This document shows, piece by piece, positions 1 through 64,000 of a stretch of DNA of 64,000 nucleotides (the stretch's first letter is position 1; the number at the start of each line of letters is the position of its first letter). The translations under genes were made by a program, and so were the position numbers. The notes beneath the pieces were generated by a model. That model was not told the origin of the DNA. It did no database searches and saw only the letters and a program-made list of their open reading frames with translations. Source of the stretch: Prauserella flavalba (GTDB lineage Bacteria > Actinomycetota > Actinomycetes > Mycobacteriales > Pseudonocardiaceae); NCBI RefSeq assembly GCF_003202235.1, contig NZ_MASU01000013.1:124001-188000 (forward strand), given 5' to 3'.

Positions 1-342
1 TCCAGCCGGGTCAAGGACCTCGTCGACCTGGTCCTGGTGGCGCTCCGCGCCGAACTCGACGGCGCCACGACACACGCGGCGCTACACGCCGAGGTAGACC
101 GCAGACGCGCGGCTGACGTCGACATCACGCTGCCGCCACAGTTCGAGATCCCCGAGCGTGCAAGCTGGGCGAGCGGATACCAGGCCGCGGTGCGCAGTAC
201 GCCGGCGCTCACGAAGCAGTACCCGACGCTCCAGGACTGCGAACCCCTGATGGCCGAACTGGTGACGCCCCTGCTCGGCCCGCGGGCACCGGGCCGGTGG
301 AACCCGGACGAGGGCCGCTGGACCGAGCTGGATGATCGGTGA
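1..342 (+). CDS. AbiEii/AbiGii-type nucleotidyltransferase toxin, C-terminal part
   Basis: Open from the first base of the window, so the gene starts outside; 113 residues are visible. The visible N-terminal end reads SRVKDLVDLVL, a motif typical of AbiEii-like nucleotidyltransferase toxins (type IV toxin-antitoxin or phage-abortive systems), followed by a helical tail ending PGRWNPDEGRWTEL. Family members transfer nucleotides to an RNA or protein target, and the antitoxin gene normally lies just upstream, here beyond the window. The catalytic nucleotidyltransferase motif is not visible because the N-terminal half is missing. The family call rests on the C-terminal motif only. Confidence 0.6.
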   Translation, partial: SSRVKDLVDLVLVALRAELDGATTHAALHAEVDRRRAADVDITLPPQFEIPERASWASGYQAAVRSTPALTKQYPTLQDCEPLMAELVTPLLGPRAPGRWNPDEGRWTELDDR

Positions 343-479
343 TGGCACTCTCGATGTCGGCGCGACGGTGTCCGCGGTGGAGTCCCAGTGCTCGATTAAC
401 GGGATGGTCATAGCCTTCTGTAGGTGTCCTTACGCGGACGAAATGTACGGAGGCGCTGCGCGCCGCTGTGTTGATTCAA

Positions 480-504
480 CGCAGTGAAGGTGGCCTTCAC
501 TGCG
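480..504. repeat. Dispersed 25-bp palindrome, single copy
   Basis: Perfect inverted repeat CGCAGTGAAGG-TGG-CCTTCACTGCG preceded by TTCAA. The same element recurs at 31367-31421, 45394-45420 and 62925-62979, always between genes. Here it lies between the toxin fragment and the methyltransferase gene, 59 bases before the methyltransferase ATG. It could form a strong RNA hairpin on either strand. Confidence 0.85.
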
Positions 505-563
505 TGGGCGCGGCTGTGAGGACCCGGCCGGTCCCGGAGCGTGCCGACGCTAGGGTCGCCCCT

Positions 564-1208
564 ATGACCGAGTCCTCCCACCTCGACCAGACCAGGACCT
601 TCTACGACGCCCTCGCGGTGGACTACGCCGCGATGTTCAAGGAGGAGCTGGCGGCGAAGCCCTTCCTCAGGGCGATGCTCAACGCGTTCGCCGAACTGGT
701 GCTCGCCGGTGGTGGGGGACGGGTCGCCGACGTCGGCTGCGGGCCCGGTCGCAGCACCGCACACCTGCATGGGCTCGGGCTCGACGTGTTCGGCCTTGAC
801 CTCTCCCCGGAGATGATCGCCGTGGCCCGTGCGGAGAACCCGGGGCTGCGCTACGAGGTCGGCTCGATGACCGAACTGGACCTCGCCGACGGCTCGCTCG
901 CCGGTGTCGTCGCCATGTACTCGCTCATCCACACGCCGCTGGAGCGGCTGCCCTCGGTCTTCGCCGAGTTCCACCGCGTGCTCGCGCCGGGAGGGCAGCT
1001 GCTGCTGGCGTTCCAGGTCGGCGACGACGTCCGGCTGCTGGAGCGCCCGTTCGGCCGGCCCGTGTCGCTGGGCTTCCAGCGCCTGCGCCCCGAACAGATC
1101 GCCGAGCTGCTCGGCGAGGCCGGGTTCGAGGTGCGCGCGCGTTTCCTGCGGGAGCCGGACGAGGACGAGAAGAGCCCGCACGCTCACCTCCTCGCCCGTC
1201 GCGCCTGA
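564..1208 (+). CDS. Class I SAM-dependent methyltransferase
   Basis: 214 residues. A Rossmann-type methyltransferase with motif I VADVGCGPG near residues 54-62, the acidic end of strand 2 in GLDLSPEM, and a later YSLIHTP segment as in ubiE/Methyltransf_11 proteins. It should transfer a methyl group from S-adenosylmethionine to an unidentified small molecule in the cytoplasm. The ATG at 564 (MTESSHLDQTR) is chosen over the upstream in-frame start at 468 because the longer version would be translated from the intergenic palindrome. It stands alone, so the substrate cannot be inferred. Confidence 0.85.
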   Translation: MTESSHLDQTRTFYDALAVDYAAMFKEELAAKPFLRAMLNAFAELVLAGGGGRVADVGCGPGRSTAHLHGLGLDVFGLDLSPEMIAVARAENPGLRYEVGSMTELDLADGSLAGVVAMYSLIHTPLERLPSVFAEFHRVLAPGGQLLLAFQVGDDVRLLERPFGRPVSLGFQRLRPEQIAELLGEAGFEVRARFLREPDEDEKSPHAHLLARRA

Positions 1209-1379
1209 GGCTGAGGCCGGGCGGTCTCGGCACGCGCCGGGGCACCGGCTCGCGGCCAGGCTCACCGAGCTGCTCACCGAGCTGCTCGCCGCGCCCAAGC
1301 TCGTCCGTCGCGGGTGAGGCGGCTCGGCCCCTGACCGGGCAGGGTTCGGTCACGGGCGGTGGCGAGGAGGCGAGCGGCG

Positions 1380-2696
1380 ATGCGCGATGCTCGGCGGCCG
1401 TCCTGGAGGAGGCGGATCGCGGCGGCGGTCGCCCTGCTCGCCCTCGTCGCCGTCGTGGTGCTCCCGGTCGTCGCGCTGCTGGACCACCCGTGGCAGCTCG
1501 TGGCCGCGGTCGCCCTGTTCGCGCTCACCGTCATGGCCGCCTGGGCCGCGCTCGTGCGCAGGGGAGCGGGCCGGGTGCTGGCCGCGTGCGTCGCCGTGCT
1601 CGCGCTGGTCGCCGCGGTGCTGTTGCCGGACGCGTGGTCGTTCGCGCTGCTGGTGGTGGTCGCCGGGCTCGCGGTGCTCTCGACGGCCGCCGCGCGGGTC
1701 GCGATCGAGCCTGCCGGTGTCCGGGGCCTGCTCGTGCCCCCGGCCCGGCACGGGGTGCTGCTGATGAACCCGTGGTCCGGGGGCGGCAAGGTCGCGCGGT
1801 TCGCCCTCGAAGCCGAGGCGCGGCGACGCGGGATCGTGCCCGTGCTCCTGCGGCGCAGCGACGACCTGAGGGAGCTCGCCGAGCAGGCGGTTCGTGACGG
1901 CGCGGACGTGCTCGGCATGGCGGGCGGCGACGGGTCGCAGGCGCTCGTCGCCGACGTCGCGCGGCGGCACGGCCTGCCGTTCGTGTGCGTCCCCGCGGGC
2001 ACCCGCAACCATTTCGCGCTCGACCTCGGGCTCGACCGCGACGACGTGGCGGGTGCGCTCGACGCCTTCGGCGCCGCCGTCGAGCGGCGGATCGATCTGG
2101 CGCTGATCGGCGACCGCGTGTTCGTCAACAACGCCTCGCTCGGCGTGTACGCGGCCGTGGTGCGCTCCGGTGAGTACCGCTCCGCCAAGCTCGGCACCGC
2201 GGCGCGGCTGTTGCCCGACCTGATGGGGCCCGGCAAGGAGCCGCCCGACCTGCGGTTCACGATGCCGGACGGGCGGCGGGCCCCGGCCGCGGACGTCGTG
2301 CTGGTGTCCAACGGTGCCTACCGCCTCGACCGGCTGGACGGCTTCGGCACCCGAGCCGGGCTCGACGGGGGCGTGCTCGGCGTCGTGACGCTGTCCGTCG
2401 ACCGCGCGCGTGACCTTCCGGCGCTGCTCGCGGCCGAGGCCGCGGGGCGCCTCGGCGGCTTCCGCGGCTACCGGGCGTGGACGGTGCCCCGGTTCGAGGT
2501 CGGCTCCGCCGATCCGCTCGTCGACGTCGGCATCGACGGCGAGGCGGTGCGCCTGGCCCCGCCGCTGGTGTTCCGTTCGCTGCCGGGGGCACTGCGCGTC
2601 CGGGTTCCGCGCACCGCACACGGGACCGCCTCCGCGTCGTTGCCGGAGGGCTGGGGCTTCGTCACCGTGCTGGCGCGGATCCTGCTGGCCCGCTGA
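1380..2696 (+). CDS. Diacylglycerol kinase-like lipid kinase with N-terminal membrane segment
   Basis: 438 residues. Residues about 12-110 hold several hydrophobic membrane helices. The rest is a DAGK/YegS-type catalytic domain with the phosphate-binding NPWSGGGK loop, the nucleotide signature GGDGSQ near residues 182-187, and PAGTRNHFALDLG, the actinobacterial form of the substrate-binding loop. It probably phosphorylates a lipid alcohol at the membrane using ATP. The ATG at 1380 is preferred to the GTG at 1359 because GAGGAGG sits a proper distance before it. A membrane-anchored version of this kinase is common in actinomycetes; the true lipid substrate is unknown. Confidence 0.85.
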   Translation: MRDARRPSWRRRIAAAVALLALVAVVVLPVVALLDHPWQLVAAVALFALTVMAAWAALVRRGAGRVLAACVAVLALVAAVLLPDAWSFALLVVVAGLAVLSTAAARVAIEPAGVRGLLVPPARHGVLLMNPWSGGGKVARFALEAEARRRGIVPVLLRRSDDLRELAEQAVRDGADVLGMAGGDGSQALVADVARRHGLPFVCVPAGTRNHFALDLGLDRDDVAGALDAFGAAVERRIDLALIGDRVFVNNASLGVYAAVVRSGEYRSAKLGTAARLLPDLMGPGKEPPDLRFTMPDGRRAPAADVVLVSNGAYRLDRLDGFGTRAGLDGGVLGVVTLSVDRARDLPALLAAEAAGRLGGFRGYRAWTVPRFEVGSADPLVDVGIDGEAVRLAPPLVFRSLPGALRVRVPRTAHGTASASLPEGWGFVTVLARILLAR

Positions 2697-2703
2697 GCGG
2701 GTC

Positions 2704-2994
2704 TCACGTGCTCGCCGGTGCGGCCTTCTTGGCCCTGCCGCGAGCCGGTTTGTGCTCGGGCTCGGGGGCGGTGGACCACTTGAGCTCCACCTCCAGCTCC
2801 ACCTCGTCGCCGTCGACCTCCACCTCCATCTCGCAGCGGATCTCGTCGGGGATGTGGATCTTGAGCTTGCTCACGCCGAGCGCGAGCTCGACGTGGCCGC
2901 CGCCGTTCTCCATCGCCTCGGCCAGCGCGGCGAGCCTGCGCGCGGCTTCCTGGCGCGTGAGCGATTCGGTGCGCTTGACTTCGACGTCCGACAC
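2704..2994 (-). CDS. Amphi-Trp domain protein
   Basis: 96 residues from a GTG at 2994 (VSDVEVKRTESL). It matches the small amphi-Trp family: an N-terminal helix LTRQEAARRLAALAEAM, then an amphipathic beta region VELALGVSKLKIHIPDEI and a single Trp in ELKWSTAPE, with a basic Ala/Lys tail (RGRAKKAAPA). The function of the family is not established. The start is set by GGAG ten bases upstream; a longer in-frame extension to 3057 overlaps the leader of the divergent DUF2252 gene and looks spurious. It is convergent with the lipid kinase gene, with 7 bases between stops. Confidence 0.75.
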   Translation of the reverse strand: MSDVEVKRTESLTRQEAARRLAALAEAMENGGGHVELALGVSKLKIHIPDEIRCEMEVEVDGDEVELEVELKWSTAPEPEHKPARGRAKKAAPAST

Positions 2995-3107
2995 TGGAGG
3001 CTCCGTTCGCCGGTGACTTGATCCGCCCAGTCTCGGCGTGCCCGCGCCGCGGGGCACCGCCCGCGAAGGGTGAGGCGTGCGCGCTCGCCAGGGGCGACGA
3101 TGCCGGG

Positions 3108-4526
3108 ATGACGACCACGACCACTCCCACGCCGCAGGCGCCCACCCGCGCCGACCGGGCCGCCGAGGGCAAGGCCGCCCGCGCCGCGGCGCCGAGGTCG
3201 AGCCACGCCGAGTTCACCCGCGACCCGGTGCGCGTTGACCCGCTCGCCCTGCTGGCGCGCCAGGACGCCACGCGGGTGCCCGAGCTGGTGCCGATCCGGT
3301 ACGGGCGCATGGCAGTGTCGCCGTTCACTTACTTCCGGGGGGCGGCGCTGCCGATGGCCGCCGACCTCGCCACAACCCCGCGCACCGGGCTGACCGTGCA
3401 GGCGTGCGGTGACGCGCACCTGCTCAACTTCGGCATGTTCGCCTCGCCGGAGCGGCGCCTGGTGTTCGACATCAACGACTTCGACGAGACGCTGCCGGGG
3501 CCGTGGGAGTGGGACGTCAAACGCCTCGCCACGAGCCTGGAGATCGCCGCGCGCGACAACGGTCACCCGCCGCGCGACCGCCGCGCCGTCGTGCTCGCCT
3601 GCGTCGCCGAGTACCGGCGGGCGATGCGCGAGTTCGCCGCGTCGACCGCCCTCGACGTCTGGTACGCCCACGCCGACGTCGAGTCCGTGCGCGCGGCGTA
3701 CGCGGGCCGGCTCGGTGCCGCGCGTCGCCGCAAGCTCGCCCACAACGTCGCCAAGGCGCGCACCAGGACCAACCTCGGTGCGCTGCGGCGATTCGCCGAA
3801 GCGCGGGACGGCGGACTGCGCATCCTCCCGGACCCGCCGCTCATCGTCCCGATCGACGACGTGGCGGGCGAAGGGCAGGACCGCGAGGAGGTGCACAGGC
3901 AGCTCACCGGCGTGGTCAAGGCGTACCGGGCCACGCTCGAGCCGGAACGGCGCGCCCTGCTCGACCGCTATCGCATGGTCGACATCGCCCGCAAGGTCGT
4001 CGGTGTCGGCAGCGTCGGCACCCGGTGCTGGATGGTGCTGCTGCTCGGCAACGACGAGCACGACCCGCTGTTCCTGCAGGCGAAGGAGTCGGGTGCGTCG
4101 GTGCTCGCGGAGTTCACCGCGCCGAGCAGGTTCGGCAACGAGGGACGCAGGGTCGTGGTCGGGCAACGCCTGATGCAGACCGTGAGCGACATCTTCCTCG
4201 GCTGGGTCAGGGTCGAGGGTTTCGACGGCAGGACGCGGGATTTCTACCTCCGGCAGCTGCGGGACTGGAAGGGCTCGGCCGAGACGGAGTCGATGAATCC
4301 CGCCGTGCTGCGGGTCTACGGCAGGTTGTGCGCGTGGACGCTGGCGAGGGCGCACGCGCGCACCGGCGACGCCGTCGCCATCGGCGCCTACCTCGGGTCG
4401 GGTGCCACGTTCGACGAGGCCGTCGCCGACTTCGCCGCCGCCTACGCCGACCAGAACGAGCGGGATCACGCGGCGCTCGTGGCCGCGATCGCCGAAGGGA
4501 GGGTGGACGCCGTCGCCGGGCAGTGA
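3108..4526 (+). CDS. DUF2252 protein (kinase-like fold)
   Basis: 472 residues. Recognised as DUF2252 by CGDAHLLNFG and DINDFDET, which resemble the catalytic and metal-binding loops of aminoglycoside-phosphotransferase-like kinases, and by the later RKVVGVGSVGTRC segment. Full family length. The ATG at 3108 (MTTTTTPTP) is preferred; the ORF extends to 3018 but the extra residues are low-complexity and overlap the divergent promoter of the amphi-Trp gene. The biochemical role is not established for this family. The N-terminal 30 residues are Thr/Ala/Pro-rich and probably disordered. Confidence 0.85.
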   Translation: MTTTTTPTPQAPTRADRAAEGKAARAAAPRSSHAEFTRDPVRVDPLALLARQDATRVPELVPIRYGRMAVSPFTYFRGAALPMAADLATTPRTGLTVQACGDAHLLNFGMFASPERRLVFDINDFDETLPGPWEWDVKRLATSLEIAARDNGHPPRDRRAVVLACVAEYRRAMREFAASTALDVWYAHADVESVRAAYAGRLGAARRRKLAHNVAKARTRTNLGALRRFAEARDGGLRILPDPPLIVPIDDVAGEGQDREEVHRQLTGVVKAYRATLEPERRALLDRYRMVDIARKVVGVGSVGTRCWMVLLLGNDEHDPLFLQAKESGASVLAEFTAPSRFGNEGRRVVVGQRLMQTVSDIFLGWVRVEGFDGRTRDFYLRQLRDWKGSAETESMNPAVLRVYGRLCAWTLARAHARTGDAVAIGAYLGSGATFDEAVADFAAAYADQNERDHAALVAAIAEGRVDAVAGQ

Positions 4527-4568
4527 CCTCACCCGGCGCGGGTGGTGCGCCGCCCGCGCTCGGCGCTC

Positions 4569-5045
4569 ATGCTGGAGGGCGTGACCACGCGCGACACCGG
4601 CAGGGCCCACGAGCCGGGCCGCGTCGTGCCGCGACAGCGCAGGCGCCGCCGCCCGTTGCATGCCGCCGACCTGCGTATCGAGGCGTGGGCCCCGACGATG
4701 CACGCGTGCTTCGCGGGGGCCGTCGGCGCGCTGGCGGAGAGCATCCTCGGCCCCGGCCGTCCCCCGGTGTCGGCCACGGTGCGTTTCGACGTGCGCGGCG
4801 ACAATCCGAGCGCGCTGCTCGATGCCGTGCTGCGGCGCGTGATCTCGTTCCTGCCCAGGCACAACGCGATCGCCACGACGGCCGAGGTGGTGCGCACCGA
4901 GACCGGGCTGCGCGTGCGCTGCGAGCTGGTCGACGCCGGGGCCGTGGTACTGCCCGGCCCGATTCCCAAGGGTGTGTCACGGGGCAGCGTGCTGTGCGAG
5001 CGGACGGACCTCGGCTGGTGGTGTGCGGCGGGGATCGACGTCTGA
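4569..5045 (+). CDS. Archease-like protein
   Basis: About 158 residues from the ATG at 4569; a GTG at 4581 is an alternative start in the same frame. After a basic N-terminus (VVPRQRRRRR), the segment HAADLRIEAWAPTMHACFAGA resembles the archease fold signature (DIRVEAWAPTLEEAF-like), and the family beta-rich core follows (SATVRFDVRGDN, LVDAGAVVLPG). Archeases assist RtcB RNA ligase in archaea and eukaryotes; actinobacterial relatives commonly occur away from rtcB, and no rtcB is seen here. It lies 42 bases after the DUF2252 gene and is probably co-transcribed. Confidence 0.6.
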   Translation: MLEGVTTRDTGRAHEPGRVVPRQRRRRRPLHAADLRIEAWAPTMHACFAGAVGALAESILGPGRPPVSATVRFDVRGDNPSALLDAVLRRVISFLPRHNAIATTAEVVRTETGLRVRCELVDAGAVVLPGPIPKGVSRGSVLCERTDLGWWCAAGIDV

Positions 5046-5091
5046 GGCCGGCGGGGAGAAAATCGGTTGCCGCCGGTGTTTGGATGGTCGG

Positions 5092-5730
5092 ATGGACGTC
5101 TCGTTGTTGCTGGCCTTCGTCGCGGCCGCCGCGGTGATCAGCCTCGTCCCCGGCCCGGACATGATGTTCATCATCGCCCACGGGGTCGCGCGCGGGCCGC
5201 GTGCGGGCGTGGTCGCGGCACTGGGGATGTCCACGGGACTCGCCGTGCACACCGTGGCAGCGGCGGCGGGGCTGGGCGCGCTGCTGCAGGCGGCGCCCGC
5301 CGTGCTCGACGCCGTGCGCCTCGTCGGCGCGGCGTTCCTGTTGTACCTGGCGTGGTCGGCGATCCGCTCGTCCCGGCAGCCGCTGACCGAGTCCGCCGAC
5401 GCGGTGGCCAAGGGCCGCCCACTGCGCAAGACGTACGCGATGGCCGTGCTGACCAACCTGGCCAACCCCAAGGTGATCCTGTTCTACCTCGCGTTCTTCC
5501 CGCAGTTCGTGGTGGCCGACGGCGGGTGGCCGGTGTGGGCGCAGTTCCTCGTACTCGGTGCGGTGTTCATCGTCGTCGGGTTCACGGTCGACGGGTCCGT
5601 GGGGCTCGCGACGGGCGCGCTCTCCGCGCTGCTGCTGCGCCGCCCCGCCGTGCGCCGGTGGCTGGACCGGCTCTCGGCCGCCATCTTCGGTGGCCTCGCG
5701 GTGCGGCTGGTCACCGACCAGAGTCGTTAG
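5092..5730 (+). CDS. LysE/RhtB-family amino acid exporter
   Basis: 212 residues, five to six membrane helices. The start MDVSLLLAFVAAAAV and the conserved PGPDMMFIIAHGVARG loop after the first helix are diagnostic of the RhtB subgroup, and KTYAMAVLTNLANPKVILF is the second family motif. It should export an amino acid or related metabolite across the cytoplasmic membrane. The ATG at 5092 is chosen because the protein there begins directly with helix 1. It overlaps the stop of the convergent LysE/ArgO gene by four bases. Two different LysE-superfamily exporters therefore lie tail to tail. Confidence 0.85.
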   Translation: MDVSLLLAFVAAAAVISLVPGPDMMFIIAHGVARGPRAGVVAALGMSTGLAVHTVAAAAGLGALLQAAPAVLDAVRLVGAAFLLYLAWSAIRSSRQPLTESADAVAKGRPLRKTYAMAVLTNLANPKVILFYLAFFPQFVVADGGWPVWAQFLVLGAVFIVVGFTVDGSVGLATGALSALLLRRPAVRRWLDRLSAAIFGGLAVRLVTDQSR

Positions 5731-6344
5731 CCGAGCAGGACCCGCAACCCGACCGCCACCATCACCACGGCGATGAACGCGTCGAGGAAACGCCACGCCG
5801 TCGGCCGCGAGAACACCGGTGCGAGCAGGCGGGCGCCGAAGCCGAGCGCGAGGAACCACACAACGCTGCCCAGCGCCGCGCCCACGCCGAACCACCACGG
5901 GTACGCGGACTGCGTGTTGGCGACCGAACCGAGCAGGATCACGGTGTCCAGGTAGACGCCGGGGTTGAGCCACGTGAACGCGAGGCACGTGCCGACCACG
6001 GCGGTACGCGACGAGGCCGGGGCGTCGGGCCCGGTGCGCAGGGCGTTCGGCCGCATCGCGCGTCGCGCGGCGAGCAGGCCGTAGCCGAAGAGGAACGCGG
6101 CGCCGCCGATACGGACGAGCTGGATGAGCCACGCCCTGTCCTCCAGCAGCAACCCCGCCCCCGCCACCCCGGCGCCGATCAGCACGACGTCGGACACAGC
6201 ACAGATCACCACGACCGTGAGCACGTGTTCGCGGCGAAGGCCCTGCTGGAGAACGAAGGTGTTCTGGGCCCCGATCACGACGATCAGGGAGAGACTGAAG
6301 ACGAGACCCGTGACGGCGGTGGTCACGGCGGCGGAGACGAGCAC
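5727..6344 (-). CDS. lysE: LysE/ArgO-type amino acid exporter
   Basis: 205 residues with six predicted helices. VVIGAQNTFVLQQGLRREH is the LysE/ArgO signature and WLNPGVYLDT the second repeat. Characterised relatives export L-lysine and L-arginine. It is divergent from a LysG/ArgP-like regulator, the arrangement known from Corynebacterium. The start is a GTG at 6344. A TAGCTT -10 element (6351-6356 on the minus strand) would begin transcription at or near that GTG, so the mRNA may be leaderless. Only a weak -35 (TGGAAG) is present, as expected for an activator-dependent promoter. Confidence 0.85.
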   Translation of the reverse strand: MLVSAAVTTAVTGLVFSLSLIVVIGAQNTFVLQQGLRREHVLTVVVICAVSDVVLIGAGVAGAGLLLEDRAWLIQLVRIGGAAFLFGYGLLAARRAMRPNALRTGPDAPASSRTAVVGTCLAFTWLNPGVYLDTVILLGSVANTQSAYPWWFGVGAALGSVVWFLALGFGARLLAPVFSRPTAWRFLDAFIAVVMVAVGLRVLLG

Positions 6345-6350
6345 ACCTCG

Positions 6351-6404
6351 AAGCTAGGTCGCCCCCGTCGTGGCTTCCAGCTAATGATTCTTCAGCACCA
6401 TTAG
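6351..6404. promoter_or_regulatory. lysE promoter and LysR-type dyad
   Basis: A perfect dyad CTAATG-N12-CATTAG occupies 6381-6404, and the minus-strand -10 TAGCTT occupies 6351-6356 with a poor -35 (TGGAAG, 6374-6379). The dyad lies immediately upstream of the -35, the position from which LysR-type activators work. It also sits next to the start of the regulator gene, so it may mediate autoregulation. Binding is inferred. Confidence 0.5.
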
Positions 6405-6412
6405 AGTTGCTG

Positions 6413-7297
6413 ATGATGCATCTGGATCCCGCCCAGCTGAGGGCGCTTTCGGCGGCCGTGTCGGAGGGCACGTTCGACGCGGCGGCCCGCACGCTGCACG
6501 TCACGCCGTCCGCGGTGAGCCAGCGCGTGAAGGCGCTGGAGACCGCGGTGGGCCGCGTGTTGCTGACCCGGACGAAACCGGTGCGTCCCACGCCGTCGGG
6601 GGAGACGTTGCTGCGGCTGGCCCGGCAGATCCAGGCGGTGACCGACGACGTCGCGCGTGAGCTCGGTGACGAGGACGTGCCGTCCGGACCGCAGGTGATC
6701 CCGCTCGCCGTGAACGCCGACAGCATGGCGACGTGGTTCCTGCCCGCGCTCGCCACGCTCGGCGGTTCGCTCGTGTTCGACCTGCACCGCAGCGACCAGG
6801 ACCGCACGGCCGACCTGCTGCGGCAGGGCGCGGTGATGGCGGCCGTCACGGCGTCGGCGGAACCGGTGCCGGGATGCGTGATCGAGCGGCTGGGCAGCAT
6901 GCGCTACCGGCCGATGGCCTCGCCCGCGTTCGCGCGGCGTTGGTTCCCCGACGGGGCGACACCGGCCGAGCTGGCGCACGCACCCGTGGTGGTGTTCGAC
7001 CGCGACGACGACCTGCAGCACAAGTACCTGCGCCGCCGCACGCGCAGGCGGCTGGATCCGCCGAGGCACTTCGTGCCCGGCTCCACCGACTTCTACGAGG
7101 CGGTGCGGCTCGGTCTGGGCTGGGGCATGCTGCCGGACCTGCAGACCGCGCAGGCGGCCGGGGGCGAGTTCACCGACCTCGACCCGCGCGGTCACATCGA
7201 CGTTCGTCTCCACTGGCAGCAGTGGCGGCTCCGTTCGGTGAGCCTCGACGCGGTGACCGCCGCCGTGCGCGCCGCCGCGGCGACCGCGTTGCGCTGA
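6413..7297 (+). CDS. lysG: LysR-family regulator, LysG/ArgP-like
   Basis: 294 residues from ATG 6413 (a second ATG follows at 6416). N-terminal winged HTH, residues 5-65: LDPAQLRALSAAVSEGTFDA then LHVTPSAVSQRVKALE, followed by an effector-binding domain. The family activates lysine/arginine export genes when the intracellular amino acid rises. Divergence from lysE with only 68 bases between them, and the dyad there, support that role. It ends 17 bases before an inverted repeat that could terminate transcription. Confidence 0.85.
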   Translation: MMHLDPAQLRALSAAVSEGTFDAAARTLHVTPSAVSQRVKALETAVGRVLLTRTKPVRPTPSGETLLRLARQIQAVTDDVARELGDEDVPSGPQVIPLAVNADSMATWFLPALATLGGSLVFDLHRSDQDRTADLLRQGAVMAAVTASAEPVPGCVIERLGSMRYRPMASPAFARRWFPDGATPAELAHAPVVVFDRDDDLQHKYLRRRTRRRLDPPRHFVPGSTDFYEAVRLGLGWGMLPDLQTAQAAGGEFTDLDPRGHIDVRLHWQQWRLRSVSLDAVTAAVRAAAATALR

Positions 7298-7740
7298 GGA
7301 AACGGTCTCCAATGGCACTTTGGTCGCATTGAACGCAACTTAAGTGCCCTCGGGGGCACGTTGGTCAGGGGCCGTCCGCAGTGGATGGTCGCCAGGCCGG
7401 GTGGCCGGCGCCGCAAGGCGCACCGGCGACCCGGCTGACAACGCCCGTCGTCGGATCGCGAACGTCATCGGCGGTCCCCCTGTGGGGAAGCCCGAGCCCT
7501 GGCCGCTGTGAGCGGAACTCAGCTGAGGCTGCCTCGGTGGCCGGAAAGGCCGTTGGGGTGGCGATGGCTGTACGTGGACCCGGCGTCGTGGTAGGCGCCG
7601 TCCCGGCCGAATGACGGCCGACTGGTTACCTCGGGAACGGGGTGGCTTCGCACGCTGGGCGAGAAACGTTCCCGATACCGGACACACTACGCGCTCCCGT
7701 TCGGAAGCGCTGCCGGTTCCGGCAAGTATTTCCCGTGCGA
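7298..7740. other. Gene-free stretch of 443 bases
   Basis: No coding region with convincing codon structure or start was found. It begins with the inverted repeat at 7314-7348. Between about 7480 and 7665 the plus strand carries ordered short motifs (GGGGAAGCCC, TTGGGGTGG, GGTAGGCGCC, GGCCGAATGACGG, GGTTACCTCGG) that loosely recall an actinobacterial c-di-AMP (ydaO-type) riboswitch, but no cell-wall hydrolase gene follows. See findings. Confidence 0.4.
7314..7348. repeat. Inverted repeat GGCACTT...AAGTGCC
   Basis: Outer arms GGCACTT (7314-7320) and AAGTGCC (7342-7348) flank an inner region containing GTCGCA, TTGAA and CGCAAC. The TTGAACGCA centre resembles the TTCAACGCA joint of the 25-bp palindrome family, so it may belong to a related repeat. 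It lies 17 bases after the lysG stop and could act as its terminator. Confidence 0.5.
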
Positions 7741-7977
7741 TCAGGAACGCTGTCGCTGCGTTCGCCTGCGGCCGTTGTCCCGATGGTGGTCGGGCCGCCG
7801 TGCGGGCTCGTCGTCCTGTTCGCTGCGCGCGCTGGCCGGCGGGGCGCGGAAGAGCGAGCGCCGGTCACCGTTCACCTCCGGCCGTTCCGGGGCGAGCTGG
7901 TGATAGTCGACGGGCCGCTCCTGCGGCGTGTGGCTGAACACCACCGGTTCGATGTGGGGCAACGATGCTGAGCTCAC
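7741..7977 (-). CDS. Small hypothetical protein, 78 residues
   Basis: Starts at GTG 7977 with a near-perfect Shine-Dalgarno (GAGGAGG five to six bases upstream), which decides the start. The protein begins VSSASLPHIEPVVFSHTPQE, continues VDYHQLAPERPEVNGDRR, and ends in a charged Arg/Asp/His-rich disordered tail. No membrane segment, signal peptide or Cys is present. I do not recognise a family. The strong ribosome site and the ordered first 45 residues argue for a real gene, but codon evidence is limited. No neighbour suggests a job. Confidence 0.5.
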   Translation of the reverse strand: MSSASLPHIEPVVFSHTPQERPVDYHQLAPERPEVNGDRRSLFRAPPASARSEQDDEPARRPDHHRDNGRRRTQRQRS

Positions 7978-8404
7978 TGAAGCCTCCTCAGTGTCTGGTC
8001 GTGGCACGCAGTGGCGCCCTGACGGTGTGGCGAAGATGCCCGTTCGCCGGAGAAAGCCGCGCGATCCGGGAAAGACGTGGTAGCCGGCCAAGCCGGTGCC
8101 TGCGGGGGTCGGGTGGCTCGCGAGGAGCACCGTCCGCGCTCGACAGGTGCGCACGACGGGAAGGCGTGGCAGGTGGTCCAGCGCGGGAAACCGGCCCGTG
8201 CGCCGGAGAAGAAATGTGACGACACCGCGGTCGGCAGCGGCCACCGGGAGGAACCCGGCGGGGCGGACGCGGTTCGGCGTCCGGTCGGGAGTGGTGCGTC
8301 GGCCACGGAACTCGCCGCGGGAAAGATCAGCCGCACCAGGAACTCTGACCGGGGGTGGAGCTCGCCGCCGGGTAGGCCCGGCGGCGAGCCCTCGGGTGAT
8401 GTGC
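7978..8404. other. Gene-free stretch of 427 bases
   Basis: Apart from the cspA terminator hairpin at 8360-8389 and presumably the promoter of the 78-residue gene, nothing is recognised. The segment GCCGGAGAA occurs twice (near 8045 and 8203), which may be chance. Open frames here lack ribosome sites and are Arg/Gly/Ser-rich in the manner of GC-rich noncoding sequence. Confidence 0.4.
8360..8389 (-). terminator. Terminator of cspA
   Basis: Perfect 13-bp stem, GCTCGCCGCCGGG and CCCGGCGGCGAGC, around a four-base loop TAGG. It starts 15 bases beyond the cspA stop on the minus strand. There is no U tract, as is usual for actinobacterial hairpin terminators. Confidence 0.75.
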
Positions 8405-8608
8405 TCAGAGAGCGCGAACCCCGGTGGCCTGCGGGCCCTTGGCGCCCTGGCCGACCTCGAAGGCCACGCGCTGGCCTTCCTGCAGCTCACGGAAGCCGCG
8501 GCCGTCGATCTCGGAGTAGTGCACGAAGACGTCAGCGCCTCCGCCGTCGACCGCGATGAAGCCGAAGCCCTTCTCGCCGTTGAACCACTTCACGGTTCCC
8601 TCTGCCAT
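8405..8608 (-). CDS. cspA: Cold-shock protein, CspA family
   Basis: 67 residues, exactly the family length. Single OB-fold with RNA-binding motifs RNP1 (KGFGFIAV) and RNP2 (VFVHYS) after the canonical start [14 protein letters not shown]. Binds single-stranded RNA/DNA and acts as an RNA chaperone. The ATG at 8608 is preceded by AAGGGGA at good spacing. A long 5' leader (more than 100 bases to the nearest likely promoter) is possible, a known site of thermal regulation in this family. A strong hairpin terminator follows. Confidence 0.95.
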
Positions 8609-8972
8609 GATGTCCCCTTCCAGGAGCTGGTGTACCGGCGCTCGCACCGTGCGAGGCCGGGGAGTCGCAGGTGGTGGCCGGCCACCGCTCCAGCTCATGG
8701 CAAGACACGCGACACGCCCGCACCGAAATTCCGCGGAGCGTGGAGGAACACGAACAACGCAAAACTTGCGACTAGTGAGTCAACACCGAACCCGGCCGAA
8801 ATGTTCCGGACCGGCATCGACGTCGCTGGCAACAGTACGCTATCCGGGATCGCTCCGGTAGCCGCCCCGCATCGGGACGGAGACGGGCGCGCTCCCAGGC
8901 CGTAGGCTGGGGTGAACCGCGGTCCGGTATCGCCGTCCGGCGCGCACGACGACCGAGGGGAGACGAGTTCGG
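8609..8972. other. Divergent intergenic region, 364 bases
   Basis: Holds the leader and promoter of cspA (minus strand) and the promoter of the DUF6292 gene (plus strand). A minus-strand TTGACT at 8778-8783 is a possible -35 for cspA, but no good -10 follows at standard spacing. The base composition around 8730-8790 is less GC-rich than the surroundings, as expected for promoters. No gene is supported. Confidence 0.4.
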
Positions 8973-9593
8973 ATGAACCAGCCGAGGTCGGGTCGGCCAC
9001 AGGCACACGGTGAGTTCGAGCGGGCCAGGGCCGCGGCGGTCCATGCGGACACCGCGTCGCAGGTCCAGGCGGCGCTCACCGTGGCGGGGCACGCCGTGGA
9101 CGCCGAGGACTGCCGGGAGCTGCTCGCCATGCTGGGCCTGAGCGGCACCGACGGGGCCCGCACGCGCAGAGCGTCCGATACCCAGTCCGTCGCCGACGGC
9201 GTGAGCGCGTTCGCGGACGAGCTCTCCGGTTACCTTTCGGCGGTGGCGGGTGCGCTCGGTGTTCCGGCGGACGGTGTCATCTTCGAGGTCAGCGACACGG
9301 CGACCGCCTACGTCGCGCTCACGCGGCGGAGCGCGCGGTGGCCGGGCCAGGACCTGATGCTGCTCTGGAGCGAGCTGCGCGGGTGGAGCCTCTCCGTCGA
9401 GACCCGGCCTGCCGAGCCCAGTGTCGTGCTGGCCGGGCTCGGTGGGGACCTGGTTCCGGCCCCGCGCGTGGTGGCGGCCTTCGTCGGCGACGTGCTGGCC
9501 GGGCGGCGCGCTGAGCCTGTGCGGCCCGTCGTGCCGATGCCGAGGAACCGGGCCGAGCTGGCCGCCCGCATGCGCGAGTACGTCGCTTCCTAG
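8973..9593 (+). CDS. DUF6292 family protein
   Basis: 206 residues. Residues about 80-175 form a compact domain ending in RWPGQDLMLLWSELRGWSL and VETRP, characteristic of the DUF6292 proteins frequent in Pseudonocardiaceae. The N-terminal 60 residues are helical and variable. Function unknown. AGGGGAG precedes the ATG at a suitable distance. The gene is tail to tail with the PaiB-like gene, their stops overlapping by four bases. Confidence 0.65.
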   Translation: MNQPRSGRPQAHGEFERARAAAVHADTASQVQAALTVAGHAVDAEDCRELLAMLGLSGTDGARTRRASDTQSVADGVSAFADELSGYLSAVAGALGVPADGVIFEVSDTATAYVALTRRSARWPGQDLMLLWSELRGWSLSVETRPAEPSVVLAGLGGDLVPAPRVVAAFVGDVLAGRRAEPVRPVVPMPRNRAELAARMREYVAS

Positions 9594-10219
9594 CCGTGGC
9601 GCCGCATCAGCTTCGCCAGTGCCGGGCCGCTCGCGGCCGTTCGTGTGACGTCTGCGCGAACGCGTTCCCGCACGGCGGCGGGCATGTCCTGGCTCAGCTT
9701 GAACACGCTGCGCGCCGTCCTCACCCGTACCCTGAACGCCACGACGTGTTCGACGAGCGAGGCGAACTTCTCGCGTGACGAAGCCATGTCCCAGGCCGGG
9801 TCCCGCTGCGACTCCAGTGCCAGCACCGTCTGCTCCACCACGTCGAGCGTCCCGGCGGTGTCCTGGACGAGCTCCGCGGTGCCGGTGAGGTGCACGGCCG
9901 CGTAGTTCCACGTCGGTACCGCCGGGGTGTAGCCGTAGGCGCTCGGGGAGACGTAGCCGTCCGGGCCCGAGAACACGAGGAGCACCTCCCGCCCCGCCAG
10001 GTCGCGCCACTGCGGGTTGGCCCTCGCCAGGTGGCCGAGCAGTGTCACGCCCTCCCACGCCGCGGGCGGTTCCTGTCGCTGCGGAAAGATCACCGGCAGG
10101 TGGGTGGCGGCCGGTGCGCCCGCACCGGCCGCGCTCACCACCAGCGCGAAGGGGTTGTGCCGCACCAGCTCGATCTCGTCCGCTGTGGACGGTGCGGAGT
10201 ACCGCGCGAACTCGTGCAT
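9590..10219 (-). CDS. PaiB-like FMN-binding protein
   Basis: 209 residues. Matches the PaiB/FMN-binding split-barrel family (often annotated as FMN-binding negative transcriptional regulator): HNPFALVVSA, THLPVIFP, LLGHLARANPQW, VLLVFSGPDGYVSPSAY and VPTWNYAAVHLTG are all family motifs. In Bacillus the pai locus is linked to polyamine acetylation, which is suggestive here because the upstream gene is an amine oxidase. The ATG at 10219 follows the amine oxidase stop by one base and has GGAG inside the end of that gene, so the two are surely one operon. Whether it acts as a regulator or a flavoenzyme is open. Confidence 0.8.
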   Translation of the reverse strand: MHEFARYSAPSTADEIELVRHNPFALVVSAAGAGAPAATHLPVIFPQRQEPPAAWEGVTLLGHLARANPQWRDLAGREVLLVFSGPDGYVSPSAYGYTPAVPTWNYAAVHLTGTAELVQDTAGTLDVVEQTVLALESQRDPAWDMASSREKFASLVEHVVAFRVRVRTARSVFKLSQDMPAAVRERVRADVTRTAASGPALAKLMRRHG

Positions 10220-10220
10220 C

Positions 10221-12149
10221 TCACGCTCCGTCGCCGTGGCAGTGACTCCCGCAATGGGAGCCACCCGGTGCGGGCACGTCGAGCGTGGGGTTGCGGTCGA
10301 AGAACCCCGCGGGCTTGAGTGTGAAGCCGCAGCGGTCCACCGGCATCACCGGCCAGTCCTCCAGCCGCGGGAAGTGGGTGAGGCCGAAGGTGTGCCACAC
10401 CACCAGGTCGGCGCCGTCGAGGTCGCGGTCGGCCTTCGTGTACTCGGGCAGGCCGAGGCCGGCCGGGCTCTGGTTCACCAGGTCGCCTGCGGGGAAGCGC
10501 TCGTCCTCGTCGTAGCGGGTGACCCACAGGTGCTTGGTCGCGAACGTCGCGCGCCCGTGGATCGCCGACTCCTCGTCGGCCAGCAGCGTCGGCAGGCCCT
10601 GAGGGGTGAGCACGTAGCCGGTCTCCTCGCCGAGGCGGTTGCGGCGCCTCGGGTTCACGATGTGCCACACGCGCCCGCGTTCCGGCGCCGCCACCCGCTG
10701 CGCCTCGCGTTCGCTGGTGAGCCTGCGCGCGGAGCGCGTGAACGCGTTGCCGAACGGGTTGCCCTCGCCCATCGGCACCCGCGCGACCTCCACCTCCTCG
10801 ACGGCGTTGACGTCGCCGTCGACGGACATGTCGAGCCGCACGTTGAACAGGTGCTGGTGGTACGGCGCCGCGAGGCCGGGCGCGACCTGCGAGGCGTACG
10901 GCGCGATCCGCTCGTCGTAGTGGGCGGTGAACACGATGCCGGTGGCCTTGCACTCCAGCTCGATCGTGCCGTCGACGTAGAGGTACCAGTAGAAGCCGTA
11001 GTCGTAGTTGCCGACGGTGACGAAGAACGACACCACGAGCCTGCGCTGCCGGCGGGTCTGCCTGCTGCCGTTGGCCGGGTCGGTGTGCTTCCACAGCACG
11101 CCGGCGTCCTCCTCGTGGATGCAGATCGCGTTGGTGATCGTCGTGGGCTCGCCGCTGCCGTCGGCCACGACGGCGTCGACGTAGGTGATGTCGCCGAGGC
11201 AGTCGCAGCCGAGCTCCAGCGAGTTGGCGAGCCTGCCGAGCTGGTACTCGCCGGTGTCGAAGTAGTTCTGCCAGAAGCGGATCGGGCCGGGATCGGCGTA
11301 GGGCACCACCATCTCGGCCACCGAGGCGCGGTAGACGATGGGCCGCAGCTCGCCGCCGTCGGTGAAGCCGAGCTGGTGCAGCACGAGGCCCTCTCGCATG
11401 TCGTAGCCGAGCCGGACCTGCCAGTTCTCCCAGCGCAGCACGCCGTCCTCCAGCGTGAAGCTCGGGCCTTCCGGCTGGGTGATCTCGATGGGCCGCTGGG
11501 TGGTCCTCGGCGGTCCGGACACGGCGGGGTCGTCGTAGTCGCCGGACTCCTGCGGGATCGGCACCGCCCCGGTGTCGACGATCTCCATCACCTCGCGCGC
11601 GATGAGGTCGACGTAGGCGACGAGCCCGTCCACGGGGTGTGCCCAGACCATTGTGGATGGATCGGGCCGCCAGTGGGCGAGCACCCGCACGAGCCGTCGC
11701 CCGCCGTCCGCAATGGACTCGAAGCGGCCGGCCGAGAGCGCGGCGAGGTACACGTGCGCGGGATCCTCGATGCCGCGCTTGCGCAGCGCGGCGCGCCAGC
11801 CCTCGTCGGCGGCCATGATCTCGCGGACCACGTCGTGTTCCTCGGCGAGCACCGGAAGCTGGCCGTGTTCACCGCTGACGGGTGTGCGGATGCGCACGGT
11901 GCGGTCGGTCAGGCACACCCGTACGTCCTCGGCCGCACCGTCGGCGACATCCAGCAGTAACACCCTGGCAACACGCTCGGCTCCGGTGCCGTCCTTTTCG
12001 TACCGGGCGACGGCGGACTTCGCGGGCTCGGCGAGGCCGACATAGGAGAACCGCGTCGTCTCCCGCAGCACGTCGCCTGCTTCGAGGATCTTGCGCACGT
12101 CCGTGATCTCGTCCGCGGTCAGCGGCGCGAGCGGGTGTGGTTCCGTCAC
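10221..12149 (-). CDS. Copper-containing primary amine oxidase (phenylethylamine/tyramine type)
   Basis: 642 residues. Topaquinone precursor Tyr382 in VGNYDYGFYW, catalytic base Asp298 in YFDTGEYQLG, copper ligands His431 and His433 in HQHLF and His592 in GLTHFPR. These positions coincide exactly with the numbering known for Arthrobacter globiformis phenylethylamine oxidase, which supports both the family and the GTG start at 12149 (AGGAGA precedes it). It oxidises primary amines to aldehydes with release of ammonia and hydrogen peroxide. No signal peptide, so it is cytoplasmic. It heads an operon with the PaiB-like gene and is divergent from a peptide-type importer operon; a 20-bp palindrome lies between its start codon and its promoter. 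Confidence 0.95.
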   Translation of the reverse strand: MTEPHPLAPLTADEITDVRKILEAGDVLRETTRFSYVGLAEPAKSAVARYEKDGTGAERVARVLLLDVADGAAEDVRVCLTDRTVRIRTPVSGEHGQLPVLAEEHDVVREIMAADEGWRAALRKRGIEDPAHVYLAALSAGRFESIADGGRRLVRVLAHWRPDPSTMVWAHPVDGLVAYVDLIAREVMEIVDTGAVPIPQESGDYDDPAVSGPPRTTQRPIEITQPEGPSFTLEDGVLRWENWQVRLGYDMREGLVLHQLGFTDGGELRPIVYRASVAEMVVPYADPGPIRFWQNYFDTGEYQLGRLANSLELGCDCLGDITYVDAVVADGSGEPTTITNAICIHEEDAGVLWKHTDPANGSRQTRRQRRLVVSFFVTVGNYDYGFYWYLYVDGTIELECKATGIVFTAHYDERIAPYASQVAPGLAAPYHQHLFNVRLDMSVDGDVNAVEEVEVARVPMGEGNPFGNAFTRSARRLTSEREAQRVAAPERGRVWHIVNPRRRNRLGEETGYVLTPQGLPTLLADEESAIHGRATFATKHLWVTRYDEDERFPAGDLVNQSPAGLGLPEYTKADRDLDGADLVVWHTFGLTHFPRLEDWPVMPVDRCGFTLKPAGFFDRNPTLDVPAPGGSHCGSHCHGDGA

Positions 12150-12174
12150 GTGACTCTCCTGGGATCTCAATCGA

Positions 12175-12194
12175 ATGCCGGAACGTTCCGGCAT
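12175..12194. promoter_or_regulatory. Operator 1 (LacI-type palindrome), amine oxidase side
   Basis: Perfect 20-bp palindrome ATGCCGGAACGTTCCGGCAT with a central CG, the step into which LacI-family hinge helices insert. It lies just downstream of the predicted start point of the amine oxidase promoter and 26 bases before the GTG, a classic roadblock position. A second copy is at 12288-12307. The LacI-type gene at 19559-20557 is the obvious candidate repressor. Confidence 0.8.
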
Positions 12195-12203
12195 CGGATC
12201 GGA

Positions 12204-12232
12204 AGGCTAGCCGCCACAGCCTCGCCGGTCAA
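12204..12232 (-). promoter_or_regulatory. Promoter of the amine oxidase operon
   Basis: On the minus strand, TTGACC (12227-12232) and TAGCCT (12204-12209) are separated by exactly 17 bases. Transcription would start near 12197, immediately before operator 1. Confidence 0.6.
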
Positions 12233-12249
12233 TGATCGGTAAACAGGGG

Positions 12250-12279
12250 TTGACGGGGAAGGGGCTGCCACCGTTTAAT
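12250..12279 (+). promoter_or_regulatory. Promoter of the importer/hydrolase operon
   Basis: TTGACG (12250-12255) and TTTAAT (12274-12279) with an 18-base spacer. Transcription would start near 12286, immediately before operator 2. The geometry mirrors the divergent promoter. Confidence 0.65.
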
Positions 12280-12287
12280 CTCTGCCC

Positions 12288-12307
12288 ATGTCGGAACGTT
12301 CCGGCAT
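12288..12307. promoter_or_regulatory. Operator 2 (LacI-type palindrome), importer side
   Basis: ATGTCGGAACGTTCCGGCAT, identical to operator 1 except for one base in the left arm. It lies 59 bases before the start of the binding-protein gene. The two operator centres are 113 bp apart, so a tetrameric repressor could also loop them. Confidence 0.8.
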
Positions 12308-12365
12308 CACCAGGGCGGCACTGTACCGCGATCACGCCACGTCACCGCCGGAAAGCAGAGGTCCA

Positions 12366-13973
12366 ATGCGGATCCCCAGAATCTTGTGCGCCGTCGCGGC
12401 GACCGCCGTGCTCTCGAGCTGTTCCGCGGCGCCCGTCAGCGACAACGCCCCGACGTCCGAGGTGCCCGGTTACCTCGCGGTCGCCGACGAGGCCGTCACC
12501 TCGGGCGGCACGCTCGACCTGCAGATGACCGTCGACAACGGCGCCGCGACCGGGCTGGACCCGCAGCTCGCCGACGTCGCGACGTCGTGGCAGCTGATGT
12601 CGCTCGTCTACGAGACGCTCGTGACGGTCGGCCCCGACTTCTCCATCGAGCCCGGGCTCGCGGAGAGCTGGGACAACCCGAGCCCCACCGAGTACGTCTT
12701 CCACCTGCGGAAGGGCGTCACGTTCTCGAACGGCAGGGCGATGACCGCCGACGACGTCGTGGGCAGCTTCGAGCGCCTGCTCGCGGGCCAGGGCGTGTGG
12801 AAGACCCAGATCGGCCCCGTCGAGAAGGTGTCCAAAGTCGACGACCGCACCGTCTCGGTGACACTGTCCAGCCCGTACCAGCCGTTCCTCGCCTCGCTCG
12901 CGAACGTCCCCGCCGCCGTGCTGCCGATCAAGGAGATCGAGGACGGCTCCGTGGACATCACCAGGGAGATGCTCGGCACCGGGCCGTTCGTGGTGAAGTC
13001 CCACCGGCAGGACGTCTCGTGGCAGTTCACGCGCCGCGACGGCTACTGGGCGCAGGGCAAGCCGTCGGCCGACACCGTCAACATCGCCATCGCGGGGCAG
13101 GAGCAGGCCAGGATGGCCGCGCTCCAGAACGGCAGCGCCGACCTGGTGATGCTCGGCAACGTCGACGCGCCGGAACTGCTGAACGGCGTCCGAGGCACGG
13201 CCGTGGGCACCCAGGCCACCACCGACTTCTACTACCTGATGCTCAACAGCAACGCGCCGGGCGGGAAGTTCGACGACCCGCGCGTGCGGCAGGCGATCAA
13301 CATCGCGATGGACCGCAGGGCGATCGCCGACTCCGCGCTCGGCGGCCTCGGCAAGCCCACGGGCGTCACCCCGGCCGGGCTGCCCGGCTCGTGCGACCCC
13401 GCGCAGGTGCCCTCCGCGAAGGCCGGCCTCGACCGCGCGCGGCAGTTGCTCAGGGAGGCCGGGGCCGAGAACCTGACCTTCGAGCTCGCGGCCTACTCCA
13501 CCGCACCCGCGCCGGCGGTCGCGCAGGTGATCCAGCAGAACCTGCAGCGCATCGGCATCACGGTGAACATCGAGCAGCTCGACGAGGGCAGCTGGTCGGG
13601 CAAGGTCTACGGCGAGGTGCCCGCGACGTTCGACGCCGCGCTCTCGTGGTTCGCCGGGTACGCCGACGCCGCGATGGTCGGCAAGTGGTGGAACCCCGAG
13701 CAGGCCGGGTTCAACGTCGGCTTCATGGAGCCGAACGCGGAGCTGAACACCGCGATCGACAAGGCCATCGCCACACCGGCCGGGCCGGAACGCGACACCG
13801 CGCTGCAGCAGCTGTGCGACGCCGTCGACACGGACGCGCAGATGATCCCGCTGGTGACCAGGCCCGCGCTCATCGGCTACCGGTCCGACGCGCTGAGCCC
13901 CACGCTGTACGCCACCGAGGGCTACGGCAACGTCTTGCGTGGCATCGCCGACTTCCGGCTGCTCACCAAGTAG
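12366..13973 (+). CDS. Peptide/nickel-type ABC importer, substrate-binding lipoprotein
   Basis: 535 residues, SBP family 5 (DppA/OppA-like). The N-terminus MRIPRILCAVAATAVLSSCS is a lipoprotein signal with lipobox LSSC, so the protein is anchored outside the membrane. FHLRKGVTFSNGRAMTADDV and the later MLNSNAPGGKFDDPRVRQA are family motifs. The ATG at 12366 is chosen because it opens the signal peptide; the longer frame from 12288 would begin inside operator 2. It binds peptides or amide compounds for import. First gene of a seven-gene run (12366-19593) with overlapping or short-spaced genes. Confidence 0.9.
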   Translation: MRIPRILCAVAATAVLSSCSAAPVSDNAPTSEVPGYLAVADEAVTSGGTLDLQMTVDNGAATGLDPQLADVATSWQLMSLVYETLVTVGPDFSIEPGLAESWDNPSPTEYVFHLRKGVTFSNGRAMTADDVVGSFERLLAGQGVWKTQIGPVEKVSKVDDRTVSVTLSSPYQPFLASLANVPAAVLPIKEIEDGSVDITREMLGTGPFVVKSHRQDVSWQFTRRDGYWAQGKPSADTVNIAIAGQEQARMAALQNGSADLVMLGNVDAPELLNGVRGTAVGTQATTDFYYLMLNSNAPGGKFDDPRVRQAINIAMDRRAIADSALGGLGKPTGVTPAGLPGSCDPAQVPSAKAGLDRARQLLREAGAENLTFELAAYSTAPAPAVAQVIQQNLQRIGITVNIEQLDEGSWSGKVYGEVPATFDAALSWFAGYADAAMVGKWWNPEQAGFNVGFMEPNAELNTAIDKAIATPAGPERDTALQQLCDAVDTDAQMIPLVTRPALIGYRSDALSPTLYATEGYGNVLRGIADFRLLTK

Positions 13974-13991
13974 CGGGGGAGGGCAAGGGCT

Positions 13992-14966
13992 GTGCGACTG
14001 TTCACGTGGTGGCTGCGCCGGGCGCTGAGTGCGGTCGTCACTCTGTTCCTCGTCTCGATCCTGATCTTCGCCGCCTCCCGGCTCATGCCGGGCGGGTTCG
14101 CCGAGGTGGTGCTCGGCCCGTTCGCCACGCCGGAGCAGAAGGCCGAGGTGGCGGCGAAGTACGGGCTCGACGAGAGCATCGTCGTCCAGTACTGGCTGTG
14201 GCTCACCACGGCGCTGACCGGTGACTTCGGGATCTCGATGATCAGCGGGGAGCCCGTCACGACCGAGTTCGGGCTGCGGCTGCCGGTGACCGCGCAGCTG
14301 ACCCTCTTCGGTGTCGTCGCGGCGATCCTGATCGGCGTTCCGCTCGGCGTCTTGACCGCGGTGCGCGCGGGCGGGCGCCGCGGCGGGGCCGCGCTGGGCA
14401 GGCTGGCGAGCGGGCTCGGGGTGAGCGTGCCCGAGTTCGTGCTCGGCAGCATCGTGGTGTTCCTGTTCTCGCGTTACGCGCTGGGGCTCACCGTCGGCGG
14501 CTACGTGCCGTTCGGCGAGGACCCCGGCGGAAACCTCCGGTCGATGCTGCTGCCCGCCGCGGTGCTGTCGGTGTTCGTGGTCGCCGTGACCGCGCGGACC
14601 ACGCGGGACGCGGTGCTGAACGTGCTGGTGGAGCCCTACATCACGGCGGCGATCGCGCGCGGCGAGAGTCCCGGGTCCATCGTCGTGCGGCACGTGCTGC
14701 GCAACGCGTCGATCCCCGTCGTCACGGTGCTCACCACGGTCACCGCCTACCTGCTCGGCGGTGCGGTGATCATCGAGTACCTGTTCAACCTGCCCGGCGT
14801 CGGCACCTACATCGTGCAGGCGGTCGGCAGGCGCGACTACGCGGTGGTGCAGGCGGGCGTGCTGCTGGCGGCCGTGGTGTTCATCGTGATGAACATGCTG
14901 ACCGACGCCGCGGCAGGCGTGCTCGACCCTCGGTTCGGCTCGGCGGCGAAGGGGCGGAAGCGATGA
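13992..14966 (+). CDS. ABC importer permease, DppB type
   Basis: 324 residues starting at GTG 13992 (MRLFTWWLRRALSAVVTLFL). Six membrane helices, with the coupling motif RTTRDAVLNVL...YITAAIARGESP (EAA-type loop) that contacts the ATPase, and the LPGVGTYIVQAV tail motif. Forms the pore with the next gene product. Its end overlaps the next start by four bases (ATGA). Confidence 0.9.
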   Translation: MRLFTWWLRRALSAVVTLFLVSILIFAASRLMPGGFAEVVLGPFATPEQKAEVAAKYGLDESIVVQYWLWLTTALTGDFGISMISGEPVTTEFGLRLPVTAQLTLFGVVAAILIGVPLGVLTAVRAGGRRGGAALGRLASGLGVSVPEFVLGSIVVFLFSRYALGLTVGGYVPFGEDPGGNLRSMLLPAAVLSVFVVAVTARTTRDAVLNVLVEPYITAAIARGESPGSIVVRHVLRNASIPVVTVLTTVTAYLLGGAVIIEYLFNLPGVGTYIVQAVGRRDYAVVQAGVLLAAVVFIVMNMLTDAAAGVLDPRFGSAAKGRKR

Positions 14967-15793
14967 CCGGGTGGCGCAAGGCCGACTGGCTGACCCGCTC
15001 GGGCCTGGTGTGCCTGGCCGTGCTGGTGCTCGTCACGGTCGTGGGCACGGTGTTCGGCATCGGCGGGGACCCCGACGCGATGGTGGGGCCGCGCCTCGCC
15101 CCGCCGGGCGGTGAGTTCCTGCTCGGGACGGACGAGCTCGGCCGCTCGATGCTGCCGAGGCTGTTCGAGGGCATCGGCACCACGCTGCTGCTGTCGACCG
15201 TCGCCGTACTCGTGACGGCCGTGCTGGCGACGCTGCTCGGCGTGGCGGCCGGGTACTACGGCGGATGGCTCGGCGAGGTGGTGCTGCGCCTGGTGGAGGT
15301 GCTGTACTCGTTCCCGACGATCGTGCTGGCGATCCTCGTCGCCGCCGTGGTCGGGCCGGGGCAGACCGCCACGATGTGCAGCATCGTCCTCATCACCATC
15401 CCGCTGATGACACGGGTCGTGCGCGCGGCGGCGGTGACGGTGTCGGAGCGCGACTACGTGACCTCCGCCGTGATCAGCGGCGCGGGCTGGCCGCGCATCC
15501 TCGTGCGGCACCTGCTGCCCAACCTCTCCGGCACCATCGCCGTGCAGGGCACCTACGCGCTCTCGGTGGGCATCCTCGTCGAGGGCGGGCTCAGCTTCCT
15601 CGGCTTCGGCGTGCAGCCCCCGCAGTCGTCGCTGGGCGCGCTGATCCAGCAGGGCAGCACGTACCTGCTCACGGCGCCGTGGCTGGTCATCGTTCCCGGG
15701 ATCGTGCTCATCGTGGCGGTCCTGGCCATCAACGTGTTCGGCGACGGTCTGCGCGACGGTCTCGAACCGAGGGAGGCTCGGTCGCTGGTATGA
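14963..15793 (+). CDS. ABC importer permease, DppC type
   Basis: 276 residues. N-terminal DppC features (PDAMVGPRLAPPGGEFLLGTD, the conserved HPFGTDELGRD-like region), then helices and the coupling loop SERDYVTSAVISGAGWPRI, and the GGLSFLGFGVQPP motif. Partner of the preceding permease. Overlaps the following ATPase gene by four bases, so expression is translationally coupled. Confidence 0.9.
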   Translation: MTGWRKADWLTRSGLVCLAVLVLVTVVGTVFGIGGDPDAMVGPRLAPPGGEFLLGTDELGRSMLPRLFEGIGTTLLLSTVAVLVTAVLATLLGVAAGYYGGWLGEVVLRLVEVLYSFPTIVLAILVAAVVGPGQTATMCSIVLITIPLMTRVVRAAAVTVSERDYVTSAVISGAGWPRILVRHLLPNLSGTIAVQGTYALSVGILVEGGLSFLGFGVQPPQSSLGALIQQGSTYLLTAPWLVIVPGIVLIVAVLAINVFGDGLRDGLEPREARSLV

Positions 15794-16752
15794 CACCCCT
15801 TCTGCAGATCGACGACCTCGTCGTCGACTACGCCTCCGGCGGGCGCACGGTGCGCGCGCTCGACGGCGCCGCCCTCACCGTCGAGGCGGGTGAGACCGTC
15901 GGCGTCGTCGGCGAGTCCGGCTCGGGCAAGTCCACGCTCGGCTCGGCGATCGGCGGCCTGCTGCCCGGTGCGGCGAAAGTCGTGAGCGGTGCCGTGCGCG
16001 TGGACGGCGACGATGTGAACTCCCTGCGCCCCACACAGTTGCGGGCGCTGCGGCGGGAACGGCTCGGGTACGTCTTCCAGGAGCCCATCGGCTCGCTCGA
16101 CCCCACCATGCGTGTCGGCAAGCAGGTGGAGCTCGCGCTGCGGGGGCGGGGCACCAAGGCCGACGTGCTGCCCCACCTCGAACGTGTGCGGCTCAGGGAC
16201 CCCGAGCGCGTGGCGAGGTCCTACCCGCACCAGCTCTCCGGCGGCATGGCGCAGCGCGTCGCCATCGCGCTGGCGATGGCGGGCAAGCCGGAGATCCTGA
16301 TCGCCGACGAGCCCACGGCCGCGCTGGACAGCCAGATCCGCGAGGAGGTGCTGGGGGTCATCTTCTCGCTCGCGGCCGAGTCCGGGACCACGATCCTGTG
16401 GCTCAGCCACGACCTGCCCGCAGTGGCGAAGCGCTGCTCCAGGGTCGTGGTGATGTACGGCGGCCGGGTGGTGGAGTCGGGGTCGGCGGGCGAGGTGCTC
16501 GCCGCACCCCGGCACCCCTATACCGCCGCGCTGGTGCGGGCGGTGCCCGGCGAGCTCGCCGAGGGCGAGCGGCTCGTGCCGATCCCCGGCCAGCCGCCCG
16601 TGCTCGACGGCCCCTCGGAGGGCTGCGCGTTCGCGCCGCGCTGCCCGGACGCCGACGACGCCTGCGCCGCGAGCAGGCCACCGCTGGTGTCGGTGGAGCA
16701 GCGCGACGTACTGTGCCATCTGGCGGAGGAAACGGTGGGTGCGGGCCGATGA
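15790..16752 (+). CDS. ABC importer ATPase, DppD/OppD type
   Basis: 320 residues from ATG 15790. Walker A GESGSGKST, signature LSGGMAQRV, Walker B ILIADEPTAALD, and switch His in LWLSHDL. The C-terminal extension has GCAFAPRCPDADDAC and a further Cys, the peptide-transporter domain found in OppD/DppD. Powers uptake together with the next gene product. Overlaps neighbours by four bases on both sides. Confidence 0.9.
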   Translation: MTPLLQIDDLVVDYASGGRTVRALDGAALTVEAGETVGVVGESGSGKSTLGSAIGGLLPGAAKVVSGAVRVDGDDVNSLRPTQLRALRRERLGYVFQEPIGSLDPTMRVGKQVELALRGRGTKADVLPHLERVRLRDPERVARSYPHQLSGGMAQRVAIALAMAGKPEILIADEPTAALDSQIREEVLGVIFSLAAESGTTILWLSHDLPAVAKRCSRVVVMYGGRVVESGSAGEVLAAPRHPYTAALVRAVPGELAEGERLVPIPGQPPVLDGPSEGCAFAPRCPDADDACAASRPPLVSVEQRDVLCHLAEETVGAGR

Positions 16753-17498
16753 TCCTGGAACTCGACGACGTGGGCGTCACGTTCACCGGCGGCCCGCCGT
16801 GGGCGCGCACGAAGGTGTACGCGATGAAGGGCGTGTCGCTGACCCTCGCCGAGGGCGAGATCCTCGGCCTCGTGGGCGAATCGGGCTCCGGCAAGACCAC
16901 CACGAGCACGGTGGCGCTCGGGCTGCGCAGACCCACCTCGGGTTCGGCGCTGTTCGAGGGCAAGCCGTTTCCCAAACGGCGCAAGGCACTCGCGGGCCGG
17001 ATGCAGGCGGTGCTGCAACATCCACAGTGGTCACTCAACCCGCGCATGCGCGTCGGGCACTGCGTGGCCGAGCCGCTGGTGGTGCTCGGCGGCACCACGA
17101 AGGACGAGGTCACCGAGCGCGTGCTGGCGACCCTGGGCCAGGTGGGCCTCGACGCGTCGTTCGCGCAGCGCTACCCGCACCAGCTCTCCGGAGGACAGCG
17201 CCAGCGCGTGTCGATCGCGCGGGCACTGGTGACCCGGCCGCCGTTCGTCGTCTTCGACGAGGCGGTGAGCGCGCTGGACGTGTCGGTGCAGGCCCAGATC
17301 CTCAACCTCGTCAAGGACCTGCGCGCGGAGTTCTCCTTCGCCGCGTTGTTCATCAGCCACGACATCGGCGCCGTCCGCTATGTCGCCGACCGGGTCGCGG
17401 TGATGCGCCACGGCGAGGTGGTGGAGACCGCGCCGTCGGCGGTCTTCTTCGGCACCCCGGAACACGAATACTCGAGACAGCTAGTGGAGGCTCTGTGA
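16749..17498 (+). CDS. ABC importer ATPase, DppF type (short)
   Basis: 249 residues. Walker A GESGSGKTT, signature LSGGQRQRV, Walker B FVVFDEAVSALD, His-loop LFISHDI. Unlike usual DppF/OppF proteins of about 320 residues it stops right after the core fold and lacks the Cys-containing C-terminal peptide-transporter domain. Second nucleotide-binding subunit of the importer. Walker B has DEAVS rather than DEPVS, a common OppF variant. Its TGA overlaps the GTG of the P1 hydrolase gene. Confidence 0.9.
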   Translation: MILELDDVGVTFTGGPPWARTKVYAMKGVSLTLAEGEILGLVGESGSGKTTTSTVALGLRRPTSGSALFEGKPFPKRRKALAGRMQAVLQHPQWSLNPRMRVGHCVAEPLVVLGGTTKDEVTERVLATLGQVGLDASFAQRYPHQLSGGQRQRVSIARALVTRPPFVVFDEAVSALDVSVQAQILNLVKDLRAEFSFAALFISHDIGAVRYVADRVAVMRHGEVVETAPSAVFFGTPEHEYSRQLVEAL

Positions 17499-18499
17499 CC
17501 ACGACCAACGGTGTCGCGAACCGGCTGGCGAAGCCGTCGGCGTACGCGGCGGGCGCGGTGACCAACGACGACGTGCCGCTGACGCCGCGGCCGAGCCCGG
17601 GCAGCTCGGTGGTGAGCTTCGATCTGCCCGGCGTGTTCGTCGGCACCGCCGAGTACGCCGAGGGGCCCACGGGCTGCACGGTGATCCACGTGCCCCAGGG
17701 CGCGCGCACCGCGGTCGACGCGCGCGGCGGCGCCGTGGGCATGTCCGGCGGGTACGACTTCCACCACGCGATCGTGCTCGCGGGCGGCTCGGTGTACGGG
17801 CTGGAGGCCGCGGCGGGCGTGAGCACGGAGCTGTTGCACCGCGCGGAGAACCGCACGCACTGGGCGGCACTCCAGCACGTCTCCGGTGCCGTGATCTATG
17901 ACTTCTCCACGCGCGACACGGCGATCGCGCCCGACACCGCACTGGGCAGGGCGGCACTGAACAACGCCGTCGAGGGCGAGTTCCCGGTCGGCCGCTGCGG
18001 CGCGGGGCGCTCCGCCTCCGTCGGCAAGATCGATTTCTCCCGTGCCGAGTTCGCGGGCCAGGGCGCGGCGTTCGGGCGGTACGGCGAGGCGAAGGTGCTC
18101 GTCGCGACCGTGGTCAACGCGGTCGGCGTGGTCGTCGACCGCGACGGCACCGTGGTGCGCGGCAACTACCACGCCGAGACCGGCGAACGCCACGTGCCCG
18201 CGTTCGACTACGCCGCCGCGGCGGAGGGCACCGGCGAGGCCCGCACCGCGTCGGGCAACACCACACTGACCGTGGTGGTGACCAACGCCAAGCTCACCGA
18301 CGTCGCGCTCAAGCAGTTCGCCACCCAGGTGCACAGCTCGATGCACCGGGCCATCCACCCGTTCCACACCGAGCTCGACGGCGACACGCTCTTCGCGCTG
18401 ACCACCGACGAGGTGGAGCTGAAGGGCGTCAACGCCACCGGATTCGGCGCGCTGGCCTCCGAGGTCGCGTGGGACGCCGTCCTGTCGAGCGTCCGATGA
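17495..18499 (+). CDS. P1/S58-family self-processing aminopeptidase or amide hydrolase (DmpA/NylC-like)
   Basis: 334 residues. DmpA/NylC fold proteins cleave themselves at a conserved site to expose a Ser or Thr nucleophile. Here GNTTLTVVVTN carries the NylC-type arrangement, predicting cleavage between Asn255 and Thr256. GGSVYGLEAAAGV and ALNNAVEGEFPVGRCGAG are family motifs. Known members hydrolyse N-terminal beta-amino acids, D-amino acids or aminohexanoate (nylon) oligomers. Its place inside the importer operon, translationally coupled by GTGA, argues that it acts on the imported compound. No signal peptide. The substrate is inferred only as an amide or oligomer. Confidence 0.85.
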   Translation: MTTTNGVANRLAKPSAYAAGAVTNDDVPLTPRPSPGSSVVSFDLPGVFVGTAEYAEGPTGCTVIHVPQGARTAVDARGGAVGMSGGYDFHHAIVLAGGSVYGLEAAAGVSTELLHRAENRTHWAALQHVSGAVIYDFSTRDTAIAPDTALGRAALNNAVEGEFPVGRCGAGRSASVGKIDFSRAEFAGQGAAFGRYGEAKVLVATVVNAVGVVVDRDGTVVRGNYHAETGERHVPAFDYAAAAEGTGEARTASGNTTLTVVVTNAKLTDVALKQFATQVHSSMHRAIHPFHTELDGDTLFALTTDEVELKGVNATGFGALASEVAWDAVLSSVR

Positions 18500-19593
18500 G
18501 CACGCCGCTGGTTCCCCACCACGTCAGCAGCGAGACCGGCGCCCGCGCACGCGGCCGGGCACTCGGCGAGGCGTGCCGAGACGGGATCCACGAGACCTTC
18601 GCCGGGTACGCGAGCCTGTTCGCCGCGCACGGCCTGCACCCGCACCACGTCCGTGACCACGGCCGCGCGGCGCTCGCCGAGATCGGCGGCTGGGCGCCGT
18701 ACCTGGCCGAGGAGATCGCGGGCATCGCCGAGGGCAGCGGTCTTTCGGCGTGGAAGATCGGCGCGCTCAACGCCCGCACCGAGATCCTCGCCGCCGCGGC
18801 CGTCACCGGTGAGGGCGAGTGCTCCACGTCGGTGGTGCTGCCCGGCGACGGCACCCCGCCGCGCACGGTGCAGACGTGGGACTGGCACGACGTGCTGCGC
18901 GACGCGATGCTCGCGTGGACGCTCGAACCCTCGCCGGGGCGCCGGGTCGCGACGTTCACCGAGTACGGCGTGGTCGGCAAGATCGGCGTCAACGACGCGG
19001 GGCTCGGGGTGCACTTCAACGTGCTGCGGCACCGGTCCGACAGCGCCGACATCGGCGTGCCGGTGCACGTGGTGGCCCGGCGGGTACTCGACGAGGCGAC
19101 GACCGTGGAGGACGCCGTGCGCCTCGCGCGCTCGGCCCGGCTCTCGGCATCGACGGTGCTCACCGTCGTCACGCACGATGACGCGCGCTGCCTCGAACTG
19201 TCACCGGCAGGCGTCGCGGAAGTCCACCCCGAGGACGGCTTCCTCACGCACGCCAACCACTTCCTCGACCCGGAACTGGCGAAGGGCGAGCGCACGACGG
19301 CGGACGTGTCGAGCACGTTCGAACGCGGCACGTGGCTGCGCGAGCGCGCCGCCGCACTGGGGGCGGGCGACGTCACCGAACGCGCGCACGCCCTGTGCTC
19401 TCACCGCGAGGACGGCGCGCCGGTGTGCGCGCACGCCGAACAGACGCTGCCCCCGCACCAGCGCTGGGAGAGCCTGGCGACCATCAGCATCGACGTCGCC
19501 GACCGGCGGCTGCATGTCCACCGTGGTGGTCCGTGCCGGGTGAGTGAGGGGGCGTGGCTCACCTGCTCCGCCGGGTTGACCGTCGTTCGTTGA
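18496..19593 (+). CDS. C45 peptidase / acyl-coenzyme A:6-APA acyltransferase-like Ntn hydrolase
   Basis: 365 residues. NARTEIL followed by GECSTSVV is the motif of the C45 family (isopenicillin N acyltransferase and relatives), where the Cys becomes the N-terminal nucleophile after self-cleavage; here Cys109. TWDWHD and GKIGVNDAGLGVHFN continue the Ntn-hydrolase fold. Members hydrolyse or transfer acyl groups on amides. The family also includes acid amide and N-acyl amino acid hydrolases. Cytoplasmic by lack of a signal. Starts by ATGA overlap with the P1 gene and ends the operon, overlapping the convergent LacI gene by 35 bases. Confidence 0.85.
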   Translation: MSTPLVPHHVSSETGARARGRALGEACRDGIHETFAGYASLFAAHGLHPHHVRDHGRAALAEIGGWAPYLAEEIAGIAEGSGLSAWKIGALNARTEILAAAAVTGEGECSTSVVLPGDGTPPRTVQTWDWHDVLRDAMLAWTLEPSPGRRVATFTEYGVVGKIGVNDAGLGVHFNVLRHRSDSADIGVPVHVVARRVLDEATTVEDAVRLARSARLSASTVLTVVTHDDARCLELSPAGVAEVHPEDGFLTHANHFLDPELAKGERTTADVSSTFERGTWLRERAAALGAGDVTERAHALCSHREDGAPVCAHAEQTLPPHQRWESLATISIDVADRRLHVHRGGPCRVSEGAWLTCSAGLTVVR

Positions 19594-20557
19594 GGCCGAT
19601 GGGCTGGGCGCGTACCGTGCCGCGCGGCGCCTCGCCGGAGAGGATGTCGAACAGCAGCCGCGCGCACGCCGCCCCCGCCTCGCGCGGGCGCAGGTCGATC
19701 GCCGTGATCGGTGGGTCGGTGTGGTTGAGCGCCGCACTGTCCACACAGGACGCCAGCAGCAGGTCGTCACCGATGCTCCTGCCCGCCGCGCGGAGCACGG
19801 GCAACACCGCCGACGCCGCGCCGTCGGGCGCGCACACCAGCGCGTCCACGGCCTCCTCGGCGTTGAGCAGCGCGCGCACGTTCTCCTGCATCACGGCGGT
19901 GGGCGAGCCGAACGCCATCTCGCGCAGCCGCGCGCGCAGGCGGTGCCGCTCGCACCACGCCAGGTAGGCCCGTTGCAGGGTGCGACCCCAGTCGGTGACC
20001 GTGCTCGACGCGAGCAACGCGATGTCGCGCGCACCCTGCGCGTGGAGGTGGTCGAGCAGCTCGTCGAGCATCGCGGCGTGGTCGGAGAGCACCACCCCGG
20101 CGGGCTCTGCGTCGCCGGTGAACCGCTCACACGTGACCACGGGCACCGACGAGTCGAGCAGCCCGCGCACCACGGTGTCGGTCTCCAGGGGGTCGCCGAG
20201 CACGACGCCGTCGACGCGGTGGAACCGGCGGGAGGGCACGTGCTGCGCGGTGAGCAGCGTGACGTCGTAGTCCATCCGCGCGGCCTGGTCGACCACGCCG
20301 AAGACGAACGACATGTAGTACTCGGAGCGGGTCAGCACCTCCGGCAGGTGCAGACCGATCGTGCCCGTGCTCGCCATGCGCAGCGAGCGGGCGACGGGGT
20401 TCGGCGAGTAGCCGAGCCGGTTGGCGACGGCGACCACGTGCTCGCGGGTCTTCTCCGACACCCGGCCGGAGTTGCGCAGCGCGTCCGATGCCGTCGTCTT
20501 CGACACGCCTGCGGCCTTCGCCACCGCGATGAGGTTCACCGGCTCTTGCTCGCGCAC
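19559..20557 (-). CDS. LacI-family transcriptional repressor
   Basis: 332 residues from GTG 20557. N-terminal HTH VNLIAVAKAAGVSKTTASDA, hinge NPVARSLRMAS, then a periplasmic-binding-protein-like effector domain with TERFTGDAEPAG-type and TAIDLRPREAG segments. It is the only LacI protein in the window and closes the amide/amine island, so it is the likely reader of the two GGAACGTTCC operators at 12175 and 12288. The effector is presumably the imported compound or a breakdown product. A much longer open frame runs upstream to 21922 through the histidine kinase gene and is not real. Confidence 0.9.
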   Translation of the reverse strand: MREQEPVNLIAVAKAAGVSKTTASDALRNSGRVSEKTREHVVAVANRLGYSPNPVARSLRMASTGTIGLHLPEVLTRSEYYMSFVFGVVDQAARMDYDVTLLTAQHVPSRRFHRVDGVVLGDPLETDTVVRGLLDSSVPVVTCERFTGDAEPAGVVLSDHAAMLDELLDHLHAQGARDIALLASSTVTDWGRTLQRAYLAWCERHRLRARLREMAFGSPTAVMQENVRALLNAEEAVDALVCAPDGAASAVLPVLRAAGRSIGDDLLLASCVDSAALNHTDPPITAIDLRPREAGAACARLLFDILSGEAPRGTVRAQPIGLNERRSTRRSR

Positions 20558-20677
20558 ACTGGGAACGATAGCCGCTGAACCGCCTTCCGGGCTGGTCGGG
20601 GCGCGGATTCCGGTGGCCGCGTCCACAGTGGAAGCTCCACTCACGCCACCCCGCTTGGGTGCGTTACCTTGGCGGGC

Positions 20678-22027
20678 ATGGGCAGGGTGGACGAGGGCGA
20701 GGCGGGGGCGCGGGAACCGGGCTGGAACCGGTGGCGACGGCCCCGGCCGGAGCCCGCCATACAGCGTTCCGATGTCCTCGTCACGCTCGCCGTGCTGGCC
20801 GGGTCGTGCCTCATGACCGTGCTCGTCAACAGCATGGGCATGCTGGTGTTCGGCGCCCCGCCGTCGCTGGGCGAGCAGCTGGTCTGGGGCGCGGCGCTGT
20901 CGCTGCCGCTCGTCGCCCGGCGCCGGTACCCGTCGGCCGTGCTGATCGTGGTGGGCACGCTGTTCATCGCCGCGCAGGTGCGCCAGACCGGCGACAGCCT
21001 CATGGCCTCGGTCGCGCTGTTCCTCGCGATCTACAGCACGGGCGCGTGGGAACCCAACCGCACGGCGGCACGCTGGTCGCGCATCGGCGTGATCGTCGCG
21101 ATGTTCGGGTGGCTCGGCATCGGGCTCGTGGAGTCGATCGCGCAGCCCGACTACGACTTCTCCGCCGCCGCCGGCCCCCTTGACCCGATGCTCGCCTCGG
21201 TGCTCTACAACATCGGCTTCAACCTGATGTTCTTCCTCTCCGCCTACTTCTTCGGCAACCTCGCCTGGCTGTCCGCGCGCAGGCGGGACGAGCTGGAGGA
21301 ACGGGCCGAGCAGCTGCGGCTGTCGCAGCAGCAGAACACCCGTAACGCGATCGTCGCCGAGCGCGTGCGGATCGCCAGGGACCTGCATGACGTGGTCGCC
21401 CACCACGTTTCCGTGATGGGCATCCAGGCCGGAGCCGCGCGGCGCGTGCTCGACAAGGACCCCGCGCTGGCCCGCGAGGCGCTGCGGACCGTGGAGGAGA
21501 CCGCCCGCACCGCCATCGGTGAGCTGCGCGGGCTGCTGGGCGTGCTGCGCTCCGAGCCGGAGAACGGCCAGGAGAGCGCCGAGCCCGACGCACACGCCGC
21601 GTCGCCCGGTCTCGACCAGCTGGCCGAGCTGGTGTCGACCGCGGAGTCGGCCGGGCTCCAGGTCACCCACGGCGTCTACGGCGAGGCGAGGCCGGTGCCC
21701 GACGGGGTCGCGCTGTCGGCGTACCGGGTGGTGCAGGAGGCGCTCACCAACGTCGTCAAGCACGCGAGCGCCCGCAAGGCCGACGTCCGCGTGCGGTACC
21801 TGGAGAGCACGCTGGAGGTGGAGGTGTCCGACGACGGCGTCGGCCGCGCGGGGCAGGGCGCGGTGTCCGGTGGGTTCGGGCTGCTGGGTATGCGGGAGCG
21901 GGTGGCCGTGCACGGCGGGCACCTGGAGGCGGGTCGCCGCGAAGGCGGAGGCTACCGGGTGCGGGCCACCCTGCCGACGGGGCCGGTGCAGTCTACTGAG
22001 GACAGTGAGGAGCGATCGGCATCGTGA
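20678..22027 (+). CDS. Two-component sensor histidine kinase, NarL/DegS class
   Basis: 449 residues. Basic N-terminus, four to six membrane helices over residues 30-200 with short loops, then HisKA_3 dimerisation with the phospho-acceptor His in ARDLHDVVAHHVSVMG, and a HATPase_c domain (VVQEALTNVVKHA, DDGVG, GFGLLGMRERV). Senses a membrane or envelope signal. ATG 20678 is chosen over the TTG at 20669. Its stop overlaps the start of the response regulator gene by four bases. Divergent from lacI, 120 bases apart. Confidence 0.9.
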   Translation: MGRVDEGEAGAREPGWNRWRRPRPEPAIQRSDVLVTLAVLAGSCLMTVLVNSMGMLVFGAPPSLGEQLVWGAALSLPLVARRRYPSAVLIVVGTLFIAAQVRQTGDSLMASVALFLAIYSTGAWEPNRTAARWSRIGVIVAMFGWLGIGLVESIAQPDYDFSAAAGPLDPMLASVLYNIGFNLMFFLSAYFFGNLAWLSARRRDELEERAEQLRLSQQQNTRNAIVAERVRIARDLHDVVAHHVSVMGIQAGAARRVLDKDPALAREALRTVEETARTAIGELRGLLGVLRSEPENGQESAEPDAHAASPGLDQLAELVSTAESAGLQVTHGVYGEARPVPDGVALSAYRVVQEALTNVVKHASARKADVRVRYLESTLEVEVSDDGVGRAGQGAVSGGFGLLGMRERVAVHGGHLEAGRREGGGYRVRATLPTGPVQSTEDSEERSAS

Positions 22028-22719
22028 CCGAGGGCAACAGGGACGGCGCCGACCGTCCGCTGCGGGTGGTGCTCGCCGACGACCAGGACCTCGTGCGGGC
22101 CGGCTTCCGGGTCATCCTCGGGGCGGAGGACGGCATCGAGGTGGTCGGCGAGGCGGGTGACGGGCTCAAGGCCGTGACGCTGGCCGAGGAGCTTCGCCCC
22201 GACGTGGTGCTCATGGACGTGCAGATGCCCGGTGTCGACGGCCTGGAGGCCACACGCCGCATCCTCGGCTCGGGGGCCGGGGAGTCGCCGGTGAAGGTCG
22301 TGATCCTCACGACGTTCGACCGCGAGGACTACCTCTTCGAGGCGCTGCGGGCGGGTGCGAGCGGGTTCCTGCTGAAGAATGCGTCGCCGGAGGACCTCGT
22401 GGAGTCGGTGCGCATCGTCGCCAGGGGCGACGCGCTCCTCTCGCCCGAGGTCACGCGCCGCGTGATCGCCCGGTTCTCCGCCCCGGCGGCACCCGCGCCC
22501 GCGCACCGCCCCGCCGAGCTGACCGATCGGGAGTACGAGGTGCTGGTGCTGCTCGCCCGAGGCGCCAGCAACGCCGAGATCGCCGCCGAGCTGTACCTGG
22601 GCGAGGCGACCGTGAAGACGCACGTGTCACGTGTGCTCGCCAAGCTCGAGCTGCGCGACCGCACCCACGCCGTCGTCTACGCCTACGAGAACGGGATCGT
22701 GGCCCCCGGCGGTGCATAG
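22024..22719 (+). CDS. NarL/FixJ-type response regulator
   Basis: 231 residues. Receiver domain with phosphorylation Asp in VVLMDVQMPG, the acidic pair DDQD near the N-terminus and Lys in FLLKNA; C-terminal LuxR-type HTH LTDREYEVLVLLARGASNAE and GEATVKTHVSRVL. GTG 22024 overlaps the kinase stop. Likely controls the downstream ABC exporter, a common arrangement in actinomycetes. Confidence 0.9.
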   Translation: MTEGNRDGADRPLRVVLADDQDLVRAGFRVILGAEDGIEVVGEAGDGLKAVTLAEELRPDVVLMDVQMPGVDGLEATRRILGSGAGESPVKVVILTTFDREDYLFEALRAGASGFLLKNASPEDLVESVRIVARGDALLSPEVTRRVIARFSAPAAPAPAHRPAELTDREYEVLVLLARGASNAEIAAELYLGEATVKTHVSRVLAKLELRDRTHAVVYAYENGIVAPGGA

Positions 22720-22737
22720 GCCACCCGCTGGGCACGT

Positions 22738-22765
22738 CCGCAGTGAAGGCCACCTTGCCTGCGCC
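22738..22765. repeat. Degenerate half of the 25-bp palindrome family
   Basis: CGCAGTGAAGGCCACCTTGCCTGCG differs from the family consensus only in the right arm (CCTTGCCTGCG instead of CCTTCACTGCG). Lies in the 153-base gap between the response regulator and the ABC ATPase. Nothing else is recognised in the gap. Confidence 0.6.
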
Positions 22766-22872
22766 CACCCGTCTCCCGCCACCACCCCAACGGAGGTCAC
22801 CCGCCGGGCGGATGACGGGGTCGGCCTCGCGCCGGACGCGAAAGGCCTACACCTCTCCGTAGGCTCCTCGGC

Positions 22873-23769
22873 ATGTTGACGGTGACGACGATCAGCAGGA
22901 GCTTCGGCGACCACCGCGTGCTCGACGACGTGTCGTTCGACGTGCGCCCTGGGCGGATGACCGGGTTCCTCGGCGCCAACGGCTCCGGCAAGACCACCAC
23001 GATGCGGATCATCCTCGGCGTGCTCGCCGCGCAGGGCGGCACCGTGACGTGGCACGGCAAGCCGGTGACCCAGCCGCTGCGGCAGCGCTTCGGCTACATG
23101 CCGGAGGAGCGCGGGCTGTACCCGAAGATGAAGGTCGGGGAGCAGATCTCCTGGTTCGGCAGGCTGCACGGGCTCAGCCAGGCCAAGGCCAACCGCAATA
23201 CGGAGCGCCTGCTGGAACAGCTCGACCTCGCGCAGCGCGCCAACGACAACCTCGAGGAGCTCTCGCTGGGCAACCAGCAGCGCGCCCAGGTCGCCGCCGC
23301 GCTCGTGCACGACCCGGCGTTGCTGATCCTCGACGAGCCGTTCTCCGGGCTCGACCCGATCGCCGTCGACACCGTGCTGCGGGTGCTGCGCGAGCGCGCC
23401 GCCGACGGCGTGCCGGTGCTGTTCTCCAGCCACCAGCTCGCGCTCGTCGAGCGGCTGTGCGACGACCTCGTGATCATCTCCGGCGGCCGGATCGCCGCGA
23501 GCGGCGGCCGGGAGGAACTGCGCGAGCGGTACGGGACCAAGCGCTGGGAGCTGGTGGTCGACTCCGACGCGGGCTGGCTGCGCGACGTCCCCGGCATCCG
23601 CCTCATCAGCCTGGACGGCCCGAAGGCCGTCTTCGAACTGGCCGAGCACACCGCCGACGGCGAACGGGTCGACCAGCGTGTCCTGCGCGCCGCACTGGAA
23701 CGCGGCGAGGTCCGTGGCTTCACCCCCGTCGTCCCGTCGCTGGACGAGATCTTCAAGGAGGCGATCTGA
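22873..23769 (+). CDS. ABC exporter ATPase, NatA/YhaQ-like
   Basis: 298 residues. Walker A GANGSGKTTTMR, PEERGLYPKM (the YhaQ/NatA-type Q-loop region), signature LSLGNQQRAQV, Walker B LLILDEPFSGLD, and a C-terminal DUF4162-like extension (residues 215-298). Couples ATP hydrolysis to the permease encoded next. TGA and ATG share one base with the following gene. Likely target of the adjacent two-component system. Confidence 0.9.
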   Translation: MLTVTTISRSFGDHRVLDDVSFDVRPGRMTGFLGANGSGKTTTMRIILGVLAAQGGTVTWHGKPVTQPLRQRFGYMPEERGLYPKMKVGEQISWFGRLHGLSQAKANRNTERLLEQLDLAQRANDNLEELSLGNQQRAQVAAALVHDPALLILDEPFSGLDPIAVDTVLRVLRERAADGVPVLFSSHQLALVERLCDDLVIISGGRIAASGGREELRERYGTKRWELVVDSDAGWLRDVPGIRLISLDGPKAVFELAEHTADGERVDQRVLRAALERGEVRGFTPVVPSLDEIFKEAI

Positions 23770-24902
23770 TGACCGCGACCATCGAGCCGCGTTCGGCGGA
23801 GGTCGACGACACCGAGGCCCAGGGCACGTCGTTCCTGGCGGCGACGCGGCTCGTCGCCGAGCGGGAGGTCAAGACCTTCCTGCGGTCGAAGGGTTTCTGG
23901 ATCGGCCTCGCGGTGATCGTGGTCGGCCTGTTCGCGAGCGCCATTCTGCCCTCGGTGTTCGGGGGAGGGCAGCCCAGCGTCGCGGCGGTCGGTCCCGAGG
24001 TGACCCGCGCGCTCGCGAACGCGGAGCTGGACGTGCGGGAGGTCGCCGACCGCGCGGCCGCCGAGGACCTCCTCCGCGAGGAGGAGGTGGATGCCGCGGT
24101 CATGGCCGACACCACCGGCGAGTCGCCCACCGGGGTGCGGGTGCTCGCGCTGTCCGACCCGCCGACCGACGTCATGGCCCAGCTGGGCACGTCACCGCCG
24201 GTGGACCTCCTCGACGCCGCCGACGTCAGCCAGGGCGAGCGGCAGCTCGTGATCATGGTGTTCTCGCTGATGTTCCTCATCTTCGCGATGGGCGGCGCGG
24301 CGATCGCCCAGAGTACGGTGACGGAGAAGCAGACGCGGATCGTGGAGATCCTCGTCTCGACGGTGCCGGTGCGGGCGCTGCTGACGGGCAAGATCGTCGG
24401 GCACACGCTCCTGACGCTCGGGCAGGTCGTCGTGCTGGCGGTGGCGGCGCCGATCGCGCTGTCGGCCGGCGGGCAGACCGAGCTGCTGCGCGTCGTCGCG
24501 CCCGCGCTCGGCTGGTTCGTGCCGTTCCTGGTGCTCGGGTTCGTGTTGCTGGCCGCGATGTGGGCGGTCGCGGGCTCGCTGGTGAGCAGGCAGGAGGACC
24601 TCGGTTCGAGCATGAGCCTGGTGATGATCCTGGCGCTCGGCCCGTACTTCGCGGTGATGTTCTTCTCCGACAACGCCACCGTGATGAACGTGCTGTCCTA
24701 CGTGCCGTTCTCGTCGGCGATCGCGATGCCGGTGCGGATGTTCTCCCAGGACGCCGAGGTCTGGGAGGCCCTGCTGTCGATGGGGTTGCTCGCGGGCTCC
24801 GTGACGCTGATCGTGCTGCTCGCCAGCAGGCTCTACGCGGGTTCCCTGCTGCAGACCGGCGGCAAGGTGGCCCTTTCGAAGGCGTGGCGCCAGGCCGACT
24901 GA
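23769..24902 (+). CDS. ABC-2 type exporter permease, NatB/YhaP-like
   Basis: 377 residues from ATG 23769. First helix after EVKTFLRSKGFWIGLAVIV, an extracytoplasmic domain over residues 60-150, then five helices with the motif VTEKQTRIVEILVSTVP diagnostic of NatB-like permeases. Exports Na+, peptides or drugs in characterised relatives. The end is followed by an array of 21-bp repeats. Confidence 0.85.
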   Translation: MTATIEPRSAEVDDTEAQGTSFLAATRLVAEREVKTFLRSKGFWIGLAVIVVGLFASAILPSVFGGGQPSVAAVGPEVTRALANAELDVREVADRAAAEDLLREEEVDAAVMADTTGESPTGVRVLALSDPPTDVMAQLGTSPPVDLLDAADVSQGERQLVIMVFSLMFLIFAMGGAAIAQSTVTEKQTRIVEILVSTVPVRALLTGKIVGHTLLTLGQVVVLAVAAPIALSAGGQTELLRVVAPALGWFVPFLVLGFVLLAAMWAVAGSLVSRQEDLGSSMSLVMILALGPYFAVMFFSDNATVMNVLSYVPFSSAIAMPVRMFSQDAEVWEALLSMGLLAGSVTLIVLLASRLYAGSLLQTGGKVALSKAWRQAD

Positions 24903-24913
24903 CGCCGCCGACG

Positions 24914-25066
24914 CGCGAGTCGTGCGTTCCCGACCGCGAGTCGCCCGCTCCAGCCCGCGAGTTGTGCGTTCCCGACCGCGAGTTGTGCGTTCCCGTCACG
25001 GCGAACGCACAACTCGCGGTCCTGTGTGCACGACTCGCGGTCCTGAACGGGCGACTCGCGGGTCTG
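24914..25066. repeat. 21-bp repeat array, four forward and three inverted units
   Basis: CGCGAGT cores begin at 24914, 24935, 24956 and 24977, exactly 21 bases apart; inverted ACTCGCG cores begin at 25012, 25033 and 25054, again 21 apart. A typical unit is CGCGAGTTGTGCGTTCCCGAC (cores vary between TCG and TTG, and GTGCG and CCCGC). It fills the gap between two convergent genes. The same family forms the array at 57306-57550. Forward and inverted halves could pair into a long hairpin. Confidence 0.85.
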
Positions 25067-25071
25067 GTGGA

Positions 25072-25344
25072 TCAGATCGGCAGGGCGCCGAGGCCGAGGC
25101 CCTGGACGATGCCGAGCAGGGCGTCGGGGGTGATCGGCAGGCCGTTGGTGAGGCCGCCGAGCTGACCGGCACCGTTTGCGCCACCGAGGAGGCCGCCGAT
25201 CTGGTCGGTCCTGGCCTCGGCCACGGCGGGCTGGTCGGCCGCCGGTGCGTCGGCGGCCAGTGCCGGGCCCGCGGTGCCCGCGAGGCTCAGTCCGGCGAAG
25301 GCGCCGACGACGAGAGCCCTGCGCAGCGAACGGGAGTTGGTCAT
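25072..25344 (-). CDS. Small secreted Ala/Gly/Leu-rich protein
   Basis: 90 residues. N-terminal signal peptide with Arg pair (NSRSLRRALVVGAFAGL) and cleavage likely after ALAADA. The mature part of about 55 residues contains QIGGLLGGANGAGQLGGLTN and GLGLGALPI, reminiscent of small actinobacterial cell-wall or chaplin-like hydrophobic peptides, though it lacks chaplin Cys residues. ATG 25344 has a strong AGGAGG. Divergent from the IclR gene. Function not known. Confidence 0.7.
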   Translation of the reverse strand: MTNSRSLRRALVVGAFAGLSLAGTAGPALAADAPAADQPAVAEARTDQIGGLLGGANGAGQLGGLTNGLPITPDALLGIVQGLGLGALPI

Positions 25345-25430
25345 GATCTTCCTCCTGTGGGTTCGGAAAAGGGGACGGCCGGACGCTAGGGGCGCCGCCG
25401 GTGACGAGCCGGGTGAGTTCATCCGCGCGC

Positions 25431-25450
25431 GGGACCCACGACCGGGTCCC
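25431..25450. promoter_or_regulatory. Dyad GGGACCC-N6-GGGTCCC
   Basis: Perfect inverted repeat in the divergent region between the secreted peptide and the IclR regulator. It precedes a possible iclR -10, TATGTT at 25477-25482. Could be an operator or a hairpin; the binding protein is not evident. Confidence 0.4.
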
Positions 25451-25519
25451 GTTCGACTTTCTTCACATCCCTGAACTATGTTCGATGGTGCGAAGACCGA
25501 CGGGAGACGACCGATTTCG

Positions 25520-26314
25520 ATGTCCGACGCGATCTCCGGGGCCGCCACCGACAAGGCGGGCGCGGGCCAGTCCGTGGTGAAGTCGGCCGACCGCGCGCTC
25601 GCGATCCTCGAGCTGCTGGCCACGGGCCGCAGGCGGCTGACCGACGTCGCCGAGCTGCTGCGGTTCCCGCTCTCTAGCGTGCACGGGCTCATGGCGACGC
25701 TCGTGCACCGCGGCTTCGCCGAGTACGACCCGGCCTCGCGCACGTACGGGCTCGGGCTGAAGGCGTGGACCGTCGGCCAGGGCTACCACGGGCATCGCGA
25801 CATCGCGGGCCTCGCACTGCCGCTCATGGAACAGCTCGCGCAGGACACCGGCGAGACCGTGCAGCTGGCCCAGCTCGACGGGCTGGAGAACGTCTACATC
25901 GCGATCGCCGAGTCGCCGCAGCCCATGAAGCTCGTGTCCGCCGTGGGCGTGCGCCTGCCCGCCTACGCCACGGGGATCGGCAAGGCGCTGCTCGCCGGTC
26001 TCGCCGACGACGAGCTGGGCGACCGGCTCGCGGGCGTCACGCTGCGGCGGTTCACCGACCACACGGTCGCGGGCATTCCCGAACTGCTCGCCGAGGTCGA
26101 GCAGATCCGCAGGGTCGGCTACGCCACCGACGACCAGGAGTACGTCATCGGCTGCCGCTGCGTCGCCACCACCATCCGGAATCACGCCGGTCAGATCGTG
26201 GCCGCGATGTCGGTCTCCGCGCCGACGCCCCGCTGCGGTCCCGACTGGACCGAGACGACGTTCGCCCAGCTCTCGGCTGTGATCGAGAAGCTGGAAGCCC
26301 AGCTGCGCCGCTAG
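25520..26314 (+). CDS. IclR-family transcriptional regulator
   Basis: 264 residues. Winged HTH in residues 15-75 (VVKSADRALAILELL, RFPLSSVHGLMATLV), then the GAF-like IclR effector domain (YATGIGKALLAGL, GYATDDQEYVIGCRCVA). IclR proteins in sugar-acid operons respond to the substrate or an intermediate. ATG 25520 is preferred; the frame extends to 25478 but the extra residues overlap the putative promoter. Probably controls the operon that starts 94 bases downstream. Confidence 0.9.
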   Translation: MSDAISGAATDKAGAGQSVVKSADRALAILELLATGRRRLTDVAELLRFPLSSVHGLMATLVHRGFAEYDPASRTYGLGLKAWTVGQGYHGHRDIAGLALPLMEQLAQDTGETVQLAQLDGLENVYIAIAESPQPMKLVSAVGVRLPAYATGIGKALLAGLADDELGDRLAGVTLRRFTDHTVAGIPELLAEVEQIRRVGYATDDQEYVIGCRCVATTIRNHAGQIVAAMSVSAPTPRCGPDWTETTFAQLSAVIEKLEAQLRR

Positions 26315-26332
26315 CCCGCCGAAACCGGTGTC

Positions 26333-26397
26333 TTGACACGGGGAGCCCTGTCCACTGAAACTTCACGTCGTTGAAGCTACTTCTTGTATGTGAAGTT
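26333..26397 (+). promoter_or_regulatory. Promoter and inverted repeat of the sugar-acid operon
   Basis: TTGACA (26333-26338) with TGAAAC (26356-26361) after 17 bases. From 26359 an inverted repeat AACTTCAC-N23-GTGAAGTT (ending 26397) covers the start region, with a further GTTGAAGC half inside. Likely the binding site of the adjacent IclR protein; inferred from position only. Confidence 0.45.
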
Positions 26398-26408
26398 GGG
26401 AGCACATC

Positions 26409-27740
26409 GTGGTGCCATCCACCGGCCTCGCGGACCTGGCCGTCCGGCGCGTCACCCGCCGGCTCGTGCCGTTCCTGCTGCTCATGTACGTGCTGTCGTT
26501 CCTCGACCGGGTCAACATCGGTTTCGCGAAGGAGGCTTTCCAGGCCGACACCGGGCTCTCCGACGCCGCCTACGCCTTCGGCGCCGGGGTCTTCTTCATC
26601 GGCTACGCGCTCGTGGAAGTGCCGAGCAACCTGGCGCTGCACCGCTTCGGCGCCCGCCGCTGGCTCGCCCGGATCATGATCACGTGGGGGCTCATCTCCG
26701 CGGCGATGGCCTTCGCCCACACCGAGACCGTCTTCTACCTGCTGCGGTTCCTGCTCGGCGTCGCCGAGGCCGGGTTCTTCCCCGGCGTGATCCTGTACCT
26801 GACCTACTGGGTGCCCGAGCGGCACCGGGCACGGGTCAACGGTCTGTTCTACTTCGGCGCGCCCCTCGCGTTCATCTTCGGCGGACCCGTCTCCGGGGCT
26901 CTGCTCGAACTCGACGGCCTCGCCGGGATCATCGGCTGGCAGTGGATGTTCCTGGTCGAGGGGCTCGCGGCGTCGATCGTCGGCGTGTGGGCGCTGCGCT
27001 ACCTCGACGACCGGCCGCGTGACGCGCGCTGGCTGTCCGCCGAGCAGCGGGACGCGCTGGAGACCGAGCTCGCCGCCGAGGAACGCGGGTCCAGGGCACA
27101 CGGGCCGTCCGGCGTGCTCGCGACGTTGCGCAGCCCGAGGGTGCTGTACCTCGCGCTGATCTACCTACTGATCCAGATGAGCGTCTACGGCGTGTCGTTC
27201 TACCTCCCGACCCAGGTCGCGGAGCTGCTCGGCACCGAGGTCGGCGTGACCGTGGGCGTGGTGACCGCGATCCCGTGGCTGTGCGCGATCGCGGCGTCGT
27301 TCGGCATCGGCAGGCTCTCCGACCGCACCGGCGACCGGCGCCGCATCGCCGCGGTGACACTCGCCGTGGCCGGCCTCGGCATCGCGGGCTCGGTCGTCGC
27401 GGGTACGCCCGCGCTCGCGATGGTGGGGCTGTGTTTCGCCGCGGCCGGGTTCATCGCGGTGCAGCCGGTGTTCTGGACCCTGCCCGCGGGCATCCTCGTC
27501 GGCACCGCGGCCGCCACGGGCATCGGGCTGGTCAACGCGCTGGGCTCGCTCGGCGGCTTCCTCGCGCCGAACATCAAGCAGGCGGCGGACACCGGGTTCG
27601 ACTCGGCACACGCCGGGCTCTACGTCCTCGCGGCGACCACTCTCGTCGGCGCCGTGCTGATCTGGACGACGAAATGGCTGCGACCGGTCACCCCCGCCGC
27701 GGGTGCGCCGGTGGCGCGCACGAACAGGGAGAACGCATGA
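26409..27740 (+). CDS. MFS transporter, anion:cation symporter (ACS) family, RhmT-like
   Basis: 443 residues, twelve helices. LMYVLSFLDRVNIGFAK in helix 1 and GVAEAGFFPGVILYLTYW are ACS-family signatures (GudP, RhmT, ExuT relatives) that take up sugar acids with protons. Starts at GTG 26409 with GGGAG upstream. First gene of an operon whose enzymes process L-rhamnonate-like acids, so the substrate is probably that acid sugar. Overlaps the next gene by four bases. Confidence 0.9.
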   Translation: MVPSTGLADLAVRRVTRRLVPFLLLMYVLSFLDRVNIGFAKEAFQADTGLSDAAYAFGAGVFFIGYALVEVPSNLALHRFGARRWLARIMITWGLISAAMAFAHTETVFYLLRFLLGVAEAGFFPGVILYLTYWVPERHRARVNGLFYFGAPLAFIFGGPVSGALLELDGLAGIIGWQWMFLVEGLAASIVGVWALRYLDDRPRDARWLSAEQRDALETELAAEERGSRAHGPSGVLATLRSPRVLYLALIYLLIQMSVYGVSFYLPTQVAELLGTEVGVTVGVVTAIPWLCAIAASFGIGRLSDRTGDRRRIAAVTLAVAGLGIAGSVVAGTPALAMVGLCFAAAGFIAVQPVFWTLPAGILVGTAAATGIGLVNALGSLGGFLAPNIKQAADTGFDSAHAGLYVLAATTLVGAVLIWTTKWLRPVTPAAGAPVARTNRENA

Positions 27741-28783
27741 GAGCACTGGTGTTCCACGGTCCCGGGTCCATCGCGGTGGAGGAGCGCCCCGACCCGGTTC
27801 CCTCGCAGGGGGAGGTGCTGCTGCGCGTGCTCGCGACCGGCATCTGCGGCTCGGACGTCCACGGCTACACCGGCGAGAACGGCCGCCGTCATCCCGGGCA
27901 GGTCATGGGGCACGAGACGGTGGGCACGGTCGAGGCGGGCGACGGCGCGACGCTCGCCGGTGCGGGTCTCGCGATCGGCGAGACCGTGACCGTCAACCCC
28001 GTGCTGGGCTGCGGCGACTGCGTGGCGTGCGCCGAGGGCGAGGAGCAGGCGTGCCCGCGGCGCAGGGTCATCGGCGTCGATCCGGGGATCGTCTCCGCGT
28101 TCGCCGACCTGCTCGTGGCGCCCGCACGCAACGTCGTGCCGTTGCCGCAGGGCATGCCGAGCGAGCACGGCGCGCTCGTGGAGCCCCTCTCCGTCGGCTA
28201 CCACGCCGCCAGGCGGGGGCGCTGCACCGAGCGTGACCGGGTGCTCGTGCTCGGCGGCGGGCCCATCGGGCAGGCGTGCGTCCTCGCCGCGACGCGGCTC
28301 GGCGCCCGCGGCGTGGTGGTGAGCGAACCCAATCCCGCCAGGGCGAAGCTCGTGCGCGGGCTCGGCGCGACCGTGCTCGACCCGCGCGACGGCGACCTCG
28401 CGAGCGCGGCGGCCGACGCACTGGGCGGGCCGGCGACGCTCGTGCTCGACGCCGTGGGTTCCACCCCGTCGCTCGCCGACGCCTTCGCCGCCTCGGCCCG
28501 CGGCGCGCGCGTGGTGCTGGTGGGGATGAACCAACCGGAGGTGACGTTGCCCGCGTATGCGATCAGCACCGCGGAGCGCGAGCTGATCGGCGCGTTCTGC
28601 TACAACCGCGAGGACTTCGCGTCCACCGCGCGGTGGGCCGCGACCGTACCGGACGCGCTGGAGTCGCTTGTGGACGGATCGGTCGGCTGGCGCGGCGCGC
28701 CCGGCGCGTTCGCCGACCTCGCGTCGGGAACCTCGTCCGCCAGCAAGATCCTCGTCCGTCCCGATCAGGAGGAGCAGCAGTGA
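27737..28783 (+). CDS. Zinc-dependent medium-chain dehydrogenase
   Basis: 348 residues. Catalytic zinc ligands in CGSDVHGY and GHETVG, structural zinc site C-x2-C-x2-C-x7-C in [16 protein letters not shown], and a Rossmann domain with [15 protein letters not shown]. Related to sorbitol/threonine dehydrogenases. In the operon it stands where the 2-keto-3-deoxy-L-rhamnonate 4-dehydrogenase is needed, a step done by a short-chain dehydrogenase in described diketo pathways. That assignment is inference. Both ends overlap neighbours by four bases. Confidence 0.85.
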
Positions 28784-29961
28784 CCACGGCCCGCACGATC
28801 CGTTCCGTCCGCGCGTTCACGGTGCGCGGCGGGGGCGCCGACTACCACGACCAGCGCGACGACCACTGGATCGACGACCACATCGCGACCCCCATGTCGA
28901 AGTACCCGGAGTACCGGCAGAGCCGCCAGTCGTTCGGCATCAACGTGCTCGGCACCCTCGTGGTGGAGGTCGAGGCCGACGACGGCACGACCGGCTTCGC
29001 CGTCACCACCGCGGGCGAGCCCGGCGCGTACATCGTGGAGCGGCACCTCGCGCGGTTCGTGGAGGGCGCACCGGTCACCGCGATCGAGCGCATCTGGGAC
29101 CAGCTGTACTCGGCGAGCCTCTTCTACGGCCGCAAGGGCCTGGTGCTCAACGTGATCAGCGCCATCGACCTGGCGTTGTGGGATCTGCTCGGCAAGCTGC
29201 GCCGGGAGCCCGTGTACGCGCTGATCGGGGGCGCGGTGCGCGACGAGCAGGTGTTCTACGCGACGGGCTCCAGGCCCGACCTGGCGCGCAAGATGGGTTT
29301 CATCGGCGGCAAGATGCCGGTGCGGCACGGCCCGGCCGAGGGTGCCGAGGGACTCGCCGCGACCGTCGAGCGGTTCGCCGCCATGCGCGAGGAGGTCGGG
29401 CCCGACTTCTGGCTCATGGCCGACTGCTGGATGTCGCTCGACCTCGACTACGCCACGCGGCTCGGGCTCGGCCTGCGTGAGCACGGGCTGCGCTGGATCG
29501 AGGAGGCACTGCCGCCCGACGACTACTGGGGCTATGCCGAGCTGCGCAAGCGCCTGCCGCCCGACGTGCTCGTGACCACGGGCGAGCACGAAGCCACGCG
29601 CTGGGGCTTCCGGCTGCTGCTGGAAATGGGCTGCTGCGACCTCATCCAGCCCGACGTCAACTGGTGTGGCGGGCTCACCGAGCTACTGAAGATCTCCGCG
29701 CTCGCCGACAGCAGGGGTGTGCTCGTGGTGCCGCACGGATCGAGCGTGTACTCGTACCACTTCGCGATCACCAGGCACAACAGCCCGTTCAGCGAGTTCC
29801 TGATGATGCATCCGCAGGCCAGCGAGGTGGTGCCGATGTTCAGCCCGCTGCTGCTCGACGAGCCGGTGCCGGTGAACGGGCGGCTGCGCGTGCCGGACAC
29901 CCCCGGCTTCGGCGTGCGGCTCAACCCGGAGTGCGCACTGGCCCGTCCCTACGAACACTGA
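28780..29961 (+). CDS. rhmD: L-rhamnonate dehydratase (enolase superfamily)
   Basis: 393 residues from GTG 28780. Close to E. coli RhmD in the C-terminal half: [49 protein letters not shown] (catalytic His of the His-Asp dyad), EPVPVNGR and the end RPYEH. Metal-binding acids lie in ADCWMSLD and [11 protein letters not shown]. Dehydrates L-rhamnonate to 2-keto-3-deoxy-L-rhamnonate; the family also accepts L-lyxonate and L-mannonate. Translationally coupled to the dehydrogenase. Confidence 0.9.
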
Positions 29962-29969
29962 GGAGAACG

Positions 29970-30833
29970 ATGAGACTGCTGAGGCTGGGCCCGGCCGGCG
30001 CGGAGCGCCCGTGTGTCGCCGCCGACGACGGCACGGTGTACGACCTGAGCCCCGTCACCGCCGACATCGACGGCGCCTTCCTGGCAGGGGACGGCATCGC
30101 GCGGGCACGGGCGGCGCTGGCCGAAGGTGCACTGTCTGTTGTGGACGATCCCGGCGACGGGACCGGGCTGCGCGTCGGCTCGCCCATCGCCCGGCCGGGC
30201 GCGGTGATCTGCATCGGGCAGAACTACGCCGCGCACGCCGCCGAGTCGGGTTCCGCGCCGCCCGAGGTGCCGATCATCTTCTTCAAGCACCCCAACACGG
30301 TGGTCGGCCCCTACGACGACGTGCTCGTGCCGAGGGGAAGTGGGAAGACCGACTGGGAGGTGGAGCTCGGCGTGGTGCTCGGCAGGCCGGCCCGCTATCT
30401 CGACACCGTCGAGGAGGCGCTGGCGTGCGTCGCCGGGTACGTGGTGTCCAACGACGTGTCCGAGCGGGCGTTCCAGCTGGAGGACTCGGGCGGGCAATGG
30501 TCGAAGGGCAAGTGCTGCGAGACGTTCAACCCGCTGGGGCCGTGGCTGGTGCCCGCCGCAGACGTGGACGATCCGCAGGCGCTGCGGCTGCGTTCGTGGG
30601 TCAACGGTGAGCCGAGGCAGAACTCGTCGACGGCGGACATGGTGTTCGGGGTGGGCGAGCTGATCCTGCACCTGTCGCGATACCTCACGCTCGACCCCGG
30701 TGACCTGGTGAACACCGGCACCCCTGAGGGTGTCGCCCTGTCGGGGCGGTTTCCGTACCTGCGGGCAGGTGACGAGATGGAACTGGAGATCGAGCGGCTC
30801 GGCAGGCAGCGCCAGCGGTTGGGGCAGGGGTAG
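29970..30833 (+). CDS. Fumarylacetoacetate hydrolase-family protein, likely diketo-deoxyrhamnonate hydrolase
   Basis: 287 residues. FAH fold with metal ligands in the DWEVELGVVLGR motif and SNDVSERAFQLE, substrate loop GQNYAAHAAESG, and TGTPEGVALSG. Family members hydrolyse 1,3-diketones. In the context of rhmD it would split 2,4-diketo-3-deoxy-L-rhamnonate to pyruvate and L-lactate (the LRA6 step). AGGAGAACG precedes the ATG, eight bases after rhmD. Last gene of the operon. Confidence 0.85.
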   Translation: MRLLRLGPAGAERPCVAADDGTVYDLSPVTADIDGAFLAGDGIARARAALAEGALSVVDDPGDGTGLRVGSPIARPGAVICIGQNYAAHAAESGSAPPEVPIIFFKHPNTVVGPYDDVLVPRGSGKTDWEVELGVVLGRPARYLDTVEEALACVAGYVVSNDVSERAFQLEDSGGQWSKGKCCETFNPLGPWLVPAADVDDPQALRLRSWVNGEPRQNSSTADMVFGVGELILHLSRYLTLDPGDLVNTGTPEGVALSGRFPYLRAGDEMELEIERLGRQRQRLGQG

Positions 30834-30927
30834 CGTCGGAGAACGACCCGGATAGGGACTAAGTGCCGTAGCCGGGGGCCGCCGATATTGCGACGATGGC
30901 CCCTTTCACAGGATCAAGGAGGATCCC

Positions 30928-31341
30928 ATGGCGTCTCGGCTCAATCCGTACCTCAGCTTCGACGGCACCGCGAAGCAGGCGATGGAGTTCTACCGCGGCG
31001 TGTTCGGCGGCGAGCTGGCGTTGAACACGTTCGGCGAGTACGGAGACTCCAGCGCGCCGGAGGCCGACAAGATCATGCACAGCTCGCTCGAGACCCCGAG
31101 CGGCTTCACCCTCATGGGTGCCGACACCCCGCCTGGCATGGAGTTCAACCCCGGCAACAACATGACCGTGAGCCTCAGCGGCGACGACGCCGGCGAGCTG
31201 CGCGGCTACTGGGAGAAGCTCGCCGACGGCGGCAACGTCACGGTCCCGCTGGAGAAGCAGATGTGGGGCGACGAGTTCGGCATGTGCATCGACAAGTACG
31301 GCGTCCCCTGGATGGTCAACATCGGCTCACCCCAGGGCTAG
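30928..31341 (+). CDS. VOC-family (PhnB/glyoxalase-like) protein
   Basis: 137 residues. PhnB-type VOC fold: NPYLSFDGTAKQAMEFYRGVFGG, then MHSSLETPSGFTLMGAD, and WGDEFGMCIDKYGVPWMVNI at the end. Usually a metal-binding dimer of unknown reaction in this subgroup. ATG 30928 follows AAGGAGG. Not part of the preceding operon (94 bases apart, with a separate ribosome site). Confidence 0.85.
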   Translation: MASRLNPYLSFDGTAKQAMEFYRGVFGGELALNTFGEYGDSSAPEADKIMHSSLETPSGFTLMGADTPPGMEFNPGNNMTVSLSGDDAGELRGYWEKLADGGNVTVPLEKQMWGDEFGMCIDKYGVPWMVNIGSPQG

Positions 31342-31366
31342 GCGCGCCCCAGCCCCAACTCCGCCC

Positions 31367-31421
31367 GCAGTGAAGGCCACCTTCACTGCGTTCAACGCAG
31401 GCAAGGTGGCCTTCACTGCAG
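31367..31421. repeat. 25-bp palindrome family, compound copy
   Basis: First unit GCAGTGAAGG-CCA-CCTTCACTGC (31367-31389), joint GTTCAA, second unit with a changed left arm (CGCAGGCAAGG-TGG-CCTTCACTGCAG). Lies between the VOC gene and the SDR gene, directly upstream of the SDR operator/promoter. Confidence 0.85.
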
Positions 31422-31432
31422 TGGGCAACCCG

Positions 31433-31474
31433 GTTGACAGCGTCAACTTCGCTCGCTAGGTTGACGCTGTCAAC
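31433..31474 (+). promoter_or_regulatory. Promoter with double operator of the SDR gene
   Basis: Two 15-bp near-palindromes, GTTGACAGCGTCAAC (31433-31447) and GTTGACGCTGTCAAC (31460-31474), are exact reverse complements of each other with 12 bases between. They contain a -35 TTGACA (31434-31439) and a -10 TAGGTT (31457-31462) at 17-base spacing. A repressor dimer pair, for example of the TetR type, would shut the promoter. No regulator gene is adjacent. Confidence 0.65.
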
Positions 31475-31488
31475 TAGGAGGTGGCCGG

Positions 31489-32351
31489 ATGGCGCGGGCG
31501 GTGGTGACCGGGGCGAGCTCCGGAATCGGGGAGATGATCGCGCGCGGGCTCGCGGAACGGGGCCACACCGTCGTGCTCGTGGGCCGCAGCGAGCGGCGCC
31601 TCGCCCACGCGCGGGACCGGATCCGGGCCGCCGCGCCCGGCGCCGACCTGCTACTCGAACGCGCCGACCTCTCCCTGCTCGCCGAGGTCCGGGAGCTGGC
31701 GAAACGCCTCGCCGACGCACCGGCGCCGGACGTCGTGGTGAGCAACGCCGCGGTGATCGCGCCGCCCGGCGACGTCACCGCCGAGGGGCTGCACCGCGGC
31801 CTCGTCACCAACCACCTCGCGCCCTACCTGCTCCTGCGCTCACTGGTCCGCTCGATCGGCGACCGGGCCGCGCGGTTCGTCGTCGTGGGCGCCTCGCCGC
31901 GTGGGCTCGCCCGCACGCCTGTGGACCTCGACGACCTCAATGCGCGCGACCCCGCCGCGCTCGGCAGGCCGGCGAGCTTCCGCCCGTTCATCGCCTACGC
32001 CCGCACCAAGAACATGAACACGATGTTCGTCTACGCGCTCGCCCGCAGGCTCGCGGGCTCGCGCATCACCGTGAACGGCGCCCACCCCGGGATCATCAGG
32101 GACACCGGGCTCGGCCGGGACGCGCGCGGTGCGCTGAAGGTCTTCGGCGCCGTGCTCGGCCCGTTCAGCCCGAGACCGGCGGCGGGCGCGGACACCCCGT
32201 GTGGCTCGCGACCTCCGCCGAGGCCGAGGGCGTGAGCGGCCGGTTCTTCGTGCGCCGCAAGGAGGTTCCCACCGCGCCGCACACGACTGACCCCGGCCGG
32301 TGCGAGCGGCTCTGGGCGGAGAGCGCGCGGCTCACGTCGCTTCCGGTGTGA
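31489..32351 (+). pseudogene. Short-chain dehydrogenase, frameshifted near the C-terminus
   Basis: Reading from ATG 31489 (with AGGAGG upstream) gives a normal SDR: TGASSGIG at residues 7-14, VSNAAVIAPP, catalytic Tyr170 and Lys174 in YARTKNMN, and VNGAHPGIIRDTGLG. At about 32199 one G is missing (CACCCCGTGTGG where CACCCCGGTGTGG is expected). After that the zero frame gives Cys/Arg/Pro nonsense and stops at 32235, whereas the next frame continues the family tail VWLATSAEAEGVSGRFFV and LWAESARLTSL to a stop at 32351. Oxidoreductase of unknown substrate, broken in its last 50 residues, or a sequencing error. The Rossmann and catalytic parts are intact. Confidence 0.75.
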
Positions 32352-32475
32352 CGCGGCTCAGCCCAGCAGCGCGGGGCGGGCCCCCACCGGCACGAGCCGC
32401 GCCGGACGAAGCCGAGGCCGTAGCCGGTCGACAGCGCGGGTCGGGCATCAGCACGGCGTAGCCCCTCGGGGCTGG
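32352..32475 (-). pseudogene. Relic of an S9 (prolyl-oligopeptidase-like) hydrolase
   Basis: On the minus strand GYAVLMPDP (32463-32437) runs, after a one-base frame change near 32438, into ALSTGYGLGFVRRG (32437-32393). The joined text matches the conserved stretch of S9-type peptidases around the strand preceding the nucleophile region. Only about 40 codons remain and both ends are lost. No start or ribosome site. The match is by motif only. Confidence 0.35.
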
Positions 32476-32502
32476 TGGCGGTCACTCGGCCTTTCCTGCA
32501 CC

Positions 32503-32532
32503 GGTGAAAGCGGGCGGAAAGGCGTTTTCACC
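32503..32532. repeat. Inverted repeat GGTGAAA...TTTCACC
   Basis: Arms GGTGAAA (32503-32509) and TTTCACC (32526-32532), extended by GCG/CGT on the inside. Lies between the S9 relic and the DUF397 gene; could be a terminator for the minus-strand DUF397 gene, whose stop is at 32572. Confidence 0.4.
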
Positions 32533-32571
32533 AAAGACCGCCGGGAGGTCACCGCCGGTCCACAAGGGACC

Positions 32572-32778
32572 TCAGGGGAGGTCGAGCTCGCCCGACCTGG
32601 CCGACGTGAGCAGGGCGGTCCAGTCCTGCGCCGGCACCGTCAGCATGCCCGCCGCCCGGTTCTTCGTGTCTCTCAGCGCCGTGCCGCACGGGGTGAAGGC
32701 GACCTCGACGCAGTCGTTGCCGCCACCGCTGTACGTGCTCGTGCGCCACTCCAACCGGGCGTCGTCGACCTCGGCCAT
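32572..32778 (-). CDS. DUF397 domain protein
   Basis: 68 residues. WRTSTYSGGGNDCVEVAF and ALRDTKNRAAGML then DWTALLTSARSGELDLP are the full DUF397 signature. In actinomycetes such proteins are normally encoded next to an XRE-family regulator with a DUF5753 domain and behave as its antitoxin-like or sigma-antagonist partner. No such regulator is adjacent here, so this is an orphan copy. ATG 32778 has GGAG six bases upstream; ATG 32784 is a less likely start. Confidence 0.85.
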   Translation of the reverse strand: MAEVDDARLEWRTSTYSGGGNDCVEVAFTPCGTALRDTKNRAAGMLTVPAQDWTALLTSARSGELDLP

Positions 32779-32902
32779 CCGCATCTCCGTGTTCTCGACA
32801 GCGTGCTCGCGGATGCAGCAGACATGCAGCGGCCGCAACAACTTTCGAGCGCACGCGTTCCTGGAACCGATCCGCAGGAGTATAGGTCGGCCGGGTCCGG
32901 AG

Positions 32903-33556
32903 TCAACCGTCGCGGCGCACCCTCGCGAGCCACGCGGCCATGTCCGCCGGCTCGCCCGCGGCCAGGCCCAGCCGCTCGGCGTCCTCGGCGCCGACGACGA
33001 CGCGGTAGCGGTCGGGTCGCAGGTCCTCCAGTACCCAGCCGTCGGTGAAGGCGTCGCGGATCAGCGAGTCGGGGATGCGGGGGCCGAGGCCGGGCTCGGC
33101 GTCGGAGAGGGCGAGCACGTGCACGCGGGCGCCCTGCTTGCAGGCGGCGTGCAAACTGCGCACGTAGGTGGCCCGGTCAGCGTCGCCGAACACGTGGAAC
33201 AGCGCGCTGTCCACCACGGTGTCGTAGCGCCGCTCGGTGCCGAGGTCGAGCACGTCGGCGACGGCGAACCGCGCGGCCACGCCCTTCGCCCCGGCGTTCG
33301 CGCGCGCCTGCTCCACCGCGGGTTCCGAGAAGTCCACGCCGAGCACGTCATAACCCAGCCGGGTGAGGTGGATGGTGTGCTCGCCGGCGCCGCAACCGGG
33401 GTCGAGCACCCTGCCGGTGATCCAGCCTTCGCGTTCGAGCGCGACGATCGCGGGCTGCGGTTCGCCGATGATCCACGGCGCCCACTTGTCCACGTAGGCG
33501 GAGTCGAAGTCGGTACGGGGTACCGATCGCCGCGGTTCTTCCATGCCGGTGGTCAT
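32903..33556 (-). CDS. Class I SAM-dependent methyltransferase
   Basis: 217 residues. Motif I LDPGCGAGEHT, acidic residue in GVDFSEPAVEQ, then ADVLDLG and DSALFHVFGDADR, a small-molecule methyltransferase pattern similar to thiopurine methyltransferase-like proteins. N-terminal FDSAYVDKWAPWIIGEPQP is shared with that subgroup. Start at ATG 33556 (MTTGMEEPRR), with ATG 33544 as an alternative. It stands alone on the minus strand. Confidence 0.8.
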   Translation of the reverse strand: MTTGMEEPRRSVPRTDFDSAYVDKWAPWIIGEPQPAIVALEREGWITGRVLDPGCGAGEHTIHLTRLGYDVLGVDFSEPAVEQARANAGAKGVAARFAVADVLDLGTERRYDTVVDSALFHVFGDADRATYVRSLHAACKQGARVHVLALSDAEPGLGPRIPDSLIRDAFTDGWVLEDLRPDRYRVVVGAEDAERLGLAAGEPADMAAWLARVRRDG

Positions 33557-33612
33557 ACCCACAAGCTAGTGCTGTCGGCCACTCGCTCACAGGTCCACAA
33601 CAGACCCGCCGT

Positions 33613-34098
33613 TCACCACCAACGGAGGTCGCGCGCCTCGTGGCCGTGGGCGACGATCGCCCAGATGATCACCACGTCGAGGGCGATGACGAGCACGCCC
33701 CACAGCGGCGCGACGGGCAGGAACGCGAGCTGCGCCACCGCGTTGAGCCCGAGCAGCACGACGGCGACGACCCCGGCCCACGCCTTGCCGGTGAACAGCG
33801 CGAGCCCGGTCAGCAGCACCAGCGCGCCGACGGCGAGGTGGATCCAGCCCCATGCGGTCAGGTCGAAGACCAGCAGGCCCTGAGGGCCGACCGCGTAGTA
33901 GTCCTCGTTGAGCAGGGCGACCAGCCCGGCGATGACGTTGAACGCGCCGGTCACGATCATCAGCACGGCTGCGAAACCGATCCAGTTCGTCCACACCGTT
34001 CGCACCGCGGTCCCGGTCCCGCCGGGGGTCTCGCGGGGCCGCTCGGCAGGCCGGGGCTCCGTCGCGGTGCCGGTGCCCGGGTGCACGTGCTCGGTCAT
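33613..34098 (-). CDS. DUF7144 family membrane protein (copy 1)
   Basis: 161 residues. A disordered Pro/Thr-rich N-terminus of about 35 residues, then four helices: WIGFAAVLMIVTGAFNVIAG, a loop NEDYYAV, WGWIHLAVGALVLLTGLALF, VVAVVLLGLNAVAQLAFLP and VLVIALDVVIIWAIVAHG. The same layout is found in copy 2 at 41186-41626. Function unknown. Divergent from a MalT-like regulator, with a 17-bp palindrome (34161-34177) between them. Confidence 0.8.
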   Translation of the reverse strand: MTEHVHPGTGTATEPRPAERPRETPGGTGTAVRTVWTNWIGFAAVLMIVTGAFNVIAGLVALLNEDYYAVGPQGLLVFDLTAWGWIHLAVGALVLLTGLALFTGKAWAGVVAVVLLGLNAVAQLAFLPVAPLWGVLVIALDVVIIWAIVAHGHEARDLRWW

Positions 34099-34160
34099 GA
34101 TCCACTCCAGGTCTCGGGTGCCCTGCACGGCACGGTCGAACGCGGGAGCCCTCCGGCGCT

Positions 34161-34177
34161 TCGCCCTTCTCGGGTGA
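34161..34177. promoter_or_regulatory. 17-bp palindrome, site 1
   Basis: TCGCCCTTCTCGGGTGA, 63 bases upstream of DUF7144 copy 1 and 57 bases before the first MalT-like gene. Matches the pattern TCRCCC-N5-GGGTGA shared with 41162-41178 and 41714-41730. Confidence 0.55.
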
Positions 34178-34233
34178 GATGTCCCGGCCGGTTCCTGGCT
34201 TACCGTGGTGACAGGCGTTCCCTGGAGGTGCGG

Positions 34234-36891
34234 ATGCCGCAGGCGCGGGACGGCGAGGGCCGGCGGCGGGTGCCGCGGGTGAAGGTCAGCGTGCCCGGCC
34301 CTCCTCCCGGCCTCGTGTCCCGGCCCCGGTTGCTCGCGCTGCTCGACCACGCCCGTGACACGGCGGCGACGCTCGTGTGCGCACCGGCGGGCTTCGGCAA
34401 GACGTGCCTGCTCGCCGACTGGGCGCGCCGGACCGGTTCCGCCGCCACGGCCTGGGTCTCGCTCGACGTCGACGACAACGACGACCGGCGGTTCTGGACC
34501 GCCGTGCTGGAGGCGTTCGGCCGGTGTCCCGCCGTGCCGGGGCACAGCGTGCTCCGCTCAGCGGTCGTGCCCGAGCGGTCCGGCGCCGCCCCCGGTTTCC
34601 TCGCCGACGTGGGCAACGCGCTCGACGAGCTGCCCGTGCCCGTGTGGCTCGTCCTCGACGACGTGCAGGAGCTCACCGACCCGCGACCGCTGCGCGAGCT
34701 CGCGACCCTGCTGCGGCAGCAGCCGTCCGGGCTGCGGCTGGTGCTGTCGAGCCGGTACGACCCGCCGTTGCCGCTGGCCAGGCTGCGCCTGCAGGACCAG
34801 CTCACCGAGGTGAGGGCACACGACCTGCGGTTCTCGCCCGAGGAGACGGGGGCGTTGCTGGCGGCCGAGGACGTGCACCTCGACAGCGGGCAGCGGCGGC
34901 GCCTCGCCGAGCAGACCGAGGGCTGGCCCGCCGGGTTGCGGTTGGCCGTGATGTCGCTGCGGGACGCCGAGGATCCCGACCGGTTCCTCGCCGGTTTCGC
35001 CGAGAACGACCGGGCGATGGCCGAGTATCTCGTGACCGAGGTGCTGTCCCGGTTGCCGGGGTCGCTACGCGACTTCGCGCGCACGATCAGCGTCTGCGAG
35101 GAGGTCTCTGCCGGGCTGGCGAACGCGCTGTCGGGCGGAACCGAGGCCGGGCTGCGGCTCGACCTGTTCGAGCGGCGCTACTCGCTCGCCGTCAGGGCCG
35201 GGCCGGGCAGGCGCTGGTACCGCCTGCACCCGCTCCTGCGCGCGCACCTGCTGGCCGACCTGCGCAGGCGTACCCCGGACGAGGCGAGACGCCTGCACGG
35301 TGCGGCGTCGGACTGGTTCGCGGAGAACGGCAAACCGGTGCCCGCGCTCGTGCACGCCACCAGGGCGTACAGCGCCGGACGCCTGACCACGCTGCTGGGA
35401 CACCACGCGGTCGAGCTGGTGCTGACCGGCGAGCACGAGCCGCTGCGCCGGGCGCTGGCGGTGCTCGGGGACGAGCGGATCGAACGCAGCGACCTGCTGG
35501 CACTCGTCACGGCACTGCTGTGGCTGGAACACGGCGACCTCGGCTCGGCGCAGCGCTATCTCGACTACGTCGACGGATCGCGGGGGCTGGAGCCGCTGCG
35601 TGGGCTCGTCCGGTCGCGGCAGGCGCAGCTGCGGGGCGACCCTGGCGGCATCCTGCGCGCGAGCGAGCAGCTCGCCCGTCCGCGTGGTCCGGGGCTCGAC
35701 GCCCTCGCGCTGCTGCACCGGGGCACCGCGCTGCTCGTCGCCGGGCAGGCGAAGACGGCGGAGGCGCAGGTGCGGGCCGCGCTCGGCGCGGCGAGGGCCA
35801 ACGGCCAGCTCTACGTCGTGACGCAGTGCCTGACCGTGCTCGCGTCGGTCGCCGCCGCGAAGGGCGACCACCGCGCGCTGGGCAGGCTCGCCGAGGACGC
35901 GGACGAGCGCAACGTGGCCCACGGCTGGGAGGACACCGTGCCCGGCGTGACCGCGTGCGTGCTCAGGGCCTACGACGCGCTGCTGCGGGCCGAACCGCGC
36001 GAGTGCCTGTATCACGCGGGCCGCGCGGAACGACTCGTGCCGGCCCGCGCCGCGAGCGGGGAGCCGGGCCTGTGCGTGCTCACGCAGACACTGGCGGGTG
36101 CCGGTGCGTTCGAGCTGGGCGAGCGTGCGGAAGGGCTTCGCCGGATGGGGGAGGCCCGCGTGGCGTCGGCGGACGAGGGGCTGCCCGCCGCGCAGGTCGC
36201 CCTGTGCGCGGTGCTGGAGCAGCGGGCCGCGCTGCAGCTCGGCTGGACCGAGGCCGCGAGGGACGTGCTGCTGTGGTGTGAGGACGCGCTCTCCGGGCAC
36301 GGGGAGCTGGCGCTGCTACGGGCCCGTGCGCAGCTCGCGCTCGGCCGGTGCGACGCCGCGCGCCAGGCCTTGCGGCCGCTGCTCGACGGCGAGGTGGCAC
36401 CGGCCGTCCCGTGGTCGGCCGTCGAGGCACGCTTGGTGGAGACCTCTCTCGGACTCCACGAGGGCGACCGGGGCCGCGCGCGCAGGGCATTGGCCGGGGC
36501 GCTGACGCTCGCCGAGTCGATGGCCGTGCCGTTCCCGCTCGTGTCGGCGGATCCCGCGGTGATAGAGCTGCTCACCGCGCAGCTGGGCAGACTCGGTGCG
36601 GCGGAACGGTTCGCCGCACGAGTGCTCGCCACCCGGGCCGCGCTGCTGAGCCCCGTCCCGGCGTCGGCGCTGCTCACCGAACGCGAGCGGGGCGTGCTGC
36701 GGCTGCTGCCGACCCTGCGCTCGTTCGAGGAGATCGCCGAGGACCTCACCGTCTCGCCCAACACCGTGAAGACACACGTGCGGGCCATCTACGCGAAGCT
36801 CGGGGTGCGCAGGCGGCGCGACGCCGTCGAGGCCGCCGCCGAGCGCGGGCTGCTGGATCCACAGTGGAGGGTCCACGCGGACGGCGGCTAG
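34234..36891 (+). CDS. MalT-like LuxR-family regulator with STAND ATPase (1)
   Basis: 885 residues. Order: N-terminal P-loop with CAPAGFGKTCLLADW near residues 48-62, Walker [12 protein letters not shown], an RP-R nucleotide sensor region (VLSSRYDPPLPLARLRLQDQ), a winged-helix part (YRLHPLLRAHL), a long helical TPR-like region rich in Ala/Leu/Arg to about residue 800, and a C-terminal LuxR HTH ([33 protein letters not shown]). Such regulators bind a ligand and ATP, then activate transcription as oligomers. ATG 34234 has CTGGAGG six bases upstream; the frame is open far upstream but that part overlaps DUF7144. Confidence 0.85.
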   Translation: MPQARDGEGRRRVPRVKVSVPGPPPGLVSRPRLLALLDHARDTAATLVCAPAGFGKTCLLADWARRTGSAATAWVSLDVDDNDDRRFWTAVLEAFGRCPAVPGHSVLRSAVVPERSGAAPGFLADVGNALDELPVPVWLVLDDVQELTDPRPLRELATLLRQQPSGLRLVLSSRYDPPLPLARLRLQDQLTEVRAHDLRFSPEETGALLAAEDVHLDSGQRRRLAEQTEGWPAGLRLAVMSLRDAEDPDRFLAGFAENDRAMAEYLVTEVLSRLPGSLRDFARTISVCEEVSAGLANALSGGTEAGLRLDLFERRYSLAVRAGPGRRWYRLHPLLRAHLLADLRRRTPDEARRLHGAASDWFAENGKPVPALVHATRAYSAGRLTTLLGHHAVELVLTGEHEPLRRALAVLGDERIERSDLLALVTALLWLEHGDLGSAQRYLDYVDGSRGLEPLRGLVRSRQAQLRGDPGGILRASEQLARPRGPGLDALALLHRGTALLVAGQAKTAEAQVRAALGAARANGQLYVVTQCLTVLASVAAAKGDHRALGRLAEDADERNVAHGWEDTVPGVTACVLRAYDALLRAEPRECLYHAGRAERLVPARAASGEPGLCVLTQTLAGAGAFELGERAEGLRRMGEARVASADEGLPAAQVALCAVLEQRAALQLGWTEAARDVLLWCEDALSGHGELALLRARAQLALGRCDAARQALRPLLDGEVAPAVPWSAVEARLVETSLGLHEGDRGRARRALAGALTLAESMAVPFPLVSADPAVIELLTAQLGRLGAAERFAARVLATRAALLSPVPASALLTERERGVLRLLPTLRSFEEIAEDLTVSPNTVKTHVRAIYAKLGVRRRRDAVEAAAERGLLDPQWRVHADGG

Positions 36892-36926
36892 CGGGTTGGC
36901 CTTTTGCTTGCCGTGGAGGCATTCGG

Positions 36927-36941
36927 CCCTACTCGATAGGG
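36927..36941. promoter_or_regulatory. Dyad CCCTACTCGATAGGG
   Basis: CCCTA and TAGGG arms around CTCGA, in the 95-base gap before the second MalT-like gene, 46 bases before its GTG. The surrounding sequence (TTTTGCTTG, GAATATTCT) is unusually AT-rich for this genome, as at promoters. Possibly an operator of the regulator. Confidence 0.35.
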
Positions 36942-36986
36942 TCCGATGCCACTGGAAAACGGGCGCCCGCCGAATATTCTGGTCGC

Positions 36987-39590
36987 GTGGGACCGGACGG
37001 TCACAACGGGCGGCCGCGGCCCCGGTACCTTTCCCGGGCGAAAACCGCTGTGCCGCAACTACCCGCCGGCTTCGTCGCCAGGCCCGCGTTGCGTGAACTG
37101 CTCGGCCGCGCAGCGGTCACCAGCGTGTGCGCACCGGCGGGTTACGGCAAGACACTGCTGCTCGCCGACTGGGTGCGGGCGGGCAACGAGCGCAGGACGG
37201 CGTGGGTCCGGCTCGACGCCGGCGACAACGACCCGGAACGGTTCTGGTCCTCGGTGCTGACCGCGCTCGCGCGATGCGCTGCCGTGCCCGCGAACAGCGC
37301 CCTGCGCCGGCCCGTCCCTCCTGGCGGCGATCCCGCGAGCTTCGTCGCCGAGGTGGTGAACGCACTGGACGAGCTGGCCGAACCCGTGTGGCTCGTGCTC
37401 GACGACGTGCAGGAGCTCACGGCCGTGTCGACCCTGCACGCGCTCGCGACACTCGTGCGGCACCAGCCGCCCGCGCTGAACCTGGTGTTCGCGGGCCGGT
37501 CGGAGCTCCCGTTGCCGCTGCCACGGCTGCGCGTCGAGGGCAGACTCACCGATCTCACGGCGGCCGAGCTGCGGTTCTCCGCGGAGGAGGCCGACACGCT
37601 CCTCCGCTCGGCCGGGGTCGCGCTCGACGCCGGGGAACTGGCCGGGCTCGTCGAGCAGACGGGCGGCTGGGTGGCCGGGCTGCGGCTCGCCGCGCGGTCG
37701 CTGCCGGCCGCGCCGGACCGCGAGGCGTTCCTGGCCTGCTTCGCGGGCGAGGACACCGCCGTCGCCGACTACCTCGGCGACGAGGTGCTGGGCACGCTCA
37801 CCGACGACGTGCGGGAGTTCCTGAGCGCCATCAGCGTGTGCGACACGGTGACACCGCCACTCGCCGGGGTCCTGTCCGGGCGGGCCGACGCCGGGCTGCT
37901 GCTGGACGAGCTCTCGGGCAGGCGCGCGCTCGTCACGGCGGCGCGGGCACGACAGCAGTCCTACCGCGTGCATCCGTTGCTGCGGGAGCACCTGCGTGCC
38001 GGGTTGCGGCGGCAGCGCCCGCAGCGGGCCGTGGCGCTGCACACGGCCGCGGCGCACTGGTACGCCTCGCACGCGCGCCCGCGCGAGGCGATCGACCACG
38101 CCGGGCGCGCCGAGGACACCGGGGTGGTGTCGGAACTCCTGCGGGAGGAGGCCGTCGGGCTGCTGCTGCGCGGCGACCGGCGGGCCGTGCTCGACGGGCT
38201 CGCCGCGGCCGGCCAGGGCCGCGTGCGTGCCGACGCCTGGCTGAGCCTGGTCGCGGCGCTCGCCGACGTCGAGGCGGGAGACCCGGCCTCGGCGGAGCCG
38301 GCGCTCGCCGACAGCGAGGCGGCGTGGCCAGAGCACGCCGGCGCGGAGCTGGAGTCGCTGCGGAGCCTCGTGCTCGCCACCTACGCGCTCGTGTGCGGCC
38401 GCGCGCCGGGCGAGGCGGAACCGGGCGGATCACCGGCCACGCGGCCGTGGGCGGCGCTGCTGTCCGGCTGCGGCCTGCTCCACGACGGGGACCTCGCGGG
38501 CGCGCGGCGTGGGCTGACGGAGGCCCTGCGGACCGCGCGGGAGCGGGACCTCGGCTACCTCGCGATGCACTGCCACACGGCACTCGGCGCCGTGTCGGCG
38601 CTGGAGGGCGACTACGCCGACATGGCGGGCTCGTGTGCGGCGGCCGTGGCGATCGCGGCCGAGCACGGCCGGGACGACTCCCCGCTGCTCGCGCCCGCGC
38701 GGTTGCTGCTCGGGTTCGCCGCACTGCTCGGCGCCGACGCCCGTGCCGCCCTGCGGCATGCCGCCGAGGCCGCCGGGGCCGCGGGCGAGCTGCCGCAGGC
38801 GAGGCTGCGGTTCCTCATCGACGTGCTCACCGGTGCCGCGCTCACCGACCGGGGCCGCCACGCCGACGGGCTGCGGCTGCTGCACGACGCCCGCGCCGAG
38901 CTGGGCGAGGTGACCCTGCTCCCGCAGCCGGCGGTGCTGGCCGCGCTGATGGAGTACCGCGCCGCGCTGCGGCTCGGGCGCGAGGCACACGCCCGCGACG
39001 TGCGCACCTGGCTGCTCGCGCGTGTCACCGCGCCCGCCGAACGCGCGCTGCTCGGCGCGTGGTGGCAGGCCACGCACGGGGAGCCCGCCGCCGCGCGCCG
39101 CATGGCGGAGGCCGTGGCCGAGGGCGACCGTGGCGTGCTCGGCGACCTCACCAGGGTTGAGGCGCGGCTGCTGGAAACCGCGCTGGCGCTGCGGGCCCGG
39201 GAGCGTACGCGCGCGCGGCGGTGCCTCGCCTCGGCGCTCACCCTCGCGGAACCCTCGGGGCTGATCCTGCCCTTCGCGCACGCGGAGCCGACGGTGCGAC
39301 AGCTGCTCGCCGACCAGCTCGGCGGGTTCGGCTCGGCCGGACCGTTCGCGGAACGGGTGCATCGCGCGCTGGCCGAACGGGAGGGCGTGCACGCAGAGGG
39401 GCTGCTGACGGGGCGGGAGCACGTCGTGCTGGCCCGGCTCGGCTCGCACCAGTCGCTGTCGGAGGTCGCGAGCGGGTTGTCGGTGTCGGTGAACACGGTC
39501 AAGACCCACGTCCGCGCGATCTACGGCAAGCTCGGTGTCAACAACCGGCGGGCCGCGGTGGTCGCCGCCCGCGAGCTCGGCCTCACGTGA
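36987..39590 (+). CDS. MalT-like LuxR-family regulator with STAND ATPase (2)
   Basis: 867 residues from GTG 36987 ([14 protein letters not shown]). Same architecture as its neighbour: P-loop [16 protein letters not shown] near residues 47-61, Walker [13 protein letters not shown], winged helix [11 protein letters not shown], helical repeats, Lux[18 protein letters not shown] and [19 protein letters not shown]. The two proteins are clearly paralogous in the N-terminal 300 residues and diverge in the helical repeats, so they probably sense different ligands. The tail overlaps the convergent sulfatase-modifying gene by eight bases. Confidence 0.85.
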
Positions 39591-40416
39591 CCCCGGCGGC
39601 GAGGCGGAAGCCGATGTTGCCCGCACTGGTGCCGGGGGAGCAGGAGCCGCGTGCCGCGCAGCGGGAGCGCCAGCAGTAGGAGCCGTGGCACAGGTAGGAG
39701 CCGCCGCGTATCGCGCGGTGCCCTGGCCGGGTGGAGCCGAAGCGATTGACGCACCACTCCCAGACGTTGCCCGTCATGTTGTGCAGGCCGAGGCCGTTGG
39801 GCGGGTACGCCGTGACCGGCGCGGTACCGACGAAGCCGTCCTCGCCCGTATCGTGGCGGGGAAACCGGCCCTGGAAGACGTTCATCCGGTGCTCGCCGCG
39901 CGGGGTGAGCTCGTCGCCCCACGGGTAACGCGCGCCGTCGAGCCCGCCGCGCGCGGCGTACTCCCACTCCAGCTCGGTGGGCAGCCTGCCGCCCGCCCAC
40001 CGGCAGTACGCGCGGGCGTCGGCCCACGACACGTGCACGACCGGGTGCGTGCCCCTCCCGGCGAGGCCGGAACCGGGACCTTCCGGCCTTCGCCACGACG
40101 CGCCGGGCACCCGCCGCCACCACGGTGCAGGAGGGAACGGCAACGTCGGCGGGTGATACGGGGGCAGCAGGCCGGCGAACACGAACGACCAGCCCTCCCG
40201 CTCGGCGGTGGTCAGGTGGCCGGTCTCGGCGACGAACGCGGCGAAGTCGTCGTTGCTGACGGCGTGGGCGGCGATCCGGAACGCCGGGACCCGGCGCGCG
40301 CGTCGCGGGCCCTCCCGGTCGGCGGGGTAGCGGTGCTCGTTCGACCCCATCGTGTAGGTGCCCGCCGGCACGGAAACGAGCCCGCCCGCGCGGCGGGTCG
40401 GGACTGGCTCGGCCAT
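39583..40416 (-). CDS. Formylglycine-generating enzyme (sulfatase-modifying factor)
   Basis: 277 residues. FGE-sulfatase domain from [13 protein letters not shown] to the C-terminus. The two copper-binding active-site cysteines are present: Cys243 and Cys248 in [16 protein letters not shown], as in human SUMF1 and Streptomyces [17 protein letters not shown] and [11 protein letters not shown] are family motifs. Converts a Cys of the CxPxR motif in sulfatases to formylglycine using oxygen. This Cys pair argues against an EgtB-type or SUMF2-like non-catalytic relative. No sulfatase gene lies in the window. ATG 40416 has only a weak ribosome site. 36 bases downstream of the K+ channel gene and probably co-transcribed with it. 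Confidence 0.9.
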
Positions 40417-40451
40417 GCCGCGATCGTCGGCCGCCACGCGCCCGGACACCT

Positions 40452-41015
40452 TCACCCACCACGGATGGGCTCGTCGTGCCCTTGGGGCCCATCGTGCTCG
40501 GGGGTCCTGCGTTGCACGGCGATGCGCACCGCGTTCACCACGAGCTTGGCGACCACACCGACCGCGACGAGCCCCACTACCATCTGCGCCGTGGTGAGCA
40601 GCCGCGCGAGCTCGCTGACCGGGGCGATGTCGCCGAAGCCGACGGTGGCGAAGACGGTGACCGTGAAGTACAGCGCGTCGCTGTGGTCGAGCGGTTCGGT
40701 GAAGCTGGCGGGCCACTCGGTGGAGATCACCACATAGACCGACGCGAACACCAGCAGCAGCAACGGCAGGCTGACCGCGATCGTCTGCACGCCGCGCACC
40801 ACCGGCATCGGTGCGGAGAGGATGCCGCGGATCTGCCACGTGACCAGCGCGGCGAAAGCCCCGAGCCCGAGCGCGAATCGCAGCCAGGTGCCCGCATCCG
40901 GCGTGGCGTTGAGCGGGGCGAGGTAGTAGACCGTGACGAGCGCGGCCACGGCGCACGTCGAGCGCAGCAGCGCCAGCGTGGCCTGGCGCCCGCGTTCCGA
41001 CCGCGCTCGGCTCAT
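40452..41015 (-). CDS. Potassium channel protein (two-pore-helix type)
   Basis: 187 residues. Helices near residues 10-35 and 40-65, then an outer helix ([15 protein letters not shown]), pore helix and selectivity filter in [14 protein letters not shown], and an inner helix ([19 protein letters not shown]), ending in a charged cytoplasmic tail. Conducts K+ across the membrane; no RCK or voltage-sensor charge pattern is seen. ATG 41015 with GGAG five bases upstream is preferred to ATG 41039. A 17-bp palindrome (41162-41178) lies 147 bases upstream. Confidence 0.85.
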
Positions 41016-41161
41016 GGCGGCTCCGTGGCTTCCGGGCATGGGCACGTACCGGGTGCGGCGCCCGACCGCTCGCACCCGGTACCCCTCCCCGCTGTGCCAC
41101 CCGGCTCTCCACCTGCGCCGGGAGACGTTGCCACGGAACCATTCCCGCCCCGCCGCTGTCG

Positions 41162-41178
41162 TCACCCGCTTCGGGTGA
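41162..41178. promoter_or_regulatory. 17-bp palindrome, site 2
   Basis: Perfect arms TCACCCG-CTT-CGGGTGA between the K+ channel gene and the end of DUF7144 copy 2. The best-matched member of the site family. Confidence 0.6.
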
Positions 41179-41185
41179 ACCGGTG

Positions 41186-41626
41186 TCAGCCCGGTACGTT
41201 GTCGCGTTCCAGCTCCCGGCCGTGCACGACGATCGCGTAGATCACGAGCACGTTGACGGCGATGACGATGAGCGACCAGACCGGGTAGGCGGCGATGAAG
41301 GCGAGGTTGAGGATCGCGCTGAGCCCGGCGAGGATCACGCCGACGACGCGGGCGATCTTGTTGCCGGTCATCAGCCCGAGCGCGGTGAGCACGGCGACGA
41401 CGCCGAAGCCCAGGTGCACCCAGCCCCACGCGTCGTAGTCGACGTTCACGACGAGCCCGTCGGCTCCGACGAGGTAGTAGCCGTCGTCGAAGATCGCGAC
41501 GAGACCCTCGATCGCCTGGAAGAACCCCACCAGCAACAGCATCACGCCGGCGAAGATGATCCAGCCGGTCCAGCCGCTCCAGCCGCCGCGAGTGACTCCC
41601 CTAGTGGTGTGCGTGTATTCGGCCAT
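41186..41626 (-). CDS. DUF7144 family membrane protein (copy 2)
   Basis: 146 residues, four helices: [19 protein letters not shown], a loop [12 protein letters not shown] with [49 protein letters not shown] and [18 protein letters not shown]. Paralogue of copy 1 at 33613-34098 with the same [18 protein letters not shown] motif. ATG 41626 with GGAGAAGG upstream. Two palindromes (41691-41707 and 41714-41730) lie between it and the divergent DUF1269 gene. Confidence 0.8.
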
Positions 41627-41690
41627 GACCTTCTCCCGTCTGCGAGCGGCCGTCTTGCCTCTCATCGTCACGCGGGGGACCGCTCGTGCC

Positions 41691-41730
41691 TCATCCGCGA
41701 AGGATGAACATGCTCGCCCGCCGCGGGTGA
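41691..41730. promoter_or_regulatory. Tandem 17-bp palindromes, sites 3a and 3b
   Basis: TCATCCGCGAAGGATGA (41691-41707) and TCGCCCGCCGCGGGTGA (41714-41730), centres 23 bp apart, in the divergent region of DUF7144 copy 2 and DUF1269. Site 3b follows the TCRCCC-N5-GGGTGA pattern; 3a is a variant. Confidence 0.55.
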
Positions 41731-41808
41731 TGCCGCGCGCGCCCGGATGGGCGGACAGTGCGGGTTCCGGCCCGGCTCGTGGCCGGTGGACCTCGAGGAG
41801 GCAGGGAG

Positions 41809-42306
41809 ATGGGCACCTTCACGGTGTGGAAGTTCGACTCGGCCGACGGCGCCGCCGACGCGCTCGCGCTCCTGGAGCGGATGCAGAAGGAGCAGCTGAT
41901 CCAGATCAACGACGCGGCCTACGTCTACTGGCCCGAGGACGCGAAGAAGCCGAAGACGAAGCAGCTGCACCATCTCGCGGGCATGGGCGCGCTCGGAGGG
42001 AGCTTCTGGGGCCTGCTGTTCGGCCTGATCTTCTTCGTGCCGTTGCTGGGCCTCGCGGTCGGTGCCGCCGTGGGCGCGCTCACCGCGGCGATGACCGACG
42101 TCGGCATCGACGACGACTTCATCCGCAAGGTGCGCGAGGACGTCACACCGGGTACGTCGGCGTTGTTCGTGATGTCGTCGCACGCGGTGGTGGACAAGGT
42201 GCTGGAGGAGTTCCGCAACACCGGTGCCACGCTGATCTCCACGAACCTGTCCACCGACCAGGAGACCCGCCTGCGCGCGGCGTTCGCCGAGACCGAGCTC
42301 GTCTAG
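41809..42306 (+). CDS. DUF1269 family membrane protein
   Basis: 165 residues. Matches DUF1269: an N-terminal alpha/beta part (TFTVWKFDSADGAADAL, ALLERMQKEQLIQINDAAYV), a glycine-rich membrane hairpin (GALGGSFWGLLFGLIFFVPL, GLAVGAAVGALTAAM), and a C-terminal part GTSALFVMSSHAVVDKVLEE. Function unknown; relatives are often stress-linked. ATG 41809 preceded by GGGAG. The IS element inserts directly after its stop codon, which is kept intact by the target duplication. Confidence 0.85.
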   Translation: MGTFTVWKFDSADGAADALALLERMQKEQLIQINDAAYVYWPEDAKKPKTKQLHHLAGMGALGGSFWGLLFGLIFFVPLLGLAVGAAVGALTAAMTDVGIDDDFIRKVREDVTPGTSALFVMSSHAVVDKVLEEFRNTGATLISTNLSTDQETRLRAAFAETELV

Positions 42307-42307
42307 C

Positions 42308-43402
42308 TGTCGTGACCCGGGAGGTTGTTGACGGCGCGCCTGCTTGAACGTGGGAGGACCTCCTGGCGGAGTGGATGTGTCTGGCATTCACCCGCAGGAG
42401 GTCCTCGATGGCTCACGCTAATGCCCGTACCAATGTGTTCGCTCGTCGCCTGATCGTTGAGCGTGTCGCTGCCGGGTGGCCGGCCGCGCACGTGGCCGAG
42501 CAGCTGGGGGTGTCGCGCGCGACGGTGTACAAGTGGGTGCGCCGTTACGCCGAGGGTGGCGACGCCGCGTTGGGTGATCGTTCGTCGCGGCCGCGGCGGA
42601 TGCCCACTCGCACCCCGAAATGGGTCGAGCAGCGGGTGTTGGCCGCGCGGCGACGCCGCCGTCGCGGCGCGGTCGCGCTCGCCTCCGAGCTCGGTCTCAA
42701 CCCGTCGACGGTCGGACGGATCCTGGCCCGCCACGCCGTGCCGCACCTGGCCGCGATCGACCCGATTACCGGCGAGCCGGTACGCGGTTCGCGGTGCAGC
42801 CCCCACCGCTATGAACACCGCACACCCGGGTCAATGATCCACGTGGACGTGAAGAAACTGGGCCGGATCCCGGCCGGTGGCGGGTGGCGACTGCACGGGC
42901 GCGAGGCGAAGGTATCGGTCGCGAACCGCCACAAGAAGACCAAGATCGGCTACGACTACGTCCACACCGCGATCGATGACCACACCCGCCTGGCCTACAG
43001 CGAGGTCCTCGCCGACGAGAAAGACCACACCTGTGCGGCCTTCCTGCACCGCGCGCTGGCCTGGTTCGCCGCCCACAACATCCGCGTGCGCCGCGTCCTG
43101 ACCGACAACGCCCTGGTCTACCGGCGCGGCACCGACTGGGGCTGGGTCTGCACGGCCTGGAGCATCAAACGCCGCTTCACCAAACCCGGCTGCCCCTGGA
43201 CCAACGGCAAAGCCGAACGCTTCAACCGCACCCTGCTCAACGAATGGGCCTACGCCCGACCCTGGACCAGCAACACGTCCCGCCGTCGCGGCCTTGACCG
43301 ATTCCTCCACCACTACAACACTCAACGCGGCCACTCCGCCCTCGGCGGCCGACCACCCATCAGCAGGCTCGCCGCCTGACAACAACGTGTCAGGTCACGA
43401 CA
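42308..43402 (+). mobile_element. IS481-type insertion sequence, complete
   Basis: 1095 bp. Ends are inverted repeats that start TGTCGTGACC and share GTTGTTG further in (left TGTCGTGACCCGGGAGGTTG, right-end complement TGTCGTGACCTGACACGTTG). A 6-bp target duplication TCTAGC flanks it at 42302-42307 and 43403-43408. One transposase gene fills it. Confidence 0.9.
42408..43379 (+). CDS. IS481-family transposase
   Basis: 323 residues. N-terminal HTH (RLIVERVAAGWPAAHVAEQL, VSRATVYKWVRRY), then an RNase-H-like rve domain with catalytic triad Asp147 (IHVDVKKL), Asp233 (LTDNALVY) and Glu270 (GKAERFNRTLL), spaced as in DDE enzymes. Intact reading frame, so the element may still be mobile. ATG 42408 follows AGGAGG. 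Codon usage is slightly less GC-biased than neighbours. Confidence 0.95.
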   Translation: MAHANARTNVFARRLIVERVAAGWPAAHVAEQLGVSRATVYKWVRRYAEGGDAALGDRSSRPRRMPTRTPKWVEQRVLAARRRRRRGAVALASELGLNPSTVGRILARHAVPHLAAIDPITGEPVRGSRCSPHRYEHRTPGSMIHVDVKKLGRIPAGGGWRLHGREAKVSVANRHKKTKIGYDYVHTAIDDHTRLAYSEVLADEKDHTCAAFLHRALAWFAAHNIRVRRVLTDNALVYRRGTDWGWVCTAWSIKRRFTKPGCPWTNGKAERFNRTLLNEWAYARPWTSNTSRRRGLDRFLHHYNTQRGHSALGGRPPISRLAA

Positions 43403-43596
43403 TCTAGCCGGGCGCCGCATGCCGCACAGGGCCGAGAAGTCCTGTGCGGCAACGATCCGTCCGTCCTCGTGGCGGTGCGGTCCACTCCGGGTGACCCGTG
43501 CCTCTCCGGTTGTCCGCCTGATCGTGTGATCGCGGAGGGTTCTGATTTCGATACCCTCGGTGAGGTTCTCGCTCGATCCGTGTGGAGGTTCTTCCG

Positions 43597-43983
43597 GTGA
43601 GGTTTTCCCTTCGTTCCGCCGTTCTCGTCGCCTGCGCCCTGCTGGCCGGCCTGTTCCTGTCGGCTCCGGCCGCGAGTGCGGACACGCCGGAGCCGGCCCC
43701 CGCGCTCGTGCACGCCTCGACACAGAACGCCTGCAAGCTCAACGTCAGAGCCGGGACCGACGTCGGTTCCCCGGCGCTGACGACGCTGACGTGCGCCAAC
43801 TACACGACGTGCGTCAACGCGTCCTCCTCGGACCAGCCGTGTGGGCCGTACCTCCAGGGCGGGGTCTACACCTGTGTAGGCGCCAACGGCTCGCAGGTCA
43901 CGGACAACCGCTGGGCCGAGGTCGCCTGGCGTGCGCCGGAGCGCTCGTACGTGGCGGTGGCGTGCGCCGCTTTCCGGTTGTAG
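43597..43983 (+). CDS. Small secreted Cys-containing protein
   Basis: 128 residues from GTG 43597 (GGAGG nine bases upstream). Signal peptide RFSLRSAVLVACALLAGLFL with cleavage after ASA (APAASA-DTP). The mature part of about 95 residues has six Cys (NACKL, LTCANYTTCVN, QPCGP, YTCVG, VACAAF), consistent with disulfides, and resembles small SH3-like actinobacterial exoproteins. No catalytic motif is seen. Stands between the IS element and the guanidine riboswitch. Confidence 0.75.
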   Translation: MRFSLRSAVLVACALLAGLFLSAPAASADTPEPAPALVHASTQNACKLNVRAGTDVGSPALTTLTCANYTTCVNASSSDQPCGPYLQGGVYTCVGANGSQVTDNRWAEVAWRAPERSYVAVACAAFRL

Positions 43984-44031
43984 CGCCGGATCCGCGTGCT
44001 AGCGTGGATGGCGGTCGTGTTCTTCACGGCC

Positions 44032-44071
44032 CCGGACGAGCGCGTCGTACCCGGTCATGCCAAGACGGCGC
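44032..44071 (+). ncRNA. Guanidine-III (ykkC-III) riboswitch aptamer
   Basis: Near-identical to the known ykkC-III aptamer: CCGGACGAG (44032), then GCGTCGTACCCGGTCA, and CAAGACGGCGC to 44071. The pseudoknot stems are preserved: CCGG pairs with CCGG of ACCCGG, and GCGTCGT pairs with ACGGCGC. It lies 40 bases upstream of a Gdx-type guanidinium exporter gene, the expected target. A weak promoter is possible just upstream (TTGTAG 43978, TAGCGT 44000). Confidence 0.9.
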
Positions 44072-44105
44072 AGTGATGTAGTCGGTATCGCATTACTGCG
44101 GAGGG
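44069..44105 (+). promoter_or_regulatory. Expression platform of the guanidine riboswitch
   Basis: CGCAGTGATG (44069-44078) can pair with CATTACTGCG (44091-44100) in a 10-bp stem with one G-U pair. The right arm takes up the first G of the Shine-Dalgarno GGAGGG (44100-44105). The left arm shares three bases (44069-44071) with the aptamer stem, so ligand binding should open the outer base pairs and expose the ribosome site. This ON-switch model is inference. Confidence 0.55.
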
Positions 44106-44111
44106 ATCGTC

Positions 44112-44426
44112 ATGGCGTGGCTCGCGCTCATCGTGTCCGGTCTGTTCGAGACGGTGTGGGCCGCGGCGCTCAGTGCGTCGCGCGGCCTGTCCAAACCCGT
44201 GCCCAGCATCGTGTTCGCCGTCGCGCTCGTGATCAGCATGGCCGGCCTCGGCTACGCGCTGCGGACGTTGCCGGTGGGCACCGGGTACGCGGTGTGGGTC
44301 GGCGTCGGCGCGGTCGGCACGGCCGTGTACGGCATGGTCGCGATGGGTGACCCCGTTTCGGCGGGCCGGATCACGTGCCTGGTGCTGATCGTCGCCGGGG
44401 TCGCCGGGTTGAAGATCCTCCACTGA
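44112..44426 (+). CDS. gdx: Guanidinium exporter Gdx (SugE), SMR family
   Basis: 104 residues, four helices. MAWLALIVSGLFETVWAAAL carries the essential proton/substrate-binding Glu13; GYALRTLPVGTGYAVWVGVG is the SMR signature and GDPVSAGR the loop before helix 4. Gdx proteins export guanidinium in exchange for two protons. The guanidine-III riboswitch directly upstream supports Gdx rather than an Emr-type multidrug protein. Convergent with the mazF-like gene (8 bases between stops). Confidence 0.95.
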   Translation: MAWLALIVSGLFETVWAAALSASRGLSKPVPSIVFAVALVISMAGLGYALRTLPVGTGYAVWVGVGAVGTAVYGMVAMGDPVSAGRITCLVLIVAGVAGLKILH

Positions 44427-44434
44427 GGACGGTC

Positions 44435-44782
44435 TCAGATCCCCAGGTGCAGCCGGAGTGCGTCGTCGACGGCCCGCACGAGCTGCGGGCTGAGGCGGCC
44501 GAGTTTCGCGCCCAGCCGTTGCACGGCGATCGAGCGCACCTGCTCGGCCTGTGCCTTGGAGTCGCGTTCGAGCCCGGCCTCGCCCGCGCGCAGCAGCACC
44601 TGGAACGGGTAGACACGAGTGGTGTTGGAGGTGACCGGCACGACGGTGACCACGCCGCGCCGCAGCCGCTCCGCGGTCGAGTTGGCGCCGTCGTTGCTGA
44701 CGATCACCACGGGCCTGCGCTTGTTGGTCTCCGCGCCGAGGGCCGGGTCGAGGTCGGCGAGGTAGAGGTCGCCCCTGCGCAT
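44435..44782 (-). CDS. MazF/PemK-family toxin
   Basis: 115 residues. RRGDLYLADLDPALGAE, RRPVVIVSND and VVTVVPVTSNTTRVYPFQVLL are the PemK/MazF fold motifs; the end is QVRSIAVQRLGAKLG. An mRNA-cleaving endoribonuclease in known members. Start overlaps the antitoxin stop by four bases (ATGA), the usual antitoxin-first operon order. Confidence 0.9.
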   Translation of the reverse strand: MRRGDLYLADLDPALGAETNKRRPVVIVSNDGANSTAERLRRGVVTVVPVTSNTTRVYPFQVLLRAGEAGLERDSKAQAEQVRSIAVQRLGAKLGRLSPQLVRAVDDALRLHLGI

Positions 44783-44997
44783 CAGCGGGGCAGACCGTCG
44801 GCGGTCGTGGGCTCCCAGGCGGCCGCCTCGCCCGCCTCCTCCCACTCGGCCCACGCGTCGGCGTAGGCGTCGCCGAGCTGAGCGGCGCGCAGCAGGTCGA
44901 CGGCCCGGTGCAGCGCCGCGGAGCGCGAGCCGATGTCGTGCTCGCGGGCGTAGCTGTCGAGGAACTCGACGTCCTCGGCAGGCAGGCTGACACTCAT
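44782..44997 (-). CDS. Ribbon-helix-helix antitoxin of the MazEF-type pair
   Basis: 71 residues. N-terminal ribbon-helix-helix MSVSLPAEDVEFLDSYAREH then GSRSAALHRAVDLLRAA, followed by an acidic Trp/Glu-rich tail (AWAEWEEAGEAAAWE) that would bind the toxin. ATG 44997 is preferred to 45003 because GAGG stands seven bases before it. Neutralises the toxin and represses the operon. Confidence 0.85.
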   Translation of the reverse strand: MSVSLPAEDVEFLDSYAREHDIGSRSAALHRAVDLLRAAQLGDAYADAWAEWEEAGEAAAWEPTTADGLPR

Positions 44998-45082
44998 TTT
45001 CATACCTCGATGCTACCCCCGGTAGGAAAAGGGTGGCAAGAACGGCCGGTTAGTCTCGCGAAGGGGCGGGGTAACCGCGATC

Positions 45083-45379
45083 ATGTCCCGCGACGACCAA
45101 CCACTCGATCTCGGCGAGACGGAGCTGTCGGCTCAGGACGAGCGGCGCGTCCGCCGTGAGCACGACCTCGACCGCCCCGACGTCTTCGACGAGCGCAACG
45201 CCGTCGAGGAACGAGCCGCCGAGCGCGCCGAACTGTGGCCTGAGGAGGCCGCGGCGGGCAGCGCCGACCCCGAGGCACAGGCGCGTGAGGTGCTGCGCGA
45301 CTCGGACCTGCGCACCGAGGTCCCCGAATCGGCCCCGGACACCTTCATCGAGCGCCGCAAACCCGACGAGACGACGTAG
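45083..45379 (+). CDS. Hypothetical acidic protein
   Basis: 98 residues, very rich in Asp, Glu and Arg (SRDDQPLDLGETELSAQDER, REHDLDRPDVFDERNAVEE). No Cys, no hydrophobic segment; likely a charged, partly disordered protein. Similar short proteins occur in actinomycetes, but I know no function. Divergent from the antitoxin gene. Confidence 0.55.
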   Translation: MSRDDQPLDLGETELSAQDERRVRREHDLDRPDVFDERNAVEERAAERAELWPEEAAAGSADPEAQAREVLRDSDLRTEVPESAPDTFIERRKPDETT

Positions 45380-45393
45380 CCCCGCGCCGTCGA

Positions 45394-45420
45394 CTGCAGT
45401 GAAGGTGGCCTTCACTGCAG
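45394..45420. repeat. 25-bp palindrome family, single copy
   Basis: CTGCAGTGAAGG-TGG-CCTTCACTGCAG, perfect over 27 bp. Lies between two convergent genes and could terminate both. A partial TTCACTGCGG follows at 45430. Confidence 0.85.
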
Positions 45421-45455
45421 CCCGCTCGGTTCACTGCGGAGGGGTGACCAGGTAG

Positions 45456-46790
45456 CTACGCGGCCGCGTTGGCGTCGTAGTCGTCGTTCACCGACACGAC
45501 CCTGCGGCCGGCCGCGTCGAGCAGGGACGCCGCGATCGCCGCGCGGTAGCCGGACTTGCAGTGCACCCAGACCTCGCCCTCGGGCACCTCGTCGATGCGC
45601 TCCAGCAGCTCGTGCAGCGGGATGTGGACGGCGCCCTCCAGGTGCCCCTCGTCCCATTCCTGGCGGCGCCGTACGTCGAGAACCACCACCGGGCGATGGT
45701 GGCGCACCTGGGCGAGGTCGGCGAAGCAGCCGGTGGGGAACGAACGCAGCTCGTCGTCACCCGCCCACTCTCGGACGCCGCCCGTGGCCGCGGCCTCCAA
45801 ACGATCGATGCCGATGCGCGCCAGCTCGCGCTGCGCCTCGGCCACCTGCTCGCGCGTCTCCCCGAGCAGCGTCACCGCGCTGCCCCACGGCAGCAGCCAG
45901 CCGAGGTAGGTCGCGAAGCTGCCGTCGATGCCGAAGTTGAGCGTGCCCGCGACGTGCCCGGCCGCGAAGGCCGTCCGGTGCCGCAGGTCCACCACCCACT
46001 CGCCCGCGTCGATGCGCGAGCGCAGTTCGGCGGCGTCGGCCCGCTGCGGCGGGGTCAGGTCGGCCGCGTCAGGGCCCGCGATGTTGACCGGCCCCATGTG
46101 CGCGTAGTACGCGGGGTAGACGTCCAGCCCCGCGAGCAGCGTGCGCACATAGGACTCCTGGTCGTCGGTCAGCGCGGGGTTGACGCGTTTCTCCCTGCCG
46201 ATCGTGGACGCCTCGCCCGACGTGGGCGTGGACGAGCAGAAGCTGCCGAAGCCGTGCGTGGGGTACACGCGCGTCTCGTCGGGCAGCTCTGCCGCGAGCC
46301 GCCGCACGGACGTGTACTGCGCGTGCACCAGCGTGCCGGTGTGGGCGGGGCCGAGCAGGTCGGGCCTTCCGGTGGAGCCGAACAGCAGCGAACCGCCGGT
46401 GAACACGGAAGGCGTCTCGCCGGGGGAGGTGAGCGCGTACGCGAGGTGCGTGAACGTGTGCCCTGGCGTCGCCAGCGCCCGCACGTGCAGCGCCGGGCTC
46501 ACCTCCACCACGTCGCCGTCGCTGATCGGCTCGCGTTCGAACGACACCGGGTCGTCGGCGTTGACGTGGTAGGCGGCGCCCGTGACGCGGGCGAGCGCGA
46601 AGCCACCCGTCACGTAGTCGTTGTGGATGTGGGTCTCGAAGACGTGGGTCAGACGGACCCCGCGGTCCTCGAGCAGCGTGAGCATCCGGTCGATGTCGCG
46701 CTGCGGGTCGACGGCGAACGCCACCTCGCCGTCGTGCACCAGGTAGCTGCGGTCACCCAGCGTGGGGGTGTCGACAGCGATGATCTCCAT
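45456..46790 (-). CDS. CstB-like persulfide dioxygenase/sulfurtransferase
   Basis: 444 residues, the length of staphylococcal CstB. Metallo-beta-lactamase domain (residues 1-240) with iron ligands in ETHIHNDYVTGG, TPGHTFTH, GSLLFGSTGRPDL and YPTHGFGS; a middle rhodanese-like domain without Cys (VVDLRHRTAFAAGHVAGTL), and a C-terminal rhodanese with active Cys in VWVHCKSGYRAA. This MBL/pseudo-rhodanese/rhodanese order is that of CstB, which oxidises persulfides to thiosulfate. ATG 46790 follows GGAG. No CsoR/CstR-type regulator is adjacent. Confidence 0.85.
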   Translation of the reverse strand: MEIIAVDTPTLGDRSYLVHDGEVAFAVDPQRDIDRMLTLLEDRGVRLTHVFETHIHNDYVTGGFALARVTGAAYHVNADDPVSFEREPISDGDVVEVSPALHVRALATPGHTFTHLAYALTSPGETPSVFTGGSLLFGSTGRPDLLGPAHTGTLVHAQYTSVRRLAAELPDETRVYPTHGFGSFCSSTPTSGEASTIGREKRVNPALTDDQESYVRTLLAGLDVYPAYYAHMGPVNIAGPDAADLTPPQRADAAELRSRIDAGEWVVDLRHRTAFAAGHVAGTLNFGIDGSFATYLGWLLPWGSAVTLLGETREQVAEAQRELARIGIDRLEAAATGGVREWAGDDELRSFPTGCFADLAQVRHHRPVVVLDVRRRQEWDEGHLEGAVHIPLHELLERIDEVPEGEVWVHCKSGYRAAIAASLLDAAGRRVVSVNDDYDANAAA

Positions 46791-46931
46791 CTCGTGCTCC
46801 CTCCTCATCCGCCTTTCTAGCCCGAGCGGCGCCGCTGTGCCAGGGCCGGAGGTCTCCGGTTTCCCGCTGAACGAAAGCGGGTATGAGGACGAGATGTCTC
46901 TCGGCCCGGTCCCCTCCGAGGGGCGGTCGCC

Positions 46932-47849
46932 TTGGCCCTGACCGTCGTGCTGGCGGTGCTCGCCGCGCTCGCCAACGCCACCGCCTCCGTCCTGCAGCGC
47001 AAGGGCGCGCGGCGGCAGTCGCGAGGGCACTCGATGTCGGTGGGCATGCTGTGGAACCTCGCGCACGACCCGGCCTGGCTGGCGGGCGTCGCCACGATCC
47101 TCACCGGTTTCGTGCTGCAGGCCGCCGCGCTGGCGACCGGCCCGATCACCCTCATCCAGCCCCTGCTGGTCACGGAGCTGGGACTCACGCTCGTGCTGTC
47201 GAGCCTCCTGCTGCACACGCGCCTGCGCGCGAGGGAGTGGTCCGCGGTGGCCGGCATGAGCGCGGGCATCGCATTGCTGCTGGTCTGCCTGCGGCCGAGC
47301 AGCGGGAAGGTCAACGACGTTCCTGTCACCTCGTGGCTGCTGGGAGCCGGGGTGACGCTCGCCGTCATCGCGACGCTCGTCGCGATCGGCTACCGGCACC
47401 GGGGCACCCGCAGGGCCGCCTACCTCGGCGTCGCGAGCGGCATGTACTTCGGCTTCCTCGCGGCACTGGTCTCCGGGATGGCGGCCGCCTTCGCCGACGG
47501 CATCGACGGGGTGTTCGGCGCGTGGCAGACCTACGCCGTCCTCGTCGCGGGGCCGAGCGGGTTCCTGCTGTTGCAGAACACGTTGCGCGCGGGCAGCCTC
47601 GTGGCTTCGCAGCCGGGGCTGACGCTGGCGAACCCGCTCGTGTCCATCGGCTGGGGCGTGGCCGTGTTCGGCGAGCACGTGCAGGGCGGTGGCTGGATCG
47701 CGGGCCAGGTGTTCGGAGCCGCGTTCATCGCGGCGTGCACGCTGCTGCTGGTGCGCTCGCCGCTGCTGCAGGGCGAGTCAGGGGAGCCGGGTGAGTCCGA
47801 AGTAGACGAAAAGGCGGAGTCGCCCGGCCTGCCCGCGCAGCCGACCTAA
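46932..47849 (+). CDS. DMT-superfamily membrane transporter
   Basis: 305 residues, about nine helices. ALTVVLAVLAALANATASVL then LQRKGAR, and ATGPITLIQPLLVTELGLTLVL, are typical of the EamA-like group related to NIPA proteins. TTG 46932 is the best start, with GAGGGG seven bases upstream; GTG 46947 is possible. The substrate is unknown. The end overlaps the convergent methyltransferase gene by four bases. Confidence 0.7.
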   Translation: MALTVVLAVLAALANATASVLQRKGARRQSRGHSMSVGMLWNLAHDPAWLAGVATILTGFVLQAAALATGPITLIQPLLVTELGLTLVLSSLLLHTRLRAREWSAVAGMSAGIALLLVCLRPSSGKVNDVPVTSWLLGAGVTLAVIATLVAIGYRHRGTRRAAYLGVASGMYFGFLAALVSGMAAAFADGIDGVFGAWQTYAVLVAGPSGFLLLQNTLRAGSLVASQPGLTLANPLVSIGWGVAVFGEHVQGGGWIAGQVFGAAFIAACTLLLVRSPLLQGESGEPGESEVDEKAESPGLPAQPT

Positions 47850-48571
47850 CCGGCCCGGCTCGCGACGCACAGCACCGACTGTCCGAACGGCACCCGCACG
47901 CGCTTCTCGATGGCCCTGGTGACGGGTACCACGAACCGGTCGTACGCGGCCACGAGCCTGCGGTCGGGGGCACCGGCGCCGCCCTTGCGCACCGCCGCCC
48001 ACCACGCGAACGCGCCGAGGAAGTTCACCGGGCGCGCCACCCGCACGGTGAGGCCCGCGTCGTGTGCCGCGGCCGAGACGGTGTCGGGCGTGTAACGGCG
48101 GAAGTGGCCGACCTTGCGGTCGAAGTCGCCGTACAGCTGCTGGTAGCCGGGTACGAAGAGGATGATGTTGCCGTTGTCGGTCACCGACTTCGCCAGGCAC
48201 CGCAAGGCATCCACGTCGGCCTCGATGTGCTCCAGCACGTTGATCGCCACCAGTGACTCCACCGGTTCCGGCAACACCGACGCGCCGTCGATGTCGAACT
48301 GCTGCACCTCGACCTCACCCCGATGGGCGAACCGCTGCTTCATCTGCTGCACGGCTTCGGGGTCGACGTCGGTCACGACGTAGCGGTCCAGACCGGTGAA
48401 GCCGTCGGCGAACTCACCGATCCCGGCGCCGACCTCCAGCACCGAGCGGCCACAGTGTGGCCGGATGAGTTCTCGCTGGTAGGCGAGGTACCGCGGCTTA
48501 CCGTTGTCGCTTTCGAGGCTGCGGCCGGTCGCCGCGTTGAAAGCGCCCTGTCCCTGCTCGTCGTTTGTCAC
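47846..48571 (-). CDS. Class I SAM-dependent methyltransferase
   Basis: 241 residues from GTG 48571 with GGAGG upstream. Motif I LEVGAGIGEFADGF, acidic TDVDPEAVQQM, and INVLEHIEADVDAL; the later HFRRYTPDTV segment is typical of sugar- or lipid-linked methyltransferases near glycan genes. No glycan genes are adjacent here. Substrate not known. Confidence 0.85.
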   Translation of the reverse strand: MTNDEQGQGAFNAATGRSLESDNGKPRYLAYQRELIRPHCGRSVLEVGAGIGEFADGFTGLDRYVVTDVDPEAVQQMKQRFAHRGEVEVQQFDIDGASVLPEPVESLVAINVLEHIEADVDALRCLAKSVTDNGNIILFVPGYQQLYGDFDRKVGHFRRYTPDTVSAAAHDAGLTVRVARPVNFLGAFAWWAAVRKGGAGAPDRRLVAAYDRFVVPVTRAIEKRVRVPFGQSVLCVASRAG

Positions 48572-48786
48572 GCGACCTCCCTCTCGTGCGAGCCCTCGCA
48601 AGAGGCGGGAAGCGGGTGACTGAGACGCAACCGTTCCGGCAACGACGACAACCTGCCCCGCAAGCAGGGCGATTTGTGGGTTTTATTCGGATTTCTCGCC
48701 AGCGTAGACGACGTTGTAGACCGACGAAAGGTGCCAATGGTACCCGGCGTGTCGCCAGAGTGATCGACCCGGTGCACACTGTACTC

Positions 48787-49485
48787 GTGACGCGGCCGAC
48801 GATCGTTCTCGTACACAGCCCGCTGGTCGGACCGTCCACGTGGACGGAGGCCGCGAGACCCTTGCGGGACAAGGGGTTCGACGTCGTGGTCCCTTCCCTC
48901 GCCACCGTTGTGGACGGTGAGCCGCCGTTCTACCCCCGGCTCGCCGAGGCGGTCGCCGAGCAGACAGGGGACCGGCCGGTGGTGCTCGTCGGGCACAGCG
49001 GAGCGGGCGCGCTGCTGCCCGCGATCGCCGACGCGTTGCCGGGCGAGGTGCGGGCGGCCGTGTTCGTCGACGCGGTCCTGCCGCACCCAGGGCGGGACTG
49101 GTTCGCCGCCGCGCCGCCGGAGCTGGGCACGCGGCTCGAAAGCCTCGCCGTGGCAGGGCGGCTCCCGCCGTGGCACGAATGGTTCCCACCCGGCGCGCTG
49201 ACGGCCCTGTTCCCCGACGCCGAGACGTACCGGCGCTTCGTCGCGGAACTACCGACGGTGCCGCTGGCCTACTTCGCCGAGCGCGCCCCCGAGGCGGAGC
49301 GCTGGCCGCCACCCGCGTGCGGGTACGTGCGGCTCAGCGAGCCCTACGATGCCGTGGCCGACGAGTGCGAGCGCCTCGGCTGGCCGGTGCACCGCGTGGC
49401 CGCCGACCACCTGGCGATGCTCACGCGGCCCGGGCTCGTGGCAGGGCTGGTCGCGAGGCTCGTCGCCGAGCTCACCGGCGAATGA
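48787..49485 (+). CDS. Alpha/beta hydrolase
   Basis: 232 residues from GTG 48787. Nucleophile elbow VGHSGAG near residue 72, oxyanion region VLVHSPLVGPST, acid in DAVLPHPGRDW or PYD, and catalytic His in ADHLAML near the end. A serine hydrolase of unknown substrate. Longer in-frame starts (GTG 48772) are possible. A strong hairpin terminator follows. Confidence 0.8.
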   Translation: MTRPTIVLVHSPLVGPSTWTEAARPLRDKGFDVVVPSLATVVDGEPPFYPRLAEAVAEQTGDRPVVLVGHSGAGALLPAIADALPGEVRAAVFVDAVLPHPGRDWFAAAPPELGTRLESLAVAGRLPPWHEWFPPGALTALFPDAETYRRFVAELPTVPLAYFAERAPEAERWPPPACGYVRLSEPYDAVADECERLGWPVHRVAADHLAMLTRPGLVAGLVARLVAELTGE

Positions 49486-49495
49486 CGGCACGACG

Positions 49496-49529
49496 ACGGC
49501 TCCCCGCGCGAAAATGCGAGGGGAGCCGT
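49496..49529 (+). terminator. Hairpin terminator after the alpha/beta hydrolase gene
   Basis: Ten-bp stem ACGGCTCCCC (49496-49505) and GGGGAGCCGT (49520-49529) with a 14-base loop containing AAAA. Starts 10 bases after the hydrolase stop. Confidence 0.75.
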
Positions 49530-49717
49530 TGTCGAAGAATGCGGCCGACGCGCACGGTCGCCTCTCGGCGAAAGGCACGACGCGGCTCCAGCCGAACGGT
49601 ATTCCGCGAAGGCAACAGGGGTGAGGCCCGGGGGACACTGTGCGCATCGACCAGCTTTTCCAACGTCGGCGACATCGCCGATGTTCCCGTTTTCCGGTGA
49701 GCAGGCTCACCGGAGAA

Positions 49718-49981
49718 TCACGCCGCGCGTGGCTGGCCTGCCGCGCGGTTCCGGCGCACGAGAGCGCGACGCTCGCGCTCGGTCGTGCCACCGAAGATCC
49801 CGTAGTCCAGACCACTCTCCAGTGCGTACGTCAGGCACTCCGCACGCACGGGACAGCGCGCGCAGATCGCCTTCGCCTGCTCGGTCTGCTGGGCACCCGG
49901 ACCCATATCGGAAACCGGGAAGAACAGCTCGGGATCCTCGTCACGGCAGGCGGCACGCTCCGACCACTCGAAAATGTCCAC
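49718..49981 (-). CDS. WhiB-family iron-sulfur regulator (WhiB1/WblE-like)
   Basis: 87 residues from GTG 49981. Four cluster ligands Cys12, Cys40, Cys43 and Cys49 (AACRDED, ICARCPVRAEC) and the turn motif GIFGG, followed by a basic tail (RERRALVRRNR). CRDEDPELFFPV resembles WhiB1-type proteins. Binds a [4Fe-4S] cluster and partners the principal sigma factor. AGGAGG lies about 11 bases upstream. Confidence 0.9.
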   Translation of the reverse strand: MDIFEWSERAACRDEDPELFFPVSDMGPGAQQTEQAKAICARCPVRAECLTYALESGLDYGIFGGTTERERRALVRRNRAAGQPRAA

Positions 49982-50075
49982 GGTTGTGCCGCCCTCCTTT
50001 CCAGCGGGGATTCGCCTGCCCCCCAAATCGGGCAAGCATGTGTTCAACGCCGGCCTGCCGGAAGCTATTCCGGGC

Positions 50076-50978
50076 TCAGCGGCGTTTCGGCACGGCGACC
50101 CGGGTGAGGTCCTCCGCCACCACGATCTTGCCGTCGAATACCTCGGCGGCTTCGTCGTGAAACCTGCTCGGATCGGTGTAGCGCTGCGAGAAATGGGTGA
50201 GTACGAGGGTCCGCACCCCGCATTCGGCGGCCACGCGCCCGGCCTGCCCCGCCGTGAGGTGCCCGTACGTGCTCGCCAGCGCGGCGTCCTCGCCGAGAAA
50301 CGTCGACTCGATCACCAGCAGGTCGGCGCCCTCGGCGAGCGCGAACACACCGTCACAGAGCCGGGTGTCCATCACGAACGCGAACCGCTGACCCGGCCGG
50401 TGGACACTCACCTCCGCCAGCGAGACACCACGCAGGCTCCCGGTGCGCTGCAGCTCACCGACCTCCGGCCCGCCGATGCCGTGCCGAGCCAGCAACTCCG
50501 GCACCATGCGCCTGCCGTCGGGTTCCACGAGCTGGTAGCCGAACGCCTCGACGGGGTGGTCGAGCCTGCGAACCCGGAGCCTGCCGAACGGCCCGGTCGC
50601 GAGTGTGCCCTCGGCCTCGATGGGCTCCTCCAGCAACTCCGCCACCTCGTGGAACACGCTCGCGTAGCGCAGCCTCGCGAAGAAGTCCCGCCCCGACGCG
50701 GGGTAGTGGGCGCGCACGGGCCCGCGGACGCCGTCGAGCGAGAGCCGCTGCACGATGCCGGGCACGCCGAGGCAGTGGTCACCGTGGAAGTGGGTGAGGC
50801 AGATCCGGGTGATCGCGCTCGCGGGAACGCCCGCGAACAGCAGCTGGCGCTGGGTCCCCTCGCCGGGGTCGAACAGCAAACCCTCGGAGTCCCAGCGCAG
50901 CAGGTAACCGTTGTGGTTACGGGTACGGGACGGCGCCTGGCTGCCCGTACCCAGCACCACGAGTTCGCGGACCGACAC
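50076..50978 (-). CDS. rnz: Ribonuclease Z-like MBL hydrolase
   Basis: 300 residues. [19 protein letters not shown], metal motif [13 protein letters not shown], exosite-like segment after residue 150, and [10 protein letters not shown] and LTHFSQRY, all RNase Z features. Processes tRNA 3' ends by cutting after the discriminator base. Starts at GTG 50978. Divergent from nothing; 30 bases downstream of the CBS gene stop, on the same strand. Confidence 0.85.
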
Positions 50979-51007
50979 GAGCCGACCCTATGCCGGTCCC
51001 GCGCCGG

Positions 51008-51427
51008 TCAGGTGTTGGCCGGTGCGGCGCTGATCGTGCCGAGCGCGGAGTTCGGGTCCCGCTCCATCGCGGCGTCGCCGATCGACAGCATGCCGACGGG
51101 CCTGCCGTCCTCCAGCACCGCGATGCGGCGCACGGCGTGCTCGCGCATCCTGGCGATGGCGTTGCCCGCCTCCTCGTTCGGCGAGGCCGTCACCAGCCGT
51201 TCACTGCACACCTCGCGCAGGCTGCAACCGGACAGGTCCGCACGATCGGCAAGCCCGCGCACCACGATGTCGCGGTCGGTCACGATCCCGCACACCTCGG
51301 CGCCGTCGAGTACGAGCACGCTGCCGATCTCCTGGTTCCGCATCATCCTGGCGGCCTCGTGCACCGGCGTGTCACCGGAGAGCGTCACGGGATGGTCGGT
51401 CATGAGCTCGCGTACCAGCTGAGCCAC
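51008..51427 (-). CDS. Two-CBS-domain protein
   Basis: 139 residues, two CBS motifs: LMTDHPVTLSGDTPVHEAAR with IGSVLVLDGAEVCGIVTDRD, and SERLVTASPNEEAGNAIARM with RRIAVLEDGRPVGMLSIGD. CBS pairs bind adenosine nucleotides; stand-alone versions in actinomycetes have unknown or hypoxia-related roles. Divergent from the dinB gene, 111 bases apart. Confidence 0.85.
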   Translation of the reverse strand: MAQLVRELMTDHPVTLSGDTPVHEAARMMRNQEIGSVLVLDGAEVCGIVTDRDIVVRGLADRADLSGCSLREVCSERLVTASPNEEAGNAIARMREHAVRRIAVLEDGRPVGMLSIGDAAMERDPNSALGTISAAPANT

Positions 51428-51538
51428 GGTTCCTCCTCACTCGTGTTCTCTCGTCCTGCACCCATCGCCTACCCGCCGCCTCCCGCGTCCTATGCATCTC
51501 ACTGGCCAGGAATTCGCGGAGGGCACATACTGGAAACC

Positions 51539-52588
51539 GTGACCACGCCGCCTACGGCGTCCTTTTCGGACTGGGTACTGCACGTCGACCTCGACCAGTT
51601 CATCGCGGCGGTCGAGATCGCCCGGCATCCCGAGTTGAAGGGCAAACCCGTGGTCGTCGGGGGTCAGGGTGACCCCACGCAGCGCGCCGTGGTGGCCACC
51701 GCCTCCTACGAGGCCCGCGAGTTCGGCGTGCACTCCGGGATGCCCCTGCGCACGGCGGCCAAGCGCTGCCCCGAAGCGGTGTTCCTGCCTTCGGACCCGC
51801 CCGCGTACGAGGCCGTCTCCGAGCGCGTCATGGCCGCGCTGCGCGAGCTCCCGGTGGTGGTCGAGGTGATGGGCTGGGATGAGGCGTTCCTCGGCGTCTC
51901 GGCGGACGACCCCGAGTCGTTCGCCGCCGAGGTCCAGCGCGCCGTCCGCGACGAGACCGGGCTGTCGTGCTCGGTGGGCATCGGTGACAACAAGGCCCGC
52001 GCCAAGATCGCCACCGGGTTCGCCAAGCCGGCGGGAATCTACCGGCTCACCAGCGAGAACTGGGTGCCGGTGATGGCGCACCGGCCCCCGGACGCACTGT
52101 GGGGCATCGGCGGGCGGACCACGAAGAAGCTCGCCGAGCTGGGCATCACCACGGTCGGAGAGCTGGCCGCCGCCGACCCGGAGCAGCTGGCCGCCCGCTT
52201 CGGCCCCACGATGGGCCCCTACTTCCGGATCCTCGCGCACGGCGCCGGCGACCGGGAGGTCACGGCGACGCCGTACGTCGCCCGCTCGCGCAGCAGGGAG
52301 ACGACGTTCCAGGAGAACCTCACCGACCTCGCCGAGATCGAGCGGAAGGTGCGTGAGCTGGCTCGCAGGGTCGCCGAGGACGTGCTGGCCGAGGGCAGGC
52401 CCGCGGCCCGCGTGGGCGTCAAGGTGCGGTTCGCGCCGTTCATCACCCAGACGAGAAGCGTTACCCTGGAGCACCGGACCAGCGATGCCGCCGAACTCGA
52501 ACGTGCCGCGCTGACCGTGCTGAACCGGTTCGAGCTGGGCAGGCCCGTCCGGCTGCTCGGCGTCCGTGCCGACTTCGACCGCGCGTGA
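51539..52588 (+). CDS. dinB: DNA polymerase IV, DinB2-like
   Basis: 349 residues from GTG 51539. Y-family polymerase: catalytic Asp in LHVDLDQFIAAVE, YEAREFGVHSGMPLRTA, catalytic pair in GWDEAFLGV, and the little-finger domain to VRLLGVRADF. It stops there, without the C-terminal beta-clamp QxxLF peptide, like mycobacterial DinB2. Error-prone lesion bypass. Starts the plus-strand cluster leading into parE/parC, but 155 bases separate them. Confidence 0.85.
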   Translation: MTTPPTASFSDWVLHVDLDQFIAAVEIARHPELKGKPVVVGGQGDPTQRAVVATASYEAREFGVHSGMPLRTAAKRCPEAVFLPSDPPAYEAVSERVMAALRELPVVVEVMGWDEAFLGVSADDPESFAAEVQRAVRDETGLSCSVGIGDNKARAKIATGFAKPAGIYRLTSENWVPVMAHRPPDALWGIGGRTTKKLAELGITTVGELAAADPEQLAARFGPTMGPYFRILAHGAGDREVTATPYVARSRSRETTFQENLTDLAEIERKVRELARRVAEDVLAEGRPAARVGVKVRFAPFITQTRSVTLEHRTSDAAELERAALTVLNRFELGRPVRLLGVRADFDRA

Positions 52589-52742
52589 ACCTGATCACAC
52601 CGGATGTCGTCCCGTGGCGGGCCGACGGCGAGGCTCGTGCGGAAATGTCGGGTGGTACGGATACCGTGCACTACGGTGGTTCGCTGGTCGGGCCGCACTT
52701 CCGGCACGATCCGGCGTTTCGAGATCTGGGAGAGAGCACCCT

Positions 52743-54800
52743 GTGACTGCTTCTGCTGAGACCCTCTACGGGGCCGACGACCTGACCCACCTCGAGGGGC
52801 TGGAAGCGGTTCGGAAGCGGCCCGGCATGTACATCGGGTCCACCGACAGCCGCGGCGTCAACCACCTCTTCACCGAGATCGTCGACAACTCCACCGACGA
52901 GGGTGTGGCGGGGCACGCCACCAGAGTCGTGGTCACGCTGCACGCCGACGGCAGCGTCGAGGTGGAGGACGACGGTCGCGGCATCCCCACGGGCGTGCAC
53001 GCCAAGTCGGGGCTCTCCGGTGTCGAGCTCGTGCTCACGCGCCTGCACGCGGGCGGCAAGTTCGGCGGGTCCGGCTACAAGACCTCGGGCGGCCTGCACG
53101 GCGTCGGCGCCTCCGCCGTCAACGCGCTGTCGCTGCGGCTCGACGTCACCGTCAAACGCGCGGGCAAGGTCCACGAGGTGTCCTTCGCCCGCGGCGTCGC
53201 CGGCATTTTCGACGGCAACGGCCCGAAGGCGAAGTTCACGCCGCAGTCCGGGCTGCGCCTGGCGCGGAAGATGAAGCGCGGCGAGTCCACCGGCACCACC
53301 ATCCGGTACTGGCACGACGCCCGCTACTTCGAGACCGGCGCCGCTCTCGACGTCGAGGCCGTGCGCATGAAGCTGCGCAACACCGCGTTCCTCGTGCCCG
53401 GCGTCACCTACGTCCTGCGTACCGCCACCGACGGTGCCATCAACGAGGAGACGTTCCACTACCCCAACGGTCTCACCGACATGGTCGAGTTCCTCGCTCC
53501 CGCCGGTGACAAGGCGGTGTGCGGCACGCTCGTCATCACCGGCGACGGCACGTACAAGGAGAACGCCGCGGACGAGAACGGCGTGATGAAGTCCAATGTG
53601 GAACGCCACGCCGAGGTGGAGATCGCGCTGCGCTGGGGAACCGGCTACGAGCGCACCGTCGAGTGCTTCACCAACACGATCCGCAACGTCCACGGCGGAA
53701 CCCACCGCAAGGGCTTCGACCGCGCGATGGTGAAGGCACTGCAGGAGGCCATCTCCAAGACGCGCGGGCTGCTCAAGCCCAAGGAGGACATGCCGACGCT
53801 CGACGACGTCAGCGAGGGCATGACCGCCGTGATCCACGTGCGCATCCCCGAGCCGCAGTTCACGTCGCAGACCAAGGACGAGCTGTCCACCGCCGGCATC
53901 ACCAGGGTGCTGCAGGGCATCGTGGAGAAGCACGTCAAGGCGTGGACCGAGAACCGCAAGACCAAGGCCGAGGCCAAGGTCGTGCTCCAGAAGATCGTCG
54001 ACGCCTCGCGCGTGCGGCTCGCGCAGAAGCAGCAGAAGGACGCGGCCAGGCGCAAGACCGCGCTCGAAGGCGCCGCCATGCCTCCGAAGCTCGTCGACTG
54101 CCGCACCACCGGCGTCGCCCGCAGCGAGCTGTTCCTCGTCGAGGGCGACAGCGCGCTCGGCTCCGCCCGGCAGGCCCGCGTCTCCGAGTACCAGGCGCTG
54201 CTACCGCTGCGCGGCAAGATCCTCAACGTGCAGAAGGCCGGCCTCGGCGACGCACTCAAGAACGCCGAGATCTCCTCCATCGTGCAGGTGCTCGGCGCGG
54301 GCACCGGCCGCACGTTCGACATCTCCACCATGCGCTACGGCCGCGTGATCCTGATGGCCGACGCCGACGTGGACGGCTCCCACATCCGGACGCTGCTGAT
54401 CACGCTCTTCGCGCGGTACATGCGCCCGGTGATCGAGGACGGCAGGCTCTACGCCGCGATGCCGCCGCTGCACAAGGTGGTCACCAAGGGGCGCAAGGAA
54501 GAGACGCACTACACGTTCACCGAGCGGGAGATGCAGGCCAAGGTCGCCGAACTGGAGAAGGCCGGCCGGACCGTCAAGAAGCCCGTGCCCCGCTTCAAGG
54601 GCCTCGGCGAGATGGACGCCGACGAGCTCTGGGAGACCACGATGAACCCCGCGACGCGCTCCGTGCGCCGCATCACGCTCGACGACGCCGAGGCCGCGGA
54701 GGCCGCGCTCGAGCTCCTGATGGGCGAGAAGGTGGAGCCCCGGCGCAACTGGCTCATCTCGTCGGCCGCCCGCGTGGACCAGGCCGCGATCGACATCTGA
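52743..54800 (+). CDS. parE: DNA topoisomerase IV subunit B (ParE)
   Basis: 685 residues from GTG 52743. GHKL ATPase with VDNSTDEGVAGHA and DDGRGIPTGVH, GGLHGVGASAVNAL, then transducer and TOPRIM domain with VEGDSALGSARQARVSEYQA and ADADVDGSHIRTLL. The ALGSARQAR text (GyrB has AGGSAKQGR) and the size point to the second type IIA enzyme of actinomycetes. Supplies ATP-driven DNA strand passage with ParC, mainly for decatenation. Sixteen bases before parC, so one operon. Confidence 0.85.
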   Translation: MTASAETLYGADDLTHLEGLEAVRKRPGMYIGSTDSRGVNHLFTEIVDNSTDEGVAGHATRVVVTLHADGSVEVEDDGRGIPTGVHAKSGLSGVELVLTRLHAGGKFGGSGYKTSGGLHGVGASAVNALSLRLDVTVKRAGKVHEVSFARGVAGIFDGNGPKAKFTPQSGLRLARKMKRGESTGTTIRYWHDARYFETGAALDVEAVRMKLRNTAFLVPGVTYVLRTATDGAINEETFHYPNGLTDMVEFLAPAGDKAVCGTLVITGDGTYKENAADENGVMKSNVERHAEVEIALRWGTGYERTVECFTNTIRNVHGGTHRKGFDRAMVKALQEAISKTRGLLKPKEDMPTLDDVSEGMTAVIHVRIPEPQFTSQTKDELSTAGITRVLQGIVEKHVKAWTENRKTKAEAKVVLQKIVDASRVRLAQKQQKDAARRKTALEGAAMPPKLVDCRTTGVARSELFLVEGDSALGSARQARVSEYQALLPLRGKILNVQKAGLGDALKNAEISSIVQVLGAGTGRTFDISTMRYGRVILMADADVDGSHIRTLLITLFARYMRPVIEDGRLYAAMPPLHKVVTKGRKEETHYTFTEREMQAKVAELEKAGRTVKKPVPRFKGLGEMDADELWETTMNPATRSVRRITLDDAEAAEAALELLMGEKVEPRRNWLISSAARVDQAAIDI

Positions 54801-54816
54801 GGATAGGTAGAAACCG

Positions 54817-57300
<2,484 letters not shown>

Positions 57301-57305
57301 CGCCG

Positions 57306-57550
57306 CGCGAGTCCCCGCCCAGACCCGCGAGTCGTGCGCTCCTGCACGCGAGTCGTGCGCCCAGGACCGCGAGTCGTGCGCTCCTGCACGCGAGTTGTGC
57401 ACCCCTGCACGCGAGTTGTGCACTCAGGCTCGCGAGTTGCCCGTTCGGACTCGTGAGTTGCCCGCTCGGTACGCCGGTCGTGGGCCCGGAGTGCACGACT
57501 CGCGGTCGGGAGTGCACGACTCGCGGCCCGGAGTGCACGACTCGCGGGCT
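57306..57550. repeat. 21-bp repeat array, eight to nine forward and three inverted units
   Basis: CGCGAGT cores at 57306, 57326, 57347, 57368, 57389, 57410 and 57431, a variant CGTGAGT at 57452 and a degenerate unit at about 57472; spacing is 21 except for the first step (20) and the last. Inverted ACTCGCG cores at 57498, 57519 and 57540. Same family as 24914-25066. It fills the gap between the convergent parC and pseudouridine synthase genes. Confidence 0.85.
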
Positions 57551-57556
57551 GGCGCG

Positions 57557-58495
57557 TCAGGCGAGGACGTCGGCTTGCCAGGCGGCGTGGTCCGTCCACG
57601 CCTGGAGGGTCGCCCCGCTCTCGAAACGGCGCCGTTCGCCGGTGAGCGGGTCCGTGAACTCCAGCACCTTGGCCAGCAGCTGGAGTGGGCGGCTGAAATC
57701 GTTCAGCGGCGTCTCGCGGTGTACCGGGTAGAAGGTGTCGCCGAGGATGGGTGTCCCGAGCGAGGACATGTGCACCCGCAGCTGGTGGGTTCGCCCGGTC
57801 CGGGGCCGCAGCCGGTACCTGCCGAGCCCGTCCCGGCGCTCCAGCAGCTCCACCCACGTCTCCGCGTTCGGCTCGCCGGGCACCTCCCGCGCCGTCATGA
57901 CGCCGCGTTCCTTGACGATCCGGCTACGCACCGTGCGCGGCAGCTCCAGCGCGGGATCGTACGGCGCGATCGCCTCGTACTCCTTGCCCACCAGCCGGTC
58001 GCGGAACAGCGTCTGGTACGGACCGCGCAGCTCCCGCCGGGCCACGAACATCACCAGACCCGCCGTGACGCGGTCGAGCCGGTGCGCCGGGCTCAGCTCC
58101 GGCAGCCCGAGATCACGCCGCAGCCGCACGAGCGCGGTCTCCAGCACGTGCTTGCCGCGCGGAATGGTGGCCATGAAGTGCGGCTTGTCCACCACCACGA
58201 GGTGGTCGTCCCGGTGCACGACGCCGATCTCGAAGGGCACCGGCACCTCGTCGGGCAGGTCGCGGTGAAACCAGATGAAGGAACCGGGGACGTACGGCGT
58301 CTCCAGCGTGATCGGCCCGTCGAGCCCGACGATCCGCCGTTCCCGCAGCATCTCGTCGATCCGCCGCGGGTCCAGCCGGTGCAGGCGCTCGACGAGGTGG
58401 TCACGCACGGTGGCCCAGGTGCCCTCGGTGGGCAGCCTGAGCCGTGCGGCATCGAGTCCGTGCCGGGGCGGCAGCGGCGAAGCGGGGCGTTTCAT
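57557..58495 (-). CDS. RluA-family pseudouridine synthase
   Basis: 312 residues. Catalytic Asp in PAHRLDRVTAGLVMF, VVHRDDHLVVVDKPHFM, and GRTHQLRVHMSSLGTPILGD. The S4 domain is not evident; the N-terminal 90 residues (LPTEGTWATVRDHLVERL, MLRERRIVGLDG) are an actinobacterial variant. Isomerises uridine in rRNA or tRNA. ATG 58495. Confidence 0.9.
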   Translation of the reverse strand: MKRPASPLPPRHGLDAARLRLPTEGTWATVRDHLVERLHRLDPRRIDEMLRERRIVGLDGPITLETPYVPGSFIWFHRDLPDEVPVPFEIGVVHRDDHLVVVDKPHFMATIPRGKHVLETALVRLRRDLGLPELSPAHRLDRVTAGLVMFVARRELRGPYQTLFRDRLVGKEYEAIAPYDPALELPRTVRSRIVKERGVMTAREVPGEPNAETWVELLERRDGLGRYRLRPRTGRTHQLRVHMSSLGTPILGDTFYPVHRETPLNDFSRPLQLLAKVLEFTDPLTGERRRFESGATLQAWTDHAAWQADVLA

Positions 58496-58525
58496 CGGCC
58501 TCCACTGTAGCCGCCGCCGCGATCG

Positions 58526-59518
58526 TCACCCCCGGCCGCGGACCATCCACTGGTACTGCAGCCACACCTCGGCGGGCGAGACCGACCGGTCGAGGAACAT
58601 CAGGCTGTCGAAGCGGCAGTTGCAGGGATTGCGTTCCAGCGTGTTCTGCGGGAAGCTGCCGCCGATTTTGATGCCCCCCGGGTCGGTCGCGGACGCGCGG
58701 TCGGGCTCGGGCTCGCCCTCGACGCCCCACGGGTCGCCGGACACGGTGTAGAAGCCGTCCACGGGCTTTCCGTTGCGGTACAACGCCATCGTGCCGTTGT
58801 CGAAGTCGAACGTCGCGGCGAGGTGCACCCATTCGCCCTTCGGCAACAGCTTCTGCCAGTCCTCGCTGGCCGCGAACGTCTGCGAGCTGCCGGAGTCGGC
58901 ACGCCTGCCCAATGCGACGAGCCGCAGCTCACCGTCCACATTGATCAGCTCGAGCAGTGCGCGGACGCCGTGCCCGTCGGAGTTGCCGGACAGGATCCCG
59001 GCCAGGCCGACGGCGTTGTAGTAGTCGTCGGGATCGGGCGTGGTGGAGTTGAGGTTCGGGTTCGTGCCGGTCACCTTGAACCAGCCCATCACGGTGGTGC
59101 CGGTGACGCCGCTGAACGCGCTCAGCGTCGGAACGCCGTCGGCCGAGTACACCCCGGCCTTCCAGTCGTCGTTGCCGTCGACCTCGGGGTTCACCTGCTG
59201 TGTCTGGAGTGCGCGCCCGCTGCCGGGAAACGCGCTGTCGCGCACGCGCATGTCGGCGCCGCCGTTGACGAGGTCGAGCGGGGTGTCCGAGAAGCCGCGG
59301 TCCCGTTCCTGCGTGGCGTTTCCGGCCACGGGGTGGTCGAAGTCGTAGTAGGCGGCCAGGTTCGGTGCCAGCGTGGGGAAGACCGCCCCGTGGCCGGGTG
59401 GGGACGCCTGCACGCCGGGAGCCGCGATCGACGTGCACACGAGCGCGGTCGCGAGCACACCCAGCGTCCGGATCGCCGGTTTCCGCGCACGCCAGCGGTT
59501 TCCCCTTGACATCGCCAT
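58526..59518 (-). CDS. Secreted LamG/concanavalin-like lectin domain protein
   Basis: 330 residues from ATG 59518, with GAGG upstream. Signal peptide with basic start and IRTLGVLATALVCTSIAAPG, cleavage near VQASPP. The rest is a single jelly-roll (LAAYYDFDHP, VMGWFKVTGTN, GEWVHLAATFDFDNGTMALY, IGGSFPQN), the LamG/Laminin_G_3 pattern. Likely binds polysaccharide; no catalytic residues of a glycosidase are recognised. A perfect LacI-type palindrome lies in its leader. Confidence 0.75.
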   Translation of the reverse strand: MAMSRGNRWRARKPAIRTLGVLATALVCTSIAAPGVQASPPGHGAVFPTLAPNLAAYYDFDHPVAGNATQERDRGFSDTPLDLVNGGADMRVRDSAFPGSGRALQTQQVNPEVDGNDDWKAGVYSADGVPTLSAFSGVTGTTVMGWFKVTGTNPNLNSTTPDPDDYYNAVGLAGILSGNSDGHGVRALLELINVDGELRLVALGRRADSGSSQTFAASEDWQKLLPKGEWVHLAATFDFDNGTMALYRNGKPVDGFYTVSGDPWGVEGEPEPDRASATDPGGIKIGGSFPQNTLERNPCNCRFDSLMFLDRSVSPAEVWLQYQWMVRGRG

Positions 59519-59544
59519 CTGCTCACCTCGTCGTGATCCATGAA

Positions 59545-59560
59545 CTGAAAGCGCTTTCAG
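59545..59560. promoter_or_regulatory. LacI-type operator of the LamG gene
   Basis: Perfect 16-bp palindrome CTGAAAGCGCTTTCAG with central GC, 26 bases upstream of the ATG and 19 bases after the response regulator stop. The form is typical of sugar-responsive LacI-family sites. It differs from the GGAACGTTCC sites at 12175 and 12288, so another regulator, encoded elsewhere, is expected. Confidence 0.7.
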
Positions 59561-59579
59561 CGCTCACAGATCCAGAAGC

Positions 59580-60245
59580 TTACAAGCTGCGCTTCGGCGA
59601 AACCAGCCCCGACTCGTAGGCGAACACCACGAGCTGCGCCCGATCCCGGGCGTGCAGCTTGGTCATCGCCCTGCTGACGTGGGTCTTCGCGGTGGTCGGG
59701 CTGATCACCATGTGCTGGGCGATCTCGTCGTTAGACAGGCCGCGCGCGACGAGCGCGACCACCTCGCGCTCGCGGTTGGTGAGCCGCTCCATGCTCTTGC
59801 CGATGTCCGGTTCCGGCAACCGCGACACGAACTCGGCGATGAGCCTGCGCGTGATCGACGGCGCGAGCAGCGCGTCGCCGCGCGCCGCGACGCGCACGGA
59901 GTGCAGCAAGTCCGCCGGGTCGATGTCCTTCACGAGAAACCCGCTCGCACCGGCCCGCAGGGCGTTGAACACGTACTCGTCGAAGCCGTAGTTGGTCAGC
60001 ATCACCACGTGCACGCCGTCGAGCCGGGGGTCGGCGACGATCCGCCGCGTGGCCTCGATGCCGTCGAGCACGGGCATCTGGATGTCGATGAGCGCGACGT
60101 CGGGCACGGTCTCCGCGGCGAGCTCGGCGCCGTGTGCGCCGTCCGCGGCCTCGCCCACCACCTCGATGTCGTCCTCGGCCTCCAGCAGCGCGCGGAAGCC
60201 ACCGCGGATGAGCGCCTGGTCGTCGACGAGCAGTACCCGGATCAC
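59580..60245 (-). CDS. NarL/FixJ-type response regulator
   Basis: 221 residues from GTG 60245. Receiver: DDQALIRGG, phospho-Asp in VALIDIQMPV, Lys in FLVKDI. LuxR HTH: LTNREREVVALVARGLSNDE and SPTTAKTHVSRAM. Start overlaps the stop of the kinase gene by four bases. Target genes unknown; the LamG gene downstream has its own operator. Confidence 0.9.
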   Translation of the reverse strand: MIRVLLVDDQALIRGGFRALLEAEDDIEVVGEAADGAHGAELAAETVPDVALIDIQMPVLDGIEATRRIVADPRLDGVHVVMLTNYGFDEYVFNALRAGASGFLVKDIDPADLLHSVRVAARGDALLAPSITRRLIAEFVSRLPEPDIGKSMERLTNREREVVALVARGLSNDEIAQHMVISPTTAKTHVSRAMTKLHARDRAQLVVFAYESGLVSPKRSL

Positions 60246-61369
60246 ACGCGCTCCCGTACCGGGAAGACGGCCTCCACCGTGAACCCGCCCTCCGGCCCCG
60301 GCTCCGCGCGAAGGCGCCCGCCGAGCGCGGTGACCCGTTCCCGCATGCCGATCAGCCCGACGCCGGGGATCGCCGCTCCCCGACCGCCCGCGCCGTCGTC
60401 GTCGACCCGCACGGTCAACTCGTCCGCGCCGTAGCCGATCGTGACCGTCGCCGTGGCCTCGCCGGCGTGCCGCGCGACGTTGGTGAGCGCCTCCTGCACG
60501 ATCCGGTACGCGGCCCGGTCGACGTCGCGGGGCAGTGGGTGCGGCTCGCCCTCGACGGTCACCGTGGCCGGCACCGCGGCGCGGCGTACCAGGTGGTCGA
60601 GCCGGGCGAGACCGGTTCCGGTGTTCTCGTCGTCGGCGCGCAGCACCTCCAGCGTCGCGCGCAGCTCCCTGGTCGCCTCGCGGCTCGCGTCCTGCACGGC
60701 CACCAGCGCGTCGGGTACGTCCTCGCCGCGCTTCCTCGCCAGGTGCACGGCGACGTCGGCCTGCACCTTGATGATCGAGATCTGGTGGGTGAGCGAGTCG
60801 TGCAGCTCACGGGCGATGCGGAGCCGTTCCTCCCCGGCCCTGCGCAGCGCCGTCTCCTCGCGGGTGCGCTCGGCCTCGGCCGCCCGCTCACGGGCCTGCT
60901 CCAGGTACGCGCGCCGATGCCGCGTCACCTCGCCGAGCACGAGTGCCGCGACGAACCAGCCGACGGGCAGGATCGCCTCCTGGATCGCCTGCCCGGCCGC
61001 CGTCCCGTCGTCGGTGCCGGCGAGGTTGGTCGCCACCGCGAACACCGTCAGCGGCGCGGTGACGGCCAGCGCCAGCACGCGGTGTCCCACGGCGGTGACG
61101 GTGTAGACGGCGACGAGCACGGGCACCGTCGCGATCGGCCCCGGTTCGACGCCCGCCGTGTAGGCCAGCCCGCACCCGAGACTGATCGCGAGCACCACGC
61201 GCGGAGCCCGGTTGCGGAACGCGATCACGAGCGAACCCACCAGCAGCACGGCGTAGTCGAGTGCGGCCGGCTCCGCGGGGCCGGCGACGGCGTCGAGCAC
61301 CGCGAGCGCGGTGATCCCGGCCGCCAGCGCGGTGTCGAAGGGATCGAGCAGGTCCCAGACGTGTGCCAT
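60242..61369 (-). CDS. Sensor histidine kinase, NarL/DegS class
   Basis: 375 residues. Five or more helices in residues 12-150, an LxR-type coiled coil (QARERAAEAERTREETALRR), phospho-acceptor His in ARELHDSLTHQISIIK, and HATPase_c motifs (VQEALTNVARHA, DDDGAGG, GLIGMRERV). Senses a membrane-related signal. ATG 61369. Divergent from the methyltransferase operon. Confidence 0.9.
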   Translation of the reverse strand: MAHVWDLLDPFDTALAAGITALAVLDAVAGPAEPAALDYAVLLVGSLVIAFRNRAPRVVLAISLGCGLAYTAGVEPGPIATVPVLVAVYTVTAVGHRVLALAVTAPLTVFAVATNLAGTDDGTAAGQAIQEAILPVGWFVAALVLGEVTRHRRAYLEQARERAAEAERTREETALRRAGEERLRIARELHDSLTHQISIIKVQADVAVHLARKRGEDVPDALVAVQDASREATRELRATLEVLRADDENTGTGLARLDHLVRRAAVPATVTVEGEPHPLPRDVDRAAYRIVQEALTNVARHAGEATATVTIGYGADELTVRVDDDGAGGRGAAIPGVGLIGMRERVTALGGRLRAEPGPEGGFTVEAVFPVRERV

Positions 61370-61499
61370 GTCCGAACACTAGCCGCAGAACACGCCGATT
61401 CCGTTCTCCAGCGGGAGTACTTCCCGGGGAGTAGGCGCGCTGCGGAAACGCTTCGCACGACCGACGCGGGCAGGGCGCGACGGCGGAAGCATCGTCGGC

Positions 61500-62342
61500 A
61501 TGCAGACCATCGTGAACCTCGAACAAGCCAGGGCGTGGAACGGCGCCGAGGGCAGGCACTGGGCCGACCATGCCGACCGCTACAACGCCGTCAACGCCGG
61601 AATCAACGATCCGCTCTTCGCCGCGGCGGCGATCGGCGCGGAGGACCGGGTGCTCGACCTCGGATGCGGCACCGGGCAGACCACCAGGATCGCCGCGGGC
61701 CTCGCGAACGCCGGCAGCGCGTTCGGCATCGACCTCTCCTCACCGATGCTCGAACGGGCGCGGGAGGCGGCCCGCGCCGAGGGCATCGAGAACGTGACCT
61801 TCGAGCAGGGTGATGCCCAGGTGTACCCGTTTCCCGAGTGCGGGTTCGACGTGGCCATCAGCCGGGCGGCGGTGATGTTCTTCGCCGACCCGGTGGCGGC
61901 GTTCACCAACATCGGCAGCGCGTTGCGACCGGGCGGGCGGCTCGCCTTCGCGGCGCTGGGCGACCTGACCGGGAGCGACCTCGGGGACCTTTACGCCACG
62001 GTGTTCGGGCGGTATCTCCCGGAGCGCTACGGCGAGCCGGGTGAGGCGGGTCCCGCGTCGCTGGCAGATCCCGGGCGGGTCACCGGCGTGCTCACGGCCG
62101 CGGGGTTCACCCGCGTGACGGCGACCCCGCTGAGCGTGCCGATGCGCTTCGGCGCCGACGCCGTCGACGCGGCGGAGTTCCTGCTCTCCTTCGGCCCGAT
62201 GCCGCACTTCCTGCGGGCGGTCGGCGAGGCGGAGCGGGTGGGCGTGCGCGCGGCCCTGCTCATCGAGCTCGGGAGGCACGAGCGCGCCGACGGGGTGTCG
62301 CTGTCCTGCTCGACACTGCTGGTGAAGGCGGTGCGGCCATGA
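61500..62342 (+). CDS. Class I SAM-dependent methyltransferase
   Basis: 280 residues. WNGAEGRHWADHADRYN at the start and motif I LDLGCGTGQTTRIA, acidic GIDLSSPML, QGDAQVYPF and FDVAISRAAVMFF, a pattern of UbiE-like methyltransferases. ATG 61500; its TGA is overlapped by the ATG of the next gene, so the two are coupled. Substrate unknown. Confidence 0.85.
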   Translation: MQTIVNLEQARAWNGAEGRHWADHADRYNAVNAGINDPLFAAAAIGAEDRVLDLGCGTGQTTRIAAGLANAGSAFGIDLSSPMLERAREAARAEGIENVTFEQGDAQVYPFPECGFDVAISRAAVMFFADPVAAFTNIGSALRPGGRLAFAALGDLTGSDLGDLYATVFGRYLPERYGEPGEAGPASLADPGRVTGVLTAAGFTRVTATPLSVPMRFGADAVDAAEFLLSFGPMPHFLRAVGEAERVGVRAALLIELGRHERADGVSLSCSTLLVKAVRP

Positions 62343-62911
62343 TGTTCGTGGAGGTGTTCGCACCCGAGGGCTTGCTGACCGGCGAGCAACGCGACCGGCT
62401 CGCCGACGACCTCGTGAACGAGGTGGTGAAGGCCGACTCCGCGCCGCCCGAGGTGCTGGAGGCGCAGCGCGCGATCTCGCACGTCGTCTTCCACGAGGTC
62501 GGCGCCTGGTACACCGGGGGCCGCCGCGCGGAGCACCGGTTGCTCGTGCGCGTGAGCGTCCCGGAGGGCTGGCGCGAGGACATGAGCCCGTACCTCGTCG
62601 AGACCTACGGCAGGCTGCTGGCCGATCCCGGGGCGATGGTGCACGTCGTCGGCGTGCCCGAGGGTGGCATCGGTCTCGGCGGCCAGGTGCTGCGTGCCAA
62701 TGACATCGTGCGGCTGATCACCAGGCCGTTTCGCGAGTCGGGCGCGCCGAGGGCCGAGCCGCCGCCGGGCTCCGGGCTCGACCCGGTGTGCGGCATGTTC
62801 GTCCCGTTCGAGCACGCGGCCGGGGTCGCCGAGGGCGACGGCACCAGGTACGCCTTCTGCAGCAAGGGCTGCCACGAGGTATTCGCTGAGGAGCAGACCC
62901 GATCGCGGTGA
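62339..62911 (+). CDS. Tautomerase-like protein fused to a YHS domain
   Basis: 190 residues. Residues 1-130 resemble the tautomerase/MIF-like fold (MFVEVFAPEGLLTGEQRDRL, AWYTGGRRAEHRLLVRVSVP, EGGIGLGGQVL). Residues about 143-185 are a YHS metal-binding domain: LDPVCGMFVPFEHAAG and YAFCSKGCHEVF with its paired Cys. The catalytic Pro1 is not at the terminus because MM precedes FVEV, so activity is uncertain. Coupled to the methyltransferase by ATGA. The combination is unusual. Confidence 0.65.
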   Translation: MMFVEVFAPEGLLTGEQRDRLADDLVNEVVKADSAPPEVLEAQRAISHVVFHEVGAWYTGGRRAEHRLLVRVSVPEGWREDMSPYLVETYGRLLADPGAMVHVVGVPEGGIGLGGQVLRANDIVRLITRPFRESGAPRAEPPPGSGLDPVCGMFVPFEHAAGVAEGDGTRYAFCSKGCHEVFAEEQTRSR

Positions 62912-62979
62912 AGGCCACCCCGACCGCAGTGAAGGCCACCTTCACTGCGTTCAACGCAGTGAAGGTGGCCTTCACTGCG
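62907..62979. repeat. 25-bp palindrome family, canonical double copy
   Basis: CGCAGTGAAGG-CCA-CCTTCACTGCG (62925-62949), joint TTCAA, then CGCAGTGAAGG-TGG-CCTTCACTGCG (62955-62979). A truncated GGTGAAGGCCACC precedes it at 62907-62919. The longest copy in the window; lies directly before the TetR promoter. Confidence 0.9.
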
Positions 62980-62996
62980 GATGGGTGAGGCGCGTG

Positions 62997-63022
62997 CTAA
63001 CTTGGCCGAGTGACAAAGTTAG
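62997..63022 (+). promoter_or_regulatory. TetR operator overlapping a leaderless start
   Basis: Inverted repeat CTAACTT-N12-AAGTTAG spans the GTG start (63010). TAACTT (62998-63003) is also a good -10 element, which places the transcription start at about the GTG. A second AACTTGG...CCAAGTT pair uses 63000-63036. Likely autoregulation by the encoded TetR protein. Confidence 0.6.
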
Positions 63023-63612
63023 GCGATCGACCAAGTTCGCCGCGCGGGCGGCGCCGGAGGCAGCAGCTGGTCGAGGCCGGCGTCGAGCTGCTCGGCGAGG
63101 GCGGCTGGTCCGCGGTCACGACGCGCGCGGTCGCCGAGCGCGGTGGTACCAACCAAGGGCTGATCCACTACCACTTCGGCGGCCTGCCGGGGTTGCGCGC
63201 GGAGATCGCGCGGCGGGCGGGCGAGCTGGTGATCGCGCCCGTCGTCGACGGCGTGCTCGCCGCACGCGACACGCGCGAGATGCTCGACGTGCTGCGCGAG
63301 GCCGTGCCCGCGATCACCGCAGACGAGCGCATCGTCTGCCTCAGTGTCCAGCTGATCGCGGGCGCGGTCAGCGAACCCGCACTGGGCGAGCTCTTCCGCG
63401 ATGGGATGCGCGAGGCACGCGCCCGCGTCGACGAGCACCTGCGTGAGCTGCACCCGCGGCTGTCCGAACAGGACCGCGAGGGCGCCGCGGTGTTGCTGGC
63501 CGCGCTCGTCGACGGCCTCGTCCTGCACGTGCTGCTCGACCGGGAGCTGCCGGTCGAGTCCGCGCTGACAACGCTGGGGCGGCTCGCCGCCGCCGTGGAA
63601 GGGGAGGACTGA
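63010..63612 (+). CDS. TetR-family transcriptional regulator
   Basis: 200 residues from GTG 63010. HTH in residues 12-60: GRRRRQQLVEAGVELLGEGG, VTTRAVAERGGTNQGLIHYHFGG; the C-terminal domain is helical and ligand-binding (VQLIAGAVSEPALGEL). No Shine-Dalgarno is seen, consistent with a leaderless message. Controls itself and probably the following nitroreductase gene, four bases downstream. Confidence 0.9.
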   Translation: MTKLGDRPSSPRGRRRRQQLVEAGVELLGEGGWSAVTTRAVAERGGTNQGLIHYHFGGLPGLRAEIARRAGELVIAPVVDGVLAARDTREMLDVLREAVPAITADERIVCLSVQLIAGAVSEPALGELFRDGMREARARVDEHLRELHPRLSEQDREGAAVLLAALVDGLVLHVLLDRELPVESALTTLGRLAAAVEGED

Positions 63613-63616
63613 CCGC

Positions 63617-64000
63617 ATGGAGATCATCGCCCAGCCAGCGCCGCCCAGGGGGCTGACCAGGCTGCTGTATCGCTTGCCGAACAAGCTGTACCGGGCGGGG
63701 TTCGGCAGGCTGGTGCCCGCCCGCCTGCTCTACCTGGTCCACATCGGACGGAAGTCGGGCAGGCGGAGGACCGTGGTACTCGAGGTGGTCGGGCGCAGGG
63801 GCGGCTCCTATGTCGTGTGTTCCGGGTTCGGGCCCTCGGCCGACTGGTACCGCAATGTGCTGGCGACGCCGGAGGTGGACATCCAGGTGCGAGGCACTCG
63901 GTCGCGGGCGAAGGCCGTGGTGCTCGACGCGGAGGAGGGCGCCGAGATCATGGCGGAGTACGGCGCGCGGCACCCCCGGCTCGGCCGGAACCTGGCGCGG
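63617..64000 (+). CDS. Deazaflavin-dependent nitroreductase-family protein, partial
   Basis: 128 residues are visible and the frame is open at the window end; the family length is about 145. Split-barrel F420-binding fold: VHIGRKSGRRRTVVLEVVG, SGFGPSADWYRNVLATPEVD and AKAVVLDAEEGAEIMAEY are the DUF385/Ddn motifs. Uses reduced F420 to reduce nitro or quinone compounds in known members. Four bases after the TetR gene, so it is co-transcribed and likely regulated by it. Confidence 0.85.
   Translation, partial: MEIIAQPAPPRGLTRLLYRLPNKLYRAGFGRLVPARLLYLVHIGRKSGRRRTVVLEVVGRRGGSYVVCSGFGPSADWYRNVLATPEVDIQVRGTRSRAKAVVLDAEEGAEIMAEYGARHPRLGRNLAR

Follow-up and report, generated by a model that had tools for sequence, protein, structure and literature searches.

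We judge the chances to be slightly better than even that a gene island of the soil actinomycete Prauserella flavalba serves, under LacI control, to import and break down natural nylon-like molecules, namely hydroxamate polyamides built on cadaverine. These would most likely be siderophores of the desferrioxamine type, used as a carbon/nitrogen source. Linear desferrioxamine B and cyclic desferrioxamine E (nocardamine) would be its most likely substrates. The island lies in a 64,000-nucleotide stretch of DNA, referred to here in full as the window, and its features are listed in Table 1. The identities of its genes, their conserved linkage, the operators that they share and the kinship of two enzymes with NylC and NohD, active-site residues included, come from sequence comparison.

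Layout of the island

Table 1. Genes and sites of the island, with positions in the window.
Feature	Position	Strand	Evidence
NohD-like (PaiB/FMN_bind_2) protein	9590..10264	-	PF04299, 139 bits
Copper (topaquinone) amine oxidase, AGAO type	10221..12149	-	PF01179, 512 bits; NF008559, 876 bits
LacI-type operator ATGCCGGAACGTTCCGGCAT, oxidase side, perfect palindrome	12175..12194		sequence
Candidate promoter TTGACG-N18-TTTAAT, before importer operon	12250..12279	+	by eye only
LacI-type operator ATGTCGGAACGTTCCGGCAT, importer side	12288..12307		sequence
Family 5 substrate-binding lipoprotein (SBP_bac_5)	12366..13973	+	PF00496, 263 bits; lipobox LSSC by eye
ABC permease, OppB/DppB/NikB type	13992..14966	+	profile matches
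ABC permease, OppC/DppC/NikC type	14963..15793	+	profile matches
ABC ATPase, OppD/DppD type	15790..16752	+	profile matches
ABC ATPase, OppF/DppF type	16749..17498	+	profile matches
NylC-type P1/S58 Ntn hydrolase (P1), autocleavage Asn255/Thr256	17495..18499	+	PF03576; NylC PDB 5xys
C45 autoproteolytic acyl hydrolase, nucleophile Cys109	18496..19593	+	NF040521
LacI-family regulator	19559..20557	-	PF00356, PF13377

Profile searches recovered every gene that a sequence-only reading of this DNA had named, each in its place, including the LacI-family gene at the end of the island. That reading had also joined the importer to the two hydrolases by gene overlap, and from the OppB-type permease through to the C45 gene each neighbouring pair does share 4 bases. 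The matching operators that it assigned to the divergent units were found as well. Both fall within the over-long N-termini of mechanically called open reading frames; the likely starts are GTG 12149 for the oxidase and ATG 12366 for the lipoprotein, and the NohD-like gene probably starts at Met 10219 (MHEFARY). PDB relatives of the lipoprotein are AgaA, NikA and DppA. A consensus promoter scan reported no promoter, including at the spot of the candidate picked out by eye.

Kinship of the enzymes

By its alignment, its Asn/Thr autocleavage site and its active-site residues, the P1 hydrolase is of the NylC type. It matched NylC (PDB 5xys) with an E-value of 1.3e-118 over residues 8-332, and the two proteins are identical at 202 of 323 aligned residues (MAFFT; 60.3% by BLASTP). 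The sequence-only reading had the P1/S58 family right but missed this close kinship. NylC is autocleaved at Asn266/Thr267 (PMC6021441), and its active site includes Tyr146 and Lys189 (PMC13343204). The predicted P1 cleavage site aligns with the former pair. Seven of the eight NylC positions checked are kept (Y146, K189, N219, N266, T267, D306 and D308), Tyr135, Lys178, Asn208, Asp295 and Asp297 being P1 counterparts, and the stability position Glu263 is replaced by Ala252. We take Asn219, Asp306 and Asp308 of NylC to be active-site positions too. A PHROGs search with P1 gave no match.

In a phylogenetic tree, NylC falls among the cluster P1 proteins, as sister to that of genome G832 (support 85/86), whose locus has the oxidase, NohD and C45. 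The seven-row group around NylC includes G888, G423, G403 and G581, and within it the oxidase occurs in G832 alone. In other families, the P1 proteins of the cluster share just 59-74% identity with that of the window, so they must be far older than nylon. NylC, the nylon hydrolase, may have its natural home in this conserved actinomycete gene set.

A NylC-type P1 would also suit a pathway, in line with the aminohexanoate and beta-peptide suggestions of the sequence-only reading, in which P1 and C45 free omega-amino acids from natural oligomers or lactams for deamination by an oxidase or a transaminase, and some relatives carry a linked GABA-type transaminase and aldehyde dehydrogenase. We consider this quite unlikely. 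AGAO-type copper amine oxidases take amines as substrates, not zwitterionic amino acids; moreover, a transaminase would leave the oxidase redundant and the NohD relative would be unexplained.

The oxidase matched PDB 1rjo with an E-value of 3.8e-233, and its closest relative among solved structures is phenylethylamine oxidase (AGAO). It keeps Asp298, Tyr382 (NYDY), His431, His433 and His592 (AGAO numbering), which are presumably the catalytic aspartate, the TPQ tyrosine and the three copper-binding histidines. No signal peptide was obvious by eye. The match to AGAO would fit amides of aromatic amines (phenylethylamine, tyramine or histamine) with the oxidase as the defining step, but this is very unlikely: the tail linked in relatives includes glutaryl-CoA dehydrogenase (GcdH), NohD would be unexplained, and the genome holds a second amine oxidase with an adjoining amino-acid permease.

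The C45 protein scored 235 bits against NF040521 (cut-off 85), with Cys109 at the nucleophile position as first read, and matched acyl-CoA:6-APA acyltransferase (2x1d) with an E-value of 3e-20. Catabolism of carcinine or N-beta-alanyl amines, considered by analogy of C45 to Tan, was dropped.

The label PaiB-like was correct as to family (PF04299), but kinship with N-hydroxylamine dehydratase had been overlooked. The best PDB matches were NohD (9oqs, E 4.5e-59) and piperazate synthase (9ebk, E 3.9e-45), and identity to NohD was 57% (BLASTP) to 62% (MAFFT). PDB NohD itself shares 85% identity with the G829 cluster protein and 78% with the one from Nonomuraea. The window protein keeps His78, Asn83, Thr118 and Lys189, and all 18 cluster proteins that were aligned (24 linked in all) have the heme His with the Asn, Thr and Lys; the residue roles follow PMC13274692. 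A piperazate synthase identity was rejected because the diagnostic Tyr150 and Lys178 are missing, as in NohD; the window protein has Lys166 and Met194. Piperazate synthases are able to deaminate a simple hydroxylamine (PMC12150314). We propose that the window protein, a close relative of NohD, is a heme N-hydroxylamine dehydratase.

Conservation and regulation of the cluster

We collected 35 loci through the P1 protein, the window counted in, with flanks that differ in length. The importer is present in 30 of them, the LacI gene in 31, the copper amine oxidase in 27 and a linked NohD relative in 24. The cluster occurs in Pseudonocardiaceae, Nonomuraea and further actinomycetes and is kept across families in variable gene order. 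The linkage of oxidase and importer, on which the sequence-only reading had staked its case, is thus conserved in related genomes, and its two units carry one shared operator, which speaks against independent regulation.

Individual parts are missing from some loci, as unrelated neighbours with no common pathway might lack them. G888 and G423 lack the oxidase but keep importer, P1, C45 and LacI, and the first G1082 locus is without NohD and C45. In the second G1082 locus, however, the parts absent from the first stand together, aldehyde dehydrogenase, NohD, C45, GcdH, CaiB and transaminase being grouped there. With the same set found in many genera, in different orders and with one operator in common, a chance neighbourhood is scarcely credible. 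Three f34 genomes with oxidase loci have no linked NohD, and their unlinked PaiB proteins resemble generic paralogues. Unlinked NohD in G899, G876 and G891 was dropped as support, the neighbouring genes being unrelated.

Some relatives carry a C5 tail. An aldehyde dehydrogenase is linked in 13 of the 35 loci (nine of one type, four of another), CaiB and GcdH in 10 each and a GABA-type transaminase in seven; the G829 GcdH matched PDB 3sf6 with an E-value of 4.7e-189. In the whole window, CaiB, transaminase, GcdH and aldehyde dehydrogenase gave no match. The absence of an aldehyde dehydrogenase was therefore rightly noted by the sequence-only reading, which missed the linkage of this step and the tail in part of the relatives. 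Neither GcdH nor CaiB was seen in 25 of the 35 loci within the available flanks of unequal length. The Prauserella genome has a GcdH (66%) outside the cluster, and among eight cluster genomes searched at E 1e-100, G307 and G309 had no close GcdH. Three aldehyde dehydrogenases of the Prauserella genome were not accepted as orthologues at 46-48% to the cluster type.

Cadaverine itself would fit the oxidase, the transaminase and the glutaryl-CoA tail, and C45 belongs to an acyl-amide hydrolase family. The importer, two amidases, a diamine oxidase and a C5/C4 tail might thus serve non-hydroxylated diamine amides (N-acylcadaverines, N-acylputrescines or plant phenolamides), with a different role for the NohD-like protein. 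We regard this as unlikely, since it leaves no role for a NohD relative that is so often linked and that accompanies C45 at the second locus of G1082; an unsystematic look at annotated neighbours also noticed no aromatic-acyl genes.

When YGCCGGAACGTTCCGGCR was searched in 24 genomes at ≤1 mismatch, 36 sites were found in 21 genomes, 34 of them inside the cluster, and the reversed control gave none in the same search. The operator match is therefore not due to chance. All but one of the 27 loci with an oxidase carry the operator core CGGAACGTTCCG (≤1 mismatch). At ≤1 mismatch there is thus an operator for each unit, conserved and rare elsewhere, as in a dedicated LacI regulon, and we propose from these sequences that the island's own LacI protein reads both operators. 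No operator was seen ahead of the CaiB, GcdH or transaminase genes. A looser 16-mer search of the Prauserella genome (≤2 mismatches) gave 19 sites, two in the cluster and 17 elsewhere (control, 3). A wider regulon was rejected: the nearest off-cluster site (G000:C16:102229; 1 mismatch, 16-mer) sits in another gene's tail and, given those 17 sites, is probably a chance match. It lies upstream of a protein that by eye resembles a siderophore-binding lipoprotein.

An imported ferri-siderophore might instead be hydrolysed to free iron and not as food. In G403 and G581, a FecCD-type importer stands close to P1 and LacI, and it has an iron box at 2 mismatches from what we took to be the DmdR/IdeR consensus. 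Iron acquisition is still highly improbable for the cluster, as the importer is Opp-type, the linked downstream genes are those of carbon/nitrogen catabolism, and a scan of 12 promoter regions of the cluster found no iron box (6-9 mismatches at best, equal to 100 window-region shuffles, 6-9). The G403 and G581 iron box is accompanied by a GGAACGTTCC palindrome between FecCD and its binding protein. A siderophore link through these genomes was set aside as weak: they belong to one genus, no GGAACGTTCC-type palindrome was found between their LacI and P1 genes, and the binding protein has its matches among FecB-like iron proteins.

Proposed route and related systems

The core logic of the sequence-only reading, import followed by two Ntn hydrolases and amine oxidation under LacI, agrees with the conserved linkage and shared operator, its function remaining a proposal. 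Among the substrates then suggested, aminohexanoate oligomers are chemically near, and phenylethylamine amides and beta-peptides are a poorer match. For our preferred desferrioxamine-type substrate, we infer the reactions and their order, the effector and LacI-operator binding as follows. The importer would take up the oligoamide, and P1 would cut its internal amide bonds to N-hydroxy-N-succinylcadaverine units, by analogy with NylC, which cuts linear and cyclic aminohexanoate oligomers. C45 would strip the acyl group off the hydroxamate nitrogen. The oxidase would turn the free primary amine end into an aldehyde, and the NohD-like enzyme would dehydrate the N-OH end to an imine, whose hydrolysis would give a second aldehyde. 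Aldehyde dehydrogenase, transaminase, CaiB CoA-transferase and GcdH, linked in part of the relatives and, for GcdH in Prauserella, encoded elsewhere in the genome, would convert the C5 chain by way of glutarate and glutaryl-CoA into crotonyl-CoA. Until substrate or product appears, LacI would hold the two divergent units repressed.

Two features sit less easily with a siderophore: the importer does not belong to the iron-siderophore class, and the oxidase is nearest to a phenylethylamine oxidase. Enrichment of NIS synthetase (PF04183), a rough proxy for desferrioxamine biosynthesis, was not clear, with matches in at least 10 of 15 family cluster genomes, none in two, and 251 of 386 overall.

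We see an even chance that the NylC family serves in nature to open siderophores of the desferrioxamine type, which are naturally occurring polyamides of cadaverine and succinate, that the enzyme of the nylon plasmid derives by recruitment from an operon for siderophore catabolism of this kind, and that the cluster is a complete hydroxamate siderophore catabolic route, in which the amine oxidase works at one end of N-hydroxycadaverine and the heme N-hydroxylamine dehydratase at the opposite end. A home for NylC-type enzymes that is conserved on the chromosome would point to a natural substrate that can be tested and to further nylonase candidates. If the reading is true, the cluster would also supply genes for desferrioxamine turnover, of which the literature matches listed held no description. 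Compounds for assays of both questions are available.

Among known systems, Arthrobacter AGAO shares family and catalytic residues with the window oxidase, which differs in its linkage to an importer and amidases. NohD (PDB 9oqs and others), known here by its PDB molecule name alone, shares the heme His, Asn, Thr and Lys of the window protein, whereas the related piperazate synthases KtzT and PipS have the Tyr150/Lys178 pair that it lacks. Variovorax NZ_CP138497 has an Opp-type importer followed by a NylC-like P1 (51%), as in the window, but with an RpiR regulator and an M81 peptidase instead; oxidase, NohD and C45 were not found there by tblastn. A penDE-like gene, which would correspond to C45, is said to be mentioned in the 1995 paper by Kato on plasmid pOAD2. 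The 12 plasmid-collection matches listed included neither pOAD2 nor any Arthrobacter plasmid. In Arthrobacter KI72 pOAD2 and Agromyces, opp genes share a region with nylB and nylC, and a figure legend gives the order nylB, hypo, nylC, oppF, oppD, oppC, oppB, oppA, which, if true to the map, is the window operon read backwards; amine oxidase, NohD and LacI are not named in the part of that source available (PMC7019077). The desferrioxamine biosynthesis genes desABCD with DesG/DesH share the proposed N-hydroxycadaverine and N-hydroxy-N-succinylcadaverine, the latter proposed to be de-succinylated by the penicillin-amidase-type DesG (PMC12161575). That system builds the siderophore, whereas the window cluster would dismantle it under LacI control.

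Gene layout and control region in the window

All genes named in the sequence-only reading were found in the window in the order it had stated, and every junction from the importer gene PermB to C45 is a 4-base overlap. The copper amine oxidase and the NohD/PaiB gene are divergent from the importer side, with a common control region of ~216 bases. A 20-base palindrome occurs twice in this region, as ATGCCGGAACGTTCCGGCAT and as ATGTCGGAACGTTCCGGCAT, in agreement with the matching operators that had been proposed. Both copies fall inside mechanical ORFs, which read through them, and the GTG and ATG that border the region are better start codons than the mechanical ORF starts. By eye, a possible -10 element lies directly before each palindrome; a consensus scan reported no promoter. 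The positions of these and other features are listed in the table.

Positions of features in the window and in compared genomes
Feature	Position	Observation
Shared control region	window 12150-12365	two palindromes
Preferred start codons	window 12149 (GTG), 12366 (ATG)
Genes after LacI	window 20669-23769	histidine kinase, response regulator, ABC ATPase; 73-97% matches at the same place in loci L003 and L004; no match in the available stretch (L025) of another Prauserella genome
Second copper amine oxidase, P. flavalba	G000:C13:739825-741021 (L036:8787-10700)	next to a gene for an amino-acid permease; apparently an ordinary pair for amine utilisation, separate from the oxidase of the cluster
Genome G176	L035:7301-12262	degraded cluster; matches to PaiB, oxidase and C45 broken into several frame-shifted fragments; shortened P1, no importer, operator still present
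Genome G373	L032:10491-10634	48-residue binding-protein remnant, all that is left of the importer; both operators, P1, C45, oxidase, NohD and LacI kept; SDR gene between C45 and LacI, the aldehyde dehydrogenase position in relatives
Genome G145	L029:5525-6700	IS110-family transposase separating aldehyde dehydrogenase from LacI
Genome G888	L082:9012-11110	two NylC-like P1 genes in tandem, no oxidase; variant operators CGGATCGTTCCG, CGGAACGATCCG
Genomes G403, G581	L041:3600-10473; L043:9549-16562	NylC-like P1 and LacI near a FecCD-type importer; palindrome with core GGAACGTTCC and iron box between FecCD permease and binding protein
Variovorax plasmid NZ_CP138497	L069:2707-12523	Opp-type importer, two P1 peptidases, RpiR-type regulator, M81 peptidase; related to the importer-P1 module, but in a proteobacterium

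Conservation of the cluster, its operator and its tail

P1 relatives (E <= 1e-60) were found in 15/390 genomes of the family, 6/397 of the order (3 new) and 8/394 of the class (6 new); with the P1 of genome G829 as query, 11/200 genomes of its own family matched (9 new). The Nonomuraea gerenzanensis locus came from a plasmid collection in which 12 records had a match. Counting the window, this gave 35 loci in 34 genomes, a set that excludes Variovorax, Sinorhizobium, the remaining 9 records from the plasmid collection and weaker paralogues. Since the loci are related by descent, counts across them are not independent. Using tblastn with identity cut-offs, on loci whose flank lengths differ, we detected P1 in 35/35, LacI in 31/35, importer genes in 30/35, C45 in 28/35, the oxidase in 27/35 and PaiB/NohD in 24/35, followed by aldehyde dehydrogenase (13/35; 9 of one type, 4 of another), CaiB (10/35), glutaryl-CoA dehydrogenase (GcdH; 10/35) and transaminase (7/35). 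The search for a conserved oxidase-importer linkage, suggested from the sequence alone, was thus borne out.

Of the cluster genes, only P1 and LacI were detected at the G403 and G581 loci, the G423 and G888 loci lack the oxidase, and oxidase, NohD and LacI are all missing from four loci (two in G1141, one each in G1176 and G1081). The importer has been lost in G373 and G176, and the G1205 locus is truncated by a contig end. Gene order is divergent in most Pseudonocardiaceae and in G1137, a single run with the oxidase first in G307, G829, Nonomuraea and others, and split in G1082.

The operator core CGGAACGTTCCG was present with at most one mismatch at 28/35 loci, including 26 of the 27 with an oxidase (the exception being G899). 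When 24 genomes were searched for YGCCGGAACGTTCCGGCR, again allowing one mismatch, there were 36 sites in 21 genomes, 34 of them within the cluster and 2 elsewhere (G145, G146); the reversed control pattern gave 0 sites. At up to two mismatches the operator 16-mer had 19 sites in the P. flavalba genome (reversed control, 3), and since 17 lay outside the cluster, these looser sites are not specific; the 17 are perhaps operators of other LacI-type regulators. We read the stricter pattern as one local LacI system controlling oxidase and importer, with LacI predicted to bind the sites. The sequence-only reading had named independent regulation of the two units as evidence against it; an operator common to both was found instead. 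No such operator was seen upstream of CaiB, GcdH or transaminase genes where these are linked.

The tail genes extend the core in some relatives. In six Pseudonocardiaceae loci, C45 and LacI are separated by an aldehyde dehydrogenase (PF00171, 182 bits), and a GABA-type transaminase found beyond the core scored over the TIGR00700 cut-off in 2/2 proteins tested. The best NCBIfam match of the linked CaiB transferase was succinate-glutarate CoA-transferase, at 327 bits (cut-off 750) for a protein truncated where the locus ends. The best solved relatives of the linked acyl-CoA dehydrogenase are glutaryl-CoA dehydrogenases (3sf6, E 4.7e-189), and it had no NCBIfam match over a cut-off. The most telling evidence for the tail is the split cluster of G1082: one locus carries LacI, oxidase, importer and P1 without NohD or C45, and a second locus carries aldehyde dehydrogenase, NohD and C45, with GcdH, CaiB and transaminase on the opposite strand. 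No tail gene matched in the window, which, as already noted from the sequence, lacks an aldehyde dehydrogenase; a GcdH at 66% lies elsewhere in the same genome.

Enzyme relationships and the proposed substrate

The best solved relatives of P1 are the 6-aminohexanoate oligomer hydrolases NylC (E ~1e-118, nearly full length), followed by Nyl12 (E 1e-53). P1 and NylC are identical at 202/323 aligned residues (MAFFT; 60.3% by BLASTP). P1 keeps NylC Tyr146, Lys189, Asn219, Asn266, Thr267, Asp306 and Asp308, 7 of the 8 positions checked; the stability position, Glu263, is Ala. NylC grouped with cluster P1 proteins in a maximum-likelihood tree (29 proteins), apart from the other Prauserella P1 (32-33% identical). 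Its sister was the G832 P1 (support 85/86), which is encoded in a locus that also carries oxidase, NohD, C45, CaiB, transaminase and GcdH; the wider group (81/99) also includes G888, G423, G403 and G581, all without oxidase. Both the NylC and G832 branches are long and several forks lack resolution, so the exact position of NylC is unsure. The kinship of P1 with NylC is near certain.

The PaiB-like protein is closest among solved structures to the N-hydroxylamine dehydratase NohD (E 4.5e-59), then piperazate synthase (3.9e-45), with PaiB itself lower (3e-24). Solved NohD probably comes from such a cluster, because it is 85% and 78% identical to the G829 and Nonomuraea cluster proteins, respectively. 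All 18 cluster proteins that were aligned (24 linked in all) conserve the heme His and the Asn, Thr and Lys known from piperazate synthases (PMC13274692, in part), but not piperazate-synthase Tyr150 and Lys178. Piperazate synthases are able to remove the amino group of a simple hydroxylamine, and an imine is the expected product (excerpt of PMC12150314). The reaction ascribed to NohD is that implied by its PDB molecule name; no publication on this enzyme was found in the open literature, among the matches listed.

The cluster genes almost certainly serve one pathway. P1 and C45 would cut acyl-nitrogen bonds, the oxidase would act on a free primary amine, the NohD-like protein, as a relative of an N-hydroxylamine dehydratase, would act at an N-hydroxylamine, and the C5 dicarboxylate tail would take the chain onward. 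Together, these predicted activities point to N-hydroxycadaverine amides, and an N-hydroxylated diamine amide is a fairly likely substrate. The acyl part (succinate or acetate) would need no special genes. N-hydroxycadaverine and succinate are the building blocks of desferrioxamines, and desferrioxamine E is a cyclotrimer (excerpts of PMC12161575, PMC8009421). It closely resembles the cyclic aminohexanoate oligomers opened by NylC, an enzyme that attacks linear as well as cyclic oligomers in endo mode (PMC5408104). An iron box was absent from 12/12 cluster promoter regions scanned. However, cluster genomes are not clearly enriched in NIS synthetase genes, three f34 genomes have no convincing NohD, and two cluster genomes have no close GcdH. 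We place a desferrioxamine-type substrate at roughly even chances, perhaps slightly better.

Relation to known systems

Every enzyme family in the cluster is already known, as is the opp-nylC linkage, from nylon degraders. The nylon-oligomer plasmid pOAD2 reportedly also carries a penDE-like (C45) gene. Among the matches listed, the open literature yielded no account of a gene set that includes oxidase, NohD and C45, and none of genes that break down hydroxamate siderophores. In Arthrobacter and Agromyces, nylB and nylC share their region with opp genes, and a figure legend gives the sequence nylC, oppF, oppD, oppC, oppB, oppA (PMC7019077, in part). If that legend follows the map, the order in nylon degraders would be that of the window operon read backwards.
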